Positions 1 through 64,000 of a stretch of 64,000 nucleotides of DNA are shown here, piece by piece. Position numbers and translations under genes: made by a program. This stretch comes from Neotamlana sargassicola (GTDB lineage: Bacteria; Bacteroidota; Bacteroidia; Flavobacteriales; Flavobacteriaceae), in the NCBI RefSeq assembly GCF_020523965.1, contig NZ_JAJAPX010000003.1, positions 434,001 through 498,000 on the forward strand, in the 5' to 3' direction. Position 1 is the first letter of the stretch; each line of letters opens with the position of its first letter. The notes beneath the pieces were generated by a model that did no database searches, had not been told where the DNA came from, and saw nothing but the letters and a program-made list of their open reading frames with translations.

Positions 1-920
1 AAAATAGAACCATCAATAAAACTCTGTATTTCATAACCATCCGTATGCGCCGGAATATAAATATCGTCGTTTCGTTTTTCAACCGTAATTCCTAATTTTC
101 TAAAAACCGAAGGAATAATCCCTAAATCGTTCCAGCTTACGTTGGTAATAGTTAATTCACTTTTGGTCATAGCTGCTAAACCAATCCAGCTACCAATCTC
201 AATCATATCTGGCAACATGGTATGTTCTGTTCCGCCAAGACTATCAACACCTTCAATAATTAACATATTAGAACCAACACCACTAATTTTCGCCCCCATG
301 CGGTTAAGCATTTTACAAAGTTGCTGTAAATACGGTTCGCAAGCTGCATTGTAAATTGTGGTTTGTCCTTCAGCTAAAACGGCTGCCATTACAATATTAG
401 CCGTTCCAGTAACCGAAGCTTCTTCAAGCAACATATAGGTTCCTTTTAGCTTTTTGGCTTCAACACCGTAAAACTGCTCTTCCCTGCTGTAACCAAATTT
501 GGCTCCTAATTTTATTAAACCTTCAAAATGCGTATCTAAACGACGACGACCAATTTTATCTCCTCCTGGTTTTGGTATGTAACCTTTACCAAATCGCGCT
601 AAAAGCGGACCAACTATCATTATAGAACCACGTAAGCCACGGCCATCTATTTTAAATTGATCGGATTCTAAATATTGTAAGTTTACCTCGTCGGCTTGAA
701 ATGTATAAGTGCTTTTGCTTAATTTTTCAATTTTAACACCTAGTTTTTCAAGTAGTTTAATTAGCTTATTAACATCTACAATATCCGGTATGTTGTTAAT
801 AGTTACTTTTTCTGGTGTTAATAATACGGCACATAAAATTTGCAAAGCTTCGTTTTTTGCGCCTTGTGGTTGAATGCTGCCTTTTAATTGGTGGCCGCCT
901 TCAATTTTAAATGTTCCCAT
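1..920 (-). CDS. murA: UDP-N-acetylglucosamine 1-carboxyvinyltransferase MurA (3' end cut by window edge)
   Basis: First committed step of peptidoglycan synthesis: cytoplasmic transfer of enolpyruvyl from PEP to UDP-GlcNAc. About 306 codons are visible from ATG at 918-920; the rest lies left of the window. The N-terminus reads MGTFKIEGGHQLKGSIQPQG, followed by GAKNEAL, the substrate-binding opening of the EPSP synthase/MurA fold. The catalytic loop reads PGGDKIGRRRLD, so the usual cysteine of E. coli MurA (Cys115) is aspartate here (codon at 558-560, residue about 121). Asp at this place is known in naturally fosfomycin-insensitive MurA enzymes. The start lies 5 bp after the stop of the DUF4290 gene, so the two are probably co-transcribed. 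Confidence 0.95.
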   Translation of the reverse strand, partial: MGTFKIEGGHQLKGSIQPQGAKNEALQILCAVLLTPEKVTINNIPDIVDVNKLIKLLEKLGVKIEKLSKSTYTFQADEVNLQYLESDQFKIDGRGLRGSIMIVGPLLARFGKGYIPKPGGDKIGRRRLDTHFEGLIKLGAKFGYSREEQFYGVEAKKLKGTYMLLEEASVTGTANIVMAAVLAEGQTTIYNAACEPYLQQLCKMLNRMGAKISGVGSNMLIIEGVDSLGGTEHTMLPDMIEIGSWIGLAAMTKSELTITNVSWNDLGIIPSVFRKLGITVEKRNDDIYIPAHTDGYEIQSFIDGSI

Positions 921-925
921 AACGT

Positions 926-1567
926 TTAGTAGCGTTTTCTTTGACGATTATTTTTTTTGTGGTGTCCTCCTTTTTTGTTGTTCGAGAATTTTCCTTTATT
1001 TCTCATTAAACTTGAAGCATCGGTTAAATCTTCATCAGAGTTTTTAAGGTTAATTTTTCCGCCAGAAAGCTCGAATAAATGGTCGTAAATTACAGTATCT
1101 TCAACCGTGTCTTTATTCCAGTTTAAAAAACATTTTTTCATGTGGTTGGCAATAGTGTACACTAAAGCTTCCTTTAAATCGCCTTCTTCCCAAGTATTTG
1201 CAACATCAATCATCGTTTTAATATTATTACCATAAAAACGGTATTTAGGATGATTTTGTGGATATTTTAAAGGTTCTGGGCGCTCATCAAAAAGTTCTTT
1301 GGTAGGCTTTTCGTAAGGCGAATCTACATCTAATTCGAAATTAGACATAATAAACAATTGATCCCAAAGTTTATGCTGAAAATCTGGAACATCGCGTAAA
1401 TGCGGTTGCATATTACCCATTACAGCAATAATAGATTTGGCAATTTTATTACGTTCTTCTTTATCTTCAATGCTTTTAGCATGATTAATCATTTTCTGCA
1501 TATGGCGACCATATTCTGGAATAATTAAATGTTCGCGCTCGGTATTGTATTCTAAGTTATCTATCAA
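926..1567 (-). CDS. DUF4290 family protein
   Basis: A 213-residue soluble protein that I recognise as the Bacteroidota-restricted DUF4290 family. Function is unknown. The body is acidic and helical; the last 25 residues are a strongly basic tail rich in Lys, Asn, His and Arg (GGHHKKNNRQRKRY at the end), which suggests nucleic-acid or ribosome contact, though this is inference. There is no signal peptide or membrane segment. It lies directly upstream of murA with a 5-bp gap, so translation of the two is probably linked. Upstream on the same strand is the DUF493 gene, 64 bp away. Confidence 0.85.
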   Translation of the reverse strand: MIDNLEYNTEREHLIIPEYGRHMQKMINHAKSIEDKEERNKIAKSIIAVMGNMQPHLRDVPDFQHKLWDQLFIMSNFELDVDSPYEKPTKELFDERPEPLKYPQNHPKYRFYGNNIKTMIDVANTWEEGDLKEALVYTIANHMKKCFLNWNKDTVEDTVIYDHLFELSGGKINLKNSDEDLTDASSLMRNKGKFSNNKKGGHHKKNNRQRKRY

Positions 1568-1631
1568 AATAAATGTGAAGTTTTAAATTTTCGCATGTAG
1601 TAATTATGCCTTGGCAAAATACAAAAAAAAA

Positions 1632-1925
1632 CTAAAGACTAATGACGCCTTCTACTTTTTCTGCCACTTCTTTGTATTTTTCTATTACAGCATCAGGATT
1701 TTTCATCACGACATTAATAGAAACACTGGTGTATTTTCCATTTTTCGATTCTACCGTATTAATTACCGCACCCAAATTATCAAAAATTAAGGCAACTTGC
1801 TTAATTTTAATGGGGTCGGTTTTTACAATAAACTTATATAAATACTCAGATGGCCAAAGTGCCGTATCTTGTAATTGTGACTTTAATTTTTTGTAGAATT
1901 CTTCCGGATTTTGTGCTGTACTCAT
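1632..1925 (-). CDS. DUF493 (YbeD-like) family protein
   Basis: A 97-residue protein starting MSTAQNPEEFYKKLKSQL, with the small alpha/beta (ACT-like) fold of the DUF493/YbeD family. E. coli YbeD sits near lipoyl genes, but its role is not established. A longer frame opens with TTG at 1944-1946, but that TTG is part of a good promoter box (TATATTTG, 1944-1951 on the minus strand), so the ATG at 1923-1925 is the real start. Likely promoter-proximal to DUF4290 and murA. The divergent P-loop ATPase gene begins about 90 bp away. Confidence 0.85.
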   Translation of the reverse strand: MSTAQNPEEFYKKLKSQLQDTALWPSEYLYKFIVKTDPIKIKQVALIFDNLGAVINTVESKNGKYTSVSINVVMKNPDAVIEKYKEVAEKVEGVISL

Positions 1926-1943
1926 AGTTACTTTTATAAGATG

Positions 1944-1951
1944 CAAATATA
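1944..1951 (-). promoter_or_regulatory. -7 promoter box of the DUF493 gene
   Basis: TATATTTG on the minus strand matches the Bacteroidota -7 consensus TAnnTTTG exactly and lies 19 nt before the ATG. I see no convincing -33 TTG at the ideal distance. Confidence 0.6.
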
Positions 1952-2012
1952 GAGTTTTGTTTCCATTTTTTTTATAACGCTTTTATTACGATTTTTACCA
2001 AAATTTTTAACA

Positions 2013-2552
2013 TTGAATACCAAAAGAATTGTAATTACTGGTGGCCCAGGCACTGGAAAATCGAGTATTATTAACGACCTAATTAAAAGAGGTTATGTTT
2101 GTCTTGAAGAAATTTCGAGGCAAGTGACTATTGAGGCCAAAAAGGATGGTATAGATCAGTTATTTTTAACTAATCCCCTTTTGTTTAGCGAGTTACTTTT
2201 AAAAGGACGCCAAAAGCAATTTACCGAAGCTCTTAATTTTGAAAACAAAACCGTGTTTTTTGATCGTGGAATTCCCGATGTTTTAGCTTACATGGATTAC
2301 ATTGGCGATACCTATCCGGAAAACTTTATTAATGCCTGCAATGATGCGGTTTACGATGCCGTTTTTATTTTAAAACCCTGGAAAGAAATTTATACTAGCG
2401 ATAGCGAACGTTACGAAAACTTTGAACAGGCATTACTAATTCACGATAATTTGGTAAACACCTACAAACACTACAACTACACATTAATCGATGTACCATT
2501 CGATACCGTAGAAAACCGCACCAATTTTATACTTAAAGTTTTAGGGGTGTAA
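2013..2552 (+). CDS. P-loop AAA_28-type ATPase/kinase
   Basis: A 179-residue P-loop NTPase of the AAA_28 type, related in outline to the nucleotide-kinase half of NadR. Walker A is GGPGTGKSS at residues 10-18, and FFDRGIPDVLAYM near residue 83 is the Asp-Arg region typical of small-molecule kinases. Substrate unknown. The start appears to be TTG at 2013: no in-frame ATG occurs nearby upstream, and Walker A is too close to the N-terminus to start later. The stop codon touches the ATG of recQ with no gap, so the two are coupled. Confidence 0.75.
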   Translation: MNTKRIVITGGPGTGKSSIINDLIKRGYVCLEEISRQVTIEAKKDGIDQLFLTNPLLFSELLLKGRQKQFTEALNFENKTVFFDRGIPDVLAYMDYIGDTYPENFINACNDAVYDAVFILKPWKEIYTSDSERYENFEQALLIHDNLVNTYKHYNYTLIDVPFDTVENRTNFILKVLGV

Positions 2553-4457
2553 ATGGAACATCCCATTAACATATTAGAACGTTATTGGAAATTCACCTCC
2601 TTTAGAGGCCAACAAGAAGCCATAATTAATGCGGTAATTGAAGGCGAAGACACCTTTGCTTTAATGCCAACCGGCGGCGGAAAATCCATTTGTTTTCAAG
2701 TACCTGCATTAGCTAAAAAAGGCATTTGTATTGTTATTTCGCCATTAATTGCCTTAATGAACGACCAAGTTAAAGCCTTAAATAATAAAGGTATAAAGGC
2801 GATGGCTTTAACAAGCGGTATAAGTTACAACGAACTCGATACCATGCTCGATAATTGTGTTTACGGTAATTATAAATTTTTATATTTATCGCCGGAGCGT
2901 TTACAGCAAGAAATAGTGCAAAACCGCATTAAACAAATGCATGTAAACTTAATTGCTGTTGATGAAGCACATTGTATTTCGCAATGGGGAAACGATTTTC
3001 GTCCCGCATATAAAAACATTACTATTTTACGCCAAATTCAGCCCACTGTAAATGTTGTTGCTCTAACAGCTTCGGCAACCCCAGAAGTAGTTGATGATAT
3101 TGTTAAAGAACTCGATTTTATTAGTCCGAAACTATTTAAACAGTCCTTTTTTAGAAGTAATTTAGCGTATATGGTTTTTCATGAAGAAGACAAACTTTAT
3201 AAGCTTGAAGCTATTTTAAAAAAATATAGAGAGCCCTCTATTATTTATGTTAGAAACCGCAAATTAACCAACGAAATAAGCAGTTATTTAAACACTAAAA
3301 ACATAAAGGCAACCACATACCACGGCGGTTTAGCAAATAATTCTAAAAACGATAACATGACGGCTTGGTTAAATAACCAATGCCAGGTTATGGTAGCCAC
3401 AAACGCGTTTGGTATGGGAATAGATAAACCCGATGTTAAAACCGTAATTCATTTAAATTTACCCGAAAGTATAGAAAGCTACTTTCAAGAAGCAGGTCGC
3501 GCTGGTAGAAATGGAGAAAAAGCCTTTGCTGTTATTTTGAAAAACAATAGCGACGAGGTATTAATAAAAAACCAATTTTTAAAGGTTTTACCTCCTGTAA
3601 ATTTTGTACAGCAAGTATATCGTAAACTGTGTAATTATTTTCAAATTCCATACGGTGAGGGCGAGTATTTAACCTTCGATTTCGATTTTTACACCTTTAG
3701 CAAAACCTATAATTTTAATTCAACACTTTGTTATAACGCCTTATTATTACTCGATAGAAATAGCATCATTTCACTTTCAAAACAATTTAAAAACAAAGTA
3801 ACGCTTCAATTTATAACGTCAAACAACGCGCTTTTTAACTATTTAGAGCATCATCAAGATTTCGATATCATCGTAAAATCAATTTTACGTATGTATGGCG
3901 GTGTGTTTGATAACGAAGCAGCAATCGATTTAAATAAAGTTGTTAAAAAATCGTCTGCTTCCGCAGAAAAAATAATAGCCATTTTAAACCATTTAGAGCG
4001 CGATGAAATTATAACTCTTAATTTAAGTAAAACCGACGCTCAAATTACCTTTATTGAGCCTCGAGAAGATGATAAAACCATCAATAGAATTGCAAAAACT
4101 GTTGAAAAACAAAATAAGCAAAAAGAAAAACAAGTTTCTGCAATGCTTAGCTATATTGAAAACGAAACACTTTGTAAAAGCGAGCAGCTCCTTGCCTATT
4201 TTGGAGAGCAAAACACGAAACCTTGTGGTATTTGTTCGGTTTGTTTAAACTTGAATAAATCAAACAAAACTAAAGACCTTAAATACATAAAAAAGCAAAT
4301 TATTGAATTGCTACAAACCAAAGATTTATCGTCTAGAGCAATAATTGAAGTTTTAAAATGTAACGAAACCGATTTAAAACAAGCTTTAAAACAACTTTTA
4401 GAACAGAACACCATTAACGTAACAACAACAAATACTTATAAACTAAGTCATTTATAA
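2553..4457 (+). CDS. recQ: RecQ-family ATP-dependent DNA helicase
   Basis: A 634-residue superfamily 2 helicase that unwinds DNA 3' to 5' in recombination and repair. Visible motifs are Walker A (MPTGGGKS, near residue 40), DEAH followed by CISQWG, TASATPEV (motif III), and FGMGIDKPDV with QEAGRAGRNG (motifs V-VI). The RecQ zinc module is seen as four cysteines in CKSEQLLAYFGE and PCGICSVC near residue 545. No HRDC domain can be recognised; the C-terminus is a short winged-helix-like stretch. This fits the shorter of the RecQ forms common in Flavobacteriia. It follows the P-loop ATPase without a gap and precedes fmt by 13 bp. Confidence 0.95.
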   Translation: MEHPINILERYWKFTSFRGQQEAIINAVIEGEDTFALMPTGGGKSICFQVPALAKKGICIVISPLIALMNDQVKALNNKGIKAMALTSGISYNELDTMLDNCVYGNYKFLYLSPERLQQEIVQNRIKQMHVNLIAVDEAHCISQWGNDFRPAYKNITILRQIQPTVNVVALTASATPEVVDDIVKELDFISPKLFKQSFFRSNLAYMVFHEEDKLYKLEAILKKYREPSIIYVRNRKLTNEISSYLNTKNIKATTYHGGLANNSKNDNMTAWLNNQCQVMVATNAFGMGIDKPDVKTVIHLNLPESIESYFQEAGRAGRNGEKAFAVILKNNSDEVLIKNQFLKVLPPVNFVQQVYRKLCNYFQIPYGEGEYLTFDFDFYTFSKTYNFNSTLCYNALLLLDRNSIISLSKQFKNKVTLQFITSNNALFNYLEHHQDFDIIVKSILRMYGGVFDNEAAIDLNKVVKKSSASAEKIIAILNHLERDEIITLNLSKTDAQITFIEPREDDKTINRIAKTVEKQNKQKEKQVSAMLSYIENETLCKSEQLLAYFGEQNTKPCGICSVCLNLNKSNKTKDLKYIKKQIIELLQTKDLSSRAIIEVLKCNETDLKQALKQLLEQNTINVTTTNTYKLSHL

Positions 4458-4470
4458 AAAACAGCAAGCA

Positions 4471-5418
4471 ATGAGGAATTTAAGAATTGTATTTATGGGC
4501 ACGCCAGATTTTGCTGTGGCCACCTTAAAAACACTAGTAGAAAACAACTACAATATTGTTGGTGTAATTACAGCTCCAGATAAGCCAGCAGGACGCGGTC
4601 GTAAATTAAACGAAAGCGCAGTAAAACAATATGCTAAATCGCAAGATTTAAACATTTTACAACCCACAAATTTAAAAAGCGACAATTTTATAGAAACACT
4701 AAAAGCATTAAACGCCAATTTACAAATAGTAGTAGCGTTTAGAATGTTACCCAAAGTAGTGTGGCAAATGCCAGAATATGGCACGTTTAATTTACACGCT
4801 TCGTTATTACCAAATTACCGTGGTGCTGCTCCAATAAATTGGGCTATTATAAATGGCGAAACAAAAACAGGTGTTTCTACTTTTTTTATTGATGAAAAAA
4901 TTGATACTGGTGATATGATTTTACAAGAAGAAATTAATATAGAACCAACCGAAAACGCCGGAAGCCTTCATGACAAATTAATGCTAACAGGAAGTGAATT
5001 AGTTTTAAAAACAGTAGCTTCCATAGAAAAAGGGCCTGTAAAAACCCAAAAACAAAAAGAAAACGTAGATATAAAAACGGCATACAAACTAAATCGTGAT
5101 AATTGTAAAATTAACTGGAACGATAGTATGGATAATATTTACAATAAAGTACGTGGTTTAAGTCCGTACCCTGCAGCATGGAGCGAACTTATAAATGGAG
5201 AAGACGTCCTTGACGTAAAAATTTATGCTGTAGAAAAAGTACAAGAAGACCATAATTATAATTTAGGAGCTGTTATCACATCAAAAAAAGAATTAAAAGT
5301 AGCCGTAAAAAACGGATTTATAATAATTGATACAATAAAACTTCCTGGAAAACGATTAATGGATATAAAATCTTTACTCAACGGATACACGTTTAAAACC
5401 GATGCTAAAATGCTGTAA
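4471..5418 (+). CDS. fmt: Methionyl-tRNA formyltransferase
   Basis: Formylates initiator Met-tRNA with 10-formyl-THF in the cytoplasm. The 315-residue length is normal for the family. The catalytic Asn-His-Asp set can be followed: FNLHASLLPNYRGAAPINWA carries the HxSLLPxxRG signature and IDTGDM holds the essential Asp. An N-terminal MGTPDFAV motif and a C-terminal OB-like domain are present. It is the last gene of the ATPase-recQ-fmt run, and a separate HU promoter follows 107 bp later. Confidence 0.96.
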   Translation: MRNLRIVFMGTPDFAVATLKTLVENNYNIVGVITAPDKPAGRGRKLNESAVKQYAKSQDLNILQPTNLKSDNFIETLKALNANLQIVVAFRMLPKVVWQMPEYGTFNLHASLLPNYRGAAPINWAIINGETKTGVSTFFIDEKIDTGDMILQEEINIEPTENAGSLHDKLMLTGSELVLKTVASIEKGPVKTQKQKENVDIKTAYKLNRDNCKINWNDSMDNIYNKVRGLSPYPAAWSELINGEDVLDVKIYAVEKVQEDHNYNLGAVITSKKELKVAVKNGFIIIDTIKLPGKRLMDIKSLLNGYTFKTDAKML

Positions 5419-5524
5419 GCCCTTATATTTACTAATGTAAACGCTAATAATCGACAAAATACATGGGCTTTATCAACAAATCGAGCAAGTTATTAACAAA
5501 AATAGGGATTTCCCTTGCTATTAC

Positions 5525-5554
5525 TTGCCTGATTACATAATCCGTATAAATTTG
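5525..5554 (+). promoter_or_regulatory. Promoter of the HU gene
   Basis: TTG at 5525-5527 and TAAATTTG at 5547-5554 are separated by 19 bp, a full match to the Bacteroidota -33/-7 promoter. It leaves a leader of about 50 nt before the HU start codon. Confidence 0.75.
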
Positions 5555-5608
5555 TATACGATTTAACGAAATGTTTAACCACTTTATTAATAATTAAATA
5601 TTCACATT

Positions 5609-5881
5609 ATGAACAAAACAGATTTAATCGACGCAATGGCAGAACACGCTGGAATTACTAAAGCTGCTGCTAAAAAAGCTTTAGAATGCGCATTAATTGA
5701 AATTGAAGGAGCTTTACAAAAAGGAAACAGAGTTTCTTTAGTAGGTTTTGGTTCTTGGTCAGTTTCTAAAAGAGCTGCTAGAGAAGGAAGAAACCCACAA
5801 ACTGGAGAGACAATCAAAATTAAAGCTAAAAACGTTGTAAAGTTTAAAGCTGGATCTGATTTATCTGACGCAGTAAACTAA
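5609..5881 (+). CDS. HU family DNA-binding protein
   Basis: A 90-residue nucleoid protein of the HU/IHF family that bends and compacts DNA as a dimer. It has the typical MNKTDLIDAMAEHAGITKAA dimerisation helices and the DNA-binding arm GRNPQTGETIKIKA with the Pro that intercalates. The codons are cleaner and the GC content higher than in neighbours, as expected for a highly expressed gene. It is monocistronic, with its own strong promoter upstream and a hairpin terminator 27 bp after the stop. Confidence 0.96.
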   Translation: MNKTDLIDAMAEHAGITKAAAKKALECALIEIEGALQKGNRVSLVGFGSWSVSKRAAREGRNPQTGETIKIKAKNVVKFKAGSDLSDAVN

Positions 5882-5907
5882 TTTATTTACAAAATAAATG
5901 ATTTAAG

Positions 5908-5934
5908 TGCCTTCTAAAATAGAGGGCATTTTTT
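5908..5934 (+). terminator. Rho-independent terminator of the HU gene
   Basis: An 8-bp stem (TGCCTTCT with AGAGGGCA, one G-U pair) and a 5-nt loop are followed by six T. Confidence 0.8.
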
Positions 5935-6003
5935 ATATATATTAGTAAAAGAGTTGCTTTTTTGGTAAAATAATCTTAGCTTTAGTTACTAACACCTTAC
6001 AAT

Positions 6004-6564
6004 ATGGTAACATCTACTCCACAAAAAGGTAATTTACTAATTGCAGAACCTGCTATAATAGGCGATGTTTCTTTTAATAGATCTATTGTGCTTTTAGCAG
6101 ACCACTCACACGAAGGTTCTATTGGTTTTATTCTTAACAAGCCTTTAGATTATACTATTAATGATTTAATTCCGGACTTAAAAGCTAATTTTAAAGTTTA
6201 CAATGGCGGACCCGTAGAGCAGGACAATTTGTATTTTATACATAAAATACCGCATTTAATTCCAGATAGCATCGAAATATCTTTAGGTATTTATTGGGGC
6301 GGCGATTTTACTAAAGTTGCCGAACTTATTAAAAACAAAACCATTAAAGAAACAGATATTCGATTTTTTCTTGGGTATTCTGGCTGGGGCGAACACCAAT
6401 TAGAAAACGAATTAAAAGCAAGTAGTTGGGTGGTAACCGAAAATATTTACAAAAAAAATATTATCGAAAAAGACTACGAAACCTTCTGGAAAGAAAAAAT
6501 GATTGAACTTGGTGGCGATTACAGTATTTGGTCGAATGCACCAGAACACCCAAGCTACAACTAG
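6004..6564 (+). CDS. YqgE/AlgH family protein
   Basis: A 186-residue protein of the YqgE/AlgH (DUF179) family. Family hallmarks are the N-terminal KGNLLIAEPAIIGDVSFNRS, GFILNKPL near residue 41, the YNGGPVEQDNLYFIH block, and FFLGYSGWGEHQLENEL near the C-terminus. The molecular function is not established; AlgH was linked to alginate regulation in Pseudomonas. It is cytoplasmic with no signal sequence. Its last 4 bp overlap the last bases of the convergent aminotransferase gene, so there is no room for a dedicated terminator between them. Confidence 0.92.
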   Translation: MVTSTPQKGNLLIAEPAIIGDVSFNRSIVLLADHSHEGSIGFILNKPLDYTINDLIPDLKANFKVYNGGPVEQDNLYFIHKIPHLIPDSIEISLGIYWGGDFTKVAELIKNKTIKETDIRFFLGYSGWGEHQLENELKASSWVVTENIYKKNIIEKDYETFWKEKMIELGGDYSIWSNAPEHPSYN

Positions 6565-7403
6565 CCTAACCTCACTTTTACATTTAACTTTTGAAGCAGC
6601 GATTTTGCCACATCATGCTTGTAGCTTTTTTTTCTGTATTTTGTTATTGGCTGAATTCCAGTAATAACATTAGTAATAAATAATTCGTCGGCCTTTTGAA
6701 GCTCGAATGGTGAAATAGAAGCTTCTTCTACAGTAAAATCGGGTAAATCTTTTAAAAGGCTTAATATTTGAGTGCGCATTACACCTTTTAAACAACCATC
6801 GGCCAATGGCGGCGTTTTTATGCTTGTTCCTTTTACCAAAAATAAATTACCATTTAAAGCCTCAACAACTTGTTTATTGGTGTTTAATAGTAAACAGTTT
6901 TTAAATCCGTTTTCGTTTGCAAAAATGCTTCCAACTATATTTATAGCTTTATTATTGGTTTTTAAAGTCAGTAATAAACTAGGCGCCACATAATAATCTT
7001 TAAACAATTCTACTTCGTAAGCCTCTTCATTTAAAGTATAAAAATCTACAGGTAATGTTTTAGCAGTAATAATGTAATCAATATCGTTAGTTTCTGGCAA
7101 ATACAGGCCACCTTCTACTCTATTAACCAACAATTTTACGCGTGCCGTACTATTTTTTAAATCGTTTGCTTCGAGGGTTTTTAAAATTTCAGATTCTAAA
7201 AATTCCATGGTAAAACGCATCGGAATTTCCATGCGTAAAATGCGCATAGAGGCCATTAACCTAAAATAATGATCTTCCCAGAACAAAATTTTACCATGAC
7301 TTACTTTTACAGTCTCAAACAAGGCATCCCCGTACGCATAACCTCTATTGTTAGGTGATAAAATATTATTTTCGTTCTGGAGTGTTCCGTTAAAATTAAT
7401 CAT
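6561..7403 (-). CDS. Class IV PLP aminotransferase (aminodeoxychorismate lyase / branched-chain aminotransferase-like)
   Basis: A 280-residue fold-type IV PLP enzyme. The opening MINFNGTLQNENNILSPNNR and GYAYGDALFETVKV are typical of the PabC/IlvE/Dat group. The PLP lysine should be the one in ARVKLLVNR (Lys near residue 109), and GCLKGVMRTQIL near residue 207 and ELFITNVITGIQPI near residue 241 are the usual cofactor and substrate blocks. The substrate cannot be fixed from sequence; PabC (4-amino-4-deoxychorismate lyase, folate pathway) is the favoured guess. A hairpin with a T-run ends directly at its ATG. Confidence 0.85.
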   Translation of the reverse strand: MINFNGTLQNENNILSPNNRGYAYGDALFETVKVSHGKILFWEDHYFRLMASMRILRMEIPMRFTMEFLESEILKTLEANDLKNSTARVKLLVNRVEGGLYLPETNDIDYIITAKTLPVDFYTLNEEAYEVELFKDYYVAPSLLLTLKTNNKAINIVGSIFANENGFKNCLLLNTNKQVVEALNGNLFLVKGTSIKTPPLADGCLKGVMRTQILSLLKDLPDFTVEEASISPFELQKADELFITNVITGIQPITKYRKKSYKHDVAKSLLQKLNVKVRLG

Positions 7404-7431
7404 AAAAAAATCCCGCTGTTTTTTAGCGGGA
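7404..7431 (-). terminator. Hairpin with T-run between promoter box and ATG
   Basis: On the minus strand TCCCGCT / AGCGGGA form a perfect 7-bp stem with a 7-nt loop (7411-7431), followed by seven T (7404-7410) and then the ATG of the aminotransferase. It can end transcripts of the START-like gene. It also lies just downstream of a -7 box at 7432-7439. Confidence 0.7.
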
Positions 7432-7439
7432 CAAATATA
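7432..7439 (-). promoter_or_regulatory. Candidate -7 promoter box before the aminotransferase gene
   Basis: TATATTTG on the minus strand is an exact TAnnTTTG match. If used, transcription would begin inside or just before the terminator-like hairpin. Confidence 0.45.
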
Positions 7440-7461
7440 ATTTAATTAAAAGTTTTTTTAG

Positions 7462-7854
7462 TTAAACCGAGCCTAAAACATGTTTTAAGCTTGAAATTTG
7501 ATTATCCCAAAGCATTTTGGCTTCATCAACTTCATCTTCTTCAGCAAAATCGGTAACCATTAGCGAAACATCTTTAGTTATTTCGTCTACTTGAATGCGA
7601 ATTTCGAAATAGTATGTTTGGTCGTCTTCTTCATCTTCCAACCATCTAAATTTAACACGTTCGCCACTTTTTTTATTTAATAATTTGGCTTGCTCTTCGC
7701 TATCGTCCCAAATAAACGTGAATAACTCGCCACGCGAATTTACATTATCTGAAAACCATTCGGATAAACCAGAAGGTGTTGATATGTACTGAAATAGCAA
7801 TTGAGGAGAGGCATGAATTGGGTACTCTATGTTAAATTTAATTTTGTCGTCCAT
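7462..7854 (-). CDS. START-like (SRPBCC superfamily) domain protein
   Basis: A 130-residue soluble protein of the SRPBCC/START-like helix-grip fold, a compact version common and strongly conserved in Flavobacteriia. The sequence FNIEYPIHASPQLLFQYIST with SGLSEWFSDNV resembles the AHSA1/START opening, and the fold should enclose a hydrophobic pocket. It is acidic, without signal peptide or membrane segment. The ligand is unknown. It reads away from the tRNA-Met gene and is followed by the terminator-like hairpin that precedes the aminotransferase. Confidence 0.8.
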   Translation of the reverse strand: MDDKIKFNIEYPIHASPQLLFQYISTPSGLSEWFSDNVNSRGELFTFIWDDSEEQAKLLNKKSGERVKFRWLEDEEDDQTYYFEIRIQVDEITKDVSLMVTDFAEEDEVDEAKMLWDNQISSLKHVLGSV

Positions 7855-7942
7855 GTGATTGTTTAAGCTTTATGATGCGTAATATATAAATTTGTTAATT
7901 AGTATTATAATAAAATTTATAAATTTTTTCCGAAATAAGTAT

Positions 7943-7972
7943 TTGCATACCTAATAAATGTTATTATATTTG
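7943..7972 (+). promoter_or_regulatory. Promoter of the tRNA-Met gene
   Basis: TTG at 7943-7945 and TATATTTG at 7965-7972 with 19 bp between them; the tRNA begins 12 bp after the -7 box. A textbook Bacteroidota promoter. Confidence 0.8.
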
Positions 7973-7984
7973 CACCCGCAATAC

Positions 7985-8058
7985 GGCGAGGTAGCTCAGT
8001 TGGTTAGAGCGTCGGATTCATAACCCGGAGGTCTCGAGTTCAAATCTCGATCTCGCTA
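7985..8058 (+). tRNA. tRNA-Met (anticodon CAT)
   Basis: A 74-nt cloverleaf. The acceptor stem pairs GGCGAGG with TCTCGCT (two G-U pairs), the D arm is GCTC-AGTTGGTTA-GAGC, the anticodon loop is TTCATAA with anticodon CAT, and the T arm is TCGAG-TTCAAAT-CTCGA. CCA is not encoded (CTACA follows). The anticodon stem closes with an A/C apposition. Elongator versus initiator is not fully settled, but a 5' G paired to the 3' end and no GGG/CCC anticodon stem argue for elongator. Confidence 0.95.
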
Positions 8059-8068
8059 CAGCAGTAAA

Positions 8069-8099
8069 AGCTTAACACGTAAGTGTTAGGCTTTTTTTT
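8069..8099 (+). terminator. Terminator of tRNA-Met
   Basis: A 10-bp stem AGCTTAACAC / GTGTTAGGCT with loop GTAA, followed by eight T. Confidence 0.85.
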
Positions 8100-8144
8100 A
8101 TGCGTTTCGCGAAAGCTTGCTTTATAGCTGAACGCATAAAAAAA

Positions 8145-8178
8145 AGACTACAACAATACGCTAGTATTGTGGGCTTTT
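8145..8178. terminator. Second hairpin between the two tRNA-tail copies
   Basis: ACAATAC-GCTA-GTATTGT (8153-8170) forms a perfect 7-bp stem, with an A-run before it and CTTTT after it. It looks like a remnant terminator, in keeping with a decayed tRNA cluster. Confidence 0.4.
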
Positions 8179-8211
8179 ACTATTGTGCAGCTTCCCTAAA
8201 AAAGATTATGT

Positions 8212-8286
8212 AAATCTCGATCTCGCTACAACAGAAAAAGCTTAACACGAAAGTGTTAGGCTTTTTTTTATGTGTTTCGCGAAAGC
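8212..8286 (+). repeat. Duplicate of tRNA-Met 3' end plus terminator (tRNA remnant)
   Basis: The bases from 8212 repeat those from 8042 at a constant offset of 170 bp for about 75 bp with few differences. The copy includes the last 17 nt of the tRNA (T-loop to discriminator), the CTACA tail, the complete terminator (stem identical, loop GAAA in place of GTAA, 8239-8269) and the following TTTCGCGAAAGCT. No other tRNA parts remain, so this is the tail of a lost second tRNA or a partial tandem duplication. The 8059-8403 interval holds no gene. Confidence 0.8.
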
Positions 8287-8304
8287 TCTCTTTTAACCAC
8301 TGCT

Positions 8305-8330
8305 GTCATCGCGAGGCACGAAGCGATCTG
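8305..8330 (+). repeat. Dispersed GTCATYGCGAGG-type repeat
   Basis: GTCATCGCGAGGCACGAAGC followed by GATCTG belongs to a repeat family seen again at 56061-56088 (opposite strand), and in diverged form within the hsdS start region. It is common in Bacteroidota intergenic DNA as I know it. Confidence 0.6.
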
Positions 8331-8403
8331 TTTGTAAATATGCTTTACTATTAATTATATTTGAGTTAACCTAAAAAGAACTCGACGCTTCAAAAAAGAA
8401 ATA

Positions 8404-8958
8404 ATGTACACAATAATTGATGTTGAAACCACAGGAAAAGGTGGAAAAATTACGGAAATATCTATTTTTAAATATGATGGTGAATTTATTATTGATGAAT
8501 TTACATCGCTAGTTAATCCTGAAACCTATATTCCCGAATATATTACGCAGCTTACTGGAATTACAAACGCTATGGTTGCAAATGCGCCTAATTTTAAACA
8601 AATAGCTAAACGTATTCTAGAAATAACTAAAAACAGTGTATTTGTTGCTCATAGCGTGAATTTTGACTACAATGTAATACGCAATGAGTTTAAAGCTATT
8701 GGCATAACATTTAATAGAAAGAAACTATGCACCGTAAAACTTTCTCGCCAATTATTACCAGGTCATAAGTCTTATAGCTTAGGACGTATTTGCAGCGATT
8801 TAAATATTGAAATTGCAGCGCGCCACCGAGCTCGTGGCGATGCTGAAGCTACGGTAATTTTATTTCATAAACTGTTGCATACAAAAAATGCTGAAATTGC
8901 TTTTAATGCTGCCCTAAATAAAACCGTTATTAAAAACCAATTGAGATTGGATTTTTAG
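8404..8958 (+). CDS. DnaQ-like 3'-5' exonuclease (DEDDh family)
   Basis: A 184-residue exonuclease of the Pol III epsilon type. DEDDh residues are visible: IIDVETTG (Asp6, Glu8), FVAHSVNFDYNVI (third Asp), and HRARGDAEAT (catalytic His and final Asp). Flavobacterial relatives often carry an additional C-terminal GIY-YIG or UvrC-like domain; here the protein ends just after the exonuclease fold (KNQLRLDF). It could be a stand-alone paralogue or a gene shortened by the neighbouring restriction locus, whose hsdR stop lies only 9 bp beyond, in convergent orientation. Substrate unknown; DNA repair is likely. Confidence 0.85.
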   Translation: MYTIIDVETTGKGGKITEISIFKYDGEFIIDEFTSLVNPETYIPEYITQLTGITNAMVANAPNFKQIAKRILEITKNSVFVAHSVNFDYNVIRNEFKAIGITFNRKKLCTVKLSRQLLPGHKSYSLGRICSDLNIEIAARHRARGDAEATVILFHKLLHTKNAEIAFNAALNKTVIKNQLRLDF

Positions 8959-8967
8959 GATATAAGA

Positions 8968-11841
8968 TTACCCAGCCATACCTTCTAAAAACACCTGCAC
9001 GAATTTCTTCATTTTTAAAATAATGCGCTCCCCTATTTCTCTAGCTTTTAGTATACTTGGTCTGTTATCTAGACATTTAAAAACCTCATCTCGTATAGGT
9101 TCTTGTCCGCTATACACATAACTATCTATTAATGCGTTAAACTGTAGTTGATCCAGTCCTTCTTCTTCGCATAGTTTTGATAATGCCATAACTTTTTCTT
9201 GTTGCCAGAACTTTTCAAACTCGTCTGGTATATCATCAGGATTTTCAATATGTGGTAGATTTTCTTCTATAAACTTCTCTATAAGTTCTCGTTTGCTACG
9301 TAACTCTACTTCGCCACCTAACAGATCGATAATAGCTTTTTTCTGTGCTTTTGCTTCTGATGGTTTTGACTCTTTTAGTTTAGCTAATAGCTGTAAAATG
9401 TAAGCGACATTAATTTCGTCACGATGTATTAACTCTAACTCAAAATCAATGTCATCAAGAATAGACGTTTTATGTTTTTGCTTGTCGGTTTTTACTTTAT
9501 CGTATAAGTCCAGGTATTTACTTTTATAATCCTCAAAAGTTTGCTCGTCAATACCTAAATCATCCCAATCGAAATCTACATAAGATTCCAACACGTTTTT
9601 AGCTCGTAACAAGCGCCTAAAGGCTGTAACAAATTCTAATTCTTGGTTTTCATCTTGTAAATCGTCAACACTTTGATAAGTTGGTGTAATTTGAAGTAGA
9701 TTGTTTAAGGCTTCATCAAATTTTGAAGCGATAGATTCATAAGGCGGCAAAATAATCTCTTCTTTGGCTTCTTTATTAGAAAACAACGTAATGGCTTCAT
9801 CTGTTGCGCCTTTTAAATTCCTGAAGCAAATAATATTTCCTTGCGATTTTTGTTCACCTAGAATTCGGTTGGTTCTAGAAAAAGCTTGTATCAACCCATG
9901 ATACCTTAAATTTTTATCGACATAAAGTGTATTAACCTTTTTAGCATCAAAACCAGTTAACATCATATTTACCACAATAACAATATCTAATCGGTCTTTG
10001 TCTTTAAAAGTGATTTTCTCTCGTTCTTTTAAACGCTTACTAATGTCTTTAAAATAGTTCTCGAACTGTTTACTGTCTTTGGTAGAAAAACTAGTATTGT
10101 ACATACTGTTATAATCAGCAATGTATTCGTCTAACTTTTCTCTAGTATGTTTACCATACACTGCACTTGGTTCTGCAGCTGCATCAAATTCATCTTCTGT
10201 ATCTGGTAAATAATCCTGTGCTGTTTTACTGTCTTCATTCGCACCAAAAGAAAATATGGTTGCTATGCGCAAGTTATGTTCTCCTGCTTCTTTTTTGCGT
10301 TTAAAAATACCGTAGTATTTTATTAGAACATCAATACTACTTACTGCAAATAATGCCGAATACGCTTTATTAAAAGTTTTAGAATTATGATAGTTTATTA
10401 TATAATCGGCTATTTTTTCTAAGCGTTTCTCATCTTGAAACACTTCTGCTTTATCAATATCTTCTACTTCAATATCAATAAACGTATTACTTTTTTGCTT
10501 GTATTTACCAATGTATTCTATACCAAACTTTAGTACATTACCATCTTTAATAGCATCTGTTATCACGTATTTGTGTAAGCACTTGCCAAATAAGTCTTTT
10601 GTGGTGCGCTTACCTAAATCGTTTTTTGAAGCATTATCTGCAAAAATAGGTGTTCCTGTAAACCCAAATAACTGACTGTTTGTAAAATAGTTGGTAATAA
10701 GCTCGTGCGTTTTACCAAACTGACTACGGTGACACTCATCAAAAATGATAACAATACGTTGGTTTTTTAATGCTGCTAATTGGTTTTCGTATCGTGTTTT
10801 ACTTATGGCGTTGTTTAACTTTTGTATGGTGGTTAATACCAATTTTGAATCGTCTGTAAGTTGTTTTACTAGACTACTGGTATTATTTGTAACATCTACA
10901 CTATCTTTTTTAAAGCTGTTAAACTCTTTCATGGTTTGGTAGTCTAGATCTTTACGGTCTACCACAAACAATACTTTATCTACTTGTGGTAAATCCATTA
11001 AAATCTGACTCGCTTTAAACGAGGTTAATGTTTTACCGCTACCTGTTGTGTGCCATACATAACCATTATCGTTACTAGTTTTTACTTGCTCTACCAATTG
11101 CTCTACTGCAAAGAATTGATACGGACGCAACACCATAAGTATTTTATGAGTTTCATTACGCACAATGTACTTAGCAATCATTTTACCCAAATGATCAGGA
11201 TTTAAAAACGAAGCAGCAAAATCTGTAAGCTCTTTAATATTTTTGTTATTCACATCGCTCCAAAAAAAGGTTTGTTTTACCGATTGCAACTCGTTATTGG
11301 CTAAATATTTAGTATTTACACCATTACTAATTACAAACAATTGCACGTATTGAAACAACCCATTGTTACTCCAAAACGTATGTTTTTGATAGCGGTTAAT
11401 TTGATTAAATGCTTCTTTAATTTCTAAACCACGACGTTTTAACTCTATTTGTACCAGCGGTAAACCGTTTACTAAAAGCGTAACATCGTAACGGTTTTTA
11501 TATACACCGTCTTGGGTGATTTGGTGAGTGACTTGAAATAAATTTTTAGACCAATCTTCGCTATTAAAAAACTGAATATAAGTAGGCTCACCAGCATCGT
11601 TAGTAAACTGAAACCTGCCTCGTAAGGTTTTGGCTTTGTCAAACACATTACCTTTTGCTAAGTGATTTAAAACGGTTTCAAACTCTTTATCACTAATTAC
11701 TAGATTATTAAAACGTTGTAATTGTTGTTTTAAGTTAGCTAACAACGCATTACTATCTGTTATTTTTACAGACGTGTAACCTAATCCAACCAGTTGGGTT
11801 ATTAAGTTTTGTTCTAATATAGCTTCAGATTGTGTGGTCAT
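8968..11841 (-). CDS. hsdR: Type I restriction enzyme R subunit HsdR
   Basis: A 957-residue motor and nuclease subunit that translocates unmethylated DNA and cleaves it. The N-terminal PD-(D/E)xK nuclease shows Asp119 in NRYDVTLLV, Glu133-x-Lys135 in QIELK, and the RecB-like QxxxY motif (QINRY, 147-151). The motor has Walker A TTGSGKT (265-271), DECH (368-371), FTGTPIF, and VNMMLTGFDAKKVNTLYVDK followed by QAFSRTNR. All catalytic parts seem intact, so the enzyme should be active. It is the last gene of the hsdM-hsdS-STAND-GGCT-hsdR operon, starting 8 bp after the GGCT gene. Confidence 0.97.
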   Translation of the reverse strand: MTTQSEAILEQNLITQLVGLGYTSVKITDSNALLANLKQQLQRFNNLVISDKEFETVLNHLAKGNVFDKAKTLRGRFQFTNDAGEPTYIQFFNSEDWSKNLFQVTHQITQDGVYKNRYDVTLLVNGLPLVQIELKRRGLEIKEAFNQINRYQKHTFWSNNGLFQYVQLFVISNGVNTKYLANNELQSVKQTFFWSDVNNKNIKELTDFAASFLNPDHLGKMIAKYIVRNETHKILMVLRPYQFFAVEQLVEQVKTSNDNGYVWHTTGSGKTLTSFKASQILMDLPQVDKVLFVVDRKDLDYQTMKEFNSFKKDSVDVTNNTSSLVKQLTDDSKLVLTTIQKLNNAISKTRYENQLAALKNQRIVIIFDECHRSQFGKTHELITNYFTNSQLFGFTGTPIFADNASKNDLGKRTTKDLFGKCLHKYVITDAIKDGNVLKFGIEYIGKYKQKSNTFIDIEVEDIDKAEVFQDEKRLEKIADYIINYHNSKTFNKAYSALFAVSSIDVLIKYYGIFKRKKEAGEHNLRIATIFSFGANEDSKTAQDYLPDTEDEFDAAAEPSAVYGKHTREKLDEYIADYNSMYNTSFSTKDSKQFENYFKDISKRLKEREKITFKDKDRLDIVIVVNMMLTGFDAKKVNTLYVDKNLRYHGLIQAFSRTNRILGEQKSQGNIICFRNLKGATDEAITLFSNKEAKEEIILPPYESIASKFDEALNNLLQITPTYQSVDDLQDENQELEFVTAFRRLLRAKNVLESYVDFDWDDLGIDEQTFEDYKSKYLDLYDKVKTDKQKHKTSILDDIDFELELIHRDEINVAYILQLLAKLKESKPSEAKAQKKAIIDLLGGEVELRSKRELIEKFIEENLPHIENPDDIPDEFEKFWQQEKVMALSKLCEEEGLDQLQFNALIDSYVYSGQEPIRDEVFKCLDNRPSILKAREIGERIILKMKKFVQVFLEGMAG

Positions 11842-11849
11842 AAAATAAT

Positions 11850-12461
11850 TTAAAATATCAATCCTTCTTCTTTTTCCCAGTCTCTAACATTTTTTCCATT
11901 TCCTAAAAAAGAGGTATCTAACCAAACCTCTAAAAACTTTTCTGAAACGTACCTGGAACCATCTCTACACAATTTATAATAAGGAACATTTGGTAATAAT
12001 TCATTATTAACTAATTGCCTACCATTAAATTTTTGTGGCGCTACAAGAGCATAAGCATCTGTAAATGGGGAGCTAGAGTTATAAAAATCTTGACAACGTA
12101 TTTTAACTAATGAATAACCAACCTCTCGTTTAACGAAATTTTCGAAATCACCTGTTTCCACTTTACGTAGCACTCCATTTGCTTTATCTTGTATATTACC
12201 AGTATATTCTAAATTAAATACTCCGAAATATTCGTCTCCGCGTTCTGGGTCATGGTAAATGGACCTGCTACGAACATTCTCATCTGGATCATAATTTAGT
12301 ACACGTTTTATCCCAAAACCCATAACAGGTTGTAGCTGAGTTGAATTGCTAATTGTTTCTTGTGAAGAATATTGATTTATCAAACTTCCATAACCAAATA
12401 AGTTAAACCCCTTACTTTCCTCTAGAAATTTTTCCCAAGGATATATTATTAAATCATTCAT
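11850..12461 (-). CDS. Gamma-glutamylcyclotransferase (GGCT/AIG2)-fold protein inside the hsd operon
   Basis: A 203-residue protein with the GGCT/AIG2 signature FGYGSLI (residues 22-28), the glycine-rich loop that holds the gamma-glutamyl group. EYFGVFNLEY (77-86) resembles the conserved second strand, and KREVGYSLVKI (111-121) matches the family segment that supplies the catalytic Glu (Glu113 here). By family, it would cyclise gamma-glutamyl amides to 5-oxoproline or process amide-linked peptides; the real substrate is unknown. Its ATG shares the A of the upstream STAND gene stop (TAATG), so translation is coupled, and hsdR starts 8 bp later. This suggests a joint role with the ATPase within the restriction locus. 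Confidence 0.7.
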   Translation of the reverse strand: MNDLIIYPWEKFLEESKGFNLFGYGSLINQYSSQETISNSTQLQPVMGFGIKRVLNYDPDENVRSRSIYHDPERGDEYFGVFNLEYTGNIQDKANGVLRKVETGDFENFVKREVGYSLVKIRCQDFYNSSSPFTDAYALVAPQKFNGRQLVNNELLPNVPYYKLCRDGSRYVSEKFLEVWLDTSFLGNGKNVRDWEKEEGLIF

Positions 12462-15184
12462 TATTTACTATGCACTTTTTTTAAACTATCAAATCTTTGC
12501 TTTGTTAATTTATACGACAACCAACCGTTACCCTCGATCCTCCCGACAAGATTTTTAGCTTCTTCAAAATTTATTAAAGACTCCTTTATTTTACCTTCTT
12601 TACTATTTATAAGGCCTAATATACATATAACTCTAAAATACCTCATATAACTATCGTAGCTGTTATTTTTAGCATATAAAATACTTTTATCACAATACAC
12701 TCTGGCTTTATCATACATTCCATACTTGTAATATAACTCAACTAACTCTGCCGATGCTAATAAAACAGATTCTACATATTTTATATCTCTTAATTTTCTA
12801 AAACTAATCAATAAGTATTGTTCTGCAACTTTAAAGTTTTCCGGACTTTCATTTTTACGACAATAAATTCTACCCAAACTAAGCAAATTTATCATAGACC
12901 AACCAAATGGCCCTTGAACCTTAAGTGCTTCAGAAACTTTCTCGGTGTAATGTAAACTTTTATCTAATTTATCTTGATCGCAATATAATAATCCTAAATT
13001 GGTATTAAACCCTAATATCCATCGATCTTCACCAATACCATTATACTTCTTTATTGCTTCAAGAAAATATCGCTCTGATTTTTCCGAGCTTCCATAACGC
13101 CAATAAAACATACCTGCAAAATTATAGGCTTGAGCTTGTTGCACTTTATAACCTTCCATAAGTTTTATTGTTCTTTCAAAATGTGTAATAGCATTCAACA
13201 TTTCTCCATTACGCTCGTACTTTCTTGCTTGTTCTAAAGTTATAAAGGCCATATTTAACTGTCCTAGTTTAACCTTATCAGATTCTGTAAATTTATCAAT
13301 TTTAGCAAGTATAGATTGTGTTAATTTATTATCTCCTATTTGACTTGATAAATAAGTGCCAATTCGGTAGGCCTCACCCAATAATTCAGATTTTATATTT
13401 GTTTTTTCCAATAGTTTTATTGCTTCTTCAATAAGCGGTAAACTATTTTCTCTTTGTTCTGTACTTTTAATAACTCTTGCCTTAGACATAAGTAACCTTG
13501 CTCTCTGTTCTTGGTCATTAGTTTTATCTAATAAAGGATTATAAATGTCTTCTAAAAGAATATAAGGACCAAACTCATTAAGTATTCTTTCTAAACACAC
13601 CAACATGTCTATTGCTAATTGTATGTGTGTATCGCTACTTTGCTCGATAAAATAAGTTATATTTTCATATTCTAACCTAATTTCTTCTTTCAACAAATCT
13701 ACATCTGCCATAATACTATTTTTTCCATGAATAAACTCATCTATTTCTTGCAACCTTTTATATGCAGCTAAATGAATGGCATGTACATAATCTTTAGAAA
13801 ATTTATCGCGACTATTTTCTTCGTTTATCCCTAATAATTCTCTAAAAAGAATAATTATTTCATATCTATTTCTAAGTCTGGGATGATACTTCTGATCTCT
13901 TAAAAAACTTCTTTTGTTTAAAATTATTACTTTTTGTTTGGTTTCGCTGCGATTAATAAAACCTTCCCAATGTGGCAGGTTATTAATAAAAAAACCATTA
14001 GGAAAATACATAAGATGCTTATAAAATTCTTTCTCTGTTTTAGATAGTTGTCCGTAAGTCCAATCAAAAACATTATAAAGCGATTTATGCCTATTACTAA
14101 ACTCTCGAAACAAATTTGGGATAGGTTTATTAAAATGAAATTTAAGATCGGATTGTATATCTTCAAAAGATATTTCGCTATGAGAACTAGAAGTTGCGAT
14201 TAAGTGTATTCCTAAAGGTAAGTTAGACACTCGATGGCATAACTCTACAATTATACGAAACTGCTCTTTAGAGAATTTATCGTTTTTATAATCTAAATCG
14301 TCGGTTAAACTATCTTGATTGTATAGTTTACAAAATAACTTTATTGCAGTATACTCCTTAGTTAAATCTCCTTCAAAATCACCAAATTCATGTAGTGGTA
14401 TATTAGATAATGGCTCCACCTTAAAATTAACACATGCTTCATCTAGATTTGTTCGACTTGTTATAACCACTTTAATAAGCTCATTATTATCTACAAGTGG
14501 GTTAATAATTTCACTAAAAATTTTTAAACTAAGTTCACTATTATCTAAAACTTGTTCATAATTATCTATAAAAATTATGGTAGGTCTTTGATAGTCTTTT
14601 GCAATAACACCGTAGTTTTTAATACGTTCTTTTGCTCCTAAAGCGGTATTTACTATTGTAATTTTTGTATACTTTAAAATATCGTTAGTTGTATCTGTAG
14701 GTTTGCGAATATCTTTACTATTTACATTTTCAAAATCCATGTAAATTTGGTTTACAAACTCATCATTAAGTAAGGTGGTACACACATACTCTACTAGTTT
14801 TGTTTTACCAATACCTGCTTCTCCCGACACTACAATAATTCTGTTTTTATTAGAACGAAGTAGTTTAGTGAGTTTATTTACATTATGTTCGTTTTCTACG
14901 TATTTATTAGAAGAGTTTGTAATTGGTATTCTTTTAGAGTGATCTATTAATTCACTAGTTACAGTAGCAGGATGGTTTTCTTCTTTTTTAATTCGAACTT
15001 TAAAAAACTCGATGCTTTCAACTAAATCTTTAAGCTTTGGCAAATATTTTAAAACAAAGTAAACAAAAACCAAAACACCAATTATTATAGATGCTAAAAG
15101 TGGTTTACTTGAAAAATAATTAAGTATATAATTTACTATATCGTTTATATCAAAATCTACTTGAAAAAATAAAAGATACATCAC
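12461..15184 (-). CDS. Membrane-anchored NB-ARC/STAND ATPase with TPR-like C-terminus
   Basis: A 907-residue protein. One N-terminal membrane helix (about 29-46) is followed by a STAND NTPase module: Walker A GEAGIGKT (121-128), Walker B IIFID (203-207), the arginine finger/sensor segment VVITSRT (239-245) and a GLPL-like box NLPLGI (321-326), the marks of NB-ARC/AP-ATPases. The C-terminal 400 residues are helical repeats with TPR-like periodicity (for example AYNFAGMFYWRYGSSEKSER and NLGLLYCDQDKLDKSLHY). STAND proteins are regulated switches used in plant resistance and in bacterial anti-phage defence (Avs). Lies between hsdS and hsdR; coupled by TAATG to the GGCT gene. A gap of 254 bp to hsdS may hold its own promoter. 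Confidence 0.85.
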   Translation of the reverse strand: MMYLLFFQVDFDINDIVNYILNYFSSKPLLASIIIGVLVFVYFVLKYLPKLKDLVESIEFFKVRIKKEENHPATVTSELIDHSKRIPITNSSNKYVENEHNVNKLTKLLRSNKNRIIVVSGEAGIGKTKLVEYVCTTLLNDEFVNQIYMDFENVNSKDIRKPTDTTNDILKYTKITIVNTALGAKERIKNYGVIAKDYQRPTIIFIDNYEQVLDNSELSLKIFSEIINPLVDNNELIKVVITSRTNLDEACVNFKVEPLSNIPLHEFGDFEGDLTKEYTAIKLFCKLYNQDSLTDDLDYKNDKFSKEQFRIIVELCHRVSNLPLGIHLIATSSSHSEISFEDIQSDLKFHFNKPIPNLFREFSNRHKSLYNVFDWTYGQLSKTEKEFYKHLMYFPNGFFINNLPHWEGFINRSETKQKVIILNKRSFLRDQKYHPRLRNRYEIIILFRELLGINEENSRDKFSKDYVHAIHLAAYKRLQEIDEFIHGKNSIMADVDLLKEEIRLEYENITYFIEQSSDTHIQLAIDMLVCLERILNEFGPYILLEDIYNPLLDKTNDQEQRARLLMSKARVIKSTEQRENSLPLIEEAIKLLEKTNIKSELLGEAYRIGTYLSSQIGDNKLTQSILAKIDKFTESDKVKLGQLNMAFITLEQARKYERNGEMLNAITHFERTIKLMEGYKVQQAQAYNFAGMFYWRYGSSEKSERYFLEAIKKYNGIGEDRWILGFNTNLGLLYCDQDKLDKSLHYTEKVSEALKVQGPFGWSMINLLSLGRIYCRKNESPENFKVAEQYLLISFRKLRDIKYVESVLLASAELVELYYKYGMYDKARVYCDKSILYAKNNSYDSYMRYFRVICILGLINSKEGKIKESLINFEEAKNLVGRIEGNGWLSYKLTKQRFDSLKKVHSK

Positions 15185-15234
15185 GTTATTTTAATTAATG
15201 GTTAAAACATGAAACTACCTTATTTACAAACGAA

Positions 15235-15299
15235 TATAAAAATTTTTAGAGATAATGCAGTTAAAACAGTTGACTGGTTTGTTGTATAAAAATTTTTAG
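15235..15299. repeat. 15-bp direct repeat upstream of the STAND gene
   Basis: TATAAAAATTTTTAG occurs at 15235-15249 and again at 15285-15299. Each copy has a palindromic AAAAATTTTT core. The position, 50-115 bp before the STAND start codon in the hsdS-STAND gap (15185-15438), suggests an operator. No exact TAnnTTTG box was found there. Confidence 0.4.
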
Positions 15300-15438
15300 T
15301 TTTTAAAAACAAAAAACTCATGCAATGGTATGTTTTTCAACTATTAACATTTAAATTAACAAACGTTTCATCGCTGCGAAGCGGCTTGGAGAAATACTTA
15401 TTTAGAAGTAGCCAAAATTTAAAATATCCCAAATTATA

Positions 15439-16638
15439 TTACACAAACATTTGCTGCAACAAGCCTTTTTTAAATTGTTGTGTGGCTTCTATTTGTTGGG
15501 TAACGGTTGCTATTTTGGTATCTATAGCGCTTAAATAGCTGGCGATTTTTTGTTGCTCTTCAGTTGATGGGAAATTAATCTTCATCTTTTTGAACATTGG
15601 AAGCCTTAAAGACTTGACAGTTGAACCAACTGATTGAGACAACAAGTAATTAGGGTGTTGAACTAAATGATAATAAATGAATTTTCCTAGACAATTTTCA
15701 AATTTCATAATTGCATATGTTCTCTGATGTAGGTCAAACTTTCCGATAAAATATTTTGGAATAAAATCCTGTCCTTCTCCGGGAACAATTACAGCCTCAT
15801 CATCAAATAAATAAATACTACTTGTTCTAATATCTTCTGACCTGTCAAAGAATGTGTATTCGCCATCCAATGACGAATCAACTCTATTGGAACTTCCTGT
15901 GGTAATGTAACTTACATCTCCCAACTTCTTCTCTTCCCAATTTGGGTAATCACTGCCATTATCTTGTTTAAAGCGTAGTTGTTGGCTAAACAGTTGTTGC
16001 ATCACGCCTTTTTTGTACTGCTCCAGTAGCTCCTTTTTTTGGTTGAGTTGCTGTAGTTTGCTATCTACTGCGGTTAAAAATTGGGCTATTTTTTGTTGTT
16101 CTGGTAGGGATGGAAGATTGATTTTAATTCTATAGAAATCGCCATGATTTAAATCTGGTATAGTAGATGTTCCAGCCAATTTAAGAATTGTGTGTTGAGT
16201 TCTATGGCTATTCAAAAAGAAAAATAAAAAATCTTTATCAACATGAGAATCAAATTTGATTTTGAAAAAGTTATTATGAAAAGCTCCTTTAACACCTGTG
16301 ACTACCTGACCTGTATTACCTGTCCTTGTCATTAAAATATCTTTTTCTTCACATAATACCGATTCTGGTGGATTGAGAATATAATATTTTTTTGTTGATC
16401 CTTCTTTTAAAAATTCATTGGTGATGTAAAAATGTGCATTTTCAATAGGTTCCAAATATCGATCGGCAATAGCTATTTGCAAACCTTGATTGATTTTAGT
16501 TACCTCTTTTAACGTTTTTTCGTTCCACTCACCATCAAATTCCTTAAAACGCAATTGTGGCACCAGTCTTTTAGGTGCTTTTAAAGCGATGGTGTCGTGA
16601 CTCGCCATGACGTTGGTATTGTTGTTTTGTGCTGCCAT
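15439..16638 (-). CDS. hsdS: Type I restriction-modification specificity subunit HsdS
   Basis: A 399-residue DNA-recognition subunit that dictates the bipartite target of the methylase and nuclease. Two target-recognition domains are each followed by a conserved coiled-coil repeat: EQQKIAQFLTAVDSKLQQLN near residue 183 and EEQQKIASYLSAIDTKIATV near residue 366. The N-terminal 20 residues (NVMASHDTIAL) look derived from a GTCATTGCGAGG-type repeat rather than from HsdS proper, which begins around PQLRFKEFDGEW. Start ATG at 16636-16638. A repeat-filled gap of 224 bp separates it from hsdM. Confidence 0.96.
   Translation of the reverse strand: MAAQNNNTNVMASHDTIALKAPKRLVPQLRFKEFDGEWNEKTLKEVTKINQGLQIAIADRYLEPIENAHFYITNEFLKEGSTKKYYILNPPESVLCEEKDILMTRTGNTGQVVTGVKGAFHNNFFKIKFDSHVDKDFLFFFLNSHRTQHTILKLAGTSTIPDLNHGDFYRIKINLPSLPEQQKIAQFLTAVDSKLQQLNQKKELLEQYKKGVMQQLFSQQLRFKQDNGSDYPNWEEKKLGDVSYITTGSSNRVDSSLDGEYTFFDRSEDIRTSSIYLFDDEAVIVPGEGQDFIPKYFIGKFDLHQRTYAIMKFENCLGKFIYYHLVQHPNYLLSQSVGSTVKSLRLPMFKKMKINFPSTEEQQKIASYLSAIDTKIATVTQQIEATQQFKKGLLQQMFV
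16586..16611 (-). repeat. Diverged repeat copy within the 5' end of hsdS
   Basis: Minus-strand GTCATGGCGAGTCACGACAC then CATCGC matches the dispersed GTCATTGCGAGGCACGAAGC-type repeat at about 21 of 26 positions. It encodes VMASHDTIA. Confidence 0.45.
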
Positions 16639-16657
16639 TTATAGGTTTGTTTGGTTT

Positions 16658-16850
16658 GCGTGAGGGATAGCAATGGAAATCCTTTTTGTGAGGTACGAGC
16701 AAAAAGATTGTAATGTATAGCCAGACCCTTGGGGCACGCCCAAAAAGGTTAGCATCTCGATACAATTTGCTCGTACCTCACAAATCACTCGATGTGACGG
16801 TTTTGAGATACAATTTGCTCCTACCTCGCAAATTACTTGATGTGACGGTT
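16658..16850. repeat. Composite palindromic repeat between hsdM and hsdS
   Basis: Two head-to-tail units of about 48 bp (16754-16802 and 16805-16850) share ACAATTTGCTCSTACCTCRC and GATGTGACGGTT. Bases 16692-16715 hold the same TTTTGTGAGGTACGAGCAAAA stretch inverted. The outer part, 16658-16684 (GCGTGAGGGATAGCAATGG then AAATCCTTTT), resembles the right arm of the 55804-55937 element. The interval interrupts the hsdM-hsdS gap and holds no gene; short frames through it are repeat-derived. Confidence 0.65.
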
Positions 16851-16862
16851 TGTTTTGCATTA

Positions 16863-18476
16863 TTAAAACGGTGTGTTTATCCCTAATTCTTTACAAAAGC
16901 CTGTTATTACGTCGTCGGTTACATCCATCTCTTTTTCTAGCTGTTGTAATTGCTGTGATACGGCTTGTAGGTCTACAGGTGCTTCTTCTTCAAAGGTGTC
17001 TACATAGCGTGGTATGTTTAGGTTGTAATCGTTTTCTTTTACCTCGTCTAGACTGGCTACATAGCTGTATTTGTCTATGGTTGCTGGATGCGTATCATGA
17101 GATCCAGAATCAAGTTCAGGATGACAATAAGTTCTATATGTTGAAACTATTTTATCTATATGTTCTGGCAGCAATACATTTTGGGTTTTTACTTTTTCAA
17201 AATGGTTACTGGCATCTATAAACAGGATGTTGTTACTGCGTGCGCTGGTATTTCGGTCTTTTTTAAGTACTAAAATACAAGTTGGTATACCAGTACCGTA
17301 AAAAATATTAGCTGGTAGGCCTATTACGGCATCTAACTGGTTGGTGTCTGCAATAAGGTATTGGCGTATGTGACCTTCGGCAGCACCACGAAACAAAACA
17401 CCGTGTGGTAATACACACGCCATAGTTCCGTTAGTATCTAACTGGTAAATCATGTGCTGTACAAAAGCAAAATCGGCTTTACTTTTGGGTGCCATTTTTC
17501 CGTATGGTGAAAAACGCTCGTCGCTTATAATAGCATCTGGGTTCCATTTTGCAGAAAATGGCGGATTTGCTACTATGGCTTCAAACTTAAGTTCGCTGTG
17601 TACTGGCGATGGGTTGACTAGCGTATCTTCGTTATAAATATCGAAACGTTTGTAATGCACGTCGTGCATAATCATGTTCATACGTGCCAAGTTGTACGTG
17701 GTTGGGTTGCTTTCTTGCCCATAAAAGGCGCCAACTTCGTTCACTTCCTTTGCCACACGTAGTAGTAAGGAACCAGATCCGCAGGTTGGATCGTACACGC
17801 TTTTAAGTCGGTCTTTGTCTGTAGTGACTAACTGCGCTAGTATTTTAGATACTTGTTGCGGTGTATAAAACTCGCCTGCCTTTTTACCTGCTCCACTTGC
17901 AAATTGCCCAATAAGATACTCGTAGGCATCGCCTAAAATGTCGCTTTCGGCATTGTCTACATCAAAATTTATGGTTTCTAAACGGTTTAGTATTTTTACT
18001 ATAAGCTCGTTTTTGGCTTCTTCGGTTTTCCCTAGTTTGCTACTAGTAAGGTCTAAATCTTCAAAAAGGTTACCAAAATCGTCTTCGCTCTCGCTCCCCA
18101 TAGTGCTTTGCTCTATGCTGGTGAGTACTTTTTGTAAATCTTCGAGTATAAACTTGTTTACGCCTCCAGAGTTACCGCGTTTGGCGAGCTCGCTAAACAG
18201 TTCGGTTGGTTTTAAAAAATAACCTAAAGCGTCTAACGCATCGGTACGTAAGGCATCTATAAGCACTTCTTCTTGCTCGTGCCCAATAACTTGATTGTAG
18301 GTTAAACCATCTGGCGCTAACGCTTTGTTGGCTTGTAGTATCATTTTACGGCTTAGGTATTTGTAAAAAATAAAGCCTAGTATGTAATCTCTAAAATCGT
18401 CGGCATCCATATTACCACGAAGGTCGTTGGCGATGTTCCAGAGTGTTTGGTGTAGTTGTTGTTGATTTTCGGACAT
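16863..18476 (-). CDS. hsdM: Type I restriction-modification DNA methyltransferase subunit HsdM
   Basis: A 537-residue N6-adenine methyltransferase subunit that works with HsdS to protect host DNA. It has the HsdM N-terminal helical domain (LWNIANDLRGNMDADDFRDY), the SAM-binding motif DPTCGSGS (229-236), and the catalytic NPPF (304-307). Near residue 451 the sequence CHPELDSGSH interrupts an otherwise typical HsdM region between HIDKIVSTYR and IDKYSYVASL; it is the translation of a palindromic repeat inserted in frame. It is probably tolerated because it lies in a loop past the methylase core. Promoter-proximal gene of the operon. By eye it is richer in G+C than the STAND gene. Confidence 0.97.
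   Translation of the reverse strand: MSENQQQLHQTLWNIANDLRGNMDADDFRDYILGFIFYKYLSRKMILQANKALAPDGLTYNQVIGHEQEEVLIDALRTDALDALGYFLKPTELFSELAKRGNSGGVNKFILEDLQKVLTSIEQSTMGSESEDDFGNLFEDLDLTSSKLGKTEEAKNELIVKILNRLETINFDVDNAESDILGDAYEYLIGQFASGAGKKAGEFYTPQQVSKILAQLVTTDKDRLKSVYDPTCGSGSLLLRVAKEVNEVGAFYGQESNPTTYNLARMNMIMHDVHYKRFDIYNEDTLVNPSPVHSELKFEAIVANPPFSAKWNPDAIISDERFSPYGKMAPKSKADFAFVQHMIYQLDTNGTMACVLPHGVLFRGAAEGHIRQYLIADTNQLDAVIGLPANIFYGTGIPTCILVLKKDRNTSARSNNILFIDASNHFEKVKTQNVLLPEHIDKIVSTYRTYCHPELDSGSHDTHPATIDKYSYVASLDEVKENDYNLNIPRYVDTFEEEAPVDLQAVSQQLQQLEKEMDVTDDVITGFCKELGINTPF
17102..17122. repeat. Palindromic repeat inserted in the hsdM coding sequence
   Basis: ATCCAGAAT-CAA-GTTCAGGAT is an imperfect palindrome with one mismatch and one G-T pair. 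It is read in frame as HPELDSGS within HsdM. Confidence 0.6.
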
Positions 18477-18617
18477 TTATAAATGTGTACTTTTAAATTA
18501 GTACAAAAACCATAACCCTTTAAAATTAAGCATTTAAAATTTGCTGAAGAATGGCTTTTGCTATAAAAAATCTAATATATAAACTTAGTTTAATTGTTTT
18601 ATTAAATAAGTGTTTTT

Positions 18618-18995
18618 TTACATCACTTTTTCAGCTAAATACTTTTGTACCTCATAAACATCGATACTTTTATTAAACTTTTTGCTTACTGAAGGCATAT
18701 TTTCGCTAGAAATCCAGATTTTTAGTTCTGCATCTAAATCGAAAGTTCCTGAAGTTTCTAACGAAAACCTCGATATGCTTTTGTAAGGCATAGACTTATA
18801 CTCTACTTTACTTCCTGTTAAACCTTGCACATCGATAAGGATTAAGCGTTTGTTTGTAAACATAAACACATCGCGAAGTAATTTAAAGCCTAACTCTACT
18901 TGCTCGGTGCTGGTTAATAATCGCCCATATTTTTCGCTTAGTTTTTCGGCTGAAACTTCGCTCGCGTTTCCTAAAATTTTATTGAATAAGCCCAT
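18618..18995 (-). CDS. Bacterial PH domain-containing protein
   Basis: A 125-residue cytoplasmic protein with the bacterial pleckstrin-homology fold. VFMFTNKRLILIDVQGLTG followed by KVEYKSMPYKSISRFSLE is the characteristic strand pattern, with the FTNKRL motif typical of the bPH family. Function unknown; PH domains of this kind often form oligomeric rings or bind membranes. It lies 141 bp before hsdM in the same direction and 26 bp after the secreted EEP-fold enzyme gene, so it may be co-transcribed with the latter. Confidence 0.8.
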   Translation of the reverse strand: MGLFNKILGNASEVSAEKLSEKYGRLLTSTEQVELGFKLLRDVFMFTNKRLILIDVQGLTGSKVEYKSMPYKSISRFSLETSGTFDLDAELKIWISSENMPSVSKKFNKSIDVYEVQKYLAEKVM

Positions 18996-19021
18996 AAGTT
19001 TTATATTATTTTTTATTTGAA

Positions 19022-19942
19022 TTAATCTTGAATTGAAAAACTTAAAAACACTGGTAAATGATCGGAAATGAAACGTGCTGTTAGTAGATTTTGACAGGAT
19101 TTTACAAAATCGACTGCGTTGGCATTTACCAATGTAATTTTGTTACTATAAAATATATTATCGATACTATGATTACGATACTCGCCATTACTGCATTTTC
19201 GTTTTAAGGTGGTTTTGGTATTTTTTACGGCCGATGCAAAACCTTGTTTATACAGGTTATTCCAAACACTATGCGTTTCGTTAAGGTTAAAATCGCCTGC
19301 AATTAACAAACACTCTGTATTAAAGCGTTTTAAATAATTTTTAAAATGAATAATCTCTAACTCCGGATGGTCGTTATGTTTTCTGGAATGAAAATTAACC
19401 ACGGTAAAAGTTTTTTGAGTTGATTTAGCCTTAAACTGTGCAATAAATGGCTCGCGAACCATTTGCGCCGCTACTTCGGCATCTAAAAACGGCTTGCCTA
19501 AAAGTTGCACTTTACTGGTTTTAAAAATAAAGGCATAACGCTCGCTCATATACACCGACGGACTTTTTGTTGGGTTGCTTATGCTGTAATCCCATTTGGC
19601 ACCTTTTCGGTTTAATTCGTCTGCCAACTGCGCCACTTTTTGTGCACCCGCAGGATGTTTTGCAACTACTTCTTGTATGGCAATAATATCGTAATCTTTT
19701 AACAGATTTGCCATAATTGCAATTTCGCTGTTGTCTTTGGTTTGGCCAAAATCTTGAATATTCCAGCTAATTAGCTTTATTATTGATTTATTTATTGGTT
19801 TTTCATGGTTTAAAATGCTATCGATGTTTGTTTTTATAGTATATGATACCGAACTAGCATGTAATTGGGCATGTATTCCTAATTGAAAAAAAAGGACTAG
19901 TAAAAATGTTTTAAAAAATTTCAAGGCTTGATTTTTTAGCAT
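19022..19942 (-). CDS. Secreted endonuclease/exonuclease/phosphatase (EEP) family protein
   Basis: A 306-residue DNase I-like fold protein with an N-terminal signal peptide (KFFKTFLLVLFFQLGIHAQ). Catalytic blocks are visible in order: ISWNIQDFG, IAIQEVV (metal-binding Glu), VNFHSRKHN, IAGDFNLNE (Asp-x-Asn), and SDHLPVFLS (final Asp-His pair). This points to an extracytoplasmic metal-dependent phosphodiesterase, most likely a nuclease, although the family also contains lipid phosphatases. Extracellular nucleic acid use would suit a marine flavobacterium; that is inference. The PH-domain gene follows 26 bp later. Confidence 0.88.
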   Translation of the reverse strand: MLKNQALKFFKTFLLVLFFQLGIHAQLHASSVSYTIKTNIDSILNHEKPINKSIIKLISWNIQDFGQTKDNSEIAIMANLLKDYDIIAIQEVVAKHPAGAQKVAQLADELNRKGAKWDYSISNPTKSPSVYMSERYAFIFKTSKVQLLGKPFLDAEVAAQMVREPFIAQFKAKSTQKTFTVVNFHSRKHNDHPELEIIHFKNYLKRFNTECLLIAGDFNLNETHSVWNNLYKQGFASAVKNTKTTLKRKCSNGEYRNHSIDNIFYSNKITLVNANAVDFVKSCQNLLTARFISDHLPVFLSFSIQD

Positions 19943-20015
19943 TCATAATTCTTTTTAAAAATATCTCAATTAATTTAACTTCTTATACCAAAAAAACCTC
20001 ATTTTCAATCGCTTT

Positions 20016-20088
20016 GTCAGGTTGAGCGTAGTCGAAACCTAAGTCAACTACGTATTAAAACCTTTCGACTTCGCTCAAGGTAACATCA
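20016..20088. repeat. Stem-loop repeat (TTGAGCGNAGTCGAAA family)
   Basis: TTGAGCGTAGTCGAAA (20022-20037) pairs with TTTCGACTTCGCTCAA (20063-20078), 15 of 16 positions complementary, with a 25-nt loop. It lies in the 248-bp gene-free gap 19943-20190, after the flippase stop. A half copy of the same family is at 49274-49297. Confidence 0.65.
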
Positions 20089-20190
20089 ATATTACTTATT
20101 ATATTTTAGGTTAATTTTTTGTTTTATCATTTATCATGATCGACTAGTTCGAACCATTTAAACATCTATATGACAAAAAACGTCAATAAA

Positions 20191-21657
20191 TCACCTTAAA
20201 AACCACAAATACCGCTTTAAAATCCCGGAAATATCATTTGAAAAACGAAAACGATACACTACAAAAAGATACAAAGCAACAACAAGCGACGACTTACAAG
20301 CCATTGCTATTATTGGGTGAAACGGAAATTCCCAAAAATAAAATAACACAGAAAATACAATAATTAAACACAACGTTTTAACTGTGGCTGTTGAAAAAGG
20401 CAACATGTTAAACTTTTTATACACGAACCCAATTTTAACGGTATTGTATAAAAACACGGCAATAAAAGTCGCAATGGCTGCGCCATTAATTCCTAACATA
20501 GGAATAAAAACCATATTTAACACCACCATAATTAGCACTAAAACAACACCTAAAACCAACACCGCGCGGTAATAATCGCTATTAAACAAAATGGCATTGT
20601 TGCTCCCTAAAAGCGCATCGTAAAGCTTAGAAACACTAATAATAACAAGTACAAAAAGGCCTGAGCTGTACGCATTAGAGTTTGGCATAAGCAAATACAA
20701 CTGATTAATATTTAGCACAATTAACAAAAACACCAAACCACTAACTATTAATAAATTAAGTGAGCTTTTTTGGTATAAGTCTTTTAAAGAGCTAAAATCT
20801 TTATCGTTTAAATATTTTGCCGAAAGCGGCATTAATATTTGATGCATAGCGCGTTGTGGTACTGCAATTACTGCCGCAATATAAACCGCCACACTGTAAT
20901 AGGCTATTTTTTCGATAGCAATATAACTTCCCATCATAACTTTATCAACATCAAGCAAAACCGTAGCTACCGAACCCGCAATAATAATTAACACCGAGTA
21001 TTTTAAAACAGCACTCAGGTTATTCAATCTTTTAAAAGTTAAAATAGGCCATTTAATGCTAAAGGCATACACCTTCATCACGAGCATTTTTAGCACGTAA
21101 ACGATAACTAAGCCGTTCATAAAAGTATCTAAATCAATAATTTTAAAGTACAATAATAACAGTAAAACCATAGCGCCTGCCCTATGAAAAACTTCTTTCA
21201 TAAAAATGCCAAAAACGGTTTTCATTTGCACTTTAACCCAAGCAAAAAACACTTCAAAATAACCAAGAGAAACAGCAATAATACAAGTATGCCAAATGTA
21301 ATTTTTAATAATTTCGTTTTTAATAGCTAAAAAGTCACTTATACTTTGGTTAAAAACATAAGTCGCCCCAACAACAGGAACTACGGCAATAAGTGGCAAA
21401 AATAGCATTAAGGTTAAAAAACTATTTTGGGATGCCCGCGTTTTAAACACCGAAAAAAACTTAACCAAAGTATTATGTACACCAAAAGCCATTAACGGTG
21501 TTAAAACCGTTGCCAAAGACAACATGTAATTTACCATACCATATTGTTGCGTACTTAAAAACTTGGTATATAAAAATAAGGTATTTATACCGCCTATTAA
21601 GAACCCTAAATAGGTTAAAATGATGTTTTTAAAGGATTGATTTGCAACAATTCCCAT
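20191..21657 (-). CDS. Oligosaccharide flippase / polysaccharide biosynthesis membrane protein
   Basis: A 488-residue integral membrane protein of the MATE/MOP Wzx-like group with about 12-14 hydrophobic helices. The opening FKNIILTYLGFLIGGINTLF, with LSTQQYGMVNYMLSLATVL, is typical of polysaccharide flippases. It should move a lipid-linked glycan across the inner membrane. Its start overlaps the stop of the preceding GT4 gene by 1 bp, making it the last gene of the YfhO-GT4-flippase operon. Confidence 0.88.
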   Translation of the reverse strand: MGIVANQSFKNIILTYLGFLIGGINTLFLYTKFLSTQQYGMVNYMLSLATVLTPLMAFGVHNTLVKFFSVFKTRASQNSFLTLMLFLPLIAVVPVVGATYVFNQSISDFLAIKNEIIKNYIWHTCIIAVSLGYFEVFFAWVKVQMKTVFGIFMKEVFHRAGAMVLLLLLYFKIIDLDTFMNGLVIVYVLKMLVMKVYAFSIKWPILTFKRLNNLSAVLKYSVLIIIAGSVATVLLDVDKVMMGSYIAIEKIAYYSVAVYIAAVIAVPQRAMHQILMPLSAKYLNDKDFSSLKDLYQKSSLNLLIVSGLVFLLIVLNINQLYLLMPNSNAYSSGLFVLVIISVSKLYDALLGSNNAILFNSDYYRAVLVLGVVLVLIMVVLNMVFIPMLGINGAAIATFIAVFLYNTVKIGFVYKKFNMLPFSTATVKTLCLIIVFSVLFYFWEFPFHPIIAMACKSSLVVALYLFVVYRFRFSNDISGILKRYLWFLR

Positions 21658-22937
21658 TATAATAACTTCGCTAATTGTTCGGTTAGTGCTTTTCTATGAT
21701 ATTTTTGTAACCCAATTGGATGTACTTGTAATGCATTATTTTTATACGCATTATAATGTTGTAAGATAGTTGTTTTAACCGTATTGTAATCGCTATAAGT
21801 AAAATATTTTCCCGTGTTTGTTTGTGTAATTATAGTTTTAACATCCCAACCTTTTGGGCCTATAGCAATAATGGGGCGATGTGCTACCATGTACTCAAAT
21901 AGCTTCCCTGGAATAATGCACTTCGTATCTTCTGAATTAATCTCAACAAGCAATAATATTTGTGATTTTTTTTGAAACCTAATTGATTGTTTATGCGAAA
22001 CATAACCTACATTATTTATATAATTACTTAAATTAAAATTTTTAAGAGAATTCGCTACGCTTTCGCTTAATAAACCAACAAAATTAAGCTGTAAGTCATT
22101 GGAAAAAGATTCGTTTTCCTTTTTTAAATCACTTAAAACTTGCCATAAAATTTCGGGGTTGCGTTTAGATAATAACGAGCCAATGTGCGATATGGTGAAT
22201 TTAGAATCTAACACCGTAGTTTCAGTTTTTTCGTCGTCGTAACCGTTTGTAATGACTTCAATTGGTTTTTGTGTGATGTTTTTAAACTCTTTTTTGGTTG
22301 TAAAACTGGTTACAATTATTTTATCGGCGGTATTTAAAACTTGATGTTCTAATTTTTTATGTTTTTCTGCTGAAGATTTTAAAAGTTTTAACTGTTTATG
22401 ATAGCCAATCGTTGTCCATGGATCTCGAAAATCGGCAATCCAATTAACACCCAATTCTTGCTTTAATTTCAGACCGATTAAGTGCAAACTATGCGGCGGA
22501 CCTGTAGTAACAATAGATTCAATATTTTGTTTAGATAAAAGCGCTTTAATTGTTTTAAACGAAGGATTTACCCAATTTTTACGAGCATCAGGAATAAAGA
22601 AATTACCACGAACAAAGAGCATTAATTTCTCAATAAAACTTTGGTTTTCTTTTTCAGTAATTATACCCTTACTAATGGTTTTTGATTTGTTTTTTGAAAA
22701 CAAACCGGCCAGTTTATAAGGCTCTTTTATATGCTGTTTTATAACGGTAATGCCCGTTGGTATTTCGGCAATTAAACTCTCATCAATTAAAGGGTAGCTC
22801 GGATTTTCTGGAACAAAAACAATAGGTTCAATATTAAATTCGGGTAAGTATTTTACAAATTTTAACCAACGTTGCACACCAGGGCCGCCCGCAGGAGGCC
22901 AATAGTAGGCAATTATTAAAACTTTTTTTTTACTCAT
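21657..22937 (-). CDS. Glycosyltransferase (GT4-like)
   Basis: A 426-residue GT-B fold glycosyltransferase. The N-terminus KKVLIIAYYWPPAGGPGVQR carries the glycine-rich acceptor loop; TKCIIPGKLFEYMVAHRPII near residue 335 is the C-terminal nucleotide-sugar binding signature (ExxxxxxPxxE-like region with KLFEY). The sugar donor and acceptor cannot be read from sequence. The start lies inside the end of the YfhO gene (8-bp overlap), and its stop overlaps the flippase start by 1 bp, so three proteins act in one surface-glycan pathway. Confidence 0.88.
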   Translation of the reverse strand: MSKKKVLIIAYYWPPAGGPGVQRWLKFVKYLPEFNIEPIVFVPENPSYPLIDESLIAEIPTGITVIKQHIKEPYKLAGLFSKNKSKTISKGIITEKENQSFIEKLMLFVRGNFFIPDARKNWVNPSFKTIKALLSKQNIESIVTTGPPHSLHLIGLKLKQELGVNWIADFRDPWTTIGYHKQLKLLKSSAEKHKKLEHQVLNTADKIIVTSFTTKKEFKNITQKPIEVITNGYDDEKTETTVLDSKFTISHIGSLLSKRNPEILWQVLSDLKKENESFSNDLQLNFVGLLSESVANSLKNFNLSNYINNVGYVSHKQSIRFQKKSQILLLVEINSEDTKCIIPGKLFEYMVAHRPIIAIGPKGWDVKTIITQTNTGKYFTYSDYNTVKTTILQHYNAYKNNALQVHPIGLQKYHRKALTEQLAKLL

Positions 22938-25398
22938 TTGTTTTGTCGAGTAATCGGCCGTTTTTAAATTGATAGAATATTCCTCCTAAAATCAACAAAA
23001 ACAACAAAATAGAACTCGCTAAAGTAATTTTACTCCCTGTTTTTACAACATCTGGATCGAATTTAAACTCAATACTGTGTTTTCCTGCTGGAATGGTTAA
23101 ACCACGCAACACATAATCTACACGCATGTGCTCAACGGGTTTTCCGTCGATAAAGGTTTTCCAACCAAACGGATAATACACTTCCGAAAAGACCGCAAAA
23201 CCTTCATTTTGATTGTTGCTTTCGTATTTTAAATAGTTTGGCCTTACCTCCTTTAGTTCAATTTTTGCTAAAGAATCGACTAAATATTTTGGCTTCACCT
23301 CAAGCACGGTGTTTTGTGCTGAGAAAATGGCCTGTTGTTTATTACTTAAACTATCTAACAGTTTAATTTCATTGTTTGCCGAATCAACTTTGGTTAATGT
23401 TTCAACAAACCAAGCATTTCCATTGGCTTCATCATTTTTATAAGGAAACATATTTCCTTCTTGATCTTGCGCAATAATATACTTAGTATTCAGCATATTA
23501 AGCACATTCATATTGTTTTTAGACACGTACCATTCAAACACTTCGCTATAACGGCGTAATTCAGCAGCATTATAACCATTTAAAGAATTATGGAAATATG
23601 AAGGTTTTGAAGGCCCCGAAACCAAATCAAACACTCTAAAATGCGATTTATCTTTTAAAATTTCATTATCGATGGCATTGGCGTTAAACGGTTTGTTCAT
23701 AGCAATACTCGAAACAAAATCGTCATTATTAACATAACGCCTGTCAACTCCCACTAAATCAAACACAATTAAAATAGCGAATACAGCAATAAGCCACTGC
23801 TCTTTTAGTTTGTTTTTTAAATAGTAAAAAACACCAGCTGCAGCCAACAAAACTAAAACTAAACTTCGCAACGTATCTGTTGTAAATAATGATTTTCTAT
23901 CTGCTTTTAATGCATCAACAAAGGCTTGACCGTAGTTTTGACGATAATACCCATCGTTAGCACCAACAAAATCAAACAATGTCGATTTTAATAGTAAAAA
24001 CATTAAAGCCAAACCACCTGTGATTGCCGTGGCATATTTTAAAGCCTTTAGTTTTTCATCATCTTTCTCAAAATCATTAAACAAACGCACCAAACCAAAT
24101 ATTCCCAAGGCAGGCACACATAACTCTAAAATAACTTGAATTGAGGTTACGGCTCTAAACTTATTGTAAAGCGGCACATAATCGATAAAGAAATTGGTTA
24201 TTGGATTACTTTCTGGCATTGGGTCAGTTACAAAAAACCAATTCTTTCCAAAAGACAGTAATAACGAGAATATTGCACCACCAACAAGCCACCATTTTAA
24301 ACGCCCTTTTACCAAAAACAAAGCAAATACAAATAAAAAGATAACCACAGCGCCAATATACGCCGGAGCTTCAACAATGGGTTGATCGCCCCAGTACATC
24401 GGTGCGCTTTTTGCAAATTCGGCAGCTTCGGTAGTTGAGGCACCTAATTTTCTAACAGCTTCGTAAGTTGCAGAATCTTTACCAACATTTTCGCCATTAC
24501 CACCACCCATAAAACGTGGAATGAACAAATTAAATGTTTCAGCAATTCCATAACTAAATTGCGTAATGTAATCTTTACTTAAACCAGATGTCATTGCTTT
24601 TGGCGAGCCATCTGCATTTATTGTTAATTCACTTTTACCACGTTTACTTTCTTTTACATATTCTTGAGTAGCTAATATATTGGTTGCGTTTAAAGCAACA
24701 GACAACACCACTGCTCCAACCAAAATAGCAACCGATTTAAAAAAATGCGGTAAAGTTTTCTTTTTAAAAGCATCAATTAAATAAGCAAAACCAAGTATTA
24801 CTACCAAAAACATGAGGTAATACGTCATTTGCAAATGATTAGACACCAATTCCAATCCCATAGCTATAGTCGTTAGTAAAAAGCCTCCAGTATATTTCTT
24901 CTGAAAAACGAGCAAAATACCAGCCAAAACCAATGGCATATAAGCAATTGCATGTGCTTTACTATTATGGCCAACACCTAAAATAATGATTAAATACGTT
25001 GAAAACCCAAAAGCTAAAGCACCAAGGGCTGCGAGTTTAAAATCGACTTTAAGCACCAATAAAAGCGCGTAAAAACTAATTAAATATAAAAACAGATAAT
25101 CGGCAGGACGTGGTAAAAAACGAAGTGCTAAATCTAACTTTTTAATATAATTATGTGGGTATCGTGCTCCTAATTGATAAGTTGGCATACCACCAAATGC
25201 ACTGTTTGTCCAATACGTCTCTTCTCCTGTCGCCGCTTTAAAATCTTTTTGCTGCTTGCTCATTCCAATAAATTGAACAATATCGTTTTGATAAATAGCT
25301 TTACCTTGTAAAACAGGACTAAAATAAGCTAGAGAAACAACTACAAACCCAATTAAAATGAATAAATGAGGTAGGAATTTTTTAAAAGAAAATGTCAT
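22930..25398 (-). CDS. YfhO family membrane protein (GT-C-type)
   Basis: An 822-residue protein with about 12 hydrophobic helices and a large C-terminal extracytoplasmic domain. YfhO proteins in Bacillota and Bacteroidota resemble GT-C glycosyltransferases; in Bacillota, YfhO decorates lipoteichoic acid, which does not exist in this organism, so the acceptor is unknown. Family features include YWTNSAFGGMPTYQLGARYP after the first helix and the C-terminal beta region ending in WKTFIDGKPVEHMRVDYVLR. Co-translated with the GT4 gene (8-bp overlap); the DUF4834 gene lies 28 bp upstream. Confidence 0.9.
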   Translation of the reverse strand: MTFSFKKFLPHLFILIGFVVVSLAYFSPVLQGKAIYQNDIVQFIGMSKQQKDFKAATGEETYWTNSAFGGMPTYQLGARYPHNYIKKLDLALRFLPRPADYLFLYLISFYALLLVLKVDFKLAALGALAFGFSTYLIIILGVGHNSKAHAIAYMPLVLAGILLVFQKKYTGGFLLTTIAMGLELVSNHLQMTYYLMFLVVILGFAYLIDAFKKKTLPHFFKSVAILVGAVVLSVALNATNILATQEYVKESKRGKSELTINADGSPKAMTSGLSKDYITQFSYGIAETFNLFIPRFMGGGNGENVGKDSATYEAVRKLGASTTEAAEFAKSAPMYWGDQPIVEAPAYIGAVVIFLFVFALFLVKGRLKWWLVGGAIFSLLLSFGKNWFFVTDPMPESNPITNFFIDYVPLYNKFRAVTSIQVILELCVPALGIFGLVRLFNDFEKDDEKLKALKYATAITGGLALMFLLLKSTLFDFVGANDGYYRQNYGQAFVDALKADRKSLFTTDTLRSLVLVLLAAAGVFYYLKNKLKEQWLIAVFAILIVFDLVGVDRRYVNNDDFVSSIAMNKPFNANAIDNEILKDKSHFRVFDLVSGPSKPSYFHNSLNGYNAAELRRYSEVFEWYVSKNNMNVLNMLNTKYIIAQDQEGNMFPYKNDEANGNAWFVETLTKVDSANNEIKLLDSLSNKQQAIFSAQNTVLEVKPKYLVDSLAKIELKEVRPNYLKYESNNQNEGFAVFSEVYYPFGWKTFIDGKPVEHMRVDYVLRGLTIPAGKHSIEFKFDPDVVKTGSKITLASSILLFLLILGGIFYQFKNGRLLDKTNE

Positions 25399-25426
25399 TT
25401 AAATAAAGTGTATATGGATTTGAAAA

Positions 25427-25708
25427 TTAATCAATTTCCTCGAAATCTACATATTCTCCAACATTTTTATTCGAAGTCTTGGTGTCAGGCATTTTATCAA
25501 TGGTAACCTCGCCTTCTTTTTTCGCTTTTTGTTGATTTCGTTGTCTTTCAAACTGAGAAAATTGACCGCCAAAACGAGCTTCGGCCTTTTTTGCAACAAA
25601 CTTTAAAAAAAATGGCATAAATAAGCGTGCCAATATTTTTATTCCAAAATACACTAATAGAATAATTAAAATCGTTCTTACCAAACCAACTGCAGATGCG
25701 TATTGCAT
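25427..25708 (-). CDS. DUF4834 family small membrane protein
   Basis: A 93-residue protein beginning MQYASAVGLVRTILIILLVY, with one membrane helix and a basic/acidic tail (KKAEARFGGQFSQFERQRNQ). This is the Bacteroidota DUF4834 pattern; no function is known. A longer frame opens with TTG at 25724-25726, but that triplet is the last part of a TATTTTTG promoter box, so ATG 25706-25708 is preferred. It lies 28 bp upstream of YfhO and may be the first gene of that operon. Confidence 0.8.
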   Translation of the reverse strand: MQYASAVGLVRTILIILLVYFGIKILARLFMPFFLKFVAKKAEARFGGQFSQFERQRNQQKAKKEGEVTIDKMPDTKTSNKNVGEYVDFEEID

Positions 25709-25723
25709 AAAATAATTTTTTAA

Positions 25724-25731
25724 CAAAAATA
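25724..25731 (-). promoter_or_regulatory. -7 promoter box of DUF4834 (and likely the YfhO operon)
   Basis: TATTTTTG on the minus strand matches TAnnTTTG exactly, 15 bp before the preferred ATG. Confidence 0.55.
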
Positions 25732-25785
25732 CAATTCTAAATATTTAAAAAACGGTGAAAAACGATAAAAAAATTATAAAATCTC

Positions 25786-25793
25786 TATATTTG
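25786..25793 (+). promoter_or_regulatory. -7 promoter box of the outer-membrane transporter-like gene
   Basis: TATATTTG, exact match. It lies 45 bp before ATG 25839 and downstream of an earlier in-frame GTG, which is therefore unlikely to be the start. Confidence 0.6.
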
Positions 25794-25838
25794 AAGTTCC
25801 TATTTATACATAACACCAATAATCACCTGTTTTACCTT

Positions 25839-26840
25839 ATGATGAGCCCAAATAAATCTATCTTAATTATCACCCTTGTTCTTATCTCCCAATTGGGATT
25901 TAGCCAGTATACCGATGTTATAAACTCCAATCGCCCAGGGGTTTCACGAAGTGCATTTTCTGTTGGAACTAATGTCGCCCAGCTTGAAGTTGGTCCTTAT
26001 ATGGTTAACGAAAAGCGCACGCCCTCACCTGCTTATGAAGTTTCCGGGTTAGGTGTAGATTTTGCTGCGCGTTACGGCTTGCTTTGGGAAGAATTAGAAT
26101 TAAACATTGAAGGTACTTTTCAGCGAGACACCAAAACATTTGAATCGGAATTTGCTACCGATGACAAACGAGGTAACTTTAAATTTTTAGCCGTTGGTGC
26201 TAAATATTTGGTTTACGACCCTTATAAAAATGCCGAAGACAAAAAACCTAATTTATACAGCTGGAAAGCCAACCAACGTTTCGATTGGAAATCGTTAATA
26301 CCCGCCGTATCTGTTTATGTTGGTGCGAATTACGACACGCCAGACAACCCATACATTACACCTGGTGTTGAAGGATTTAGCCCTAAAGTAATGATTGCGA
26401 CACAACATAATTTTTCTAGCGGTTTTGTATTTGTAACAAATTTTATAAAAGACAGAATTGGCACCGAACAATCGGATTTTCAATATATTTTAACCTTAAC
26501 ACGTGCGTTTAGCCCAAAATGGGTGGCTTTTATTGAAACCCAAGGCATAAAAAGCGATTTTTATGCCGATAACTTATTTAGGATTGGTGGCGCTTATTTA
26601 ATGAGCAAAAATTTTCAGTTAGATACTGCTGTAACACTTAATATTAAGGATACACCTTCTGTATTTAACGCAACCATTGGCGCATCTTATCGGTTAGATT
26701 TTCACCGTGATAAAGAAATAAATAATGGTAATAGCAAAAATGACATTATTAAAAGAGGTGGCGGCAAATCGAAAAACAAAAGCAATAAAACTAACGATAC
26801 AATGCCAAAACGTAGACAAAAACAATCAATAGATTTCTAA
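25839..26840 (+). CDS. Outer-membrane transporter-like beta-barrel protein
   Basis: About 333 residues. After MMSPNKSILIITLVLISQLG there is a clear signal peptide ending near FSQ. The mature part alternates polar and hydrophobic residues as in a beta-barrel and opens with NSNRPGVSRSAFSVGTNVAQ, a pattern seen in proteins named 'transporter' (phenol-degradation MetA-like barrels) in Flavobacteriia. The tail is strongly basic (Lys/Arg/Asn). Substrate unknown. Start chosen at the paired ATGs (25839, 25842) because the promoter box 25786-25793 lies after the earlier GTG. The GNAT gene follows 25 bp later, probably in one transcript. Confidence 0.75.
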   Translation: MMSPNKSILIITLVLISQLGFSQYTDVINSNRPGVSRSAFSVGTNVAQLEVGPYMVNEKRTPSPAYEVSGLGVDFAARYGLLWEELELNIEGTFQRDTKTFESEFATDDKRGNFKFLAVGAKYLVYDPYKNAEDKKPNLYSWKANQRFDWKSLIPAVSVYVGANYDTPDNPYITPGVEGFSPKVMIATQHNFSSGFVFVTNFIKDRIGTEQSDFQYILTLTRAFSPKWVAFIETQGIKSDFYADNLFRIGGAYLMSKNFQLDTAVTLNIKDTPSVFNATIGASYRLDFHRDKEINNGNSKNDIIKRGGGKSKNKSNKTNDTMPKRRQKQSIDF

Positions 26841-26865
26841 AAAGACAATTCGCTTAATACTTTAT

Positions 26866-27990
26866 ATGAATACAACTATACTTAAAGAAGTTAAAACCAA
26901 AGCAGATTTAAAAACTTTTGTAAAATTTCCATTTACACTCTATAAAAATTCAAAATACTGGGTTCCGCCCATTATTAAACAAGAAATGAAATCGTTCGAC
27001 ACGAAAGAAAACCCTGTTTTTCTGGATGCCGAAGCTAAATTATTCTTAGCCTATAAAAACAATCAACTTGTAGGCAGAATAGCAACAATTATTAATTGGA
27101 AAGAAGTTAAAGAACTTAACCAAAAAAAAATGCGTTTTGGTTGGTTTGATTTTATTGATGATTTGGAGGTGTCACAAACGCTTTTAAACAAAGTTGAAGA
27201 AATTGGTAAAGCTAATAAATTAGAATACACCGAAGGACCTGTTGGTTTTTCTAATTTAGATAAGGTCGGCGTTATGAGTGAAGGATTTGAAACGGTTTCA
27301 AGCATGATTACTTGGTACAATTACCCGTACTACATAAAACATTATGAAGCCGCTAAATACAATGTAGAAAAAAAGTATATTGAAAGTATATTTTCTTTTG
27401 ATGACGTTGACCCTAATCAGTTTACAAAAATTCAATCTATTGTAAAACGTCGCTATAAATTAGAAGCCTTAAATTTTAATAAAACCGAAGATTTAATGCC
27501 TTATGTAGATAAAATGTTCGATTTATTTAACACCACATACGCCAAATTATCATCGTTTGTAGCTATTAATGATGTACAAAAAGCGTACTTTAAGAAAAAA
27601 TTTATCAGTTTTATAAACCCAGAATATATAAAATTTGTAATTGACGAAAACAAAGACTTAGTAGGTTTCTCCATTGTTATGCCGTCGTTTTCTGAGGCGC
27701 TTAAAAAAGCCAACGGAAAATTATTCCCTTTTGGTTTCAGACATTTTTTACATGCAAAAAAGCATAGTAAAGATGTTATTTTCTATTTAATTGGAATTCG
27801 CGACGATTTTCAAGGCAAAGGGGTTCATTCCATTTTATTTAACGAATACTACCCTATTTTTAAAGCAAGAGGTGTTAAAAATTGCCACAGAACGCCTGAA
27901 TTAGAGGACAATAAGGCAATTCAAAATATATGGAAAAACTTTAACCCTGAAATTATTAAGCGTCGCGCTACTTATAAAAAAGTATTATAA
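26866..27990 (+). CDS. GNAT-fold acyltransferase-like protein
   Basis: A 374-residue protein with N- and C-terminal acyltransferase-like halves. The acyl-CoA loop is seen as IRDDFQGKGVHSILF near residue 312 (the Q/R-x-x-G-x-G/A motif of GNAT enzymes). Relatives have sometimes been labelled 'GTP cyclohydrolase', for which I see no support. The gene ends tail-to-tail with the cysteate acyltransferase gene, so it may N-acylate a capnine-type amine, but this is inference. It follows the outer-membrane protein gene by 25 bp and ends at a strong bidirectional terminator. Confidence 0.7.
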   Translation: MNTTILKEVKTKADLKTFVKFPFTLYKNSKYWVPPIIKQEMKSFDTKENPVFLDAEAKLFLAYKNNQLVGRIATIINWKEVKELNQKKMRFGWFDFIDDLEVSQTLLNKVEEIGKANKLEYTEGPVGFSNLDKVGVMSEGFETVSSMITWYNYPYYIKHYEAAKYNVEKKYIESIFSFDDVDPNQFTKIQSIVKRRYKLEALNFNKTEDLMPYVDKMFDLFNTTYAKLSSFVAINDVQKAYFKKKFISFINPEYIKFVIDENKDLVGFSIVMPSFSEALKKANGKLFPFGFRHFLHAKKHSKDVIFYLIGIRDDFQGKGVHSILFNEYYPIFKARGVKNCHRTPELEDNKAIQNIWKNFNPEIIKRRATYKKVL

Positions 27991-28047
27991 AAAAAACGGT
28001 TTGATTTATTATGGTTGTTTGCCAACATAAATCAAACCGTTTTTTTG
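27991..28047. terminator. Strong bidirectional terminator
   Basis: CGGTTTGATTTAT (27997-28009) pairs perfectly with ATAAATCAAACCG (28027-28039), a 13-bp stem flanked by an A-run and a T-run, between two convergent genes. Confidence 0.9.
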
Positions 28048-28061
28048 TGGGTATATATATA

Positions 28062-29324
28062 CTACTTATCTTCCATAGCCGCAACAACAGCAGCCGATAA
28101 TCGTTTATAAGTACCATTATCTAATCGCTCTCTAATAGCATCAAAAGCATTAAGTGTTTCTTCTACATCTTGTAACGTATGTGTAGCTGTAGGAATCATT
28201 CTTAGTAAAATTAATCCTTTAGGAATTACAGGATAAACTACAATAGAACAGAATACGCCATAATTTTCACGTAAATCTTTTACAAGTGCCATAGCTTCAG
28301 GAATACTTCCTTTTAAATAAACTGGTGTTACACAACTTTGTGTTGTACCAATATCGAAACCACGTTTCTTTAATCCTGATTGTAACGCATCAACAATAGT
28401 CCATAAGTTTTGTTTTAACTCAGGCATTGTACGTAACATATCTAAACGTTTTAAAGCACCAACAACTAATTGCATTTGTAGTGACTTTGCAAACATTTGC
28501 GAGCGTAAGTTGTACTTTAAATAATCGATAATTTCTTGATCGGCCGCAATAAAAGCACCTGTACTTGCCATAGATTTTGCAAATGTAGCAAAGTACACAT
28601 CAATATCATCTTGAACACCTTGCTCCTCGCCTGCACCTGCGCCAGTTGCACCTAATGTACCAAAGCCGTGAGCATCATCGACAAATAATCTGAAATTAAA
28701 CTTCTTTTTAAGTTCAACAATTTCTTTTAAACGTCCTTGCTCTCCTCGCATACCAAAAACACCTTCAGAAATTACTAAAATTCCTCCACCTGTTTGTTCT
28801 GCCATTTTAGTAGCACGCTCTAAGTTTTTCTCTAAACTTTCAACATCGTTGTGCTTATAAGTAAAACGTTTACCATGGTGTAAACGCACACCATCTATAA
28901 TACATGCGTGAGCATCTACATCGTAAACAATAATATCGTTTTTAGAGACTAAAGCATCGATAGTAGAAACCATGCCTTGGTAACCAAAATTTAATAAATA
29001 AGCAGCTTCTTTTTTAACAAATGCTGCTAATTCGTTTTGAAGTTGTTCGTGTAATTCTGTATGACCAGACATCATTCTAGCTCCCATTGGATAAGCCGAA
29101 CCATATTTAGCACCAGCTTCCGCATCAACCTTTCTTACTTCAGGATGATTGGCTAAACCTAAATAATCGTTAATACTCCAAGTTATAACTTCTTTTCCTT
29201 GAAATTTCATTCTGTTAGAAATCTCTCCTTCTAATTTAGGAAATACAAAATATCCTTCAGCATGAGATGCCCATTTTCCTAAAGGTCCTTTATCTCTATA
29301 AATTTTATCAAATAAATCTTTCAT
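28062..29324 (-). CDS. capB: Alpha-oxoamine synthase, probable cysteate-C-fatty acyltransferase (CapB)
   Basis: A 420-residue fold-type I PLP enzyme of the serine palmitoyltransferase/KBL/BioF family. The PLP lysine is Lys250 in TFAKSMAS, with FVDDAHGFGTLG (cofactor Asp and His) upstream and GYQGMVSTIDAL in the substrate region. It would condense cysteate, or serine, with an acyl thioester to give a 3-keto amino-lipid. The CBS-like cysteate synthase gene next to it favours cysteate and capnine sulfonolipids over sphingolipids. It has its own -7 box at 29426-29433. Serine palmitoyltransferase is the alternative. Confidence 0.82.
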   Translation of the reverse strand: MKDLFDKIYRDKGPLGKWASHAEGYFVFPKLEGEISNRMKFQGKEVITWSINDYLGLANHPEVRKVDAEAGAKYGSAYPMGARMMSGHTELHEQLQNELAAFVKKEAAYLLNFGYQGMVSTIDALVSKNDIIVYDVDAHACIIDGVRLHHGKRFTYKHNDVESLEKNLERATKMAEQTGGGILVISEGVFGMRGEQGRLKEIVELKKKFNFRLFVDDAHGFGTLGATGAGAGEEQGVQDDIDVYFATFAKSMASTGAFIAADQEIIDYLKYNLRSQMFAKSLQMQLVVGALKRLDMLRTMPELKQNLWTIVDALQSGLKKRGFDIGTTQSCVTPVYLKGSIPEAMALVKDLRENYGVFCSIVVYPVIPKGLILLRMIPTATHTLQDVEETLNAFDAIRERLDNGTYKRLSAAVVAAMEDK

Positions 29325-29425
29325 TTAAAAATTCTTATGGCTATTAATAGTTATAACTAAAACGATTTGATACTGCTTTAAACAGTTAAGGTTAAAAAAT
29401 TGAAACCGTTATTATTTAGTGGATG

Positions 29426-29433
29426 CAAAATTA
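29426..29433 (-). promoter_or_regulatory. -7 promoter box of capB
   Basis: TAATTTTG on the minus strand, exact TAnnTTTG match, giving a leader of about 95 nt. No good -33 box seen. Confidence 0.45.
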
Positions 29434-29494
29434 CATATTTTAAAGTATTGTACATAATTTTTAATGTTCAATTATTCTTAAAATAAACAAAAAA

Positions 29495-29522
29495 TGGTGC
29501 TTTACATAAAGGTAAAACACCA
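29495..29522 (-). terminator. Terminator after the cysteate synthase gene
   Basis: TGGTG-TTTTAC and GTAAA-CACCA arms form a stem with one mismatch; on the minus strand it is followed by a T-run (plus-strand A-run 29488-29494). Confidence 0.65.
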
Positions 29523-29545
29523 CTTTAGTAGTAATTTGGTAATAT

Positions 29546-30586
29546 TTATTTTATATACTCAATTTTTTGAGTAGATGCTTCGTTAACACTATCGAAAAAC
29601 CCTTGATCGTTCATCCATTTTTCGCTGTAAACTTTACTCATATAACGCGACCCATGATCTGGAAAAATAACTACCACTTTGTCGCCTTTTTTAAATCTGC
29701 CTTCTTCTCCTAATTGCTTAATGGCCTGCATTACTGCACCCGATGTATAACCAGCAAAAATACCTTCGGTTTTAGCAATTTGTCTTGCTGTGTGTGCGCT
29801 TTCTTCATCTGTAACTTTTACAAACTCATCTATAGCATCGAAATCTGTTGCCGCAGGTATTAAATTTTTCCCTAAACCTTCAATTCTGTATGGGTAAATT
29901 TCTTTTTCATCAAACTCACGCGTTTCATGATATTTTTTTATTACAGATCCAAAGGCATCAACACCTATTACTTTAATATTAGGATTTTGTTCTTTTAAAT
30001 ACCTCGCTGTACCAGATATAGTTCCACCCGTACCACTACAAGCTACAAGATGGGTAATTTCACCATCGGTTTGATTCCATATTTCAGGACCTGTAGATTG
30101 GTAATGCGCCTCAATATTTAACTCGTTAAAATATTGATTAATATAAACTGAGCCCTTACGTTCTTCGTGTAAACGTCGTGCTACTTGATAATACGATCTT
30201 GGATCGTCTGCACTTACATGAGCAGGACAAACGTAAACTTTTGCCCCCATGGTTTTAAGCATATCTATTTTATCTGCAGAAGATTTAGAGCTTACTGCTA
30301 AAATGCATTCGTAACCTTTAATAATACTTACCATAGCTATACTAAAGCCAGTATTACCCGATGTTGTTTCTATTATTGTGTCTCCAGGTTTAAGTATCCC
30401 TTTGCGTTCGGCTTCTTCAATAATATAAAGTGCTATTCTATCTTTTGATGATTGCCCAGGATTAAAAGATTCTATTTTAGCATAAAAATCACCCTCAAAT
30501 TCCGAAGTAATTCGATTTAGTCTTACAAGAGGTGTATTACCTACTAAATCTAATACATTATCAAATACTTGATTTCTGTTTTTCAT
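29546..30586 (-). CDS. capA: CBS/cysteine synthase-family PLP enzyme, probable cysteate synthase (CapA)
   Basis: A 346-residue fold-type II PLP enzyme. The PLP lysine is Lys48 in NPGQSSKDR, with [10 protein letters not shown] (substrate loop) and [10 protein letters not shown] (phosphate-binding loop) following. Capnine synthesis in Capnocytophaga uses a CBS-related enzyme that makes cysteate from O-phosphoserine and sulfite; the adjacent acyltransferase supports that role here. Ordinary cysteine synthase/CBS is the alternative, but those usually end sooner or carry CBS domains, which are absent. It has its own -7 box (TACTTTTG, 30643-30650) and terminator. Confidence 0.8.
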
Positions 30587-30642
30587 AAAAGTTATTTTAA
30601 AACTTATTTTTATTTAACCATAAAAACGAGCTTATAACCCAA

Positions 30643-30650
30643 CAAAAGTA
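30643..30650 (-). promoter_or_regulatory. -7 promoter box of capA
   Basis: TACTTTTG on the minus strand, exact TAnnTTTG match, about 57 nt before the start codon. Confidence 0.5.
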
Positions 30651-30665
30651 TAATTTTTTTTTTTA

Positions 30666-32726
30666 TCAGCCATAAATTCCCTCTAAATCTAATAAAAAAG
30701 CATACTCTAAAGCCACTTCTTTTAGGCTTTCAAATCGTCCTGATGCCCCACCATGTCCAGAATCCATATCGGTATGTAAAAGTAATTTATGGTTATCGGT
30801 TTTTTGCTCTCTTAATTTAGCTACCCACTTAGCTGGCTCCCAATATTGCACTTGCGAATCGTGTAAACCAGTTGTTACTAGCATATTTGGGTAGGCTTTA
30901 GGTTGCACATTGTCGTATGGCGAATAAGACTTCATATAAAAATAGTATTCTGCATTATTTGGGTTTCCCCATTCGTCGTACTCACCTGTGGTTAGTGGAA
31001 TTGTATCGTCTAACATTGTAGTAACTACATCTACAAAAGGTACGGCAGCTAATACGCCATTATATAATTCTGGATTCATATTAATTACAGCTCCCATAAG
31101 TAAGCCACCCGCGGAACCTCCATAAGCATATAAATGTTTTGCTGAAGTATATTTTTGTCCTATTAAATGCTTTGAACAATCTATAAAATCTGTAAACGTA
31201 TTTTTTTTAGTTAATAATTTACCGTTTTCGTACCAATGGCGACCTAAATACTCACCGCCACGAATGTGGGCAATAGCATAAATGAATCCACGATCTAACA
31301 GGCTTAAACGAATGCTTGAAAAAGAAGGATCGATAGTTGAGCCATACGAACCGTATGCATATTGTAAAAGCGGATTGTTACCATTTAACTTTATTCCTTT
31401 TTTGTAAACCAAAGATATTGGAACTTTTACACCATCTCTGGCTGTAGCCCAAATGCGTTTAGATTCGTAATTTTCTTTTTTAAACTGCCCTCCTAAAACC
31501 TCTTGCTCTTTTTTAATTTCACTAGTTTTAGTTTTAAAATTATAATCTATTACAGAACTTGGTGAAGTTAACGAGTTATATGCATAACGCAGTTCGTTAC
31601 TATTAAAATCTGGGTTATTACCAATATATGTTGTATAAGTTTCTGAGTTGAATGGCAGATAATAATCTTCATCGCCATTCCAACTTATAATACGTAGTTT
31701 ATTTAATCCATTTTCGCGCTCGTTAACTACTAAATAGTCTTTGAAAATTTCTATATCTTCAATTAAAACCTCTGCTCGATGTGGTAAAACATCTTCCCAA
31801 TGTTCTAATTCTGTGTTATTTTCGTTTGTTTTAGATAACTTAAAGTTTTGTGCGCCGTTTGCATTAGAAATAATGTAGAAACTATTTTTATAATGCGCAA
31901 TAGAGTATTCTAAATCCTGTGTGCGCTCTTGGAAAATTTTAAAATCTCCATCAGGCGTGTCGGCATTTAAAATACGGTATTCGGTAGTTAATGTACTTGA
32001 TGAGCCTATTACAATATACTTTTTCGATTTTGTTTTGTAAACAAAGGTGTTGAAGGTTTCATCGGTTTCAAAAAACACTTCCTTGTCTTGCTCTACACTT
32101 TCTCCTAATTTATGCTTAAAAATTTTGTGCGAGCGCAAGGTAACCTCATCTTTTCTGGTGTAAAACAATGTTTTATTGTCGTTTGCCCAAGTAGCTCGTC
32201 CTGTTGTGTTTATAATTTTATCTTCAAGAATCTCTCCGGTTTCTAAGTTTTTTATTTGAATATTGTATTGCCTGCGGCTAACCGTATCTGTTGAAAATGC
32301 AGCCATTTTATTATCTGGGCTAATGGCAATACTTCCTAAATTGAAATACGAATGATCTTTAGCTAAAATATTACAATCGAAAAGAATTTCTTCAGGAGCC
32401 TCTAGTGTTTCCTTTTTTCGTAAGTAAATAGGATAATCTTTACCTGTTTCAAAACGTGTAACATACCAATATCCATTAAGCTTGTATGGCACAGAGGTGT
32501 CATCTTCTTTAATTCTACCTTTCATTTCTTCAAACAATTGTTTTTGAAACTCTTCGGTATGCGCCATCATACTTTTGGTATAATCGTTTTCGGCATTTAA
32601 ATAACTTATAACCTCTGGGTTTTCTCTTTCGTTCAGCCAATAATAATTGTCAACTCTACTATCGTTATGAATTTGTAAAGTCTTAGCTATTTGTTTTGCT
32701 ACTGGGGCTTGTATATCTTTTTTCAA
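30666..32726 (-). CDS. S9 family serine peptidase (oligopeptidase B-like)
   Basis: A 686-residue prolyl-oligopeptidase family enzyme. The N-terminal half is a seven-bladed propeller; the C-terminal alpha/beta-hydrolase domain holds the nucleophile Ser in YGGSAGGLL near residue 530 and the catalytic His in DMDSGHGGASG near residue 654. The length and the ARDGVKVPISLVYKKG block fit oligopeptidase B (protease II), which cuts short peptides after basic residues. No signal peptide is visible, so it acts in the cytoplasm. It is divergently transcribed from ybaB from closely spaced promoters. Confidence 0.92.
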   Translation of the reverse strand: MKKDIQAPVAKQIAKTLQIHNDSRVDNYYWLNERENPEVISYLNAENDYTKSMMAHTEEFQKQLFEEMKGRIKEDDTSVPYKLNGYWYVTRFETGKDYPIYLRKKETLEAPEEILFDCNILAKDHSYFNLGSIAISPDNKMAAFSTDTVSRRQYNIQIKNLETGEILEDKIINTTGRATWANDNKTLFYTRKDEVTLRSHKIFKHKLGESVEQDKEVFFETDETFNTFVYKTKSKKYIVIGSSSTLTTEYRILNADTPDGDFKIFQERTQDLEYSIAHYKNSFYIISNANGAQNFKLSKTNENNTELEHWEDVLPHRAEVLIEDIEIFKDYLVVNERENGLNKLRIISWNGDEDYYLPFNSETYTTYIGNNPDFNSNELRYAYNSLTSPSSVIDYNFKTKTSEIKKEQEVLGGQFKKENYESKRIWATARDGVKVPISLVYKKGIKLNGNNPLLQYAYGSYGSTIDPSFSSIRLSLLDRGFIYAIAHIRGGEYLGRHWYENGKLLTKKNTFTDFIDCSKHLIGQKYTSAKHLYAYGGSAGGLLMGAVINMNPELYNGVLAAVPFVDVVTTMLDDTIPLTTGEYDEWGNPNNAEYYFYMKSYSPYDNVQPKAYPNMLVTTGLHDSQVQYWEPAKWVAKLREQKTDNHKLLLHTDMDSGHGGASGRFESLKEVALEYAFLLDLEGIYG

Positions 32727-32755
32727 AAGGAAATAAATCTTAAAATTTTAGCCCT

Positions 32756-32782
32756 CAAAAATAGAAAAATTAAATAGTTTTG
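32756..32782. promoter_or_regulatory. Divergent promoter pair, S9 peptidase / YbaB
   Basis: TATTTTTG on the minus strand (32756-32763) and TAGTTTTG on the plus strand (32775-32782) are both exact -7 matches, only 11 bp apart. Confidence 0.6.
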
Positions 32783-32810
32783 TAACTGTAATATTAAAAT
32801 TAAAAGCGAC

Positions 32811-33134
32811 ATGTTTGGAGATATGATGAATATGATGGGAAAACTTAAAGAAACCCAGCAAAAAGTAGAAGATACTAAAAAGCGTTTAGACACTGTTTTG
32901 GTTGATGAGTCCAGTAATGATGGTAAATTAAAAATAACTTTAACAGCAAATAGATCTATTAAATCTATTGAAATTGATGATGCTTTAATGCAAGATAAGG
33001 AAGAACTTGAAGATTATTTAATTTTAACCTTAAATAAGGCGATTGAAAAAGCATCAAAAATTAATGAAGCAGAACTTGCTGCTGTAGCTAAAGAAGGCAT
33101 GCCGAATATACCTGGTATGGATTTATTTAAATAA
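32811..33134 (+). CDS. YbaB/EbfC family nucleoid-associated protein
   Basis: A 107-residue small DNA-binding protein of the YbaB/EbfC family that acts as a dimer. It begins with a methionine-rich helix ([20 protein letters not shown]) and then the family pattern [19 protein letters not shown], and ends near [13 protein letters not shown]. Members bind DNA with little sequence preference and affect expression; in some bacteria the gene follows dnaX/recR, but not here. It has its own promoter and a strong terminator 26 bp after the stop. Confidence 0.93.
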
Positions 33135-33160
33135 AACTAAGCGTTTTAAATAACAAAAAA

Positions 33161-33190
33161 AGAGCCTTTTAATTGAAGGCTCTTTTTTTT
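33161..33190. terminator. Bidirectional terminator between ybaB and threonine aldolase
   Basis: AGAGCCTT / AAGGCTCT form an 8-bp stem with a 7-nt loop, flanked by seven A and eight T. Confidence 0.9.
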
Positions 33191-33211
33191 AGATTTATTT
33201 TAAGTTATTAG

Positions 33212-34228
33212 TTAAACAATTTTATTTAAGGTTATTAAAACCTTTTCGTGCATAACATCGGTATAATCTAAATGTGTAACCATACGAAGTTTGTTTCCGC
33301 CCATACTAATAATATGTATATTTTTAGCAGCTAATTTTTGCACGAAATCGTCTTCTGAAACATCCGCATTTAATTCAAAAATTACAATATTAGTTTCGGT
33401 AGGTTCAACAGATTTTATAATTGATAATTTAGATAACACGTCTGCAATATTTTTTGCTTTTTCATGATCTTGCGCTAATCGCTCTACATTGTTATTTAAA
33501 GCATACATACCTGCCGCTGCTAAATACCCAGCTTGCCGCATGTTTCCTCCAAATATCTTTCGAACTCTAATAGCATTTTCCATAATTTTGGCATCACCAA
33601 CTAAAACGGAACCAATTGGGCAACCTAAACCTTTACTTAAGCACACCGAAATTGTATCGAAAACTTCTCCGTATTGTTCGGTTGTTTCTTTTTTAGCTAC
33701 TAAAGCATTCCATAAACGTGCGCCATCCAAATGAAAACCTAAATTATTTTTAGTGCAAACTGCTTTTATCTTTTTTATTTCATTAAAATCCCAACACGAA
33801 CCTCCTCGCCTATTTGCTGTGTTTTCAATTTCTACCAAACTGGTTTTACTATAATAATAAGCACTTGGATTAATAGCATTTTCGACATCTTTGGCTGTAA
33901 AAAAACCATTGTTCACATCTAATAAATTACAAGATACACCACTATTAAACGATGCTCCACCGGATTCATAGTTAAAAATATGAGCGTATTTATCGCAAAT
34001 TATTTGGTCTCCAGGTTGTGTGTGTAGTTTTATAGCAGTTTGGTTGGCCATAGTGCCACTTGGGAAAAACAAAGCCATATCTTTATTAAACATTTTAGCT
34101 ATGTGTTTCTCTAGCAAGTTAACCGTGGTATCTTCCCTAAAAACATCGTCTCCTACATTTGCGAGCATCATAGTTTCCAACATTTCCTTTGTAGGCTTTG
34201 TAACTGTATCGCTTCTTAAATCTATCAC
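33212..34228 (-). CDS. Low-specificity L-threonine aldolase (GntG/LtaE-type PLP aldolase)
   Basis: A 338-residue fold-type I PLP enzyme that splits threonine/allo-threonine to glycine and acetaldehyde. Visible parts are MIDLRSDTVTKPT at the N-terminus, NVGDDVFREDTTVNLLE, the cofactor Asp in GFHLDGARLWNALVA, and the PLP lysine in SVCLSKGLGCPIGSVLVG. The GGNMRQAG segment near residue 229 is standard. Length is normal for the family. Convergent with ybaB across a bidirectional terminator. The 34229-34440 gap beyond its start is AT-rich without other features. Confidence 0.93.
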   Translation of the reverse strand: MIDLRSDTVTKPTKEMLETMMLANVGDDVFREDTTVNLLEKHIAKMFNKDMALFFPSGTMANQTAIKLHTQPGDQIICDKYAHIFNYESGGASFNSGVSCNLLDVNNGFFTAKDVENAINPSAYYYSKTSLVEIENTANRRGGSCWDFNEIKKIKAVCTKNNLGFHLDGARLWNALVAKKETTEQYGEVFDTISVCLSKGLGCPIGSVLVGDAKIMENAIRVRKIFGGNMRQAGYLAAAGMYALNNNVERLAQDHEKAKNIADVLSKLSIIKSVEPTETNIVIFELNADVSEDDFVQKLAAKNIHIISMGGNKLRMVTHLDYTDVMHEKVLITLNKIV

Positions 34229-34440
34229 ATTAATATATTATTAATCAGTTATTTATTAGCTTATTCATTTTACTTAATATTTAAAAATCTGAGATTAAGT
34301 TAATTCAATATTATGATTATAGTAAAATTCAACAACGAAAAATAATATTTTATTAACAAACACTATCTATTAATAAATAATTATCACAAGTTAAATTATA
34401 ATAATTATGTAAATTGGAACAAATAAATCATATAAAATCA

Positions 34441-35898
34441 ATGAATACAAATCCTATTTTCTCTTCTTATCAAAATAACAATAATTTATATGATGAAATT
34501 TTTGATGCCAATAAAAAAGTAAGGCCAACTTATCAAAAAATTTTAGATTTATATAGCGATCATTCTATTCAAGATTTTGCAGCTTTAAATGAAAAGGCTA
34601 AAGCTGCTTTTTTTAATCAAGGTATTACTTTTCAAGTTTATAGCGATGATCAAGCCCAAGAAAAAATATTTCCTTTTGATTTATTTCCAAGAATTATTGA
34701 AGCTAAAGAGTGGGAAACTATTGAAACTGGTGTTTTACAACGCTGTAAAGCGTTAAATACTTTTTTATGGGATATTTATCATAATAAAAATATTATTCGC
34801 GACGGCATTGTTCCGATTGAATTAATTAATTCGTCTGGAAATTATCTTAAGCAAATGATGAATTTTTCGCCACCAAATAAAATTTACAATCATATTTCTG
34901 GAACAGATTTAATAAAACATACCGATGGAAAATATTATGTGCTAGAAGATAATATTCGTTGTCCATCTGGGGTTAGTTATGTTGTTGGTAATCGTAATGC
35001 CTTAAAACGTGCTTTATTTGGTGTATTTAATCATTATGAAATACATAACGTTACAGATTACTCTGAAAACTTACTAGAAATGCTCGAATCTGTAAAACCA
35101 CAAAACGTAGATTCGCCTACCTGTGTTATTTTAACGCCTGGAGTTTACAATTCTGCGTATTACGAGCATCAATTTTTAGCAAAAACAAGTGGCATTGAAC
35201 TTGTTGAAGGGCGTGATTTATTTGTAGAAAACGATTTTGTTTACATGAAAACAATTTACGGGCCTAAGCGTGTTGATGTTATATACAGAAGAATTGATGA
35301 TGATTTTATAGATCCTGATGTTTTTAATAAAGATTCTGTTTTAGGTGTAAAAGGTTTATTTTCAGCCTATATAAACGGTAATGTAACTTTAGCAAATGCC
35401 CCAGGAACTGGTGTTGCAGACGATAAGGCCATATATACATACATGCCAGAAATTATAAGGTATTACTTAAAAGAAGAACCTATTTTAAACAATGTACATA
35501 CATACCACTGTAGCAAGCCAGACGATTTAAAATATATTCTAGAAAATATTGATAAACTCGTAATAAAACCTGTTGATGAAGCTGGAGGTTATGGTATTTC
35601 TATAGGAAGTAAACTTACTAAAGACGAAATAGAAAAAGTAAAAATTGTAATTAAAGAAAACCCAAGAAAATATATAGCACAACCTATTATGTCTCTTTCT
35701 GTGCATGCCACTTATATTGAAGACACCTCTTCTTTCGAGCAACGCCATGTAGATTTAAGAACATATACTTTGCTCGGGCAAGATCAAGAATTTGTGCTAA
35801 AAGGAGGCTTAACTAGAGTGGCGCTAAAAAAAGGAAATTTAATAGTGAATTCGTCTCAAGGTGGCGGATCTAAAGATACTTGGGTACTAAAAAAATAA
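34441..35898 (+). CDS. Circularly permuted type 2 ATP-grasp protein
   Basis: About 485 residues of the circularly permuted ATP-grasp family (CP_ATPgrasp_2). The pieces include GTDLIKHTDGKYYVLEDNIR with CPSGVSYVVGNR, RVDVIYRRIDDDFIDP, and LVIKPVDEAGGYGISIGSKL (glycine-rich nucleotide loop). It is predicted to form an amide or peptide bond with an amino acid or peptide tag, by family knowledge. A TTG at 34414 could also start the frame, but it overlaps a near-consensus TAAATTGG promoter-like box, so ATG is preferred. First gene of the ATP-grasp / alpha-E / transglutaminase-like trio (10-bp and 12-bp gaps). Confidence 0.9.
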   Translation: MNTNPIFSSYQNNNNLYDEIFDANKKVRPTYQKILDLYSDHSIQDFAALNEKAKAAFFNQGITFQVYSDDQAQEKIFPFDLFPRIIEAKEWETIETGVLQRCKALNTFLWDIYHNKNIIRDGIVPIELINSSGNYLKQMMNFSPPNKIYNHISGTDLIKHTDGKYYVLEDNIRCPSGVSYVVGNRNALKRALFGVFNHYEIHNVTDYSENLLEMLESVKPQNVDSPTCVILTPGVYNSAYYEHQFLAKTSGIELVEGRDLFVENDFVYMKTIYGPKRVDVIYRRIDDDFIDPDVFNKDSVLGVKGLFSAYINGNVTLANAPGTGVADDKAIYTYMPEIIRYYLKEEPILNNVHTYHCSKPDDLKYILENIDKLVIKPVDEAGGYGISIGSKLTKDEIEKVKIVIKENPRKYIAQPIMSLSVHATYIEDTSSFEQRHVDLRTYTLLGQDQEFVLKGGLTRVALKKGNLIVNSSQGGGSKDTWVLKK

Positions 35899-35908
35899 AC
35901 AAAATTAT

Positions 35909-36853
35909 ATGCTAGCAAGAGTTGCAAACGATTTGTTCTGGATGGGACGCTATATTGAACGTGCCGAACATACAGCACGATTTTTAAATGTTAACTATTT
36001 TTCTTCGCTCGATGCGCCAAATATTTTATCACAGTCTAGACCATTTGTACTAAATTCTATTTACGGAATGGTAGACGATCGTGTTGAAGACGAAAGCACA
36101 TTAGTTGAAGAAGAAGTGCTTTACAATGTAGGCCTAAATCCAGATAAATTGTATTCTATTTTAAGCTGTATAAAAATAGCTCGACAAAATGCCAGTAACG
36201 CACGCGATTTAATTTCAACAGAGTTTTACGAAGCCATAAATAAATTCTATCATTTTGTTATGAATTATCCTAAAGATAGATTTGTTAAAAATGGACTTTA
36301 CGATTTTACCACCAGCGTTACCGAAAATACGGCTATTTTACGTGGTAAAATACGAGGCACATTATTGCATAACGATATTTTTGCTTTAATCATGTTAGGC
36401 ATTAATATAGAACGTGCTACGCAAATAACTAGAATTATTCAAACAAAATTATTTGATGCCAAAAAAGCTATAAGCAGCTATTCTAAACCTATTAGAAACA
36501 GTTACGAATGGACTACTTTGCTTAAATGTGCAGAGTCTTATGATATGATGCGTAGTTTATATAGAAAATCTCCAGCACAGCTAAATACACTAAACTTTTT
36601 AATATTAAACCCTAATTGCCCGCGATCGGTAATGAATAGTTTAAACCAAACTTACTTTCATATATGCAATATAGATGCAAGCAAAGTTAAAACCGTTAAT
36701 TCTGCCGCATTTTTAATAGGTAAAATGCGCGCAGACTACGAGTTTAAAACTATTAATGAAATACAAAGTAACGTTGGTAAATTTATAGATGATACGTTAA
36801 AATGTTTGATGAATATAAGCTCTAAATTAGAAGAAGAATACTTTAACTACTAA
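35909..36853 (+). CDS. Alpha-E domain-containing protein
   Basis: A 314-residue all-helical alpha-E protein, almost always encoded next to circularly permuted ATP-grasp enzymes. MLARVANDLFWMGRYIERAE is the defining N-terminus, followed by HTARFLNV; ARQNASNARDLISTEFYEAI is the second conserved block. It is thought to be a partner of the ATP-grasp enzyme in a peptide-forming or protein-tagging pathway, without proof of mechanism. It starts 10 bp after the ATP-grasp stop. Confidence 0.92.
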   Translation: MLARVANDLFWMGRYIERAEHTARFLNVNYFSSLDAPNILSQSRPFVLNSIYGMVDDRVEDESTLVEEEVLYNVGLNPDKLYSILSCIKIARQNASNARDLISTEFYEAINKFYHFVMNYPKDRFVKNGLYDFTTSVTENTAILRGKIRGTLLHNDIFALIMLGINIERATQITRIIQTKLFDAKKAISSYSKPIRNSYEWTTLLKCAESYDMMRSLYRKSPAQLNTLNFLILNPNCPRSVMNSLNQTYFHICNIDASKVKTVNSAAFLIGKMRADYEFKTINEIQSNVGKFIDDTLKCLMNISSKLEEEYFNY

Positions 36854-36865
36854 AACCAATTAGGT

Positions 36866-37636
36866 GTGAAAACAATTTACACCATAACATACGCTTATAC
36901 CAAAACTTTCAAGCAGCCCGTTTCTGGAGCTGCTTGGTCGTTTTTAGTAACGCCTGAAAATAACAATTCACAAAAATTAATTTCGAGTCATTTTAAAGCA
37001 ATTTTTAATAAAAATTTAATAGAAGACTTTAATAATTCAAAACATAATACAATAACTATAAAACCTAATAACATGGTGAGTTATTTAAATTTTGAAGCTG
37101 AATTTAAAGTTGAAATAAAGGATAAATTATCACATAATTTTGAATTTACAACTAAACAAATAGCTTTAAATTACAACACCATTTTATCGGAAGCTTTTAA
37201 GCGCAAATTCAAACCATTTTTAAATTTTAATCCAGAAGCATCAGAAAAAAACAACACGTATAGCTTCAATAAAAGCCTGTGTATTTTTAAAAATTTAGAA
37301 CATTTAATGCATGTAATACATCATTCCAATACATTAAAATCTTCCGAAGAAAAGCTTAAACAATTCTGCTACTTATCAAAATTAAATCATATACCAACAC
37401 GGTTTATTTCTGGCTATTTTCATAATAACAACACCTTTAATATTCATTTTTGGGTAGCATGTTATGTGCCAGATTTTGGTTGGTTAGGTTTCGATGTTTT
37501 AAACAAATCACTTACCAATAGCAATTATATTAAAATTTGTCATGGTACTACTTTTAACGATTGTATTCCGGTAAAAACATTAATTTCTCCAAATAATCCC
37601 GAATCAAAAAATCATCAAAATTCACAACAACAATAA
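36866..37636 (+). CDS. Degenerate transglutaminase-like protein of the ATP-grasp/alpha-E operon
   Basis: A 256-residue protein starting with GTG. The transglutaminase-like core is recognisable from HIPTRFISGY (normally GIPARYVSGY), NIHFWVACYVPDFGWLGFD (normally THAWVEAYIP...GWxGxDPTN) and TTFNDCIPVKT. The catalytic His and Asp positions are kept, but the segment that normally supplies the nucleophile (GVCQDFAH, about 19 residues before the IPxR Arg) reads SSEEKLKQF, without Cys. It is therefore probably inactive as a protease or transglutaminase and may have a binding role. It is unusually Asn-rich and AT-rich. Third gene of the trio. Confidence 0.8.
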   Translation: MKTIYTITYAYTKTFKQPVSGAAWSFLVTPENNNSQKLISSHFKAIFNKNLIEDFNNSKHNTITIKPNNMVSYLNFEAEFKVEIKDKLSHNFEFTTKQIALNYNTILSEAFKRKFKPFLNFNPEASEKNNTYSFNKSLCIFKNLEHLMHVIHHSNTLKSSEEKLKQFCYLSKLNHIPTRFISGYFHNNNTFNIHFWVACYVPDFGWLGFDVLNKSLTNSNYIKICHGTTFNDCIPVKTLISPNNPESKNHQNSQQQ

Positions 37637-37698
37637 AATGTAAATCATAGCTTATTTAATAAAAAGTATAGTATTTTTATGCCAAATTATAAATAATC

Positions 37699-38809
37699 AT
37701 GATTACACTCGATCAAGTAAAAGATCTTAACACCCGCCTTGACAAACTAAGGCACTATCTTTGACATAGAAGCCAAACTTATAGAAATACAAAACGAAGA
37801 AGAACAAACCTTCGATCCTGATTTTTGGAACGACTCCAAACAAGCAGAATTGGTTATGAAATCACTTCGAGAAAAGAAAAGTTGGATAAAAGACTACGAA
37901 ACCTCTAAAACCTTAGTTGAAGATTTAGAGGTGATTTACGAATTTTACAAAGAAGACGAAGCTACTGCCGAAGACGTTGAAACACGCTACCAAAAAGCTC
38001 TAGAAACTATTGAAAAACTAGAGTTTAAAAATATGCTTTCTGATGAAGGTGATAGCCTAAGTGCCGTTTTACAAATTACAGCTGGTGCTGGCGGTACAGA
38101 AAGTTGCGACTGGGCAAGTATGCTAATGCGCATGTATTTAATGTATGCCGAAAAAAGCGGTTTTAAAGTAAAAGAACTCAACTTTCAAGAAGGCGATGTT
38201 GCTGGTATTAAAACCGTAACCTTAGAAATTGAAGGCGATTTCGCTTTTGGTTGGTTAAAAGGCGAAAATGGCGTACATCGTTTAGTGCGAATTTCTCCTT
38301 TTGATAGTAATGCAAAACGCCATACTAGTTTTGCTTCGGTTTACGTTTACCCATTGGTTGATGATACTATTGAAATTGAAATAAACCCAGCAGATATTGA
38401 AATAACAACGGCACGTTCAAGTGGTGCTGGTGGACAAAATGTAAATAAAGTTGAAACTAAGGTGCAACTTACCCACAAACCTACTGGTATTCAAATTTCA
38501 TGTTCAGAAACCCGATCACAGCACGATAACCGGGCAAGAGCTATGCAAATGCTTAAATCTCAATTATATGAGATTGAGCTACAAAAACAACTAGCGCAAC
38601 GCGAAGATATTGAAGCTGGTAAAATGAAAATTGAATGGGGTAGTCAAATTAGAAACTACGTTATGCACCCTTATAAACTAGTAAAAGACGTTCGTTCTGG
38701 TTTTGAAACTGGGAATGTTGATGCTGTAATGGATGGCAATATAGATGCCTTTTTAAAATCGTATTTAATGCTAATGGGGCAAAAAACAGAAGACAACAAT
38801 CAATTATGA
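37699..38809 (+). CDS. prfB: Peptide chain release factor 2 with programmed +1 frameshift
   Basis: RF2 ends translation at UGA and UAA. Reading starts at ATG 37699-37701 ([20 protein letters not shown]), meets an in-frame TGA at 37762-37764 after codon 21 (CTT), and resumes +1 at GAC 37763 to give 370 residues in all. The body has RISPFDSN (SPF, stop-codon reading) and [12 protein letters not shown] (GGQ, peptidyl-tRNA hydrolysis). A frame beginning at ATG 37850 would lack the N-terminal domain. Its TGA stop overlaps the ATG of the HAD gene (ATGA), so the two are coupled. Confidence 0.96.
37749..37765 (+). promoter_or_regulatory. prfB frameshift site with Shine-Dalgarno-like AAGG
   Basis: AAGGCACTATCTTTGAC holds the slippery CTT-TGA-C and an upstream AAGG, 6 nt before CTT, as in other RF2 genes. 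Shifting occurs when RF2 is scarce, which gives autoregulation. Confidence 0.9.
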
Positions 38810-39426
38810 AAGATATAAACGCAATAATATTTGATCTTGGTGGTGTTTTAATAAACTGGAGTCCAGAACATTTATTTACAGATGTATTTAATGGTGATGC
38901 TGAAAAAGCGAAATGGTTTATAAAAAACATTTGCACTTTAGATTGGAACGAAGCACAAGACGCTGGGAGAACCATAGAAGAAGCTAACAAAGTTTTAATT
39001 GAAAAGCACCCAGAATACAAAACCGAAATTTTACAATATTACGGCCGTTGGGAAGAAATGCTCCTTGGTCCTATTGACGGCACTGTAAAAATTTTAGATT
39101 ATTTTGTTAAGAACCCAAATTACAAAGTAGTTGCATTAACCAATTGGAGTTCAGAATTATTTCCAATAGCTCTTCAACGCTTCGAATTTTTAAAATGGTT
39201 CGAAGGCATTGTTGTTTCAGGTGATGAAAACACACGTAAACCTTTCGATGAGATTTACAATTTAACCTTAGAGCGTTATAATATTACCGCCGAAAACGCC
39301 ATATTTATAGACGATAACTTGCGTAACATAGAAGCTGCCAATAAACTAGGAATTAACGGCATTCGCTTTGAAACTCCCGAATTATTAACGGAACAATTAA
39401 AAGATTACAACATAAACATTAATTAA
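38806..39426 (+). CDS. HAD-family phosphatase
   Basis: A 206-residue HAD-superfamily hydrolase of subfamily IA. Motif I is [12 protein letters not shown] (Asp nucleophile; the second Asp is replaced by Gly, as in the DxGGV branch of this subfamily), motif II is VALTNWS, motif III Lys is in [10 protein letters not shown], and motif IV is [12 protein letters not shown]. YihX/epoxide hydrolase-like proteins share this layout. A sugar phosphate or FMN-like substrate is possible. It overlaps prfB by 4 bp and is 3 bp from the arsC-like gene, so the prfB-HAD-arsC group is one transcript. Confidence 0.88.
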
Positions 39427-39429
39427 TTT

Positions 39430-39771
39430 ATGATAACCATTTACCATAATAATCGTTGCAGAAAATCTAGAGAAGGATTACAAATTCTTGAAGATTCTGG
39501 TAAAGAATTTAAAGTTGTAAAATATTTAGAAGATACACCTTCCGAAGAAAAATTGAAGGAAATTATTAAGTTATTAGGTATAAAACCTTTAGAATTGGTT
39601 AGAAAAAACGAAGCCATTTGGAAAGCAAACTTTAAGGGTAAAGAATTATCAGATTCAGAAGTTATATCGGCATTAGCAAAATTTCCAAAGTTAATAGAGC
39701 GCCCTATCGTTATAAATGGTGATAAAGCAGTAGTTGGTCGACCACCCGAGCAAATTACAACCATAATTTAA
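39430..39771 (+). CDS. ArsC/Spx-family arsenate reductase-like protein
   Basis: A 113-residue thioredoxin-fold protein of the ArsC family. Active-site Cys10 lies in HNNRCRKSR. The three family arginines can be placed: LVRKNEAIW (Arg60-type), ERPIVINGD (Arg94-type) and VVGRPPE (Arg107-type). It may be a glutaredoxin-linked arsenate reductase, but no ars operon genes (arsB, arsR) are nearby, so a different physiological role is possible. It follows the HAD gene by 3 bp; a related copy lies 61 bp downstream. Confidence 0.88.
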   Translation: MITIYHNNRCRKSREGLQILEDSGKEFKVVKYLEDTPSEEKLKEIIKLLGIKPLELVRKNEAIWKANFKGKELSDSEVISALAKFPKLIERPIVINGDKAVVGRPPEQITTII

Positions 39772-39832
39772 ATAAAAACTGTAAGGATAATTTCTATCAG
39801 ACTACTTAACAATCACTAATATTTTTAAGTAT

Positions 39833-40174
39833 ATGATAGTTATATACCAGCACCCCAAATGTAAAGCTGCTAAAAAATGTGTTAAGATTTTAGAAACAGA
39901 TTTTAAGCAGAATCAAGAAGTTACCTACGAAGGATTAGATGTAACGGAAGAAGACTTAAAACGCATAATTAAAATTCTAGATTGTAAACCTATAGATTTA
40001 ATAAAATTAGGACATACTATTTGGAAAACCTTATTACGTTTTATCGATTTTAGCGATGACGAACTAATAAAAGTTATGCTTCATTATCCGCTAATTATAA
40101 AAAGCCCTATTGTTATTAACGGAAACAAAGCGGTAATTGGCAGACCTCCCGAGTTAATCAAGCATATAATTTAA
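39833..40174 (+). CDS. Diverged ArsC-like paralogue
   Basis: A 113-residue second ArsC-fold protein, equal in length to its neighbour and clearly a tandem duplicate. The active-site Cys is kept (HPKCKAAKK), and VIGRPPEL still has the last Arg, but the Arg60-type position is Lys (LIKLGHTIW) and the Arg94-type position is Ser (KSPIVING). These losses should weaken arsenate binding, so it may act on another thiol or disulfide substrate, or be regulatory like Spx. Its upstream gap is 61 bp. Confidence 0.8.
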   Translation: MIVIYQHPKCKAAKKCVKILETDFKQNQEVTYEGLDVTEEDLKRIIKILDCKPIDLIKLGHTIWKTLLRFIDFSDDELIKVMLHYPLIIKSPIVINGNKAVIGRPPELIKHII

Positions 40175-40228
40175 CGAAATTCAACTTGTATTAACACAAT
40201 TTTAACCTGTTAAGCTTTAAGCATATTA

Positions 40229-40236
40229 TATTTTTG
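40229..40236 (+). promoter_or_regulatory. -7 promoter box of the TonB-receptor-like gene
   Basis: TATTTTTG, exact -7 match, 28 bp before the start codon. Confidence 0.55.
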
Positions 40237-40264
40237 CAATCTAAACCAAACCAACAATTTTTAG

Positions 40265-42787
40265 ATGAATAAATTTATAATTACTGCTACTTTGGCGGTA
40301 TTGTTTATTTTTCCAAGTTTTTCTCAGTCTAAAAGAAATAACAAAGAAATAATAATAAAAGGCAAAGTAATTGATTCTGAAAGCAATGCCCCACTCGAAT
40401 ATGCTTCAGTTTCTATTTTTAGTAAAGCCGAAAACAAAATAATTAATGGTGGCATTACCGATATTAATGGTGATTTTAGAGTTACCGTTAATCAAGGTGT
40501 TTACAATGTTTTAATAGAATATATCTCCTACAAAACCATAACATTTACAGATAAAAACCTAACTAAAAACGAAAATTTAGGAACCATTGCAATGGATTTA
40601 GACTTAGCCACTCTAGATGCCGTTCAAATTATAGCCGAAAAAACTACCGTAGAAATTAAACTAGATAAAAAGGTTTATAACATTGGTAAAGATTTAACCA
40701 CTGCTGGCGGTACAGTTAGCGATGCGTTAAATAATGTACCATCCGTAGCTGTAGATGTTGAAGGCGCTATAAGTTTACGTGGAAACGAAAACGTTAAAAT
40801 ATTAATTAACGGTAAACCATCGGCAATGGCTGGTTTTGGCGATACTAATGTTTTAAGTCAGTTACCTGCCGAAGCCATTGAACGTGTTGAGGTAATTACT
40901 TCACCATCGGCAAGATACGACGCCGAAGGAACCGCAGGAATTTTAAACATTATTTTACGCCAGCAAGAAACTTTAGGTTTTAATGGCTCCATAAACGCAA
41001 CTGTTGGTAATCCTGACAATATAGGGCTTTCAACAAATTTAAACTACCGCACCGAGAAGTTTAATTTATTTTCTAATTTAGGATTTCGATATTTTAATTC
41101 ACCTAGAAATAGCTTTAGTGATACCGATTATTTTAACGCAGAAGCAGATGAAATAGATAGAGTTCGCGAAGATGAGGATACAGAACGCCTTAACAGAAAC
41201 TATAACGGTAGTTTAGGAATGGAATATTTCCTTTCAGAAAAAACATCGGTAACTGGTACTGTTTTTTACAACTACGGCCAAGATAGAGATACTGGTATAA
41301 ATATTAGCGATCGTTTTATTGATGGCAACCTTGTGGAACAAACCCAACGGGTTGAAAAAGAAAATGAAGACGGTGGGAACATACAGTTCGCCCTAAATTA
41401 CATTACAAAATTTAACGATGATGGCCACCAACTCACGGCCGATATTCAAATTGAATCGGGAAATGACGAACAATTTACATATTACAACGAAGATTACATT
41501 ACAACTTACCAAACGGATCCTGAACCTTTTCAAATTGAAAATATAACTCAAAACGAAAACGACAACGAATCTTTATTTCAAATAGATTATGTACTTCCAA
41601 TAGGAGAAAATGCGCGCTTTGAAGCTGGTTATAGAGGTAATTTCGAAAATTCTGTAACCGATTATTTATTAGAGCAAGAAGATTTAAGCACAGGAAACTT
41701 ATTTGTAAACGATACACTTTCTAATATTTTTGATTATACCGAAAATGTAAATGCTATTTATACTCAATATGGTACTAAATTTAACAAGTTTTCATTTTTA
41801 TTAGGCTTGCGTCTAGAAAACACACAACTAAAAGGAGATATAGAATCTAAACTATCTGCGGAAGATTTAGAAGCATCTTATGGCTTTCCAATTGAGACCA
41901 GTTTTAACAATAATTATCTTGGGCTATTTCCCACGGTTAATGTTATTTACGATTTATCTAAAAACGAAGACGACTCCGAAGAGAGCCTAACCTTTGGTTA
42001 TAATCGACGTATTAACCGCCCCAGAGGTTGGTATATAAATCCATTTCCATCGCGCTCTAGTCGAACCAATGTATGGCAGGGAAATCCTAATTTAAGACCT
42101 GCTTTTGCAAGTGCCTTCGATATTGGTTATTTAAAACGTTGGGATGAGTTAACCTTGACCTCCTCTGTTTATTATCAACATGAAACAAATTCATTTGAGC
42201 GTATACAGGAAAATACAGGCCAACAAACATCAGACGGTATAGATATTATTAGAACCATTCCAGTTAATTTATCGACTAATAAACGAACTGGGGCCGAATT
42301 GGGCGTGCTTTATAATCCTGTAAAATGGATGCGTTTAAATTCTAGTTTTAACTTTTTTCAGTTTGAAACCGATGGTGAATTTAACGATGTAGATTATAGC
42401 GCTAAAAATACAAGTTGGTTTACACGATTTAGCAGTAAAGTAACTTTACCTGCAAAAGTAGATTGGCAAACCAATGCTTTTTACCGAGGTCCAAGTCAAG
42501 ACGCTCAAAGCGATAACGAGGGCATTTTTACCTTAGATTTAGCTTTTAGCAAAGAGCTTTTTAGCAACAATGCTACAGTTTCGTTAAATGTAAGAGACTT
42601 ACTTAATTCTAGAAAACGAAAAGCGACCACATTTACCGATACTTATGAAAGTTATAGTGAAATGCAATGGAGACAACGCCAAATAAACCTATCGTTGCGA
42701 TATCGATTTAATCAGCATCACAAAAAACAAAATCAACGAGAAGGTCATGGTAACGGTGGTGAAGACGATTTTGAATTTGAGGGCTAA
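40265..42787 (+). CDS. TonB-dependent receptor-like outer-membrane protein (beta-barrel family 3)
   Basis: An 840-residue outer-membrane protein. Signal peptide MNKFIITATLAVLFIFPSFS; a carboxypeptidase-regulatory-like domain (IIIKGKVIDSESNAPLEYAS) at about 28-110; a plug domain (VSDALNNVPSVAVDVEGAIS, and RVEVITSPSARYDAEGTAGI near residue 210); then a long barrel ending RQRQINLSLRYRF and a His/Gly-rich tail. It lacks a SusD partner, so it is not a classic polysaccharide utilisation locus. Substrate unknown. It ends at a bidirectional terminator. Confidence 0.9.
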   Translation: MNKFIITATLAVLFIFPSFSQSKRNNKEIIIKGKVIDSESNAPLEYASVSIFSKAENKIINGGITDINGDFRVTVNQGVYNVLIEYISYKTITFTDKNLTKNENLGTIAMDLDLATLDAVQIIAEKTTVEIKLDKKVYNIGKDLTTAGGTVSDALNNVPSVAVDVEGAISLRGNENVKILINGKPSAMAGFGDTNVLSQLPAEAIERVEVITSPSARYDAEGTAGILNIILRQQETLGFNGSINATVGNPDNIGLSTNLNYRTEKFNLFSNLGFRYFNSPRNSFSDTDYFNAEADEIDRVREDEDTERLNRNYNGSLGMEYFLSEKTSVTGTVFYNYGQDRDTGINISDRFIDGNLVEQTQRVEKENEDGGNIQFALNYITKFNDDGHQLTADIQIESGNDEQFTYYNEDYITTYQTDPEPFQIENITQNENDNESLFQIDYVLPIGENARFEAGYRGNFENSVTDYLLEQEDLSTGNLFVNDTLSNIFDYTENVNAIYTQYGTKFNKFSFLLGLRLENTQLKGDIESKLSAEDLEASYGFPIETSFNNNYLGLFPTVNVIYDLSKNEDDSEESLTFGYNRRINRPRGWYINPFPSRSSRTNVWQGNPNLRPAFASAFDIGYLKRWDELTLTSSVYYQHETNSFERIQENTGQQTSDGIDIIRTIPVNLSTNKRTGAELGVLYNPVKWMRLNSSFNFFQFETDGEFNDVDYSAKNTSWFTRFSSKVTLPAKVDWQTNAFYRGPSQDAQSDNEGIFTLDLAFSKELFSNNATVSLNVRDLLNSRKRKATTFTDTYESYSEMQWRQRQINLSLRYRFNQHHKKQNQREGHGNGGEDDFEFEG

Positions 42788-42859
42788 CCCCAAATATTAA
42801 TGCTTAAAATTGTCAATCTTTAATATTTTAAGCATCAAAAAAAATAGGGAAACAAAAAA

Positions 42860-42885
42860 GGGAAACTAAAATTATTTAGTTTCCC
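42860..42885. terminator. Bidirectional terminator
   Basis: GGGAAACTAAA-ATTA-TTTAGTTTCCC, an 11-bp perfect stem flanked by A-run and T-run, between convergent genes. Confidence 0.9.
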
Positions 42886-42914
42886 TTTTTTATATTGTTA
42901 TAAATTACGCTAGA

Positions 42915-43091
42915 TTAATTGGCGTTTCTTTTAGCTTTTTTCTCTTCTTTAATTTCTTTTAATCTTTCAATTAAAGCCCCACCAATCCAGTAAGGAATAA
43001 CAAAAGTTAACAAAAATATCATTAACCAAAACCCAATGGTTAAAATGGTTAAAAACGCTAAAAAGCCTAAATATTGGTCAAAATCAAACAT
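42915..43091 (-). CDS. Small membrane protein (58 aa), hypothetical
   Basis: ATG 43089-43091 to TAA 42915-42917 encodes 58 residues beginning MFDFDQYLGFLAFLTILTIG. Two hydrophobic stretches (about 8-31 and 30-40) precede a charged tail (ERLKEIKEEKKAKRNAN). An excellent promoter (TTG, 20 bp, TATCTTTG; 43124-43154) lies 33 bp upstream and a terminator lies downstream, so this is a true short gene. I do not recognise the family. Confidence 0.75.
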   Translation of the reverse strand: MFDFDQYLGFLAFLTILTIGFWLMIFLLTFVIPYWIGGALIERLKEIKEEKKAKRNAN

Positions 43092-43123
43092 AATTATTAA
43101 TTGCTTCTATTATTAATTTATCG

Positions 43124-43154
43124 CAAAGATAGTGTAATGTTATTTTTTACACAA
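43124..43154 (-). promoter_or_regulatory. Promoter of the 58-aa membrane protein gene
   Basis: Minus-strand TTG (43152-43154) and TATCTTTG (43124-43131), spacing 20 bp. Confidence 0.7.
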
Positions 43155-43187
43155 TATGTATGTGAAAATTATTAACAGACTTGTTAA

Positions 43188-43829
43188 CTAATTTAAGTTT
43201 GGCTGCGGCGTCATTCTTAAATAAGGCTTTACTTCTTTAACCCCTTTTGTAAAAATGTTTTTAGCATCTTCTGTTGAAATTGAAGGGCTAACCACTACAT
43301 CTTCACCATGTTTCCAGTTTGCAGGTGTAGCTACCTTGTGATAAGCGGTAAGTTGTAACGAATCGATAACACGTAAAAGTTCATCAAAATTTCTTCCTGT
43401 TGAAGCTGGATAAGTAATAATTAATTTCACTTTTTTATCATCTCCAATAACAAAAACCGATCTTACGGTTAATTTACTGTCTTCGTTAGGATGAATCATA
43501 TCATATAGTTCTGAAACTTTTTTATCTTCATCTGCAATAATTGGAAAATTAACTGTAGTTTTTTGAGTTTCGTTGATATCTTTAACCCAACCTTCATGAG
43601 ATTCTAATCCATCAACACTTAATGCTACAACTTTAACATTACGTTTATCAAACTCGTCTTTATATTTTGCAACGGTTCCTAACTCTGTTGTACATACCGG
43701 TGTATAATCAGATGGGTGCGAGAATAAAATCCCCCAGCTATCTCCTAACCATTCGTGAAAATTTATAGACCCTTCAGTTGAATTTGCATTGAAATTTGGA
43801 GCTTCATCTCCTAATCTTATAGTTGCCAT
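43188..43829 (-). CDS. 1-Cys peroxiredoxin (Prx6 type)
   Basis: A 213-residue peroxidase that reduces H2O2 and organic peroxides. The peroxidatic Cys is in SHPSDYTPVCTTELG (Cys46) and is the only cysteine in the protein, so there is no resolving Cys; length and the C-terminal extension (KEVKPYLRMTPQPN) fit the Prx6 group. The catalytic Arg is in DSKLTVRSVFVIG. It is cytoplasmic. The 164-bp gap to the divergent fumC gene probably holds both promoters; only the fumC box was clear. Confidence 0.93.
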   Translation of the reverse strand: MATIRLGDEAPNFNANSTEGSINFHEWLGDSWGILFSHPSDYTPVCTTELGTVAKYKDEFDKRNVKVVALSVDGLESHEGWVKDINETQKTTVNFPIIADEDKKVSELYDMIHPNEDSKLTVRSVFVIGDDKKVKLIITYPASTGRNFDELLRVIDSLQLTAYHKVATPANWKHGEDVVVSPSISTEDAKNIFTKGVKEVKPYLRMTPQPNLN

Positions 43830-43958
43830 AATTTATTATTTTTTATTAATTTTAATTCCCTACTAAATTAATAGATTTAATAGGATATAAAAAATATCTT
43901 ATGTTATATATCTGTTAAAAAAATCAATAAAAAAATAGATAAAAAAACTAGTAAACAG

Positions 43959-43966
43959 TAACTTTG
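43959..43966 (+). promoter_or_regulatory. -7 promoter box of fumC
   Basis: TAACTTTG, exact match, 27 bp before the start. Confidence 0.55.
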
Positions 43967-43993
43967 TTCTATTACAATTAAAAAGCATTAAAC

Positions 43994-45391
43994 ATGAGTT
44001 TTAGAATAGAAAAAGATACTATGGGCGAGGTAAAAGTACCTGCCGATAAACTTTGGGGTGCACAAACAGAACGCTCTAGAAACAACTTTAAAATAGGAGC
44101 ACCTGCTTCTATGCCATTAGAAATTGTTTACGGGTTTGCTTACTTAAAAAAAGCCGCGGCATTTACAAATTGTGAATTAGGTGTTTTACCTGTTGAAAAA
44201 CGCGATTTAATTGCGAGCGTATGCGACGAAATTTTAGCTGGTAAACACGACGACCAATTTCCATTAGTGGTTTGGCAAACAGGTTCTGGTACGCAAAGTA
44301 ACATGAATGTTAATGAAGTTATTGCTAACAGAGCACACCAATTGGCTGGAAAAATTATTGGTGAAGGCGACAAAACCATTCAGCCAAACGATGATGTAAA
44401 TAAATCGCAATCATCGAACGACACCTTCCCTACTGGAATGCATATCGCTGCTTATAAAAAAATTGTTGAAACTACTATTCCTGGAGTAAAACAATTACGT
44501 GACACGCTTCAAAAAAAATCGGAAGCTTTTAAAGATGTTGTTAAAATAGGTAGAACACATTTAATGGATGCCACTCCATTAACTCTTGGCCAAGAGCTTT
44601 CTGGCTATGTAGCTCAATTAAACCATGGCTTAAATGCTTTGGAAAATACCTTACCTCATTTAAGCGAACTAGCTTTAGGAGGAACGGCTGTTGGAACGGG
44701 CTTAAATACACCAAAAGGCTACAGCAAGCGTGTTGCTGAATTTATCGCAGATTTTACAAAACTCCCTTTTGTTACTGCTCCAAATAAGTTTGAAGCCTTA
44801 GCCGCTCACGACGCGATTGTAGAATCTCATGGTGCTTTAAAGCAACTTGCAGTTTCTTTAAACAAAATTGCAAACGATATTCGTTTAATGGCTTCTGGAC
44901 CAAGAAGTGGTATTGGTGAAATAACCATTCCCGCAAACGAACCTGGAAGCTCTATAATGCCAGGAAAAGTAAACCCAACACAATGTGAAGCCCTTACTAT
45001 GGTTTGTGCTCAAGTTATTGGTAACGATGTTGCTATTTCTGTTGGTGGTTTACAAGGACATTACGAACTAAATGTTTTTAAACCAGTGATGGCTGCTAAC
45101 ATTTTACAATCTGCTCAATTAATTGGTGATGCGTGTGTAAGTTTTGATATTAATTGTGCTTCTGGCATTGAACCAAACCAAGAAGTGATAACCAAATTAC
45201 TTAATAACTCTTTAATGCTTGTAACCGCTTTAAATACCAAAATTGGATATTATAAAGCTGCAGAAATAGCAAATACAGCGCATAAAAATGGTACAACGCT
45301 AAAAGAAGAAGCTATTAATTTAGGATATGTTACTGCCGAAGATTATGATGAATGGGTAAAACCAGAAGATATGGTTGGTAGTTTAAAATAA
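43994..45391 (+). CDS. fumC: Class II fumarate hydratase
   Basis: A 465-residue fumarase converting fumarate and L-malate in the TCA cycle without an iron-sulfur cluster. Signature [15 protein letters not shown] (catalytic Ser loop) is near residue 317; [19 protein letters not shown] (substrate binding) near residue 96; and [19 protein letters not shown] near residue 186 contains the catalytic His. The length is normal. It is monocistronic, with its own promoter and terminator. Confidence 0.97.
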
Positions 45392-45417
45392 TTTTACTCA
45401 AAACTATTTCAAAAAAA

Positions 45418-45447
45418 GGCAGGCTGAATATTCAACCTGCCTTTTTT
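45418..45447 (+). terminator. Terminator of fumC
   Basis: GGCAGG..TGAATATTCA..CCTGCC, 11-bp stem with one internal mismatch (45418-45441), then six T. Confidence 0.85.
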
Positions 45448-45519
45448 GGTTATTTGCTATTAATCAATTTCAAAACAGAAATTATTTTTCAAATGTAAAC
45501 GATAACAATTAATTAACAA

Positions 45520-46104
45520 TTATAATATGTTAAGTGTCCTTATTTTTTTTCTTATTCTGCTTAATTGCACTGGCGTTATACCTAAACATGCAGCTATTTG
45601 ATATTGAGGTATTAAATCTTCAATATGTGAAATTTCTGCTTTTAACTTTAAATATCTTTCTGTTGCTGTAAGTGTTAAAAGTTCAATTTGACGTTGAGAA
45701 TACTCCATAAAAAACGTCTCTAACATTTTAATATAAAGCTCTTTAACTTCAAGATTTTTATTGCTTAATTCTATAAATTTTTGGTAATCTGTACAGTATA
45801 TATCACAATCGGTTAACGCTTCCAAAGCATAAACAGACGGTTCCTGTTTAATTAAAGCTGTTAACGAACCAGCTACTGCAGGGCCTGTGAAAATTTTTCT
45901 ATTAAACTCTTTGCCTTTGTCATTTCGTACATAAGCCCTTACAATACCAGAAATTAAGGTAAACATATGAACGGGAATTTCACCTGCTTTCACATAACAC
46001 TCTCCTGCTCTTATACGTCTTAATTTTGAAATACTTAAAATTTCTAGATGGGATTCCTCCGAAATAGGATGAAATTTTTGCAAATACTGAATTATAGGAT
46101 TCAT
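45520..46104 (-). CDS. Crp/Fnr-family transcriptional regulator
   Basis: A 194-residue regulator with a cyclic-nucleotide-binding-like beta-roll (residues 20-115; GECYVKAGEIPVHMFTLISG) and a C-terminal winged helix (IPQYQIAACLGITPVQLSRI, then RKKI). The residues that contact cAMP in E. coli CRP are not preserved, and there are no Fnr-type Cys clusters, so the signal is unknown. It is a typical short Bacteroidota Crp-like protein. Its targets are not evident; no neighbouring gene looks like a sole target. The 46105-46326 gap beyond holds a terminator for the next gene. Confidence 0.88.
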   Translation of the reverse strand: MNPIIQYLQKFHPISEESHLEILSISKLRRIRAGECYVKAGEIPVHMFTLISGIVRAYVRNDKGKEFNRKIFTGPAVAGSLTALIKQEPSVYALEALTDCDIYCTDYQKFIELSNKNLEVKELYIKMLETFFMEYSQRQIELLTLTATERYLKLKAEISHIEDLIPQYQIAACLGITPVQLSRIRKKIRTLNIL

Positions 46105-46270
46105 AAATTTAATACCTAATTAAAAAAGGTTTTTACTCGTTATATCATTCACGAATTTAAGAATGTTACAAAGATTAAATTCCTGTTTTTCTGTATTCTG
46201 CACATATATATCGTCGATTGGAGCAAGATATTACGCTGAATGGTAATTAATGTATCTTAATTAATAAAAT

Positions 46271-46301
46271 AAAAAAAGCCTTACAATTTAAATTGCAAGG
46301 C
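46271..46301 (-). terminator. Terminator of the coiled-coil membrane protein gene
   Basis: GCCTTGCAATTT / AAATTGTAAGGC form a 12-bp stem with one mismatch on the minus strand, followed by seven T. Confidence 0.85.
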
Positions 46302-46326
46302 CTTAAATATAATTTTTAGCTAATAT

Positions 46327-47205
46327 TTATCTTAATAAAAACTCTGACGTTGATACTAAGTCTTTTTCATTAAACACATTTACTTTATAATTTCCTTTTT
46401 CAAAGTCTTCGTCTTCACCCGGATTCACGAACTCGCAAATATTTAAATTGGTGTTTTCGTAATTAAATTTACTTATTAAACTATAATTTAATGTTTTATC
46501 TTCAAAAGTTACTTGCTCGTTTAAACCTAAAGTATTTCCGTTAGGATCTATAACTTGAACATATAATTCTTGCTCTCCTGCTTGAATTAACTTGTTTTTA
46601 GCTACAATAAAACAAACACGTATTTTATCGCTTCGTCCAGCACGCTCTGTTGGAATTACCTTTCCAGAAGTTCTCACTATTACACCCGAAGCTTTTAAAT
46701 CTACGGCGCTCAATACAGAAGCATCAGAAACAACTTCAGCTAACGCATTATTCTGCACTAATAAAGAATCTGTAAACATAGCACGCTCTTCTAAACGAAT
46801 TCGTGTACTATCTAAAGATGTTGCTAAATACGAATTTTCAATTCGTAAAGAATCGTTTTGTGCTAATAAAACATCCATTTCCTTTTGCAAAGACACATAT
46901 TTTTGTTTGTATCTCCATAAACTTTTTACGTTTGTTTCAGAAATTTTTAAAGAGTCTATTAACCCTTGAATTCTTCCTCTTGCCTCAATTAAATTGTTAT
47001 TTTTAATTTCATTTTCACCAATGGCTTCATCATATTGTTTTGCCATAGCGTTTAAATCATTCATAACTAGCTGTTTTTGTTCAGCTAATTCCTTTTTTTC
47101 GTCACTGGCTTTTTTATGAAGATTCATGGCATAAAAACCAGTTGCTAAAAATAACACTACGGCTATACCTAATGCTATTTTAAGACCTTTACTTTTGTTT
47201 TCCAT
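46327..47205 (-). CDS. Membrane-anchored coiled-coil protein of unknown function
   Basis: A 292-residue protein with one N-terminal membrane helix (GLKIALGIAVVLFLATGFYA), then a long coiled coil (about residues 30-165: KKASDEKKELAEQKQLVMND, IEARGRIQGLIDSLK) and a C-terminal beta-rich domain of about 120 residues (VIVRTSGKVIPTERAGRSDK onward). Topology suggests a periplasmic coiled coil, as for envelope-spanning structural proteins. I do not recognise the family. It ends the minus-strand series 57431-46327, although a 312-bp gap and its own promoter-like box (47261-47268) may make it independent. Confidence 0.75.
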   Translation of the reverse strand: MENKSKGLKIALGIAVVLFLATGFYAMNLHKKASDEKKELAEQKQLVMNDLNAMAKQYDEAIGENEIKNNNLIEARGRIQGLIDSLKISETNVKSLWRYKQKYVSLQKEMDVLLAQNDSLRIENSYLATSLDSTRIRLEERAMFTDSLLVQNNALAEVVSDASVLSAVDLKASGVIVRTSGKVIPTERAGRSDKIRVCFIVAKNKLIQAGEQELYVQVIDPNGNTLGLNEQVTFEDKTLNYSLISKFNYENTNLNICEFVNPGEDEDFEKGNYKVNVFNEKDLVSTSEFLLR

Positions 47206-47517
47206 AATTAGTACTTTTAATCTTATTAATTTGATTCTATGCTTTTTTTAATACAACTCACAAAAATAAAAGAAGTTCAATAATAACCTTAATTTATTTC
47301 ATAAAAGTAAAAATAGTTATCAATAAACAGCATTTTATCTATATTTTTGCAATATTTTTATGTTTAAAGCATTTACAAGTTATACGTTAACATAATTTAA
47401 AAAGATGTTTTACAACAATTAATTTATTAAACAAAACAAAAAAAATAAACGTAACACACTAAAAAACAACATATTGTTACTAATTAAAATTTTGTTAAAT
47501 TTTGGTTTTAGTAAATG
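47206..47517. other. Gene-free AT-rich interval
   Basis: No gene or strong hairpin seen. TATTTTTG on the minus strand at 47261-47268 is a possible -7 box for the coiled-coil gene, 56 bp from its ATG. Confidence 0.4.
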
Positions 47518-49215
47518 CTAATTCGAAATTGCTTTTAAAGAATCTAATTGTTTTTGAAGTTTTTCTAATAATTCTGCTTTATCGTCTTTCACAGGAATGA
47601 TTTTACTAATTGAATCTTTGTAAGTTTGGGCAATGTCAATTTCTTTTGGCACTTCTTGATAATAATAGCCAATACCTTCGCTTGCGCGCCACGCTTCGTT
47701 AAGTTGTTCGTAAACTGTTTTGTCCCATTGGCTTGGATGCTTAACATCTATCCAGATAACATCACGGTACTCACTATCAACTAAAACCAAGTCTGGAGTT
47801 GCAGAACCATCAAATTGTTGTGAATTAGAATCGCTAATTGAAGACACCGTACCCATAAAAAACATACGTTTTTTTCCTGCTATATTTTTTATATACGGGC
47901 GAAACTCAACTGGCGTGTTTGCCGACCAATCGTATTCTTTACGAGACTCTTTTACTTTTAATGGCATCGCAGAAACACCTGCGTAACCCTGTTTTTTAGC
48001 TGCATGATTGTAATAATACAACTTATCCGTGCCATCGGCAGGTACAAACACACTAAAGCTTAAACTAGTGCGCTCCTCGCCTACGGGCTCTAAGCCAAAC
48101 CAATGATATAAACCACTGTAAGCACCTGTTTCAGTATCGGAAAAATCGAAATCAGTAACATAAGGTTGTTGGTTTTGGTCTTTTGGCATTTCTGGAATTT
48201 TAACCGCTGTTTCCATGTTCCACGGTAATGGATCGCTAAAACCACCTAAAAACTTTAAAGATTCTGCCTGTAATTGTGAAACCGATTCAGCTAAAGTGTT
48301 TTGGCGTGTTAAATACTCATGATTTTTCATTTCGTCTGGACTCACGTAGGTTCCTTTTCCTATTAAAATACGCTCAATATAATCGCTCATATCATGCGCG
48401 CCGCTATCAATAACCATAACACCGCCAAAGGTTGGGTACGGGAATAAAAAGCCTTTCCATTTAATTAAACTCACCACTTCCACCCATTTTCCAGTGTCGT
48501 TTTTCATGTAATACGTATCGCTTGGCTCCATATTAAACAACTGAAAAATATTGAAGCGTTGCACAACAGCATTGTAGGTGTTTCGGCTAAACTTTAACGA
48601 TTCTCCAATTGAAAAAGTAACTGATATTCTATTTTCATTTGAAAATCTAGGAAACGGCGTTGTACTAGATACCGCAAAAACTTCTTCTGTGTTATCAGTC
48701 ATTCCTTGCCACATGTATTTTTCGGTTGGCTGAATGGCCATAGTCCATTTATTATCGTCTCCAATTCTCACTAAATGTGGTAACGACACATCTTTAGTTT
48801 CACCTACACTTTCGTTAGCCATAGAAAACACATTTCGCAATGGCTGAATACGCTCGTTTTGGGTTAATGGTAATTCGTGAATTTCAACTTTATTTAAATT
48901 ATTAAACACATAATAGGTTTTCATGTAATCGTACATTTTAAAATGCCAACCAACGACATAAAGCGCTCCAAAAAATACAAGCATTAATGTTAAAATCCCT
49001 AAGCGACCCGCTGTACTAGAACTGCTTCTAAACTTACGCAACCCTAGTATTAATACAATTAAACTTAGTAGAATTACAAAAATGTATTTACGAACAAATA
49101 ATAATGCTGGTTGATAATCGTCTCGCAAAACGAATAAAACAATAAGTAGAATTAGTAAACCTAAAATTGTAAATACTTTTTGCTTAGTTCCTTTTTTCCA
49201 GTAGTTTTTTATCAT
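47518..49215 (-). CDS. Large membrane protein of unknown function
   Basis: A 565-residue protein. Three hydrophobic helices lie in the first 90 residues (VFTILGLLILLIVLFVL; YIFVILLSLIVLILGL; LGILTLMLVFFGALYVVGWH). The remaining 470 residues form one large soluble portion, probably extracytoplasmic, with Trp/Tyr-rich patches (KWTMAIQPTEKYMWQGMTDN) and a C-terminal coil (DKAELLEKLQKQLDSLKAIS). I do not recognise a family. It lies 85 bp after a small membrane protein gene in the AAA+ gene series, suggesting a membrane complex. Confidence 0.7.
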   Translation of the reverse strand: MIKNYWKKGTKQKVFTILGLLILLIVLFVLRDDYQPALLFVRKYIFVILLSLIVLILGLRKFRSSSSTAGRLGILTLMLVFFGALYVVGWHFKMYDYMKTYYVFNNLNKVEIHELPLTQNERIQPLRNVFSMANESVGETKDVSLPHLVRIGDDNKWTMAIQPTEKYMWQGMTDNTEEVFAVSSTTPFPRFSNENRISVTFSIGESLKFSRNTYNAVVQRFNIFQLFNMEPSDTYYMKNDTGKWVEVVSLIKWKGFLFPYPTFGGVMVIDSGAHDMSDYIERILIGKGTYVSPDEMKNHEYLTRQNTLAESVSQLQAESLKFLGGFSDPLPWNMETAVKIPEMPKDQNQQPYVTDFDFSDTETGAYSGLYHWFGLEPVGEERTSLSFSVFVPADGTDKLYYYNHAAKKQGYAGVSAMPLKVKESRKEYDWSANTPVEFRPYIKNIAGKKRMFFMGTVSSISDSNSQQFDGSATPDLVLVDSEYRDVIWIDVKHPSQWDKTVYEQLNEAWRASEGIGYYYQEVPKEIDIAQTYKDSISKIIPVKDDKAELLEKLQKQLDSLKAISN

Positions 49216-49273
49216 TTTTTTATTGTTCCTGAATAGGCAGGAATTATTTTAAATTAATTTTCATTTTCAAGAC

Positions 49274-49297
49274 ACCTCGACTGCGCTGAGTGTAACA
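49274..49297 (+). repeat. Half-copy of the TTGAGCGNAGTCGA repeat family
   Basis: ACCTCGACTGCGCTGAGTGT (then AACA) resembles one arm of the stem-loop at 20022-20078. It lies 3 bp past the stop of the 49301-49813 gene. Confidence 0.4.
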
Positions 49298-49300
49298 AAA

Positions 49301-49813
49301 TTAAAGAAGTCCTTTATCTTTTAAACGTTCGCGAGCACTTTTTTCATTTGGCTTCGCTTCTTCTTTCATAACTTCAATATCTTTGTTTTCTCCTGTTTTT
49401 AAATCTTCAATAAAATCCCTTCCTTTTTCAATGGTGTCTTGCACTATATCTTCTAAAGAATCTGTTTGCTCTTCAATAACTTCCGACGATTTAAAAATAA
49501 AATGTGCCAAATAAGTTCCAGCTAAAGTACCAACCAACATGGATGCGAATATTGAAATTGTGGCTAAGTTAATTGGAATTAAAAAACGAACTATAACAAT
49601 TCCTATTAAAAACAAAAAACCTAAAAACAATAAGCGTATTAAAAATTTTTGCTGATATATAAAACCTGTTTTGTCTGTTGATTTCATTTGTAATTCTTTA
49701 GAATACATAATTTTATTAAAAAACCTGTAAACTTTATTACTGTGCGATTCTCTCCAGTAAATAAATGCACCAAATAAAATGGATGCGATAAAAATTATTA
49801 ATTCTAGTGTCAT
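49301..49813 (-). CDS. Small membrane protein of unknown function
   Basis: A 170-residue protein. Hydrophobic helices at about 2-18 (LELIIFIASILFGAFIYW), 56-80 (FLIRLLFLGFLFLIGIVIVR) and 84-110 precede an acidic/basic cytoplasmic tail (EQTDSLEDIVQDTIEKGRDF, and ending ARERLKDKGLL). No family is recognised. It is placed between the 412-aa soluble protein gene (58 bp) and the large membrane protein gene (85 bp), in one direction. Confidence 0.7.
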   Translation of the reverse strand: MTLELIIFIASILFGAFIYWRESHSNKVYRFFNKIMYSKELQMKSTDKTGFIYQQKFLIRLLFLGFLFLIGIVIVRFLIPINLATISIFASMLVGTLAGTYLAHFIFKSSEVIEEQTDSLEDIVQDTIEKGRDFIEDLKTGENKDIEVMKEEAKPNEKSARERLKDKGLL

Positions 49814-49871
49814 GGTTTATGAGTTTGAAGTTTGAAGCTTGTTACAGAACCTTTATTTTATTTGTCTTAAA

Positions 49872-51110
49872 TTATTCAATATTGTTACTAATAGTTTCAA
49901 TTACCCAGTCTTTAAAGGAATCGTCCCAAGACTCAAAAGCCTTATAAAATGCAGGTTTATCGTACCAATACCAAAATAAAACATCTTTTGGCGCCACATT
50001 TACCAATAATTGCCAAATTAAATCTTGGTGAGACGCTTGCAGCGACGAATGTGGTTTGTGCAAAGCTTCAAAAAGTGTATCATCTACAATATCGGCGCGT
50101 TTAAATTGATTGCTTACTTCTAGCTTTTCTAGATAACGTTCTACACTCATTAATCGCTTTCTATCGTCAATTGTAAGTTTATTTAAATAGCTTTTAGTTA
50201 AAATTGAATTGGTTAAAATATCATATAAAGGATGCTGAGTTTCCTTTAAAAGTTGTGCCATTTCAAACAATTTAATGCGCTCGTAACGTTTGGTTTTTAC
50301 AACTTCTTCTAAATTACATTCAATAATCATGTGGTCGCGCAATTTATCCATTAATTCTCGTTGTTTAATATGATAAATTAACACATCGTAATTGGTGTCT
50401 TTTATGGCTTCTTTATGCCACTTTTCATCTTCAAAAATAACGATTGGTGAAATAAAATCACGCAAAACGTAAACGCCACCAAATGCTCTGGTGTAAAAGG
50501 AATTGGTTTCATGTTCTAAAACATGTAAGTTTAAATTCCTGTTTCGTAAATCACCATACGCTTTCGCGGAAGCTAATAATTGCTTATGAATACTTTCGTC
50601 TATAAAATTATTATCTCTTTTAAAAACTTCAACAAGCTCTAATTGCTCTTTTTGAATTTTATTTAAATCGTCAACAAAATGAAAATGAACCTTAATTTTA
50701 TCGTATTTCAAAACATCTAAAGGCTCGTAAAAAGCATCAATACCTTGATCGAAATCAAGACACAAAGCCGAATCTCGTGTGATGTCTTTAATTTTATCGC
50801 CGTGAACTCTAAAAACATATTTCATAACCTCTTTATCGAAGGTATGAAACGGTAAATACACTGGTTTTCCCTTTTGCTGTGGCGAAATTAAAATACCATG
50901 CGGATTTGCTTCCCCATTATTTAAATAATTTATATCGTTTTTTTCTTCAGCAATTTCTGGGCTCCAACCTATGCCATCTATACTAAATGTTTTTAGCTTA
51001 GTTTCTGTAAACCCTAGTTTTACCAAGCCTTTATTGTAACGTTCTACAAGCTTGCCGCTTACCGGAATAAGCTCACTTCTGTATAAATTGGCTTGTTTTA
51101 GTTTATTCAT
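49872..51110 (-). CDS. Uncharacterised soluble protein (possibly DUF6638)
   Basis: A 412-residue soluble, mostly helical protein. It begins MNKLKQANLYRSELIPVSGK and has well-formed conserved-looking blocks (NPHGILISPQQKGKPVYLPF; TFDKEVMKYVFRVHGDK; WYWYDKPAFYKAFESWDDSF near the C-terminus). I recall such proteins in Flavobacteriia as DUF6638, but cannot confirm it. No signal peptide. It lies between the alpha/beta hydrolase (39 bp) and the small membrane protein (58 bp) in the AAA+ series. Function unknown. Confidence 0.7.
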   Translation of the reverse strand: MNKLKQANLYRSELIPVSGKLVERYNKGLVKLGFTETKLKTFSIDGIGWSPEIAEEKNDINYLNNGEANPHGILISPQQKGKPVYLPFHTFDKEVMKYVFRVHGDKIKDITRDSALCLDFDQGIDAFYEPLDVLKYDKIKVHFHFVDDLNKIQKEQLELVEVFKRDNNFIDESIHKQLLASAKAYGDLRNRNLNLHVLEHETNSFYTRAFGGVYVLRDFISPIVIFEDEKWHKEAIKDTNYDVLIYHIKQRELMDKLRDHMIIECNLEEVVKTKRYERIKLFEMAQLLKETQHPLYDILTNSILTKSYLNKLTIDDRKRLMSVERYLEKLEVSNQFKRADIVDDTLFEALHKPHSSLQASHQDLIWQLLVNVAPKDVLFWYWYDKPAFYKAFESWDDSFKDWVIETISNNIE

Positions 51111-51149
51111 TTTTAATTAAATAAGTTGAAATAGATTCTACTCTTAATT

Positions 51150-51995
51150 TTAAAGTCTTATTTCATCACCTTTAAATGGTTTATAAAAAAAGGTTTCTAT
51201 AATTTGATTAAATAATTCGGGCCCGTTTTTAGATACAAAATGATTTACCCCAGGAAGAAAACATAAATTAGCTTTTTCAATATTCTGGTAAATTTTGAAT
51301 GTATGTTCTTCTCGAATCATATCCCTGTCGGTAGACATCACTAAAACAGGACATTTAATTTTATGCAAATCATCAATGGTAATATTAGGCTGAAATTCCA
51401 TCATGCGAACTCTTTGTTGAGTTACTTTCCAATTTTGAGTGGTGTCTTTTTTTGCTAGCATTTTATCGGCATGCTTTCGTCGTTCCTTAATTTGCTTGTA
51501 AACAACTGGATAAAGCGCCGTAGTATCGGGTGTAAGATTCGCTGAAAATGCTACTATTTTTTTCACCTTTTCAGGATAGTGAATTGCCAATAACAAAGCT
51601 AAAATTGCTCCATCACTTCTACCTAAAACATAGGTTGAGTCTAATTTCTCATGATCTAAAATAGCAACGATATCTTTGGCAATTTGCTTATAGGTTAAAC
51701 TTTCGTCTCCAAGTTCGCTTTTTCCGCGTCCTCTGCAATCCATGACAATGACTTTATACTTTTTAGAAAAGTACTCAATTTGTGGCTTCATATACGCAAT
51801 ATCTCCACCGTTGCCATGAATTAACACGAGCGGTTCGCCTTCACCATATATTTCATAATATTGCTTATCTCCATTAACCGATATAAAGTTACCTACTTCA
51901 TTATTATTTCCATATGAAGATTGTGCATTAGAGAAGTTTAGCATGCCTAAAATTAAAATTATGGTTATGTAAGTTTTTTGGAAATTATATGTCAT
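51150..51995 (-). CDS. Exported alpha/beta hydrolase
   Basis: A 281-residue alpha/beta-hydrolase with a signal peptide (FQKTYITIILILGMLNFSNA). The oxyanion block LVLIHGNGGDIAYM is followed by nucleophile Ser in YVLGRSDGAIL (GxSxG), acid Asp in MSTDRDMI, and His in LPGVNHFVSK. It probably works in the periplasm as an esterase or peptidase-like enzyme; the substrate is unknown. It lies between the Nudix hydrolase and the 412-aa protein in the AAA+ series, and both of these appear to be passengers rather than structural parts. Confidence 0.88.
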   Translation of the reverse strand: MTYNFQKTYITIILILGMLNFSNAQSSYGNNNEVGNFISVNGDKQYYEIYGEGEPLVLIHGNGGDIAYMKPQIEYFSKKYKVIVMDCRGRGKSELGDESLTYKQIAKDIVAILDHEKLDSTYVLGRSDGAILALLLAIHYPEKVKKIVAFSANLTPDTTALYPVVYKQIKERRKHADKMLAKKDTTQNWKVTQQRVRMMEFQPNITIDDLHKIKCPVLVMSTDRDMIREEHTFKIYQNIEKANLCFLPGVNHFVSKNGPELFNQIIETFFYKPFKGDEIRL

Positions 51996-52066
51996 TGGTT
52001 TTAGATATTGTAATATTAAACTAGAAAACTAGATTTCGATTTTGTTTGTTTTTATAGAGGATTACT

Positions 52067-52651
52067 CTAACTCAGCACTCCATTTATTTGCGCATACTGC
52101 AAAAGCATAATGGTTTTTGCATCAATAATTTCAAAATTCTGTATCATCTCGATAGCTTTGGTAAAAGGAAGTTCTAGAACTTCAATTTCTTCATCTTCAA
52201 TTTCTAGTCCGCCACCATCATTTATTTTCATGCTATCATCATATTCTGCAATAAAAAGAAACATTTTTTCGGTTACAGCTCCAGGTGAAGTGTAACACTC
52301 CAAAACCTTTTTAGCACTATTAATTTTATAACCAACTTCTTCTTCTACTTCGCGAATAATGCATACTTCTGGTTCTTCATTTTTATCTAAAGCTCCTGCG
52401 CAAACTTCAATAGACATACCGTCTGCTGGTGTATTTACATAAGCAGGCATACGAAATTGTTTAGTTAAAATTACCGTTTTTTTTGCTTTATTATACAACA
52501 AAATACCTGTGCCGTTACCACGATCGTAACTTTCGCGAGATAACGTACGCCAATCGCCATTTTCGAATTTATAATCGTAATCTACACGATACAAAGTTGC
52601 CCATTCGTTGGCTAATATGTTTTTGTTGATATTTCTTAATTTATCTTCCAT
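52067..52651 (-). CDS. Nudix hydrolase (GDP-mannose pyrophosphatase NudK-like)
   Basis: A 194-residue Nudix enzyme. The Nudix box runs from GALDKNEEPEVC to IIREVEEEVGY (the REVEEEVG core is complete), preceded by SIEVCAGALD. Length and the flanking KTVILTKQFRMPAYVN and YTSPGAVTEKMFLFIAEYD blocks fit the NudK/ADP-ribose pyrophosphatase branch, which hydrolyses nucleoside-diphosphate sugars. It starts 24 bp after the AAA+ ATPase stop, so it is co-transcribed with it. Confidence 0.9.
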   Translation of the reverse strand: MEDKLRNINKNILANEWATLYRVDYDYKFENGDWRTLSRESYDRGNGTGILLYNKAKKTVILTKQFRMPAYVNTPADGMSIEVCAGALDKNEEPEVCIIREVEEEVGYKINSAKKVLECYTSPGAVTEKMFLFIAEYDDSMKINDGGGLEIEDEEIEVLELPFTKAIEMIQNFEIIDAKTIMLLQYAQINGVLS

Positions 52652-52675
52652 TAAAATTTTATTTATGCTTAACAG

Positions 52676-54634
52676 CTATATCTTTTCAAAGGCTTTTCGA
52701 GCTGCCGTTTCAATATTTAGTTGATTAACTCTTGCATCTACTTTTCGTTTAAAATCGGTATCGGCAATTGTTGCTACATTATCTAAATAACGAACAACTT
52801 CCTGACGACGAATTTCAGAAAAATCTAAACCTTTCATATTACCACGCATTAATTCTTGTAACATATTAAATTTGGTATCGTAATCCTTTTTAAAATAGAT
52901 TTCGGGGTTGCTAAACCAATCTTCTTCCAAATCGAAATCGGTTAAACGCAACGAAATAGCACTTTGTATATTTCTAACATCACGAGAAGAGAAAAAAGGA
53001 AATGCATCTTGCATGGCTTTGTATAAATTAGCAAAAAACAAATGCTGATCGCTTTTAAAGTGCTTTTCAACTTCATCATAAATAGCATGAACACGAGCTT
53101 CGGTTGGTTTTTCAATCTGATTTAAAATTTCTCCCATGTTTTTTGCCAAACCTTGATTTTGAAGATAACTATAATTTTCTGGCCCTTGCATGTTTACAAA
53201 ATCGGGCATTGTGTCTTCAAATTTTCGCCACCATAAATGGTCTTGATCTAGAAAATCGTGCTCTGTTCTGGCGCCATCAATTTTAAAACGCCCTTGCACA
53301 CGGGAAATCACAGCTTTATCTAACATTTCTGGTAAATTGGTAAATAAACCAATAGAACTATTACCGTAATTTACCGCATACGCACCTTCGGTGTAGCGTA
53401 AAAATACACCAATAACTTCTTTAACACCTGCAGACACACCTTGAGTTGTTCGTTCTTGTAAATTATTTTCGGCATCATCAATAGGTGCGAAAATAAGCTT
53501 TGTGGGATCTTGCATAGGTTTCATCCACTCTACCATTTTTTCGGCAGAACCACCTTGAAACGTACTAATTAACGTATCTGGCATAGGGTGAAACAAAAAT
53601 GGAATATCCAAGGTATCGCAATGTTCTTTTAAACGTGTTGCAATAGCTGCAATAAGCATACTTTTACCGGTTCCTGGTATACCGTACCCCATAAAAACAG
53701 GCATAAAGCCACCTAATTCTTGAAACGGATTCTTTTTAGCTTCAAAATCGTAACTCAACATCCGCTCGGTTAAACGACGTGCAAAATGCTTTGCATCACG
53801 GTTACCTACAATTTGTTCGAACTTAATTTTATTAAATTCTACACTTTTAGCTGTGCCTTGAAATACGTTGTTCCATCCTGAAATAGCAAATTCAGAATTT
53901 TCTAATTTATAAGTTCTATCTTCAATAGTTTCGGTGTATTCCAGCGTGCTTTTTCTTAATTGTATTTCATCAATTAAAGCTTCAAAATACACCACGGTAA
54001 AATCGATAACATCTTTATCTGTTTTTACAATTTCTGGATGACCTAAGTACTTGTCGAAATAAAATAAAGCACATGAAATACCTTTTATTGGTGATAATAA
54101 AGACACTTCTGGAATGCCGGCAAACTTCTGTTTCATTACGCTTAAATCGTCTGAGGCATGTGGCTTTAAATCGTTTAAAATTTTATAAGCCGTTGCAAAA
54201 AGCATGTACGCTGTAGCTGTGTGCATTTTACTTTCGTACTCGCGCTTTCCACTAGAATCTAAAGCCGATTTATTTTGATTTAAACTAGTTAATCCAGAGG
54301 AATCGTAAAAGCTATCTTTTATCCAAACACCAAGCGTTAAACCTTCTTGAACCGCGTAGAGCGTCTGATTTAAAAATATAGGAATTGCTACCGAATCTGG
54401 CAATAAACGCTTTTTTAATGCTAAAATAGTTTTGGAAACCGATGTAATTTCTACATTACTTCCATTATTTGCTCTTGACAAATACAGTAAAATAGATTCA
54501 TCTTTACCATCTTTATCTCTATTTTTAGCTCTTGCGCTTTGCTCCCATTGTACGCTTTTTAAATATGATGAAGCTTCATCTCGCAATACATCGAGTTCGC
54601 TTTGTTTTATTGGGAATGTTGTGTTGTGTTCCAT
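52676..54634 (-). CDS. AAA+ family ATPase with atypical Walker B
   Basis: A 652-residue protein. An N-terminal helical region of about 290 residues precedes a single AAA+ module: Walker A GYGIPGTGKSML (GIPGTGKS at 318-325), Walker B as KLIFAPIDDAENNLQ (Asp-Asp where Asp-Glu is usual), sensor-1-like SSIGLFTNLPEM, and an Arg-containing AVISRVQGRFKIDGART, followed by a C-terminal helical lid. Its layout suggests a remodelling ATPase that works on a protein assembly, possibly the adjacent coiled-coil and membrane proteins. It is not a recognised ClpX/FtsH/MoxR type. The 354-aa gene lies 61 bp upstream. Confidence 0.82.
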   Translation of the reverse strand: MEHNTTFPIKQSELDVLRDEASSYLKSVQWEQSARAKNRDKDGKDESILLYLSRANNGSNVEITSVSKTILALKKRLLPDSVAIPIFLNQTLYAVQEGLTLGVWIKDSFYDSSGLTSLNQNKSALDSSGKREYESKMHTATAYMLFATAYKILNDLKPHASDDLSVMKQKFAGIPEVSLLSPIKGISCALFYFDKYLGHPEIVKTDKDVIDFTVVYFEALIDEIQLRKSTLEYTETIEDRTYKLENSEFAISGWNNVFQGTAKSVEFNKIKFEQIVGNRDAKHFARRLTERMLSYDFEAKKNPFQELGGFMPVFMGYGIPGTGKSMLIAAIATRLKEHCDTLDIPFLFHPMPDTLISTFQGGSAEKMVEWMKPMQDPTKLIFAPIDDAENNLQERTTQGVSAGVKEVIGVFLRYTEGAYAVNYGNSSIGLFTNLPEMLDKAVISRVQGRFKIDGARTEHDFLDQDHLWWRKFEDTMPDFVNMQGPENYSYLQNQGLAKNMGEILNQIEKPTEARVHAIYDEVEKHFKSDQHLFFANLYKAMQDAFPFFSSRDVRNIQSAISLRLTDFDLEEDWFSNPEIYFKKDYDTKFNMLQELMRGNMKGLDFSEIRRQEVVRYLDNVATIADTDFKRKVDARVNQLNIETAARKAFEKI

Positions 54635-54648
54635 TTTTTTTTAGTGTT

Positions 54649-54694
54649 CAGTCGCAGTCGCAGTAGGCAGTACTGAAAACCGCGACTGTGACTG
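54649..54694 (-). repeat. Intercistronic stem-loop
   Basis: CAGTCGCAGTCGC (54649-54661) and GCGACTGTGACTG (54682-54694) are inverted with one mismatch over 13 bp. It lies between the 354-aa gene stop and the AAA+ start. No T-run follows, so RNA processing or stability is more likely than termination. Confidence 0.55.
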
Positions 54695-54695
54695 T

Positions 54696-55760
54696 TTACT
54701 TTTTTAAGTCTATTTTAAGTTCCGCCAATTCAATTGGAGATTTCTCTAATTTGTTTAAAATTTCAGGCGTCTTATTATGCAATAATTGAATAATTCTATG
54801 TGGTGCAAAAACGTATTGTTTTTTTAAAACATCGCCCCATTTTTGCAAGGTTTGTTTGCTAAAAAAACCACCTTCTTTAAATTCACTATCAGACAATACT
54901 TCATCTATTTTTAATGAAATAGCATAAGCCTCTAAAGGAATTTCTTTTTTACCAATACTCTCTAAAATAGCATGTGTAATTAAATTTTCGTCTTTTGCAA
55001 AAACATTGTGTAGCGGGCCTAAATCTATTCGTTTTATAAATTTAGGAAGTATTTTTGGCAACTTTCTATCAATGGTATGCGCCATCATATCCAAATTCAT
55101 ATCTCTATCGGCAACTGCTTTTAAAACATCATAAATTTCAGATTTATAATCGTTTACATCGCCACCATCATAATTAAAATACATAAAGCAAATAAATGGG
55201 CGGTTGTGCGACACATCATAAAAACTCCAACTGGTTAAGTATTTTGCAGGTGCATTTTCTGTGGCTTCCAAAATTTTTCCTTGTACAAAACGATTAAAAA
55301 TATATTCCTTTTTAACCGAAGAATAATACACAATAGACGCCGCTTGAAACAATTTACTTTGTTTAATTGGCTGCTTTTTATGCATTAAGGTATGTAGAAA
55401 TTCAGCCTTTAAATCTTCAATAGGTGTTAACTTATCTAAATAGGATGCTCTTAACTCTAAATCGTTAAATAAATATCTAAATTCCAAATAATTAGGAAAT
55501 CCCGAATCGGTTAAATCCACCTTCATATTATCCTCTTCATCAAACTTATATTTAACACGCATAGCATCAATAGAATAGAGTAACAAATCTGCATATTGCT
55601 TAAATAAAAGTATTTCTTGCGCATTACAAATTGCTTGCCTTTGTACAGCCACAATAAGCTGTTTAAAAGCAAAATCGATCATGGTGTGATAAAATTCGTA
55701 TTGATCTTTAGAGTCTAAAGTTGCAGAATCTAAAGGCGTAACTATTTGGTTTAAAGACAT
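54696..55760 (-). CDS. Uncharacterised helical protein next to AAA+ ATPase
   Basis: A 354-residue soluble protein, largely helical, beginning MSLNQIVTPLDSATLDSKDQ. Distinct blocks include FNYDGGDVNDYKSEIYDVLK and APHRIIQLLHNKTPEILNKL. No motif for catalysis is visible, and I do not recognise the family. Located 61 bp upstream of the AAA+ gene and following the coiled-coil protein gene across a 330-bp repeat-filled gap, it is likely a partner or adaptor of the ATPase; that is inference. Confidence 0.7.
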   Translation of the reverse strand: MSLNQIVTPLDSATLDSKDQYEFYHTMIDFAFKQLIVAVQRQAICNAQEILLFKQYADLLLYSIDAMRVKYKFDEEDNMKVDLTDSGFPNYLEFRYLFNDLELRASYLDKLTPIEDLKAEFLHTLMHKKQPIKQSKLFQAASIVYYSSVKKEYIFNRFVQGKILEATENAPAKYLTSWSFYDVSHNRPFICFMYFNYDGGDVNDYKSEIYDVLKAVADRDMNLDMMAHTIDRKLPKILPKFIKRIDLGPLHNVFAKDENLITHAILESIGKKEIPLEAYAISLKIDEVLSDSEFKEGGFFSKQTLQKWGDVLKKQYVFAPHRIIQLLHNKTPEILNKLEKSPIELAELKIDLKK

Positions 55761-55803
55761 TAAAAAGTGTTCTTTTTAATTTTTTATTTATGTGTTTTAT
55801 GGC

Positions 55804-55937
55804 GCCTGCCTGCCGGTAGGCAGGTTTCCCCGATACTTCGGGGTCGGGCTTTACGCTATATCTTTTTATTTATTCTCAAGATTATGCTACGCATTACTCG
55901 AGAATAAATAAAAAGGATGCCGCTGCAATCCCTAACG
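55804..55937. repeat. Composite palindromic repeat element
   Basis: It contains CCTGCCTGCCGGTAGGCAGG (55805-55824), CCCCGA-TACT-TCGGGG (55828-55843), a left arm GGGCTTTACGCTATATC, a perfect 15-bp inverted repeat TTTTTATTTATTCTC / GAGAATAAATAAAAA (55863-55877, 55900-55914), and a right arm GGATGCCGCTGCAATCCC with TAACGC. The right arm recurs in the hsdM-hsdS element. No coding capacity. Confidence 0.7.
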
Positions 55938-55993
55938 CAGTATACGTTTACAAATCAACTTTTATAGTTAAAACTAATTTGATTGTTGCAATC

Positions 55994-56045
55994 AAACCTG
56001 TCAAAAAACTCAAATTGGTATTTTATTTAGCTATTCGACAGGTTT
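55994..56045. repeat. Inverted repeat, possible stem-loop
   Basis: AAACCTGTC (55994-56002) and GACAGGTTT (56037-56045) are perfect 9-bp arms around a 34-nt loop. GATTGTTGCAATC (55981-55993) just before is a small palindrome. Confidence 0.4.
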
Positions 56046-56060
56046 TAATTGTTCATTATA

Positions 56061-56088
56061 TTGCTTCGTCGTCGCTCCTCGCAATGAC
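56061..56088 (-). repeat. Dispersed GTCATTGCGAGG-type repeat
   Basis: Minus-strand GTCATTGCGAGGAGCGACGA, followed by CGAAGCAA, lies 2 bp past the stop of the coiled-coil gene. It is related to the copy at 8305-8330. Confidence 0.6.
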
Positions 56089-56090
56089 TG

Positions 56091-57431
56091 TTAACTCAAT
56101 AAATCATCATCACTTGAGCTTGATTTTGGTGCATCGGTAGGTTCTGCATCGCCAGCAGGTTTATTAGCATCGGCTTTATAGTAATCTTCAAAAATTTCTT
56201 TCATATCGATACCATAGCGCTCTGCAAAATTCTTTTGAATTTCCCCATCTTTAGCGCGAATTTCTTGTAACGCTTCGGCATAACTACTGTATACGCCATT
56301 CATCACTTTTTCATGTACCGGAATATTGTCCATCATTTCTTGACGTGCTTTAGCACTAGCCGTATGCATTGAAGCTAAAGTTTGACCAATATGTTCATCG
56401 GTTTTTACACCTAAATGCTCTAAAATAGCCGCAAATTCTTGATCTGTTCTTGCTTTTAAAGCTACCACATACCCATCGTAATATTTTAAACGTTCTTCGG
56501 TATCACTTTTTAACTTTGCACGGTGTGTTTGTAAATTACTACGTAACGAGGTTAAAACCTTAATAGTTAAATTGTGTTTATGTACAAAGCTATCTTTACT
56601 AGCAGCTAACGTGGTATAAGCATTTTTTAAACCTTCTAGTTCCTCAACTTTTTGCTCAAGTTCTGTTACTTTACCAATAGCTTGGGCATAATCGGCAGAT
56701 TGTTTATCGGCGATATCTTCAAGTTCTTGGCGTGCTTGTTTTAATAAGGCGTATTGCTCTTCAAGTTTTGCTTCAACTTCTTTTTTCTTTTCTAAAGCTT
56801 TCGTGTGGTTTTTAGTCGCTTCAACAATAGCATCTTGCAACTTATCTTCTACTTCTTTAATTTCAACTTCACGATCTTTTAAACGTTTTACCGCAGCTTG
56901 CGATTTGTATGATAATTCCCCTAATAAGGTTTGCACATCGGCACTTTCAATACGTTCTTGAAACATCGCTTTTGCTTTGTTGTCGGCACCTGCACGTGTT
57001 TTTTCGGCAACAGATAGTGCTTCTTGGGCTTTTGCAATTTTGCTTTTTCTTCCCCAAAGGTTATTCCACCATGTGTCCGGTTTAGCTTCGGCGTCTTCCA
57101 ATTCAATTTTTGCACGATCTAAGGCTTTTTGAGCATCATCTATTACTTTCTGTTCAGTAGCATTTAGTGATGAAAATTTTTCAAAAATTATACCTACTTC
57201 ATCTTGATAATCGGTTAAATCTTTAATCGCATCAAGAAGCGTTGTTCTATCCTTTTCGGCCATATGTACTACATCATCAAGTGTAGCATTAAGTATTTTT
57301 TGGCGTACTTCTGGATCATCTTCTTGAGATAGTTTAGATTTCATAGTGTCAATGGCTTTTCCCCAATTAACATCTACTTTTTCTGTTTTTTCGTTTGAAG
57401 AGGTTTCTAATAAATCAAAATCATCAGACAT
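56091..57431 (-). CDS. Long coiled-coil protein (microtubule-binding-like annotation class)
   Basis: A 446-residue, highly charged soluble protein. Coiled coil runs from about residue 85 to 270 (heptads in KVIDDAQKALDRAKIELEDA, LEKKKEVEAKLEEQYALLKQ, ELEDIADKQSADYAQAIGKV), followed by helical hairpins (VLTSLRSNLQTHRAKLKSDT, then YYDGYVVALKARTDQEF) and an acidic Ser/Asp-rich tail (PKSSSSDDDLLS). Proteins like this are sometimes labelled microtubule-binding or TelA-like; neither label is proven here. It looks like a scaffold for the AAA+ ATPase. First gene of the series; the next gene lies beyond 330 bp of repeats. Confidence 0.75.
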   Translation of the reverse strand: MSDDFDLLETSSNEKTEKVDVNWGKAIDTMKSKLSQEDDPEVRQKILNATLDDVVHMAEKDRTTLLDAIKDLTDYQDEVGIIFEKFSSLNATEQKVIDDAQKALDRAKIELEDAEAKPDTWWNNLWGRKSKIAKAQEALSVAEKTRAGADNKAKAMFQERIESADVQTLLGELSYKSQAAVKRLKDREVEIKEVEDKLQDAIVEATKNHTKALEKKKEVEAKLEEQYALLKQARQELEDIADKQSADYAQAIGKVTELEQKVEELEGLKNAYTTLAASKDSFVHKHNLTIKVLTSLRSNLQTHRAKLKSDTEERLKYYDGYVVALKARTDQEFAAILEHLGVKTDEHIGQTLASMHTASAKARQEMMDNIPVHEKVMNGVYSSYAEALQEIRAKDGEIQKNFAERYGIDMKEIFEDYYKADANKPAGDAEPTDAPKSSSSDDDLLS

Positions 57432-57640
57432 AGTCGTGGTTAGTGTTTAAGTTGAACAAAATTACTGACAAGCAATTTCGATAAAAAAAATGGTTTCTAA
57501 AAGTAAATTTTTCTCACTTTATATTTTTTCACATAAAATTGTTGTTCAAATTATAAGTATAACAAAACTTTAAAATGTTACATTTTAAGTTTCATTTTAA
57601 TTACCGTAAATTTACTGATATCAATAAAAATATAAATTCT

Positions 57641-58435
57641 ATGAAAACGAAATGGTTATTTATTGCAATTACATTAATAAGTATAATGAGCTGTAAAAAA
57701 AGAAGCGATAGCACTACAAATAAGATTGCTGAAGCTAAACTAACTGAAGTTAAAATAGATACACCTAAAAAAACTGAAGTTTTCCCAATAGAACATGCAA
57801 GTACGGTTATAAAATATAAGAACAAAACTATATTTTTAGACCCAACTCTTGGGGCTGAACCTTACAAAACCTATGGTAATCCAGATTATGTAATTATTAC
57901 CGATATTCATGGTGACCACTTAAATTTTGAAACTTTAAAGGCTTTAGACTTAACTAAAGCTGTTATTATAGCACCAAAGGCCGTACAAGAAAAATTATTA
58001 CAAAACGGTATTACTACCGAAACTATTGTAATGAATAATGGCGATGTTAAAACAACTAATGCATTTACCATTGAAGCTATTCCTATGTATAATTTACGAG
58101 AAGAAGCTTTAAAATTCCATAGCAAAGGGAGAGGCAACGGATACTTATTTACATTCGGTGAAGAACGCGTTTATTTTTCTGGTGATACCGAAGATATTCC
58201 AGAAATGCGAAACTTAAAACATATTGATCGTGCTTTTGTTTGCATGAACTTACCTTACACCATGACTGTTGAGAGCGCTGTTAGCGCAGTATTAGATTTT
58301 AAACCTAAAGAAGTATTACCATATCATTATCGAGGAACGAACGGTTTTAGTGATGTAGAAAAATTTAAAACTATGGTTAACGAAGGTAATCCAGATATAA
58401 AAGTCACTCTACTTAACTGGTATCCTAAAAAATAA
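57641..58435 (+). CDS. MBL-fold metallo-hydrolase lipoprotein (UlaG-like)
   Basis: A 264-residue exported protein. The preferred ATG at 57641 gives MKTKWLFIAITLISIMSCKK, a lipoprotein signal with Cys18; an earlier start at 57575 would bury it. The fold shows FPIEHASTVIKYKNKTIFLD, the metal motif ITDIHGDHL (Asp replacing the first His of HxHxDH), YFSGDTEDIPEM and LPYHYRGTN. This resembles UlaG-type lactonases with altered first metal ligand. Substrate unknown; it should be attached to a membrane. Short membrane protein genes follow. Confidence 0.85.
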   Translation: MKTKWLFIAITLISIMSCKKRSDSTTNKIAEAKLTEVKIDTPKKTEVFPIEHASTVIKYKNKTIFLDPTLGAEPYKTYGNPDYVIITDIHGDHLNFETLKALDLTKAVIIAPKAVQEKLLQNGITTETIVMNNGDVKTTNAFTIEAIPMYNLREEALKFHSKGRGNGYLFTFGEERVYFSGDTEDIPEMRNLKHIDRAFVCMNLPYTMTVESAVSAVLDFKPKEVLPYHYRGTNGFSDVEKFKTMVNEGNPDIKVTLLNWYPKK

Positions 58436-58463
58436 TAAGTTTATATAACATTATTTTTTTGTG

Positions 58464-58471
58464 TATATTTG
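58464..58471 (+). promoter_or_regulatory. -7 promoter box of the small membrane protein pair
   Basis: TATATTTG, exact match, 29 bp before the ATG at 58501. Confidence 0.6.
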
Positions 58472-58500
58472 ACTACTAAAATCACCATAGAATCGATAAA

Positions 58501-58770
58501 ATGTTAATTTTTAACGCTATTTTTAAAGTTTTCTCTATTTTCTGCTTAATAAATACATTCCATTTTAAAGTATTAGGAATATTTGTAATAGTTTTTTTTC
58601 TGGTTTTATTAATTTCCGGAGTGATTAAATCGTATAAACTTAAAAAAGAAAACGAAAAGTTAGAATCTATGGTCGAATCTATTGACGATTCTGATGAACA
58701 ATACCAAGACTTCACAGAAGGTCATTTATACGGAGGAGCTTCTTCAAAAAACACTAAATCTGAACAGTAA
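58501..58770 (+). CDS. Small membrane protein, hypothetical (89 aa)
   Basis: An 89-residue protein with one or two membrane helices (IFNAIFKVFSIFCLI, FKVLGIFVIVFFLVLLISGV), a short coiled coil (KLKKENEKLESMVESIDDSD) and an acidic tail ending near GHLYGG. I do not recognise the family. The next gene begins 2 bp after its stop and has the same plan (hydrophobic N-terminus, charged coil, Leu-Tyr end), so the two may be partners or distant duplicates. Confidence 0.7.
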   Translation: MLIFNAIFKVFSIFCLINTFHFKVLGIFVIVFFLVLLISGVIKSYKLKKENEKLESMVESIDDSDEQYQDFTEGHLYGGASSKNTKSEQ

Positions 58771-58772
58771 AT

Positions 58773-58964
58773 ATGCTTTGTTTATTATTCTTATTTTTTC
58801 TAATTTTTATACCAATAATTATTATAGCTAAGCGTCATTTATATGTTCATGAGCATGAGGCTTCTATAAGAAAGGAAATAAAAAAATTTGACGAAACCAT
58901 TAAAAGTATAGATGAGATTACCACTAAATCTGATTTTAGTTTAAGCAACAACCATCTCTATTGA
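58773..58964 (+). CDS. Small membrane protein, hypothetical (63 aa)
   Basis: A 63-residue protein: a single hydrophobic helix (LCLLFLFFLIFIPIIIIA), a charged segment (EASIRKEIKKFDETIKSIDE) and a C-terminus ending NNHLY. It starts 2 bp after the upstream small membrane protein and is followed 16 bp later by a bidirectional terminator. Very likely real given the tight spacing and matched layout; function unknown. Confidence 0.65.
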   Translation: MLCLLFLFFLIFIPIIIIAKRHLYVHEHEASIRKEIKKFDETIKSIDEITTKSDFSLSNNHLY

Positions 58965-58980
58965 TAAATAATAATAAAAA

Positions 58981-59004
58981 AAGCCTGCTTTTGCAGGCTT
59001 TTTT
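58981..59004. terminator. Bidirectional terminator
   Basis: AAGCCTGC-TTTT-GCAGGCTT with A-run before and T-run after; serves the small membrane protein pair and ettA. Confidence 0.9.
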
Positions 59005-59005
59005 A

Positions 59006-60697
59006 TTAACGTACTAACTTTTTATATTTTATTCGTTTTGGCATTAAATCGCCACCTAAACGTTTCTTTTTGTTTTCTTCGTAGTCGCTAAAACTACCTT
59101 CAAAGAAATATACTTGACTATCGCCTTCAAAAGCTAAAATATGTGTACAAATTCTATCTAAAAACCAACGGTCGTGACTAATTACTACAGCACAACCCGC
59201 AAAATTTTCTAACCCTTCTTCTAAAGCTCGAAGCGTATTAACATCCAAGTCGTTTGTTGGCTCATCTAATAGTAACACGTTGCCTTCTTCTTTAAGCGTC
59301 ATTGCTAAATGCAAGCGGTTACGCTCTCCTCCAGAAAGAAGCTTTACCTTTTTATTTTGCTCGCTTCCAGAGAAATTAAATCTGCTTAAATAGGCTCTAG
59401 AGTTTACTTGTCGGCCACCCATCATTACTAATTCTTGCTCATCGCTAAAGTTTTGCCAAATTGTTTTTTCTGGATCAATATTAGAGTGACTTTGATCGAC
59501 ATAAGCGATTTTAGCAGTTTCACCAACCTCAAAAGCACCTTTGTCAGGAGTTTCCTCGCCCATAATCATTCTGAAAATAGTGGTTTTACCAGCACCGTTT
59601 GGCCCAATAATACCAACAATTCCTGCTTGTGGTAAATTAAAGTTTAAATCTTCGTATAATAGTTTATCACCGTAACCTTTACTTACGCCTTTAGCTTCTA
59701 TTACATTTGTACCTAAACGCGGCCCATTAGGTATGTAAATTTCAAGTTTTTCGTCCAGTTGTTTTTGATCTTGACTTAATAATTTATCGTAATTTTTTAA
59801 ACGTGCCTTTTGTTTAGTTTGACGTCCTTTTGCACCTTGACGTACCCATTCTAACTCGCGTTCAAGTGTTTTTTGACGTTTAGAAGCACTCTTATTTTCT
59901 TGTGCTAATCGTTTAGATTTTTGATCTAACCAAGATGAGTAATTTCCTTTCCAAGGTATGCCTTCACCTCTATCTAACTCTAAAATCCAACCCGCAATAT
60001 TATCTAAGAAATAACGGTCGTGTGTTACAGCAATTACAGTTCCTTTATATTGTGCTAAATGATGCTCTAACCAGTGTACCGATTCGGCATCTAAGTGGTT
60101 TGTTGGCTCATCTAATAACAAAACATCTGGTTCTTTTAATAGTAAACGACATAAAGCTACACGGCGACGCTCACCACCAGATAACACACCTATTTTTTTA
60201 TCACCATCAGGCGTTCTAAGTGCATCCATAGCAATTTCAAGTTTGGTATCTAACTCCCAAGCATTTGCAGCATCAATTTGATCTTGAAGCTCAGCTTGAC
60301 GGTTCATAAGCTTTTCCATTTTATCTGGATCGCTATAAACTTCTTCTAAACCAAACATATCGTTTATTTTGTTGTACTCATCTAGAATAGCAACAGTTTC
60401 TGCAGCGCCTTCTTTTACAACTTCTAAAACTGTTTTTTCTTCATCAAGCTGTGGTTCTTGCTCTAAATATCCAACCGAATAATCTGAAGAAAATACTACA
60501 TCACCTTGGTAATTTTTATCTACACCAGCAATAATTTTAAGTAAGGTAGATTTACCTGAACCATTAAGACCTAATATGCCTATTTTTGCTCCGTAAAAGA
60601 AGCTTAAATATATATTTTTAAGTACTGGTGTATTTGCGCTTTGAAACGTTTTAGTTACACCAGACATTGAGAAAATTATTTTTTTATCGTCGCTCAC
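59006..60697 (-). CDS. ettA: Energy-dependent translational throttle protein EttA (ABC-F)
   Basis: A 563-residue ABC-F protein that binds the ribosomal E site and gates the first elongation step by ATP/ADP ratio. Two ABC domains without membrane segments: Walker A GLNGSGKST and GPNGAGKTT, signatures LSGGERRRVAL and LSGGERNRLHL, and Walker B LLLDEPTNHLDA and LLLDEPTNDLDV. The arm within the first ABC and the linker (about residues 240-310, RELEWVRQGAKGRQTKQKAR) are present as in EttA. It ends with a basic tail and shares a bidirectional terminator with the small protein genes. Confidence 0.95.
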   Translation of the reverse strand: MSDDKKIIFSMSGVTKTFQSANTPVLKNIYLSFFYGAKIGILGLNGSGKSTLLKIIAGVDKNYQGDVVFSSDYSVGYLEQEPQLDEEKTVLEVVKEGAAETVAILDEYNKINDMFGLEEVYSDPDKMEKLMNRQAELQDQIDAANAWELDTKLEIAMDALRTPDGDKKIGVLSGGERRRVALCRLLLKEPDVLLLDEPTNHLDAESVHWLEHHLAQYKGTVIAVTHDRYFLDNIAGWILELDRGEGIPWKGNYSSWLDQKSKRLAQENKSASKRQKTLERELEWVRQGAKGRQTKQKARLKNYDKLLSQDQKQLDEKLEIYIPNGPRLGTNVIEAKGVSKGYGDKLLYEDLNFNLPQAGIVGIIGPNGAGKTTIFRMIMGEETPDKGAFEVGETAKIAYVDQSHSNIDPEKTIWQNFSDEQELVMMGGRQVNSRAYLSRFNFSGSEQNKKVKLLSGGERNRLHLAMTLKEEGNVLLLDEPTNDLDVNTLRALEEGLENFAGCAVVISHDRWFLDRICTHILAFEGDSQVYFFEGSFSDYEENKKKRLGGDLMPKRIKYKKLVR

Positions 60698-60738
60698 TAT
60701 CTATATTTTTAATTAATTTAAAATTTTATTCGAAGCTT

Positions 60739-60921
60739 TTAAACTCTTCCTTTTAAAGCATTAAATACCCAAGCTATTGCAAAAAAACCAATACCTACAG
60801 ATGCAAAGCCCCAACCTGCAACTTCGTCGTACCTAAATGCACCTAGAGCAATTAAAGCCAATCCTACAAAAATCATTATCCATGTAGCCCATGCTAACAC
60901 AGTGTTCTTATTCATCGCCAT
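60739..60921 (-). CDS. Small membrane protein, CAL67264 family
   Basis: A 60-residue protein with two hydrophobic helices (TVLAWATWIMIFVGLALIAL and VGIGFFAIAWVFNAL) and the conserved GAFRYDEVAGWGFASVG turn. This matches what I know as the CAL67264 family of small membrane proteins in Flavobacteriaceae; function unknown. It lies 41 bp upstream of ettA in the same direction and may share its transcript. GATATTTG (one mismatch to the -7 consensus) lies about 30 bp upstream. Confidence 0.8.
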   Translation of the reverse strand: MAMNKNTVLAWATWIMIFVGLALIALGAFRYDEVAGWGFASVGIGFFAIAWVFNALKGRV

Positions 60922-61092
60922 TTTTTTGTTTATTATTTAGTTAAGAGTACAAATATCGTTTTTTAAGTATATAATTCAATTAAAAAACTCTTGTTTTTTT
61001 TAAGTATACACATATATTGGTGTTATAAATTAAGCTATTTCTAATTAACTTTTTATTAGCATTATTAATTCTTTAAAGCATTGTATTCCTAC

Positions 61093-61100
61093 TAATTTTG
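61093..61100 (+). promoter_or_regulatory. -7 promoter box of the MFS transporter gene
   Basis: TAATTTTG, exact match, 17 bp before the start codon. Confidence 0.5.
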
Positions 61101-61117
61101 CTTCTTAATTTTTTTTT

Positions 61118-62296
61118 ATGAATAAAGCATTATTATCATTAGCCATTGGAGGTTTTGGAATTGGTTTAACTGAATTTGTTATTATGGGTATTTTGCCAGA
61201 TGTTGCAAATGCTTTTTCTGTAAGTATTCCAACCGCTGGTCATTTTATTTCTGCTTATGCCTTAGGCGTTGTTGTAGGTGCACCCATTTTAACGGGTTTT
61301 GCTAGTAAATGGAATTCTAACAAAGCTTTAATTGGATTAATGATTTGGTTTACTGTATTTAATACTTTATCAGCTTTTGCTACAGGTTATTATTCCTTTT
61401 TAACTTTAAGATTTTTAGCCGCTTTACCGCATGGTGCATTTTTTGGTATTGGTGCTGTTGTTGCTGGTAAATTAGCGAATGAAGGCAAAGAAGCACAGGG
61501 TATAGCGATAATGTTTAGCGGCCTTACTATAGCTAATTTACTAGGTGTACCTTTAGGAACTTATTTAGGTAAACATTTTAATTGGAGTATTTCATTTTTA
61601 ATGGTTGGTGTTGTTGGTATTTTAACTGTTATTGGATTAAAATTTTGGATGCCAAGTATAAAAACATCTTCTGAGGGTACATTTAAAAGTGAATTTAAAG
61701 TATTTAAACGCCTGGAATTATGGCTAATAATTTTATTAACCACAATTGGTACTGGTGGCTTTTTTGCTTGGTACAGCTATATTGCCCCTTTAATTACCGA
61801 TGTTGCTGGATATTCCAGTAGTACAGTGCCTTATGCTATGATTATTGCTGGTTTAGGTATGGTAATTGGTAATTTTATTGGAGCGAAATTAACCGAGAAA
61901 TTTTCATTACTTACAACAGTAACCCTTGTTTTATTTACAATGGTTTTCTGTTTAATACTAAATACATATTTAGCACATAATAAAATATTAGTTTTATTAA
62001 TGACATTTTTAATTGGCGCTGTATCTTTTGCTATTTCTACGCCTATCCAAATGCTTATAATAAAATCGGCTAAGGGGTCTGAGCGTTTAGGATCTTCACT
62101 CAATCAAAGTGCTTTTAATATTGGTAATGCTTCTGGAGCTTATTTTGCAGGCCTACCCATAGCAATGGGTTATGGTTTTACTTCTGCCGATTGGGTTGGT
62201 GCTGCTATGGCTGCTTGCGGCATTGTTATAGCTTTTACAATTTCTGTGCTAAGAAAAAATAAAACAAAAAAAGAGGCCATTATTAACACTAAATAA
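61118..62296 (+). CDS. MFS transporter (AraJ/sugar- or drug-efflux-like)
   Basis: A 392-residue permease with 12 predicted helices. The GLTEFVIMGILPDVANAFSV opening and ALPHGAFFGIGAVVAGKLA (helix 4) are hallmarks of the DHA1 AraJ/YdhP group of efflux carriers, which export sugars or drugs. The motif ASKWNSNKALIG after helix 2 is a variant of the MFS loop 2-3 motif. The substrate cannot be assigned. Its last codons overlap the terminator hairpin of the convergent OmpA-family gene. Confidence 0.9.
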   Translation: MNKALLSLAIGGFGIGLTEFVIMGILPDVANAFSVSIPTAGHFISAYALGVVVGAPILTGFASKWNSNKALIGLMIWFTVFNTLSAFATGYYSFLTLRFLAALPHGAFFGIGAVVAGKLANEGKEAQGIAIMFSGLTIANLLGVPLGTYLGKHFNWSISFLMVGVVGILTVIGLKFWMPSIKTSSEGTFKSEFKVFKRLELWLIILLTTIGTGGFFAWYSYIAPLITDVAGYSSSTVPYAMIIAGLGMVIGNFIGAKLTEKFSLLTTVTLVLFTMVFCLILNTYLAHNKILVLLMTFLIGAVSFAISTPIQMLIIKSAKGSERLGSSLNQSAFNIGNASGAYFAGLPIAMGYGFTSADWVGAAMAACGIVIAFTISVLRKNKTKKEAIINTK

Positions 62297-62305
62297 TAGC
62301 CTCTT
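62264..62305 (-). terminator. Terminator of the OmpA-family gene, inside the MFS 3' end
   Basis: AAGAGGC..ATTATT (62271-62284) pairs with AATAAT..GCCTCTT (62292-62305). The T-run is on the minus strand (plus A-run 62264-62270), so it serves the OmpA-family gene although the stem covers the MFS stop codon. Confidence 0.75.
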
Positions 62306-62333
62306 AAAAATTGCTTTGGAATTAATTTTATTT

Positions 62334-63500
62334 TTAATGCTGTAGTATTTTAAACTCCGAACGTCTATTTACTTTATGTTTTGCTTCTGTACATTTAGTA
62401 TTATCGTCACACTCGTTTAATAACTTGTCTTCGCCAAAGGCTTTTCCTACTATATGCTCTGCATTTACATCTAAAGATAATAAATAATCGATTGTAGCTT
62501 TTAAGCGTTTTTCTGATAATTTTTGATTAAAATCTTTAGCGCCTCTGGAATCTGTGTGGGAACTAATTTCAATAACTAAATTAGGATGGCTTTGTAAAAT
62601 TTTTGCCAGCTTTAAAATAGTTGCTTTAGCTTCAGGTTTCATAGAAGCAGAGCTAAAATTAAAGTTTACCTTATCTAAAGCTTTTATTGTTTCTTCAATT
62701 TTATTTCGTTCTTCAGCTCTGGCCTGTTCTTTTTCAGCTTCAATTTTTGCTAATCGCGCTTGTTCTTTTTCTTTAGCTAATTTTTCTTTTAGAGCTTTTT
62801 CTTGTTCTTGTGCAAATGCAATAGAATCGTTAACACGTTCTTGGTTAAGCTGCTCTATCATTGAAACTTTTTCTTCGCCTTCTTCTGTTAATTTCTTTTT
62901 AGCACCAAATCTATATACAACACCTGCTGCATATTGTTTATAATTTGTAGTTTCTGGAGTAAAATTCATTGCCCATTTTCCAGAGGCATTAAAATCTAAA
63001 CCGATTCTTTCGGAAAACCAAGTTCTAAAACCTAAAACCGCATTATATGTTCCGCGCGGTGCATTTCTAGCATCTGTATAACCAATTCCAACACCAGCAT
63101 AAGGATCGAACCAACCAGTTTCTCCAATTAATTTATTTAAATCGTAGCTTAATCGGGTATCTATCGATAAAAAATCGCTACTTTCTTCCAACGTTTGTTT
63201 ATCTACTATGGTACCAGAATTATATTTTAAATACGCGCCAATAAGCTCTAATCCTAATCCGTTTTCAAAATATTTACCGACACTTATTCTTGACGGGTAT
63301 GACACGGCATTCCATGTAGAATCAAAATTCAATAAATTATCGAATACTTCGCCAGAATCTTCAACAAAATGATAACCTAAGCCAACAATCCACGAACTTT
63401 TAATAATAGAGTCTTTTTCTGTTAATACAGGCGTTTGAGAGAATCCTGCGTATATATTAACCAAAAGCACGACAAACAATAGTCTTTTTTTAAGTTTCAT
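62334..63500 (-). CDS. OmpA-family outer-membrane protein
   Basis: A 388-residue protein. Signal peptide KKRLLFVVLLVNIYAGFSQ; an N-terminal beta-barrel of about 190 residues (SSWIVGLGYHFVEDSGEVFD..., ending AAGVVYRFG); a coiled, Glu/Lys-rich linker (about 215-265, AFAQEQEKALKEKLAKEKEQ); and a C-terminal peptidoglycan-binding OmpA domain (VNFNFSSASMKPEAKATILK, then IEISSHTDSRGAKDFNQKLS with the diaminopimelate-contacting Asp and Arg in NRRSEFK). It anchors the outer membrane to the cell wall. Monocistronic, with its own terminator. Confidence 0.93.
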   Translation of the reverse strand: MKLKKRLLFVVLLVNIYAGFSQTPVLTEKDSIIKSSWIVGLGYHFVEDSGEVFDNLLNFDSTWNAVSYPSRISVGKYFENGLGLELIGAYLKYNSGTIVDKQTLEESSDFLSIDTRLSYDLNKLIGETGWFDPYAGVGIGYTDARNAPRGTYNAVLGFRTWFSERIGLDFNASGKWAMNFTPETTNYKQYAAGVVYRFGAKKKLTEEGEEKVSMIEQLNQERVNDSIAFAQEQEKALKEKLAKEKEQARLAKIEAEKEQARAEERNKIEETIKALDKVNFNFSSASMKPEAKATILKLAKILQSHPNLVIEISSHTDSRGAKDFNQKLSEKRLKATIDYLLSLDVNAEHIVGKAFGEDKLLNECDDNTKCTEAKHKVNRRSEFKILQH

Positions 63501-63652
63501 CTTTAATAAGATTTGAGGGTTATTTTCATCAAATTTTATCTAAATAAAAATGCCTTAGAAAAAAAAACTTTAAAATTATGCGTTTTACCGTTAAACGGAT
63601 TTTTATAAAATGTTAATCGGAATTTTAACAATTTTCATCGTCATGTAAAAAA

Positions 63653-63681
63653 CAAAAAAAGCATCGGTATTTTGATGCTTT
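63653..63681 (-). terminator. Terminator of the pirin gene
   Basis: AAAGCATC / GATGCTTT, 8-bp stem with an 8-nt loop; on the minus strand it is followed by a T-run (plus A-run 63653-63659). Confidence 0.8.
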
Positions 63682-63708
63682 TTCTTTAAAAATGGTTTAA
63701 TTGATTTG

Positions 63709-64000
63709 TTAAAGCGCCACCATTGGAACTTCTACAAATAATATTTGGCTATCGCTTCGGCTTTTAATACTTACATCTGCAACATCTGTAATGCCTAAAG
63801 CATCTCTAGATTCGAGTGTTTGATTTTCAATTTGTAAATCTCCCGAAATAGTCATTATATAAACGCCATGTTTTTTACTTTTTAATTGGTAATTAAAAGC
63901 GGTGTTTTTTGTTAAATCGATTCGAGATATTTTTGCGTCTTGATGAATTTTTAAACTTTCTGAATCTTCATCTTCAAAAGAAGTTACTAAAGTTTGAAGT
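63709..64000 (-). CDS. Pirin family protein (3' part; 5' end beyond window)
   Basis: 97 C-terminal codons are visible, ending FVEVPMVAL at TAA 63709-63711. The sequence LKIHQDAKISRIDLTKNTAF and HGVYIMTISGDLQIENQTLE, then LGITDVADVSIKSRSDSQIL, is the second cupin barrel of pirin/YhaK proteins, some of which are quercetin 2,3-dioxygenases while others are redox-sensing regulators. The metal-binding N-terminal cupin lies outside, so activity cannot be judged. Confidence 0.85.
   Translation of the reverse strand, partial: LQTLVTSFEDEDSESLKIHQDAKISRIDLTKNTAFNYQLKSKKHGVYIMTISGDLQIENQTLESRDALGITDVADVSIKSRSDSQILFVEVPMVAL

Follow-up and report, generated by a model that had tools for sequence, protein, structure and literature searches.

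A STAND ATPase gene and a GGCT-like partner gene occupy a variable slot between hsdS and hsdR in a type I restriction locus of Neotamlana sargassicola

Why are two accessory genes inserted between the specificity and restriction subunit genes of a type I restriction locus, and do they belong to the restriction enzyme, guard it or merely reside beside it? The question is raised by N. sargassicola, where the window, i.e., the whole stretch of 64,000 nucleotides analysed here, carries five open reading frames on its minus strand in the order hsdM, hsdS, STAND, GGCT-like and hsdR. The gene for the methyltransferase subunit, hsdM (16863..18476, 537 aa), matches N6_Mtase (2e-109) and HsdM_N (5.7e-18) in Pfam as well as TIGR00497 (5e-129). 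The specificity subunit gene hsdS (15439..16638, 399 aa), which forms the upstream border of the slot, matches Methylase_S (4.5e-35), and hsdR (8968..11841, 957 aa), the downstream border, matches TIGR00348 (7.9e-146) and EcoR124_C (1.4e-66). The Pfam matches for HsdR, HsdM and HsdS lie far above the cut-offs, and the gene order, common strand and ends of the original prediction were borne out. The slot itself holds the gene for a STAND protein with an N-terminal transmembrane helix, a P-loop STAND-type ATPase and a C-terminal TPR array (12461..15181, minus strand) and the gene for its GGCT-like partner (11850..12461, minus strand, 203 aa). The open reading frame for the former extends to a GTG at 15184, but the ATG at 15181, where the homologue from Winogradskyella flava begins, is the likelier start. 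The STAND stop codon and the GGCT-like start codon have one base in common within the sequence TAATG, and 8 nt lie between the GGCT-like stop and the hsdR start. Overlap and spacing had both been predicted and can be read directly from the sequence. Because 254 AT-rich nucleotides (15185..15438, minus strand, GC 0.248) separate the STAND gene from hsdS, there may be room for a promoter of the pair's own, from which transcription could pass on to hsdR. The tie to restriction is probably one of shared residence, and probably of shared expression with hsdR, rather than of membership in the enzyme.

This view was examined by comparing the region between hsdS and hsdR in related loci. A search of 149 genomes gave 36 rows in 32 of them; with the window excluded and 18 weaker rows left out, 17 hsd loci with an hsdR identity of at least 54% were retained. 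Same-strand genes are present between hsdS and hsdR in 14 of these loci and absent in three, their contents differ, as expected for cargo embedded in type I loci, and in 11 of the 14 occupied loci the last cargo stop lies at most 30 nt from the hsdR start. Neither STAND nor GGCT relatives were detected in the stretches of the 17 loci (tblastn, E<=1e-3). The cargo of nine occupied loci matched PADLOC models (E<=1e-5): DUF4268 proteins matched PDC-S11 (L043, L055), Fic proteins PDC-S24 (L044, L045, L049), Abi_2 proteins AbiD (L050, L059), an HTH protein and its neighbours PDC-M64C (L056), and the KAP, PDDEXK_4 and RhuM-Fic cargo of L047 gave PifA-like KAP and PDC-S26. No PADLOC match was obtained for the other five, which carry pentapeptide repeat proteins (L046, L052), a DUF3800 protein (L048), unknown cargo (L054), or a second, inverted hsdS together with an integrase and another gene (L058); the scan covered all cargo except, in L047, the RhuM-Fic gene and a 99-aa open reading frame and, in L058, the second hsdS. 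Most matches are to candidate (PDC) families. Such families were proposed from gene neighbourhood, and the defence label of the cargo may for this reason be partly circular.

The closest locus, L043, belongs to another genus and shares 92.9% DNA identity with the window in hsdM and 94.3% in hsdR. In a blastn comparison, parts of hsdS are common to both up to the stop codon, similarity ends at position 15438 and resumes at 11841, the very start of hsdR. Such a pattern is what one expects if cargo has been exchanged while the two ends stayed in place. A GmrSD gene is present in L043 as well, located between hsdM and hsdS.

Accessory genes in this position have precedents. TgvAB, two genes embedded in a type I locus of Vibrio cholerae, defend without HsdR activity according to the sections of the source cited here, and both TgvAB and RloF are described there as GmrSD-type genes located between hsdR and hsdS (PMC11411939). 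The likeness to the N. sargassicola pair thus lies in the residence within an hsd locus, and in the case of TgvAB a precedent is given for protection by the embedded genes themselves, whereas the proteins described in these sections are GmrSD nucleases without STAND or GGCT components.

The next question is whether STAND and GGCT-like proteins belong together. Among genomes drawn from the family, the GGCT-like protein was found in three of 299 and the STAND protein in three of 397, the own genome included in each case, and both searches led to the same three genomes (N. sargassicola, G011 and G179). A genome-contig search with the GGCT-like protein, which reaches close relatives only and missed the G179 copy, gave 20 stretches representing two loci, in W. 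flava (79%) and P. thermophila (63%). Four loci are therefore known: the window, W. flava, P. thermophila (very probably identical with G011) and G179, the three others all from Flavobacteriaceae. STAND-GGCT pairing recurs in all three of them. In W. flava and P. thermophila (L005, L006) the two genes overlap by 4 nt compared with 1 nt in the window, and in G179 they are united in a single polypeptide of 1093 aa with the arrangement TM-STAND-TPR-GGCT, the GGCT domain forming the C terminus. The GGCT-like gene shows a dN/dS of 0.12 against its W. flava counterpart, a rough value given a dS of 1.1. Judged from these sequences, the pairing is not due to chance, as it is found in all three other loci and comes with a low dN/dS. 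The G179 fusion is a strong hint that the two parts are in contact, physically or functionally. We consider it very likely that STAND and GGCT-like protein form a real two-protein module, and the earlier proposal that the two work together is strengthened by the fusion, the occurrence in the same genomes and the overlaps of 1 or 4 nt.

The distribution of the module is patchy. Same-genus genomes listed without a match are G173 in the GGCT search and G173 and G725 in the STAND search, none of the ten same-genus genomes listed around G179 has a match, and a draw of 198 genomes around G179 returned G179 and G011. Profile searches in two overlapping draws of 395 genomes each, one from the phylum and one from the order, recovered the own genome only, G011 and G179 perhaps not having been drawn; all draws stay within the phylum of the window. 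Nothing was found in plasmids and phages with the window GGCT-like protein, in plasmids with the G179 domain, or in viral contigs with the single GGCT-like protein or the STAND alignment. One viral-contig match of the GGCT alignment, 43 residues inside a 1404-aa phage open reading frame, was rejected as spurious.

The surroundings of the pair bear on its relation to restriction. The original prediction held that the STAND protein may watch the restriction complex, and in a reading of this kind the pair would monitor HsdRMS and kill or arrest the cell once restriction is blocked. PrrC provides the precedent: in EcoprrI this anticodon nuclease is encoded within a type IC hsd locus and guards the enzyme, as the sections cited of PMC12707154 and PMC3874165 describe. 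Like PrrC, the pair is embedded in an hsd locus, it ends 8 nt before hsdR, and HsdR carries the EcoR124_C domain. Unlike the PrrC of these accounts, however, it also occurs without hsd neighbours, since no HsdR, HsdM or HsdS relative is encoded within the 20 kb around any of the three other pairs (tblastn, E<=1e-3), just as neither gene is found in the 17 related hsd loci. Moreover, no anticodon nuclease domain appeared among the best 25 of 30 Pfam families for the STAND protein, and the GGCT-like protein matched none. HSDR_N proteins are encoded elsewhere in G011 and G179, on contigs other than that of the pair, and would leave room for guarding in trans. The guard idea has lost weight through the hsd-free occurrences of the pair, and we regard it as very improbable. 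Of the expectation that STAND and GGCT genes co-occur within hsd operons, the co-occurrence stood (four of four loci), while the hsd linkage was not seen around the other three. Taken together, the varying contents of the slot, the breaks in similarity to L043 exactly at the hsdS stop and the hsdR start, and the hsd-free surroundings of the other pairs make it very likely that the STAND-GGCT pair travels as exchangeable cargo in this slot and stands outside the restriction machine.

What kind of protein is the larger partner? STAND NTPases are characterized by a P-loop with Walker A and B, a TSR-type sensor and a GxPL motif. The window protein displays GEAGIGKT as Walker A (residues 121-128, 14801..14824, minus strand; G121 and G124-T128 invariant in all four sequences), IIFIDN, TSR and NLPLGI, followed by C-terminal repeats of the superstructure-forming type, a TPR-like helical array that may serve as sensor (residues ~556-906, 12467..13519, minus strand; TPR_12 1e-12). 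In Pfam, ATPase_2 (38.4 bits, cut-off 33.2) and TPR_12 (48.5 bits, cut-off 30.1) are exceeded, while the protein scores below the cut-offs of NB-ARC (E 0.0031) and the nSTAND models. Thus, of the predicted combination of membrane helix, NB-ARC and TPR-like repeats, the hydrophobic stretch, the TPR part and the STAND motifs were recovered, and the ATPase is recognised as ATPase_2 instead of NB-ARC. PADLOC gave weak P-loop matches only. The single hydrophobic stretch of the protein is a predicted membrane helix at residues 23-51 of the GTG-start protein (15032..15118, minus strand; Kyte-Doolittle maximum 2.38), and in the three relatives hydrophobicity also peaks at a comparable value close to the N terminus, even though the sequence diverges. 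The AlphaFold2 model has a mean pLDDT of 62.8, with a poor middle part (residues 247-467 below 50) and a TPR array mostly between 77 and 96 apart from a few dips. Foldseek ranked TPR proteins best (APPBP2, Rap), a STAND-TPR protein (6mfv) sixth with low TM-scores (0.23, 0.29) and MalT domain III 49th with a TM-score of 0.70 by target length. With MalT and 6mfv the protein shares the succession of P-loop NTPase and TPR array; it differs in its single N-terminal transmembrane helix, which takes the place of a named effector or HTH, and in having a separate or, in G179, fused GGCT-like protein.

The resemblance to MalT, together with the genes around one of the copies, leads to a second alternative, in which a MalT-type membrane STAND regulator would tune a gamma-glutamyl salvage or stress enzyme and would have come to lie in the hsd slot by chance. 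MalT domain III is among the matches of the TPR array, the P. thermophila pair is surrounded by genes for a sulfatase, CstA, an FAD oxidoreductase, sigma/FecR and SusC/D-type proteins and has no defence genes nearby, and cargo without a PADLOC match fills five of the 14 occupied slots. However, no DNA-binding domain was present among the best 25 of 30 Pfam families for the STAND protein, the spread is patchy and the slot is one of mostly defence-type content, and in G179 the fused gene is followed by a HEC-05 (GmrSD-like) gene. We therefore judge a role outside defence unlikely. In W. flava, a type IIG restriction enzyme is encoded ~6 kb downstream of the pair. Since defence-type genes make up most of what relatives carry between hsdS and hsdR, a role in defence is plausible for the pair too, and we consider an antiphage function probable.

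The smaller partner is recognised by no family model: searches of the Pfam, PADLOC and PHROG families and of PDB profiles all ended without a match. At E<=10, Pfam returned no family for the window protein and, for the other members, one unrelated line (0.19) in one member; PADLOC gave no match at 1e-5 for the G179 fusion either. A phmmer search of PDB sequences led to PvGmGSTUG at a non-significant E of 0.68, and the NCBIfam ChaC line (E 0.037, 13.5 bits against a cut-off of 480) is likewise non-significant. AlphaFold2 modelled it with low confidence (pLDDT 60, pTM 0.59). Compared with the PDB, the model gave five matches at E<=0.001, namely 2jqv, 2g0q, 3cry, 2i5t and 2rbh, with E-values from 6e-5 to 5e-4, a probability of 1.00 and TM-scores of 0.39-0.47 by query length. 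Two human structures, 3cry and 2rbh, bear the title gamma-glutamyl cyclotransferase, and 2i5t (LOC79017), also human, is presumably the same protein; 2jqv and 2g0q are Arabidopsis proteins, which we take to be AIG2-like. Mouse AIG2-like/GGACT (1vkb) ranked seventh. Seven viral models matched at E<=0.001; two carry the name GGCT/AIG2-like (best E 6.5e-7), and the others are unnamed or uncharacterised. The comparison with known cyclotransferases thus agrees with the predicted fold, all five PDB matches at this threshold being GGCT or GGCT/AIG2 proteins, at TM-scores below 0.5 and from a low-confidence model. On the basis of this model, the GGCT fold is the best structural match of the small protein.

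Residue conservation adds to this picture. YGSL is the substrate loop of the GGCT superfamily, and the window protein carries it as FGYGSLI (residues 22-28, 12378..12398, minus strand), invariant in all four sequences and closely resembling FGYGSLM of E. coli ChaC; a profile comparison with ChaC covered this loop only. Glu113 in KREVGY (12123..12125, minus strand), also invariant in all four, lies in a plausible place and may be the catalytic glutamate of the superfamily. In one hhalign run it was set opposite the GGACT glutamate at non-significant level. Four rows of that alignment (L001, L061, L062, L063) began after the YGTL loop, and a repeat with fuller rows that kept the loop lost the alignment, again at non-significant level. 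Because the repeat did not recover the Glu113 alignment, we slightly lowered our estimate that the GGCT-like protein is the catalytic output of the module, which we hold to be a tentative assignment. The protein thus resembles the GGCT/AIG2/ChaC superfamily in its best predicted fold match, in the loop and possibly in the glutamate; it departs from it in its partnership with a STAND ATPase and in a host that lacks both glutamate-cysteine ligase families tested. These two families were searched for in three genomes (W. flava lying outside this set) and were absent from all of them. Glutathione, the annotated substrate of E. coli ChaC, was judged an unlikely substrate for this reason, even though PF02955 ATP-grasp proteins are present in all three.

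What we infer for the module, from defence role, trigger and oligomerisation to catalysis, substrate and outcome, can be put as follows. The N-terminal helix would anchor the STAND protein in the inner membrane, and the TPR array, either alone or with the GGCT-like protein docked at that end, would recognise a sign of infection. The STAND domain would then assemble with the help of ATP and gather and switch on the GGCT-like protein. The latter would cleave gamma-glutamyl groups, released as 5-oxoproline, off a substrate of the cell or the phage, glutathione excepted, and so bring growth or phage production to a stop. The original idea that the STAND protein controls the GGCT-like protein, which may alter gamma-glutamyl metabolites, belongs to this inferred part. 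We picture the two genes as an accessory module complete in itself, most likely with an antiphage function, in the variable hsdS-hsdR slot; that it works in just this way is conceivable, at somewhat less than an even chance. Weak or missing PADLOC matches, the non-defence neighbours in P. thermophila and a set of only four sequences speak against it.

The order of events could also be turned around. Effectors of STAND proteins are usually found at the N terminus, and it is because of this that the C-terminal GGCT domain of the G179 fusion fits a sensor or regulator as well as an effector. The GGCT-like protein would then sit as sensor or brake on the TPR end and bind a gamma-glutamyl-like ligand or a phage protein, its loss or loading would lead to STAND assembly, and the membrane helix would be the weapon that damages the membrane. 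In the fusion, the domain indeed lies beyond the TPR array, at the usual sensor end, the N-terminal hydrophobic stretch is retained in all four proteins despite diverging sequence, and Rap and MalT domain III, both ligand-sensing TPRs, are among the Foldseek matches. A single helix may, however, be a mere anchor, and the YGSL loop and Glu113 are invariant, as one would expect of a functional enzyme, although a ligand-binding protein might conserve them too. The invariant residues would speak for catalysis, and the C-terminal position of the fused domain for a part in sensing. We consider the sensor arrangement rather unlikely, if less so than a role outside defence, and slightly prefer the GGCT-like protein as a candidate enzyme.

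Neither STAND proteins nor defence genes within hsd loci are new in themselves; what is new, as far as searched, is the GGCT partner. No STAND-GGCT system is described among the matches listed in the openly licensed literature searched, in keeping with the original statement that no described system has this set, and the main text of PMC7159879, PMC8195603 and PMC13092281, in the parts consulted, mentions neither cyclotransferase nor GGCT nor AIG2. The rare pair, its slot of mostly defence-type cargo and the fusion suggest a putative immune module that is as yet undescribed. That it founds a new class of STAND immunity, with a GGCT-fold partner, membrane-anchored sensing and non-glutathione gamma-glutamyl chemistry, in two- and one-gene forms and shuttling through the hsdS-hsdR slot, is a possibility that we rate slightly below the catalytic assignment.

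Avs and bNACHT are bacterial NLR-like defence proteins, STAND NTPases with TPR sensors. If our reading is true, gamma-glutamyl chemistry would join the outputs, or the cues, of this group of proteins. The module would also provide a small enzyme in which one candidate residue can be put to the test, and a naturally fused form that settles which proteins pair. The slot between hsdS and hsdR, anchored on hsdS ends and hsdR starts, offers a simple hunting place for undescribed defence genes.

Cargo of an hsd locus is not always confined to the variable place between hsdS and hsdR. A GmrSD gene lies between hsdM and hsdS of the closest related locus, L043 (positions 5573-7255), which comes from another genus, and this position is a second cargo place of that hsd locus. 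In the related locus L058, the place between hsdS and hsdR holds an additional hsdS in inverted orientation and, after it, a gene for a phage-type integrase (6989-9128), an arrangement that is possibly an hsdS inversion switch. In a third related locus, L059, the same place is occupied by an Abi_2 gene, and hsdR is listed as two separate frames (1010-3856). Upstream of the STAND-GGCT pair of Winogradskyella flava resides a cyclase-like gene (L005, 5846-6940), which is matched by PADLOC Pycsar cyclase models (1.4e-10).

Within the window operon, hsdM encodes the peptide CHPELDSGSH (17097-17126), the counterpart of which in L043 HsdM reads CHPELVSGSH. The peptide looks like a repeat element translated in frame, but a pattern search of the window yielded no copies of it. 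The gap between hsdM and hsdS (16639-16862) is GC-richer than the window as a whole (0.415 versus 0.327) and contains ACAATTTGCTC within two near-identical stretches.

Roughly 0.9 kb separates the operon's hsdR end from the only tRNA gene found in the window (Met, 7985-8059). Directly adjoining hsdR is a gene for an RNase_T exonuclease of 184 amino acids (8404-8958). Its homologue in L059 adjoins hsdM and comprises 445 amino acids, including an extra C-terminal part. Because this homologue is longer, the window exonuclease may be a copy shortened at the hsd border.
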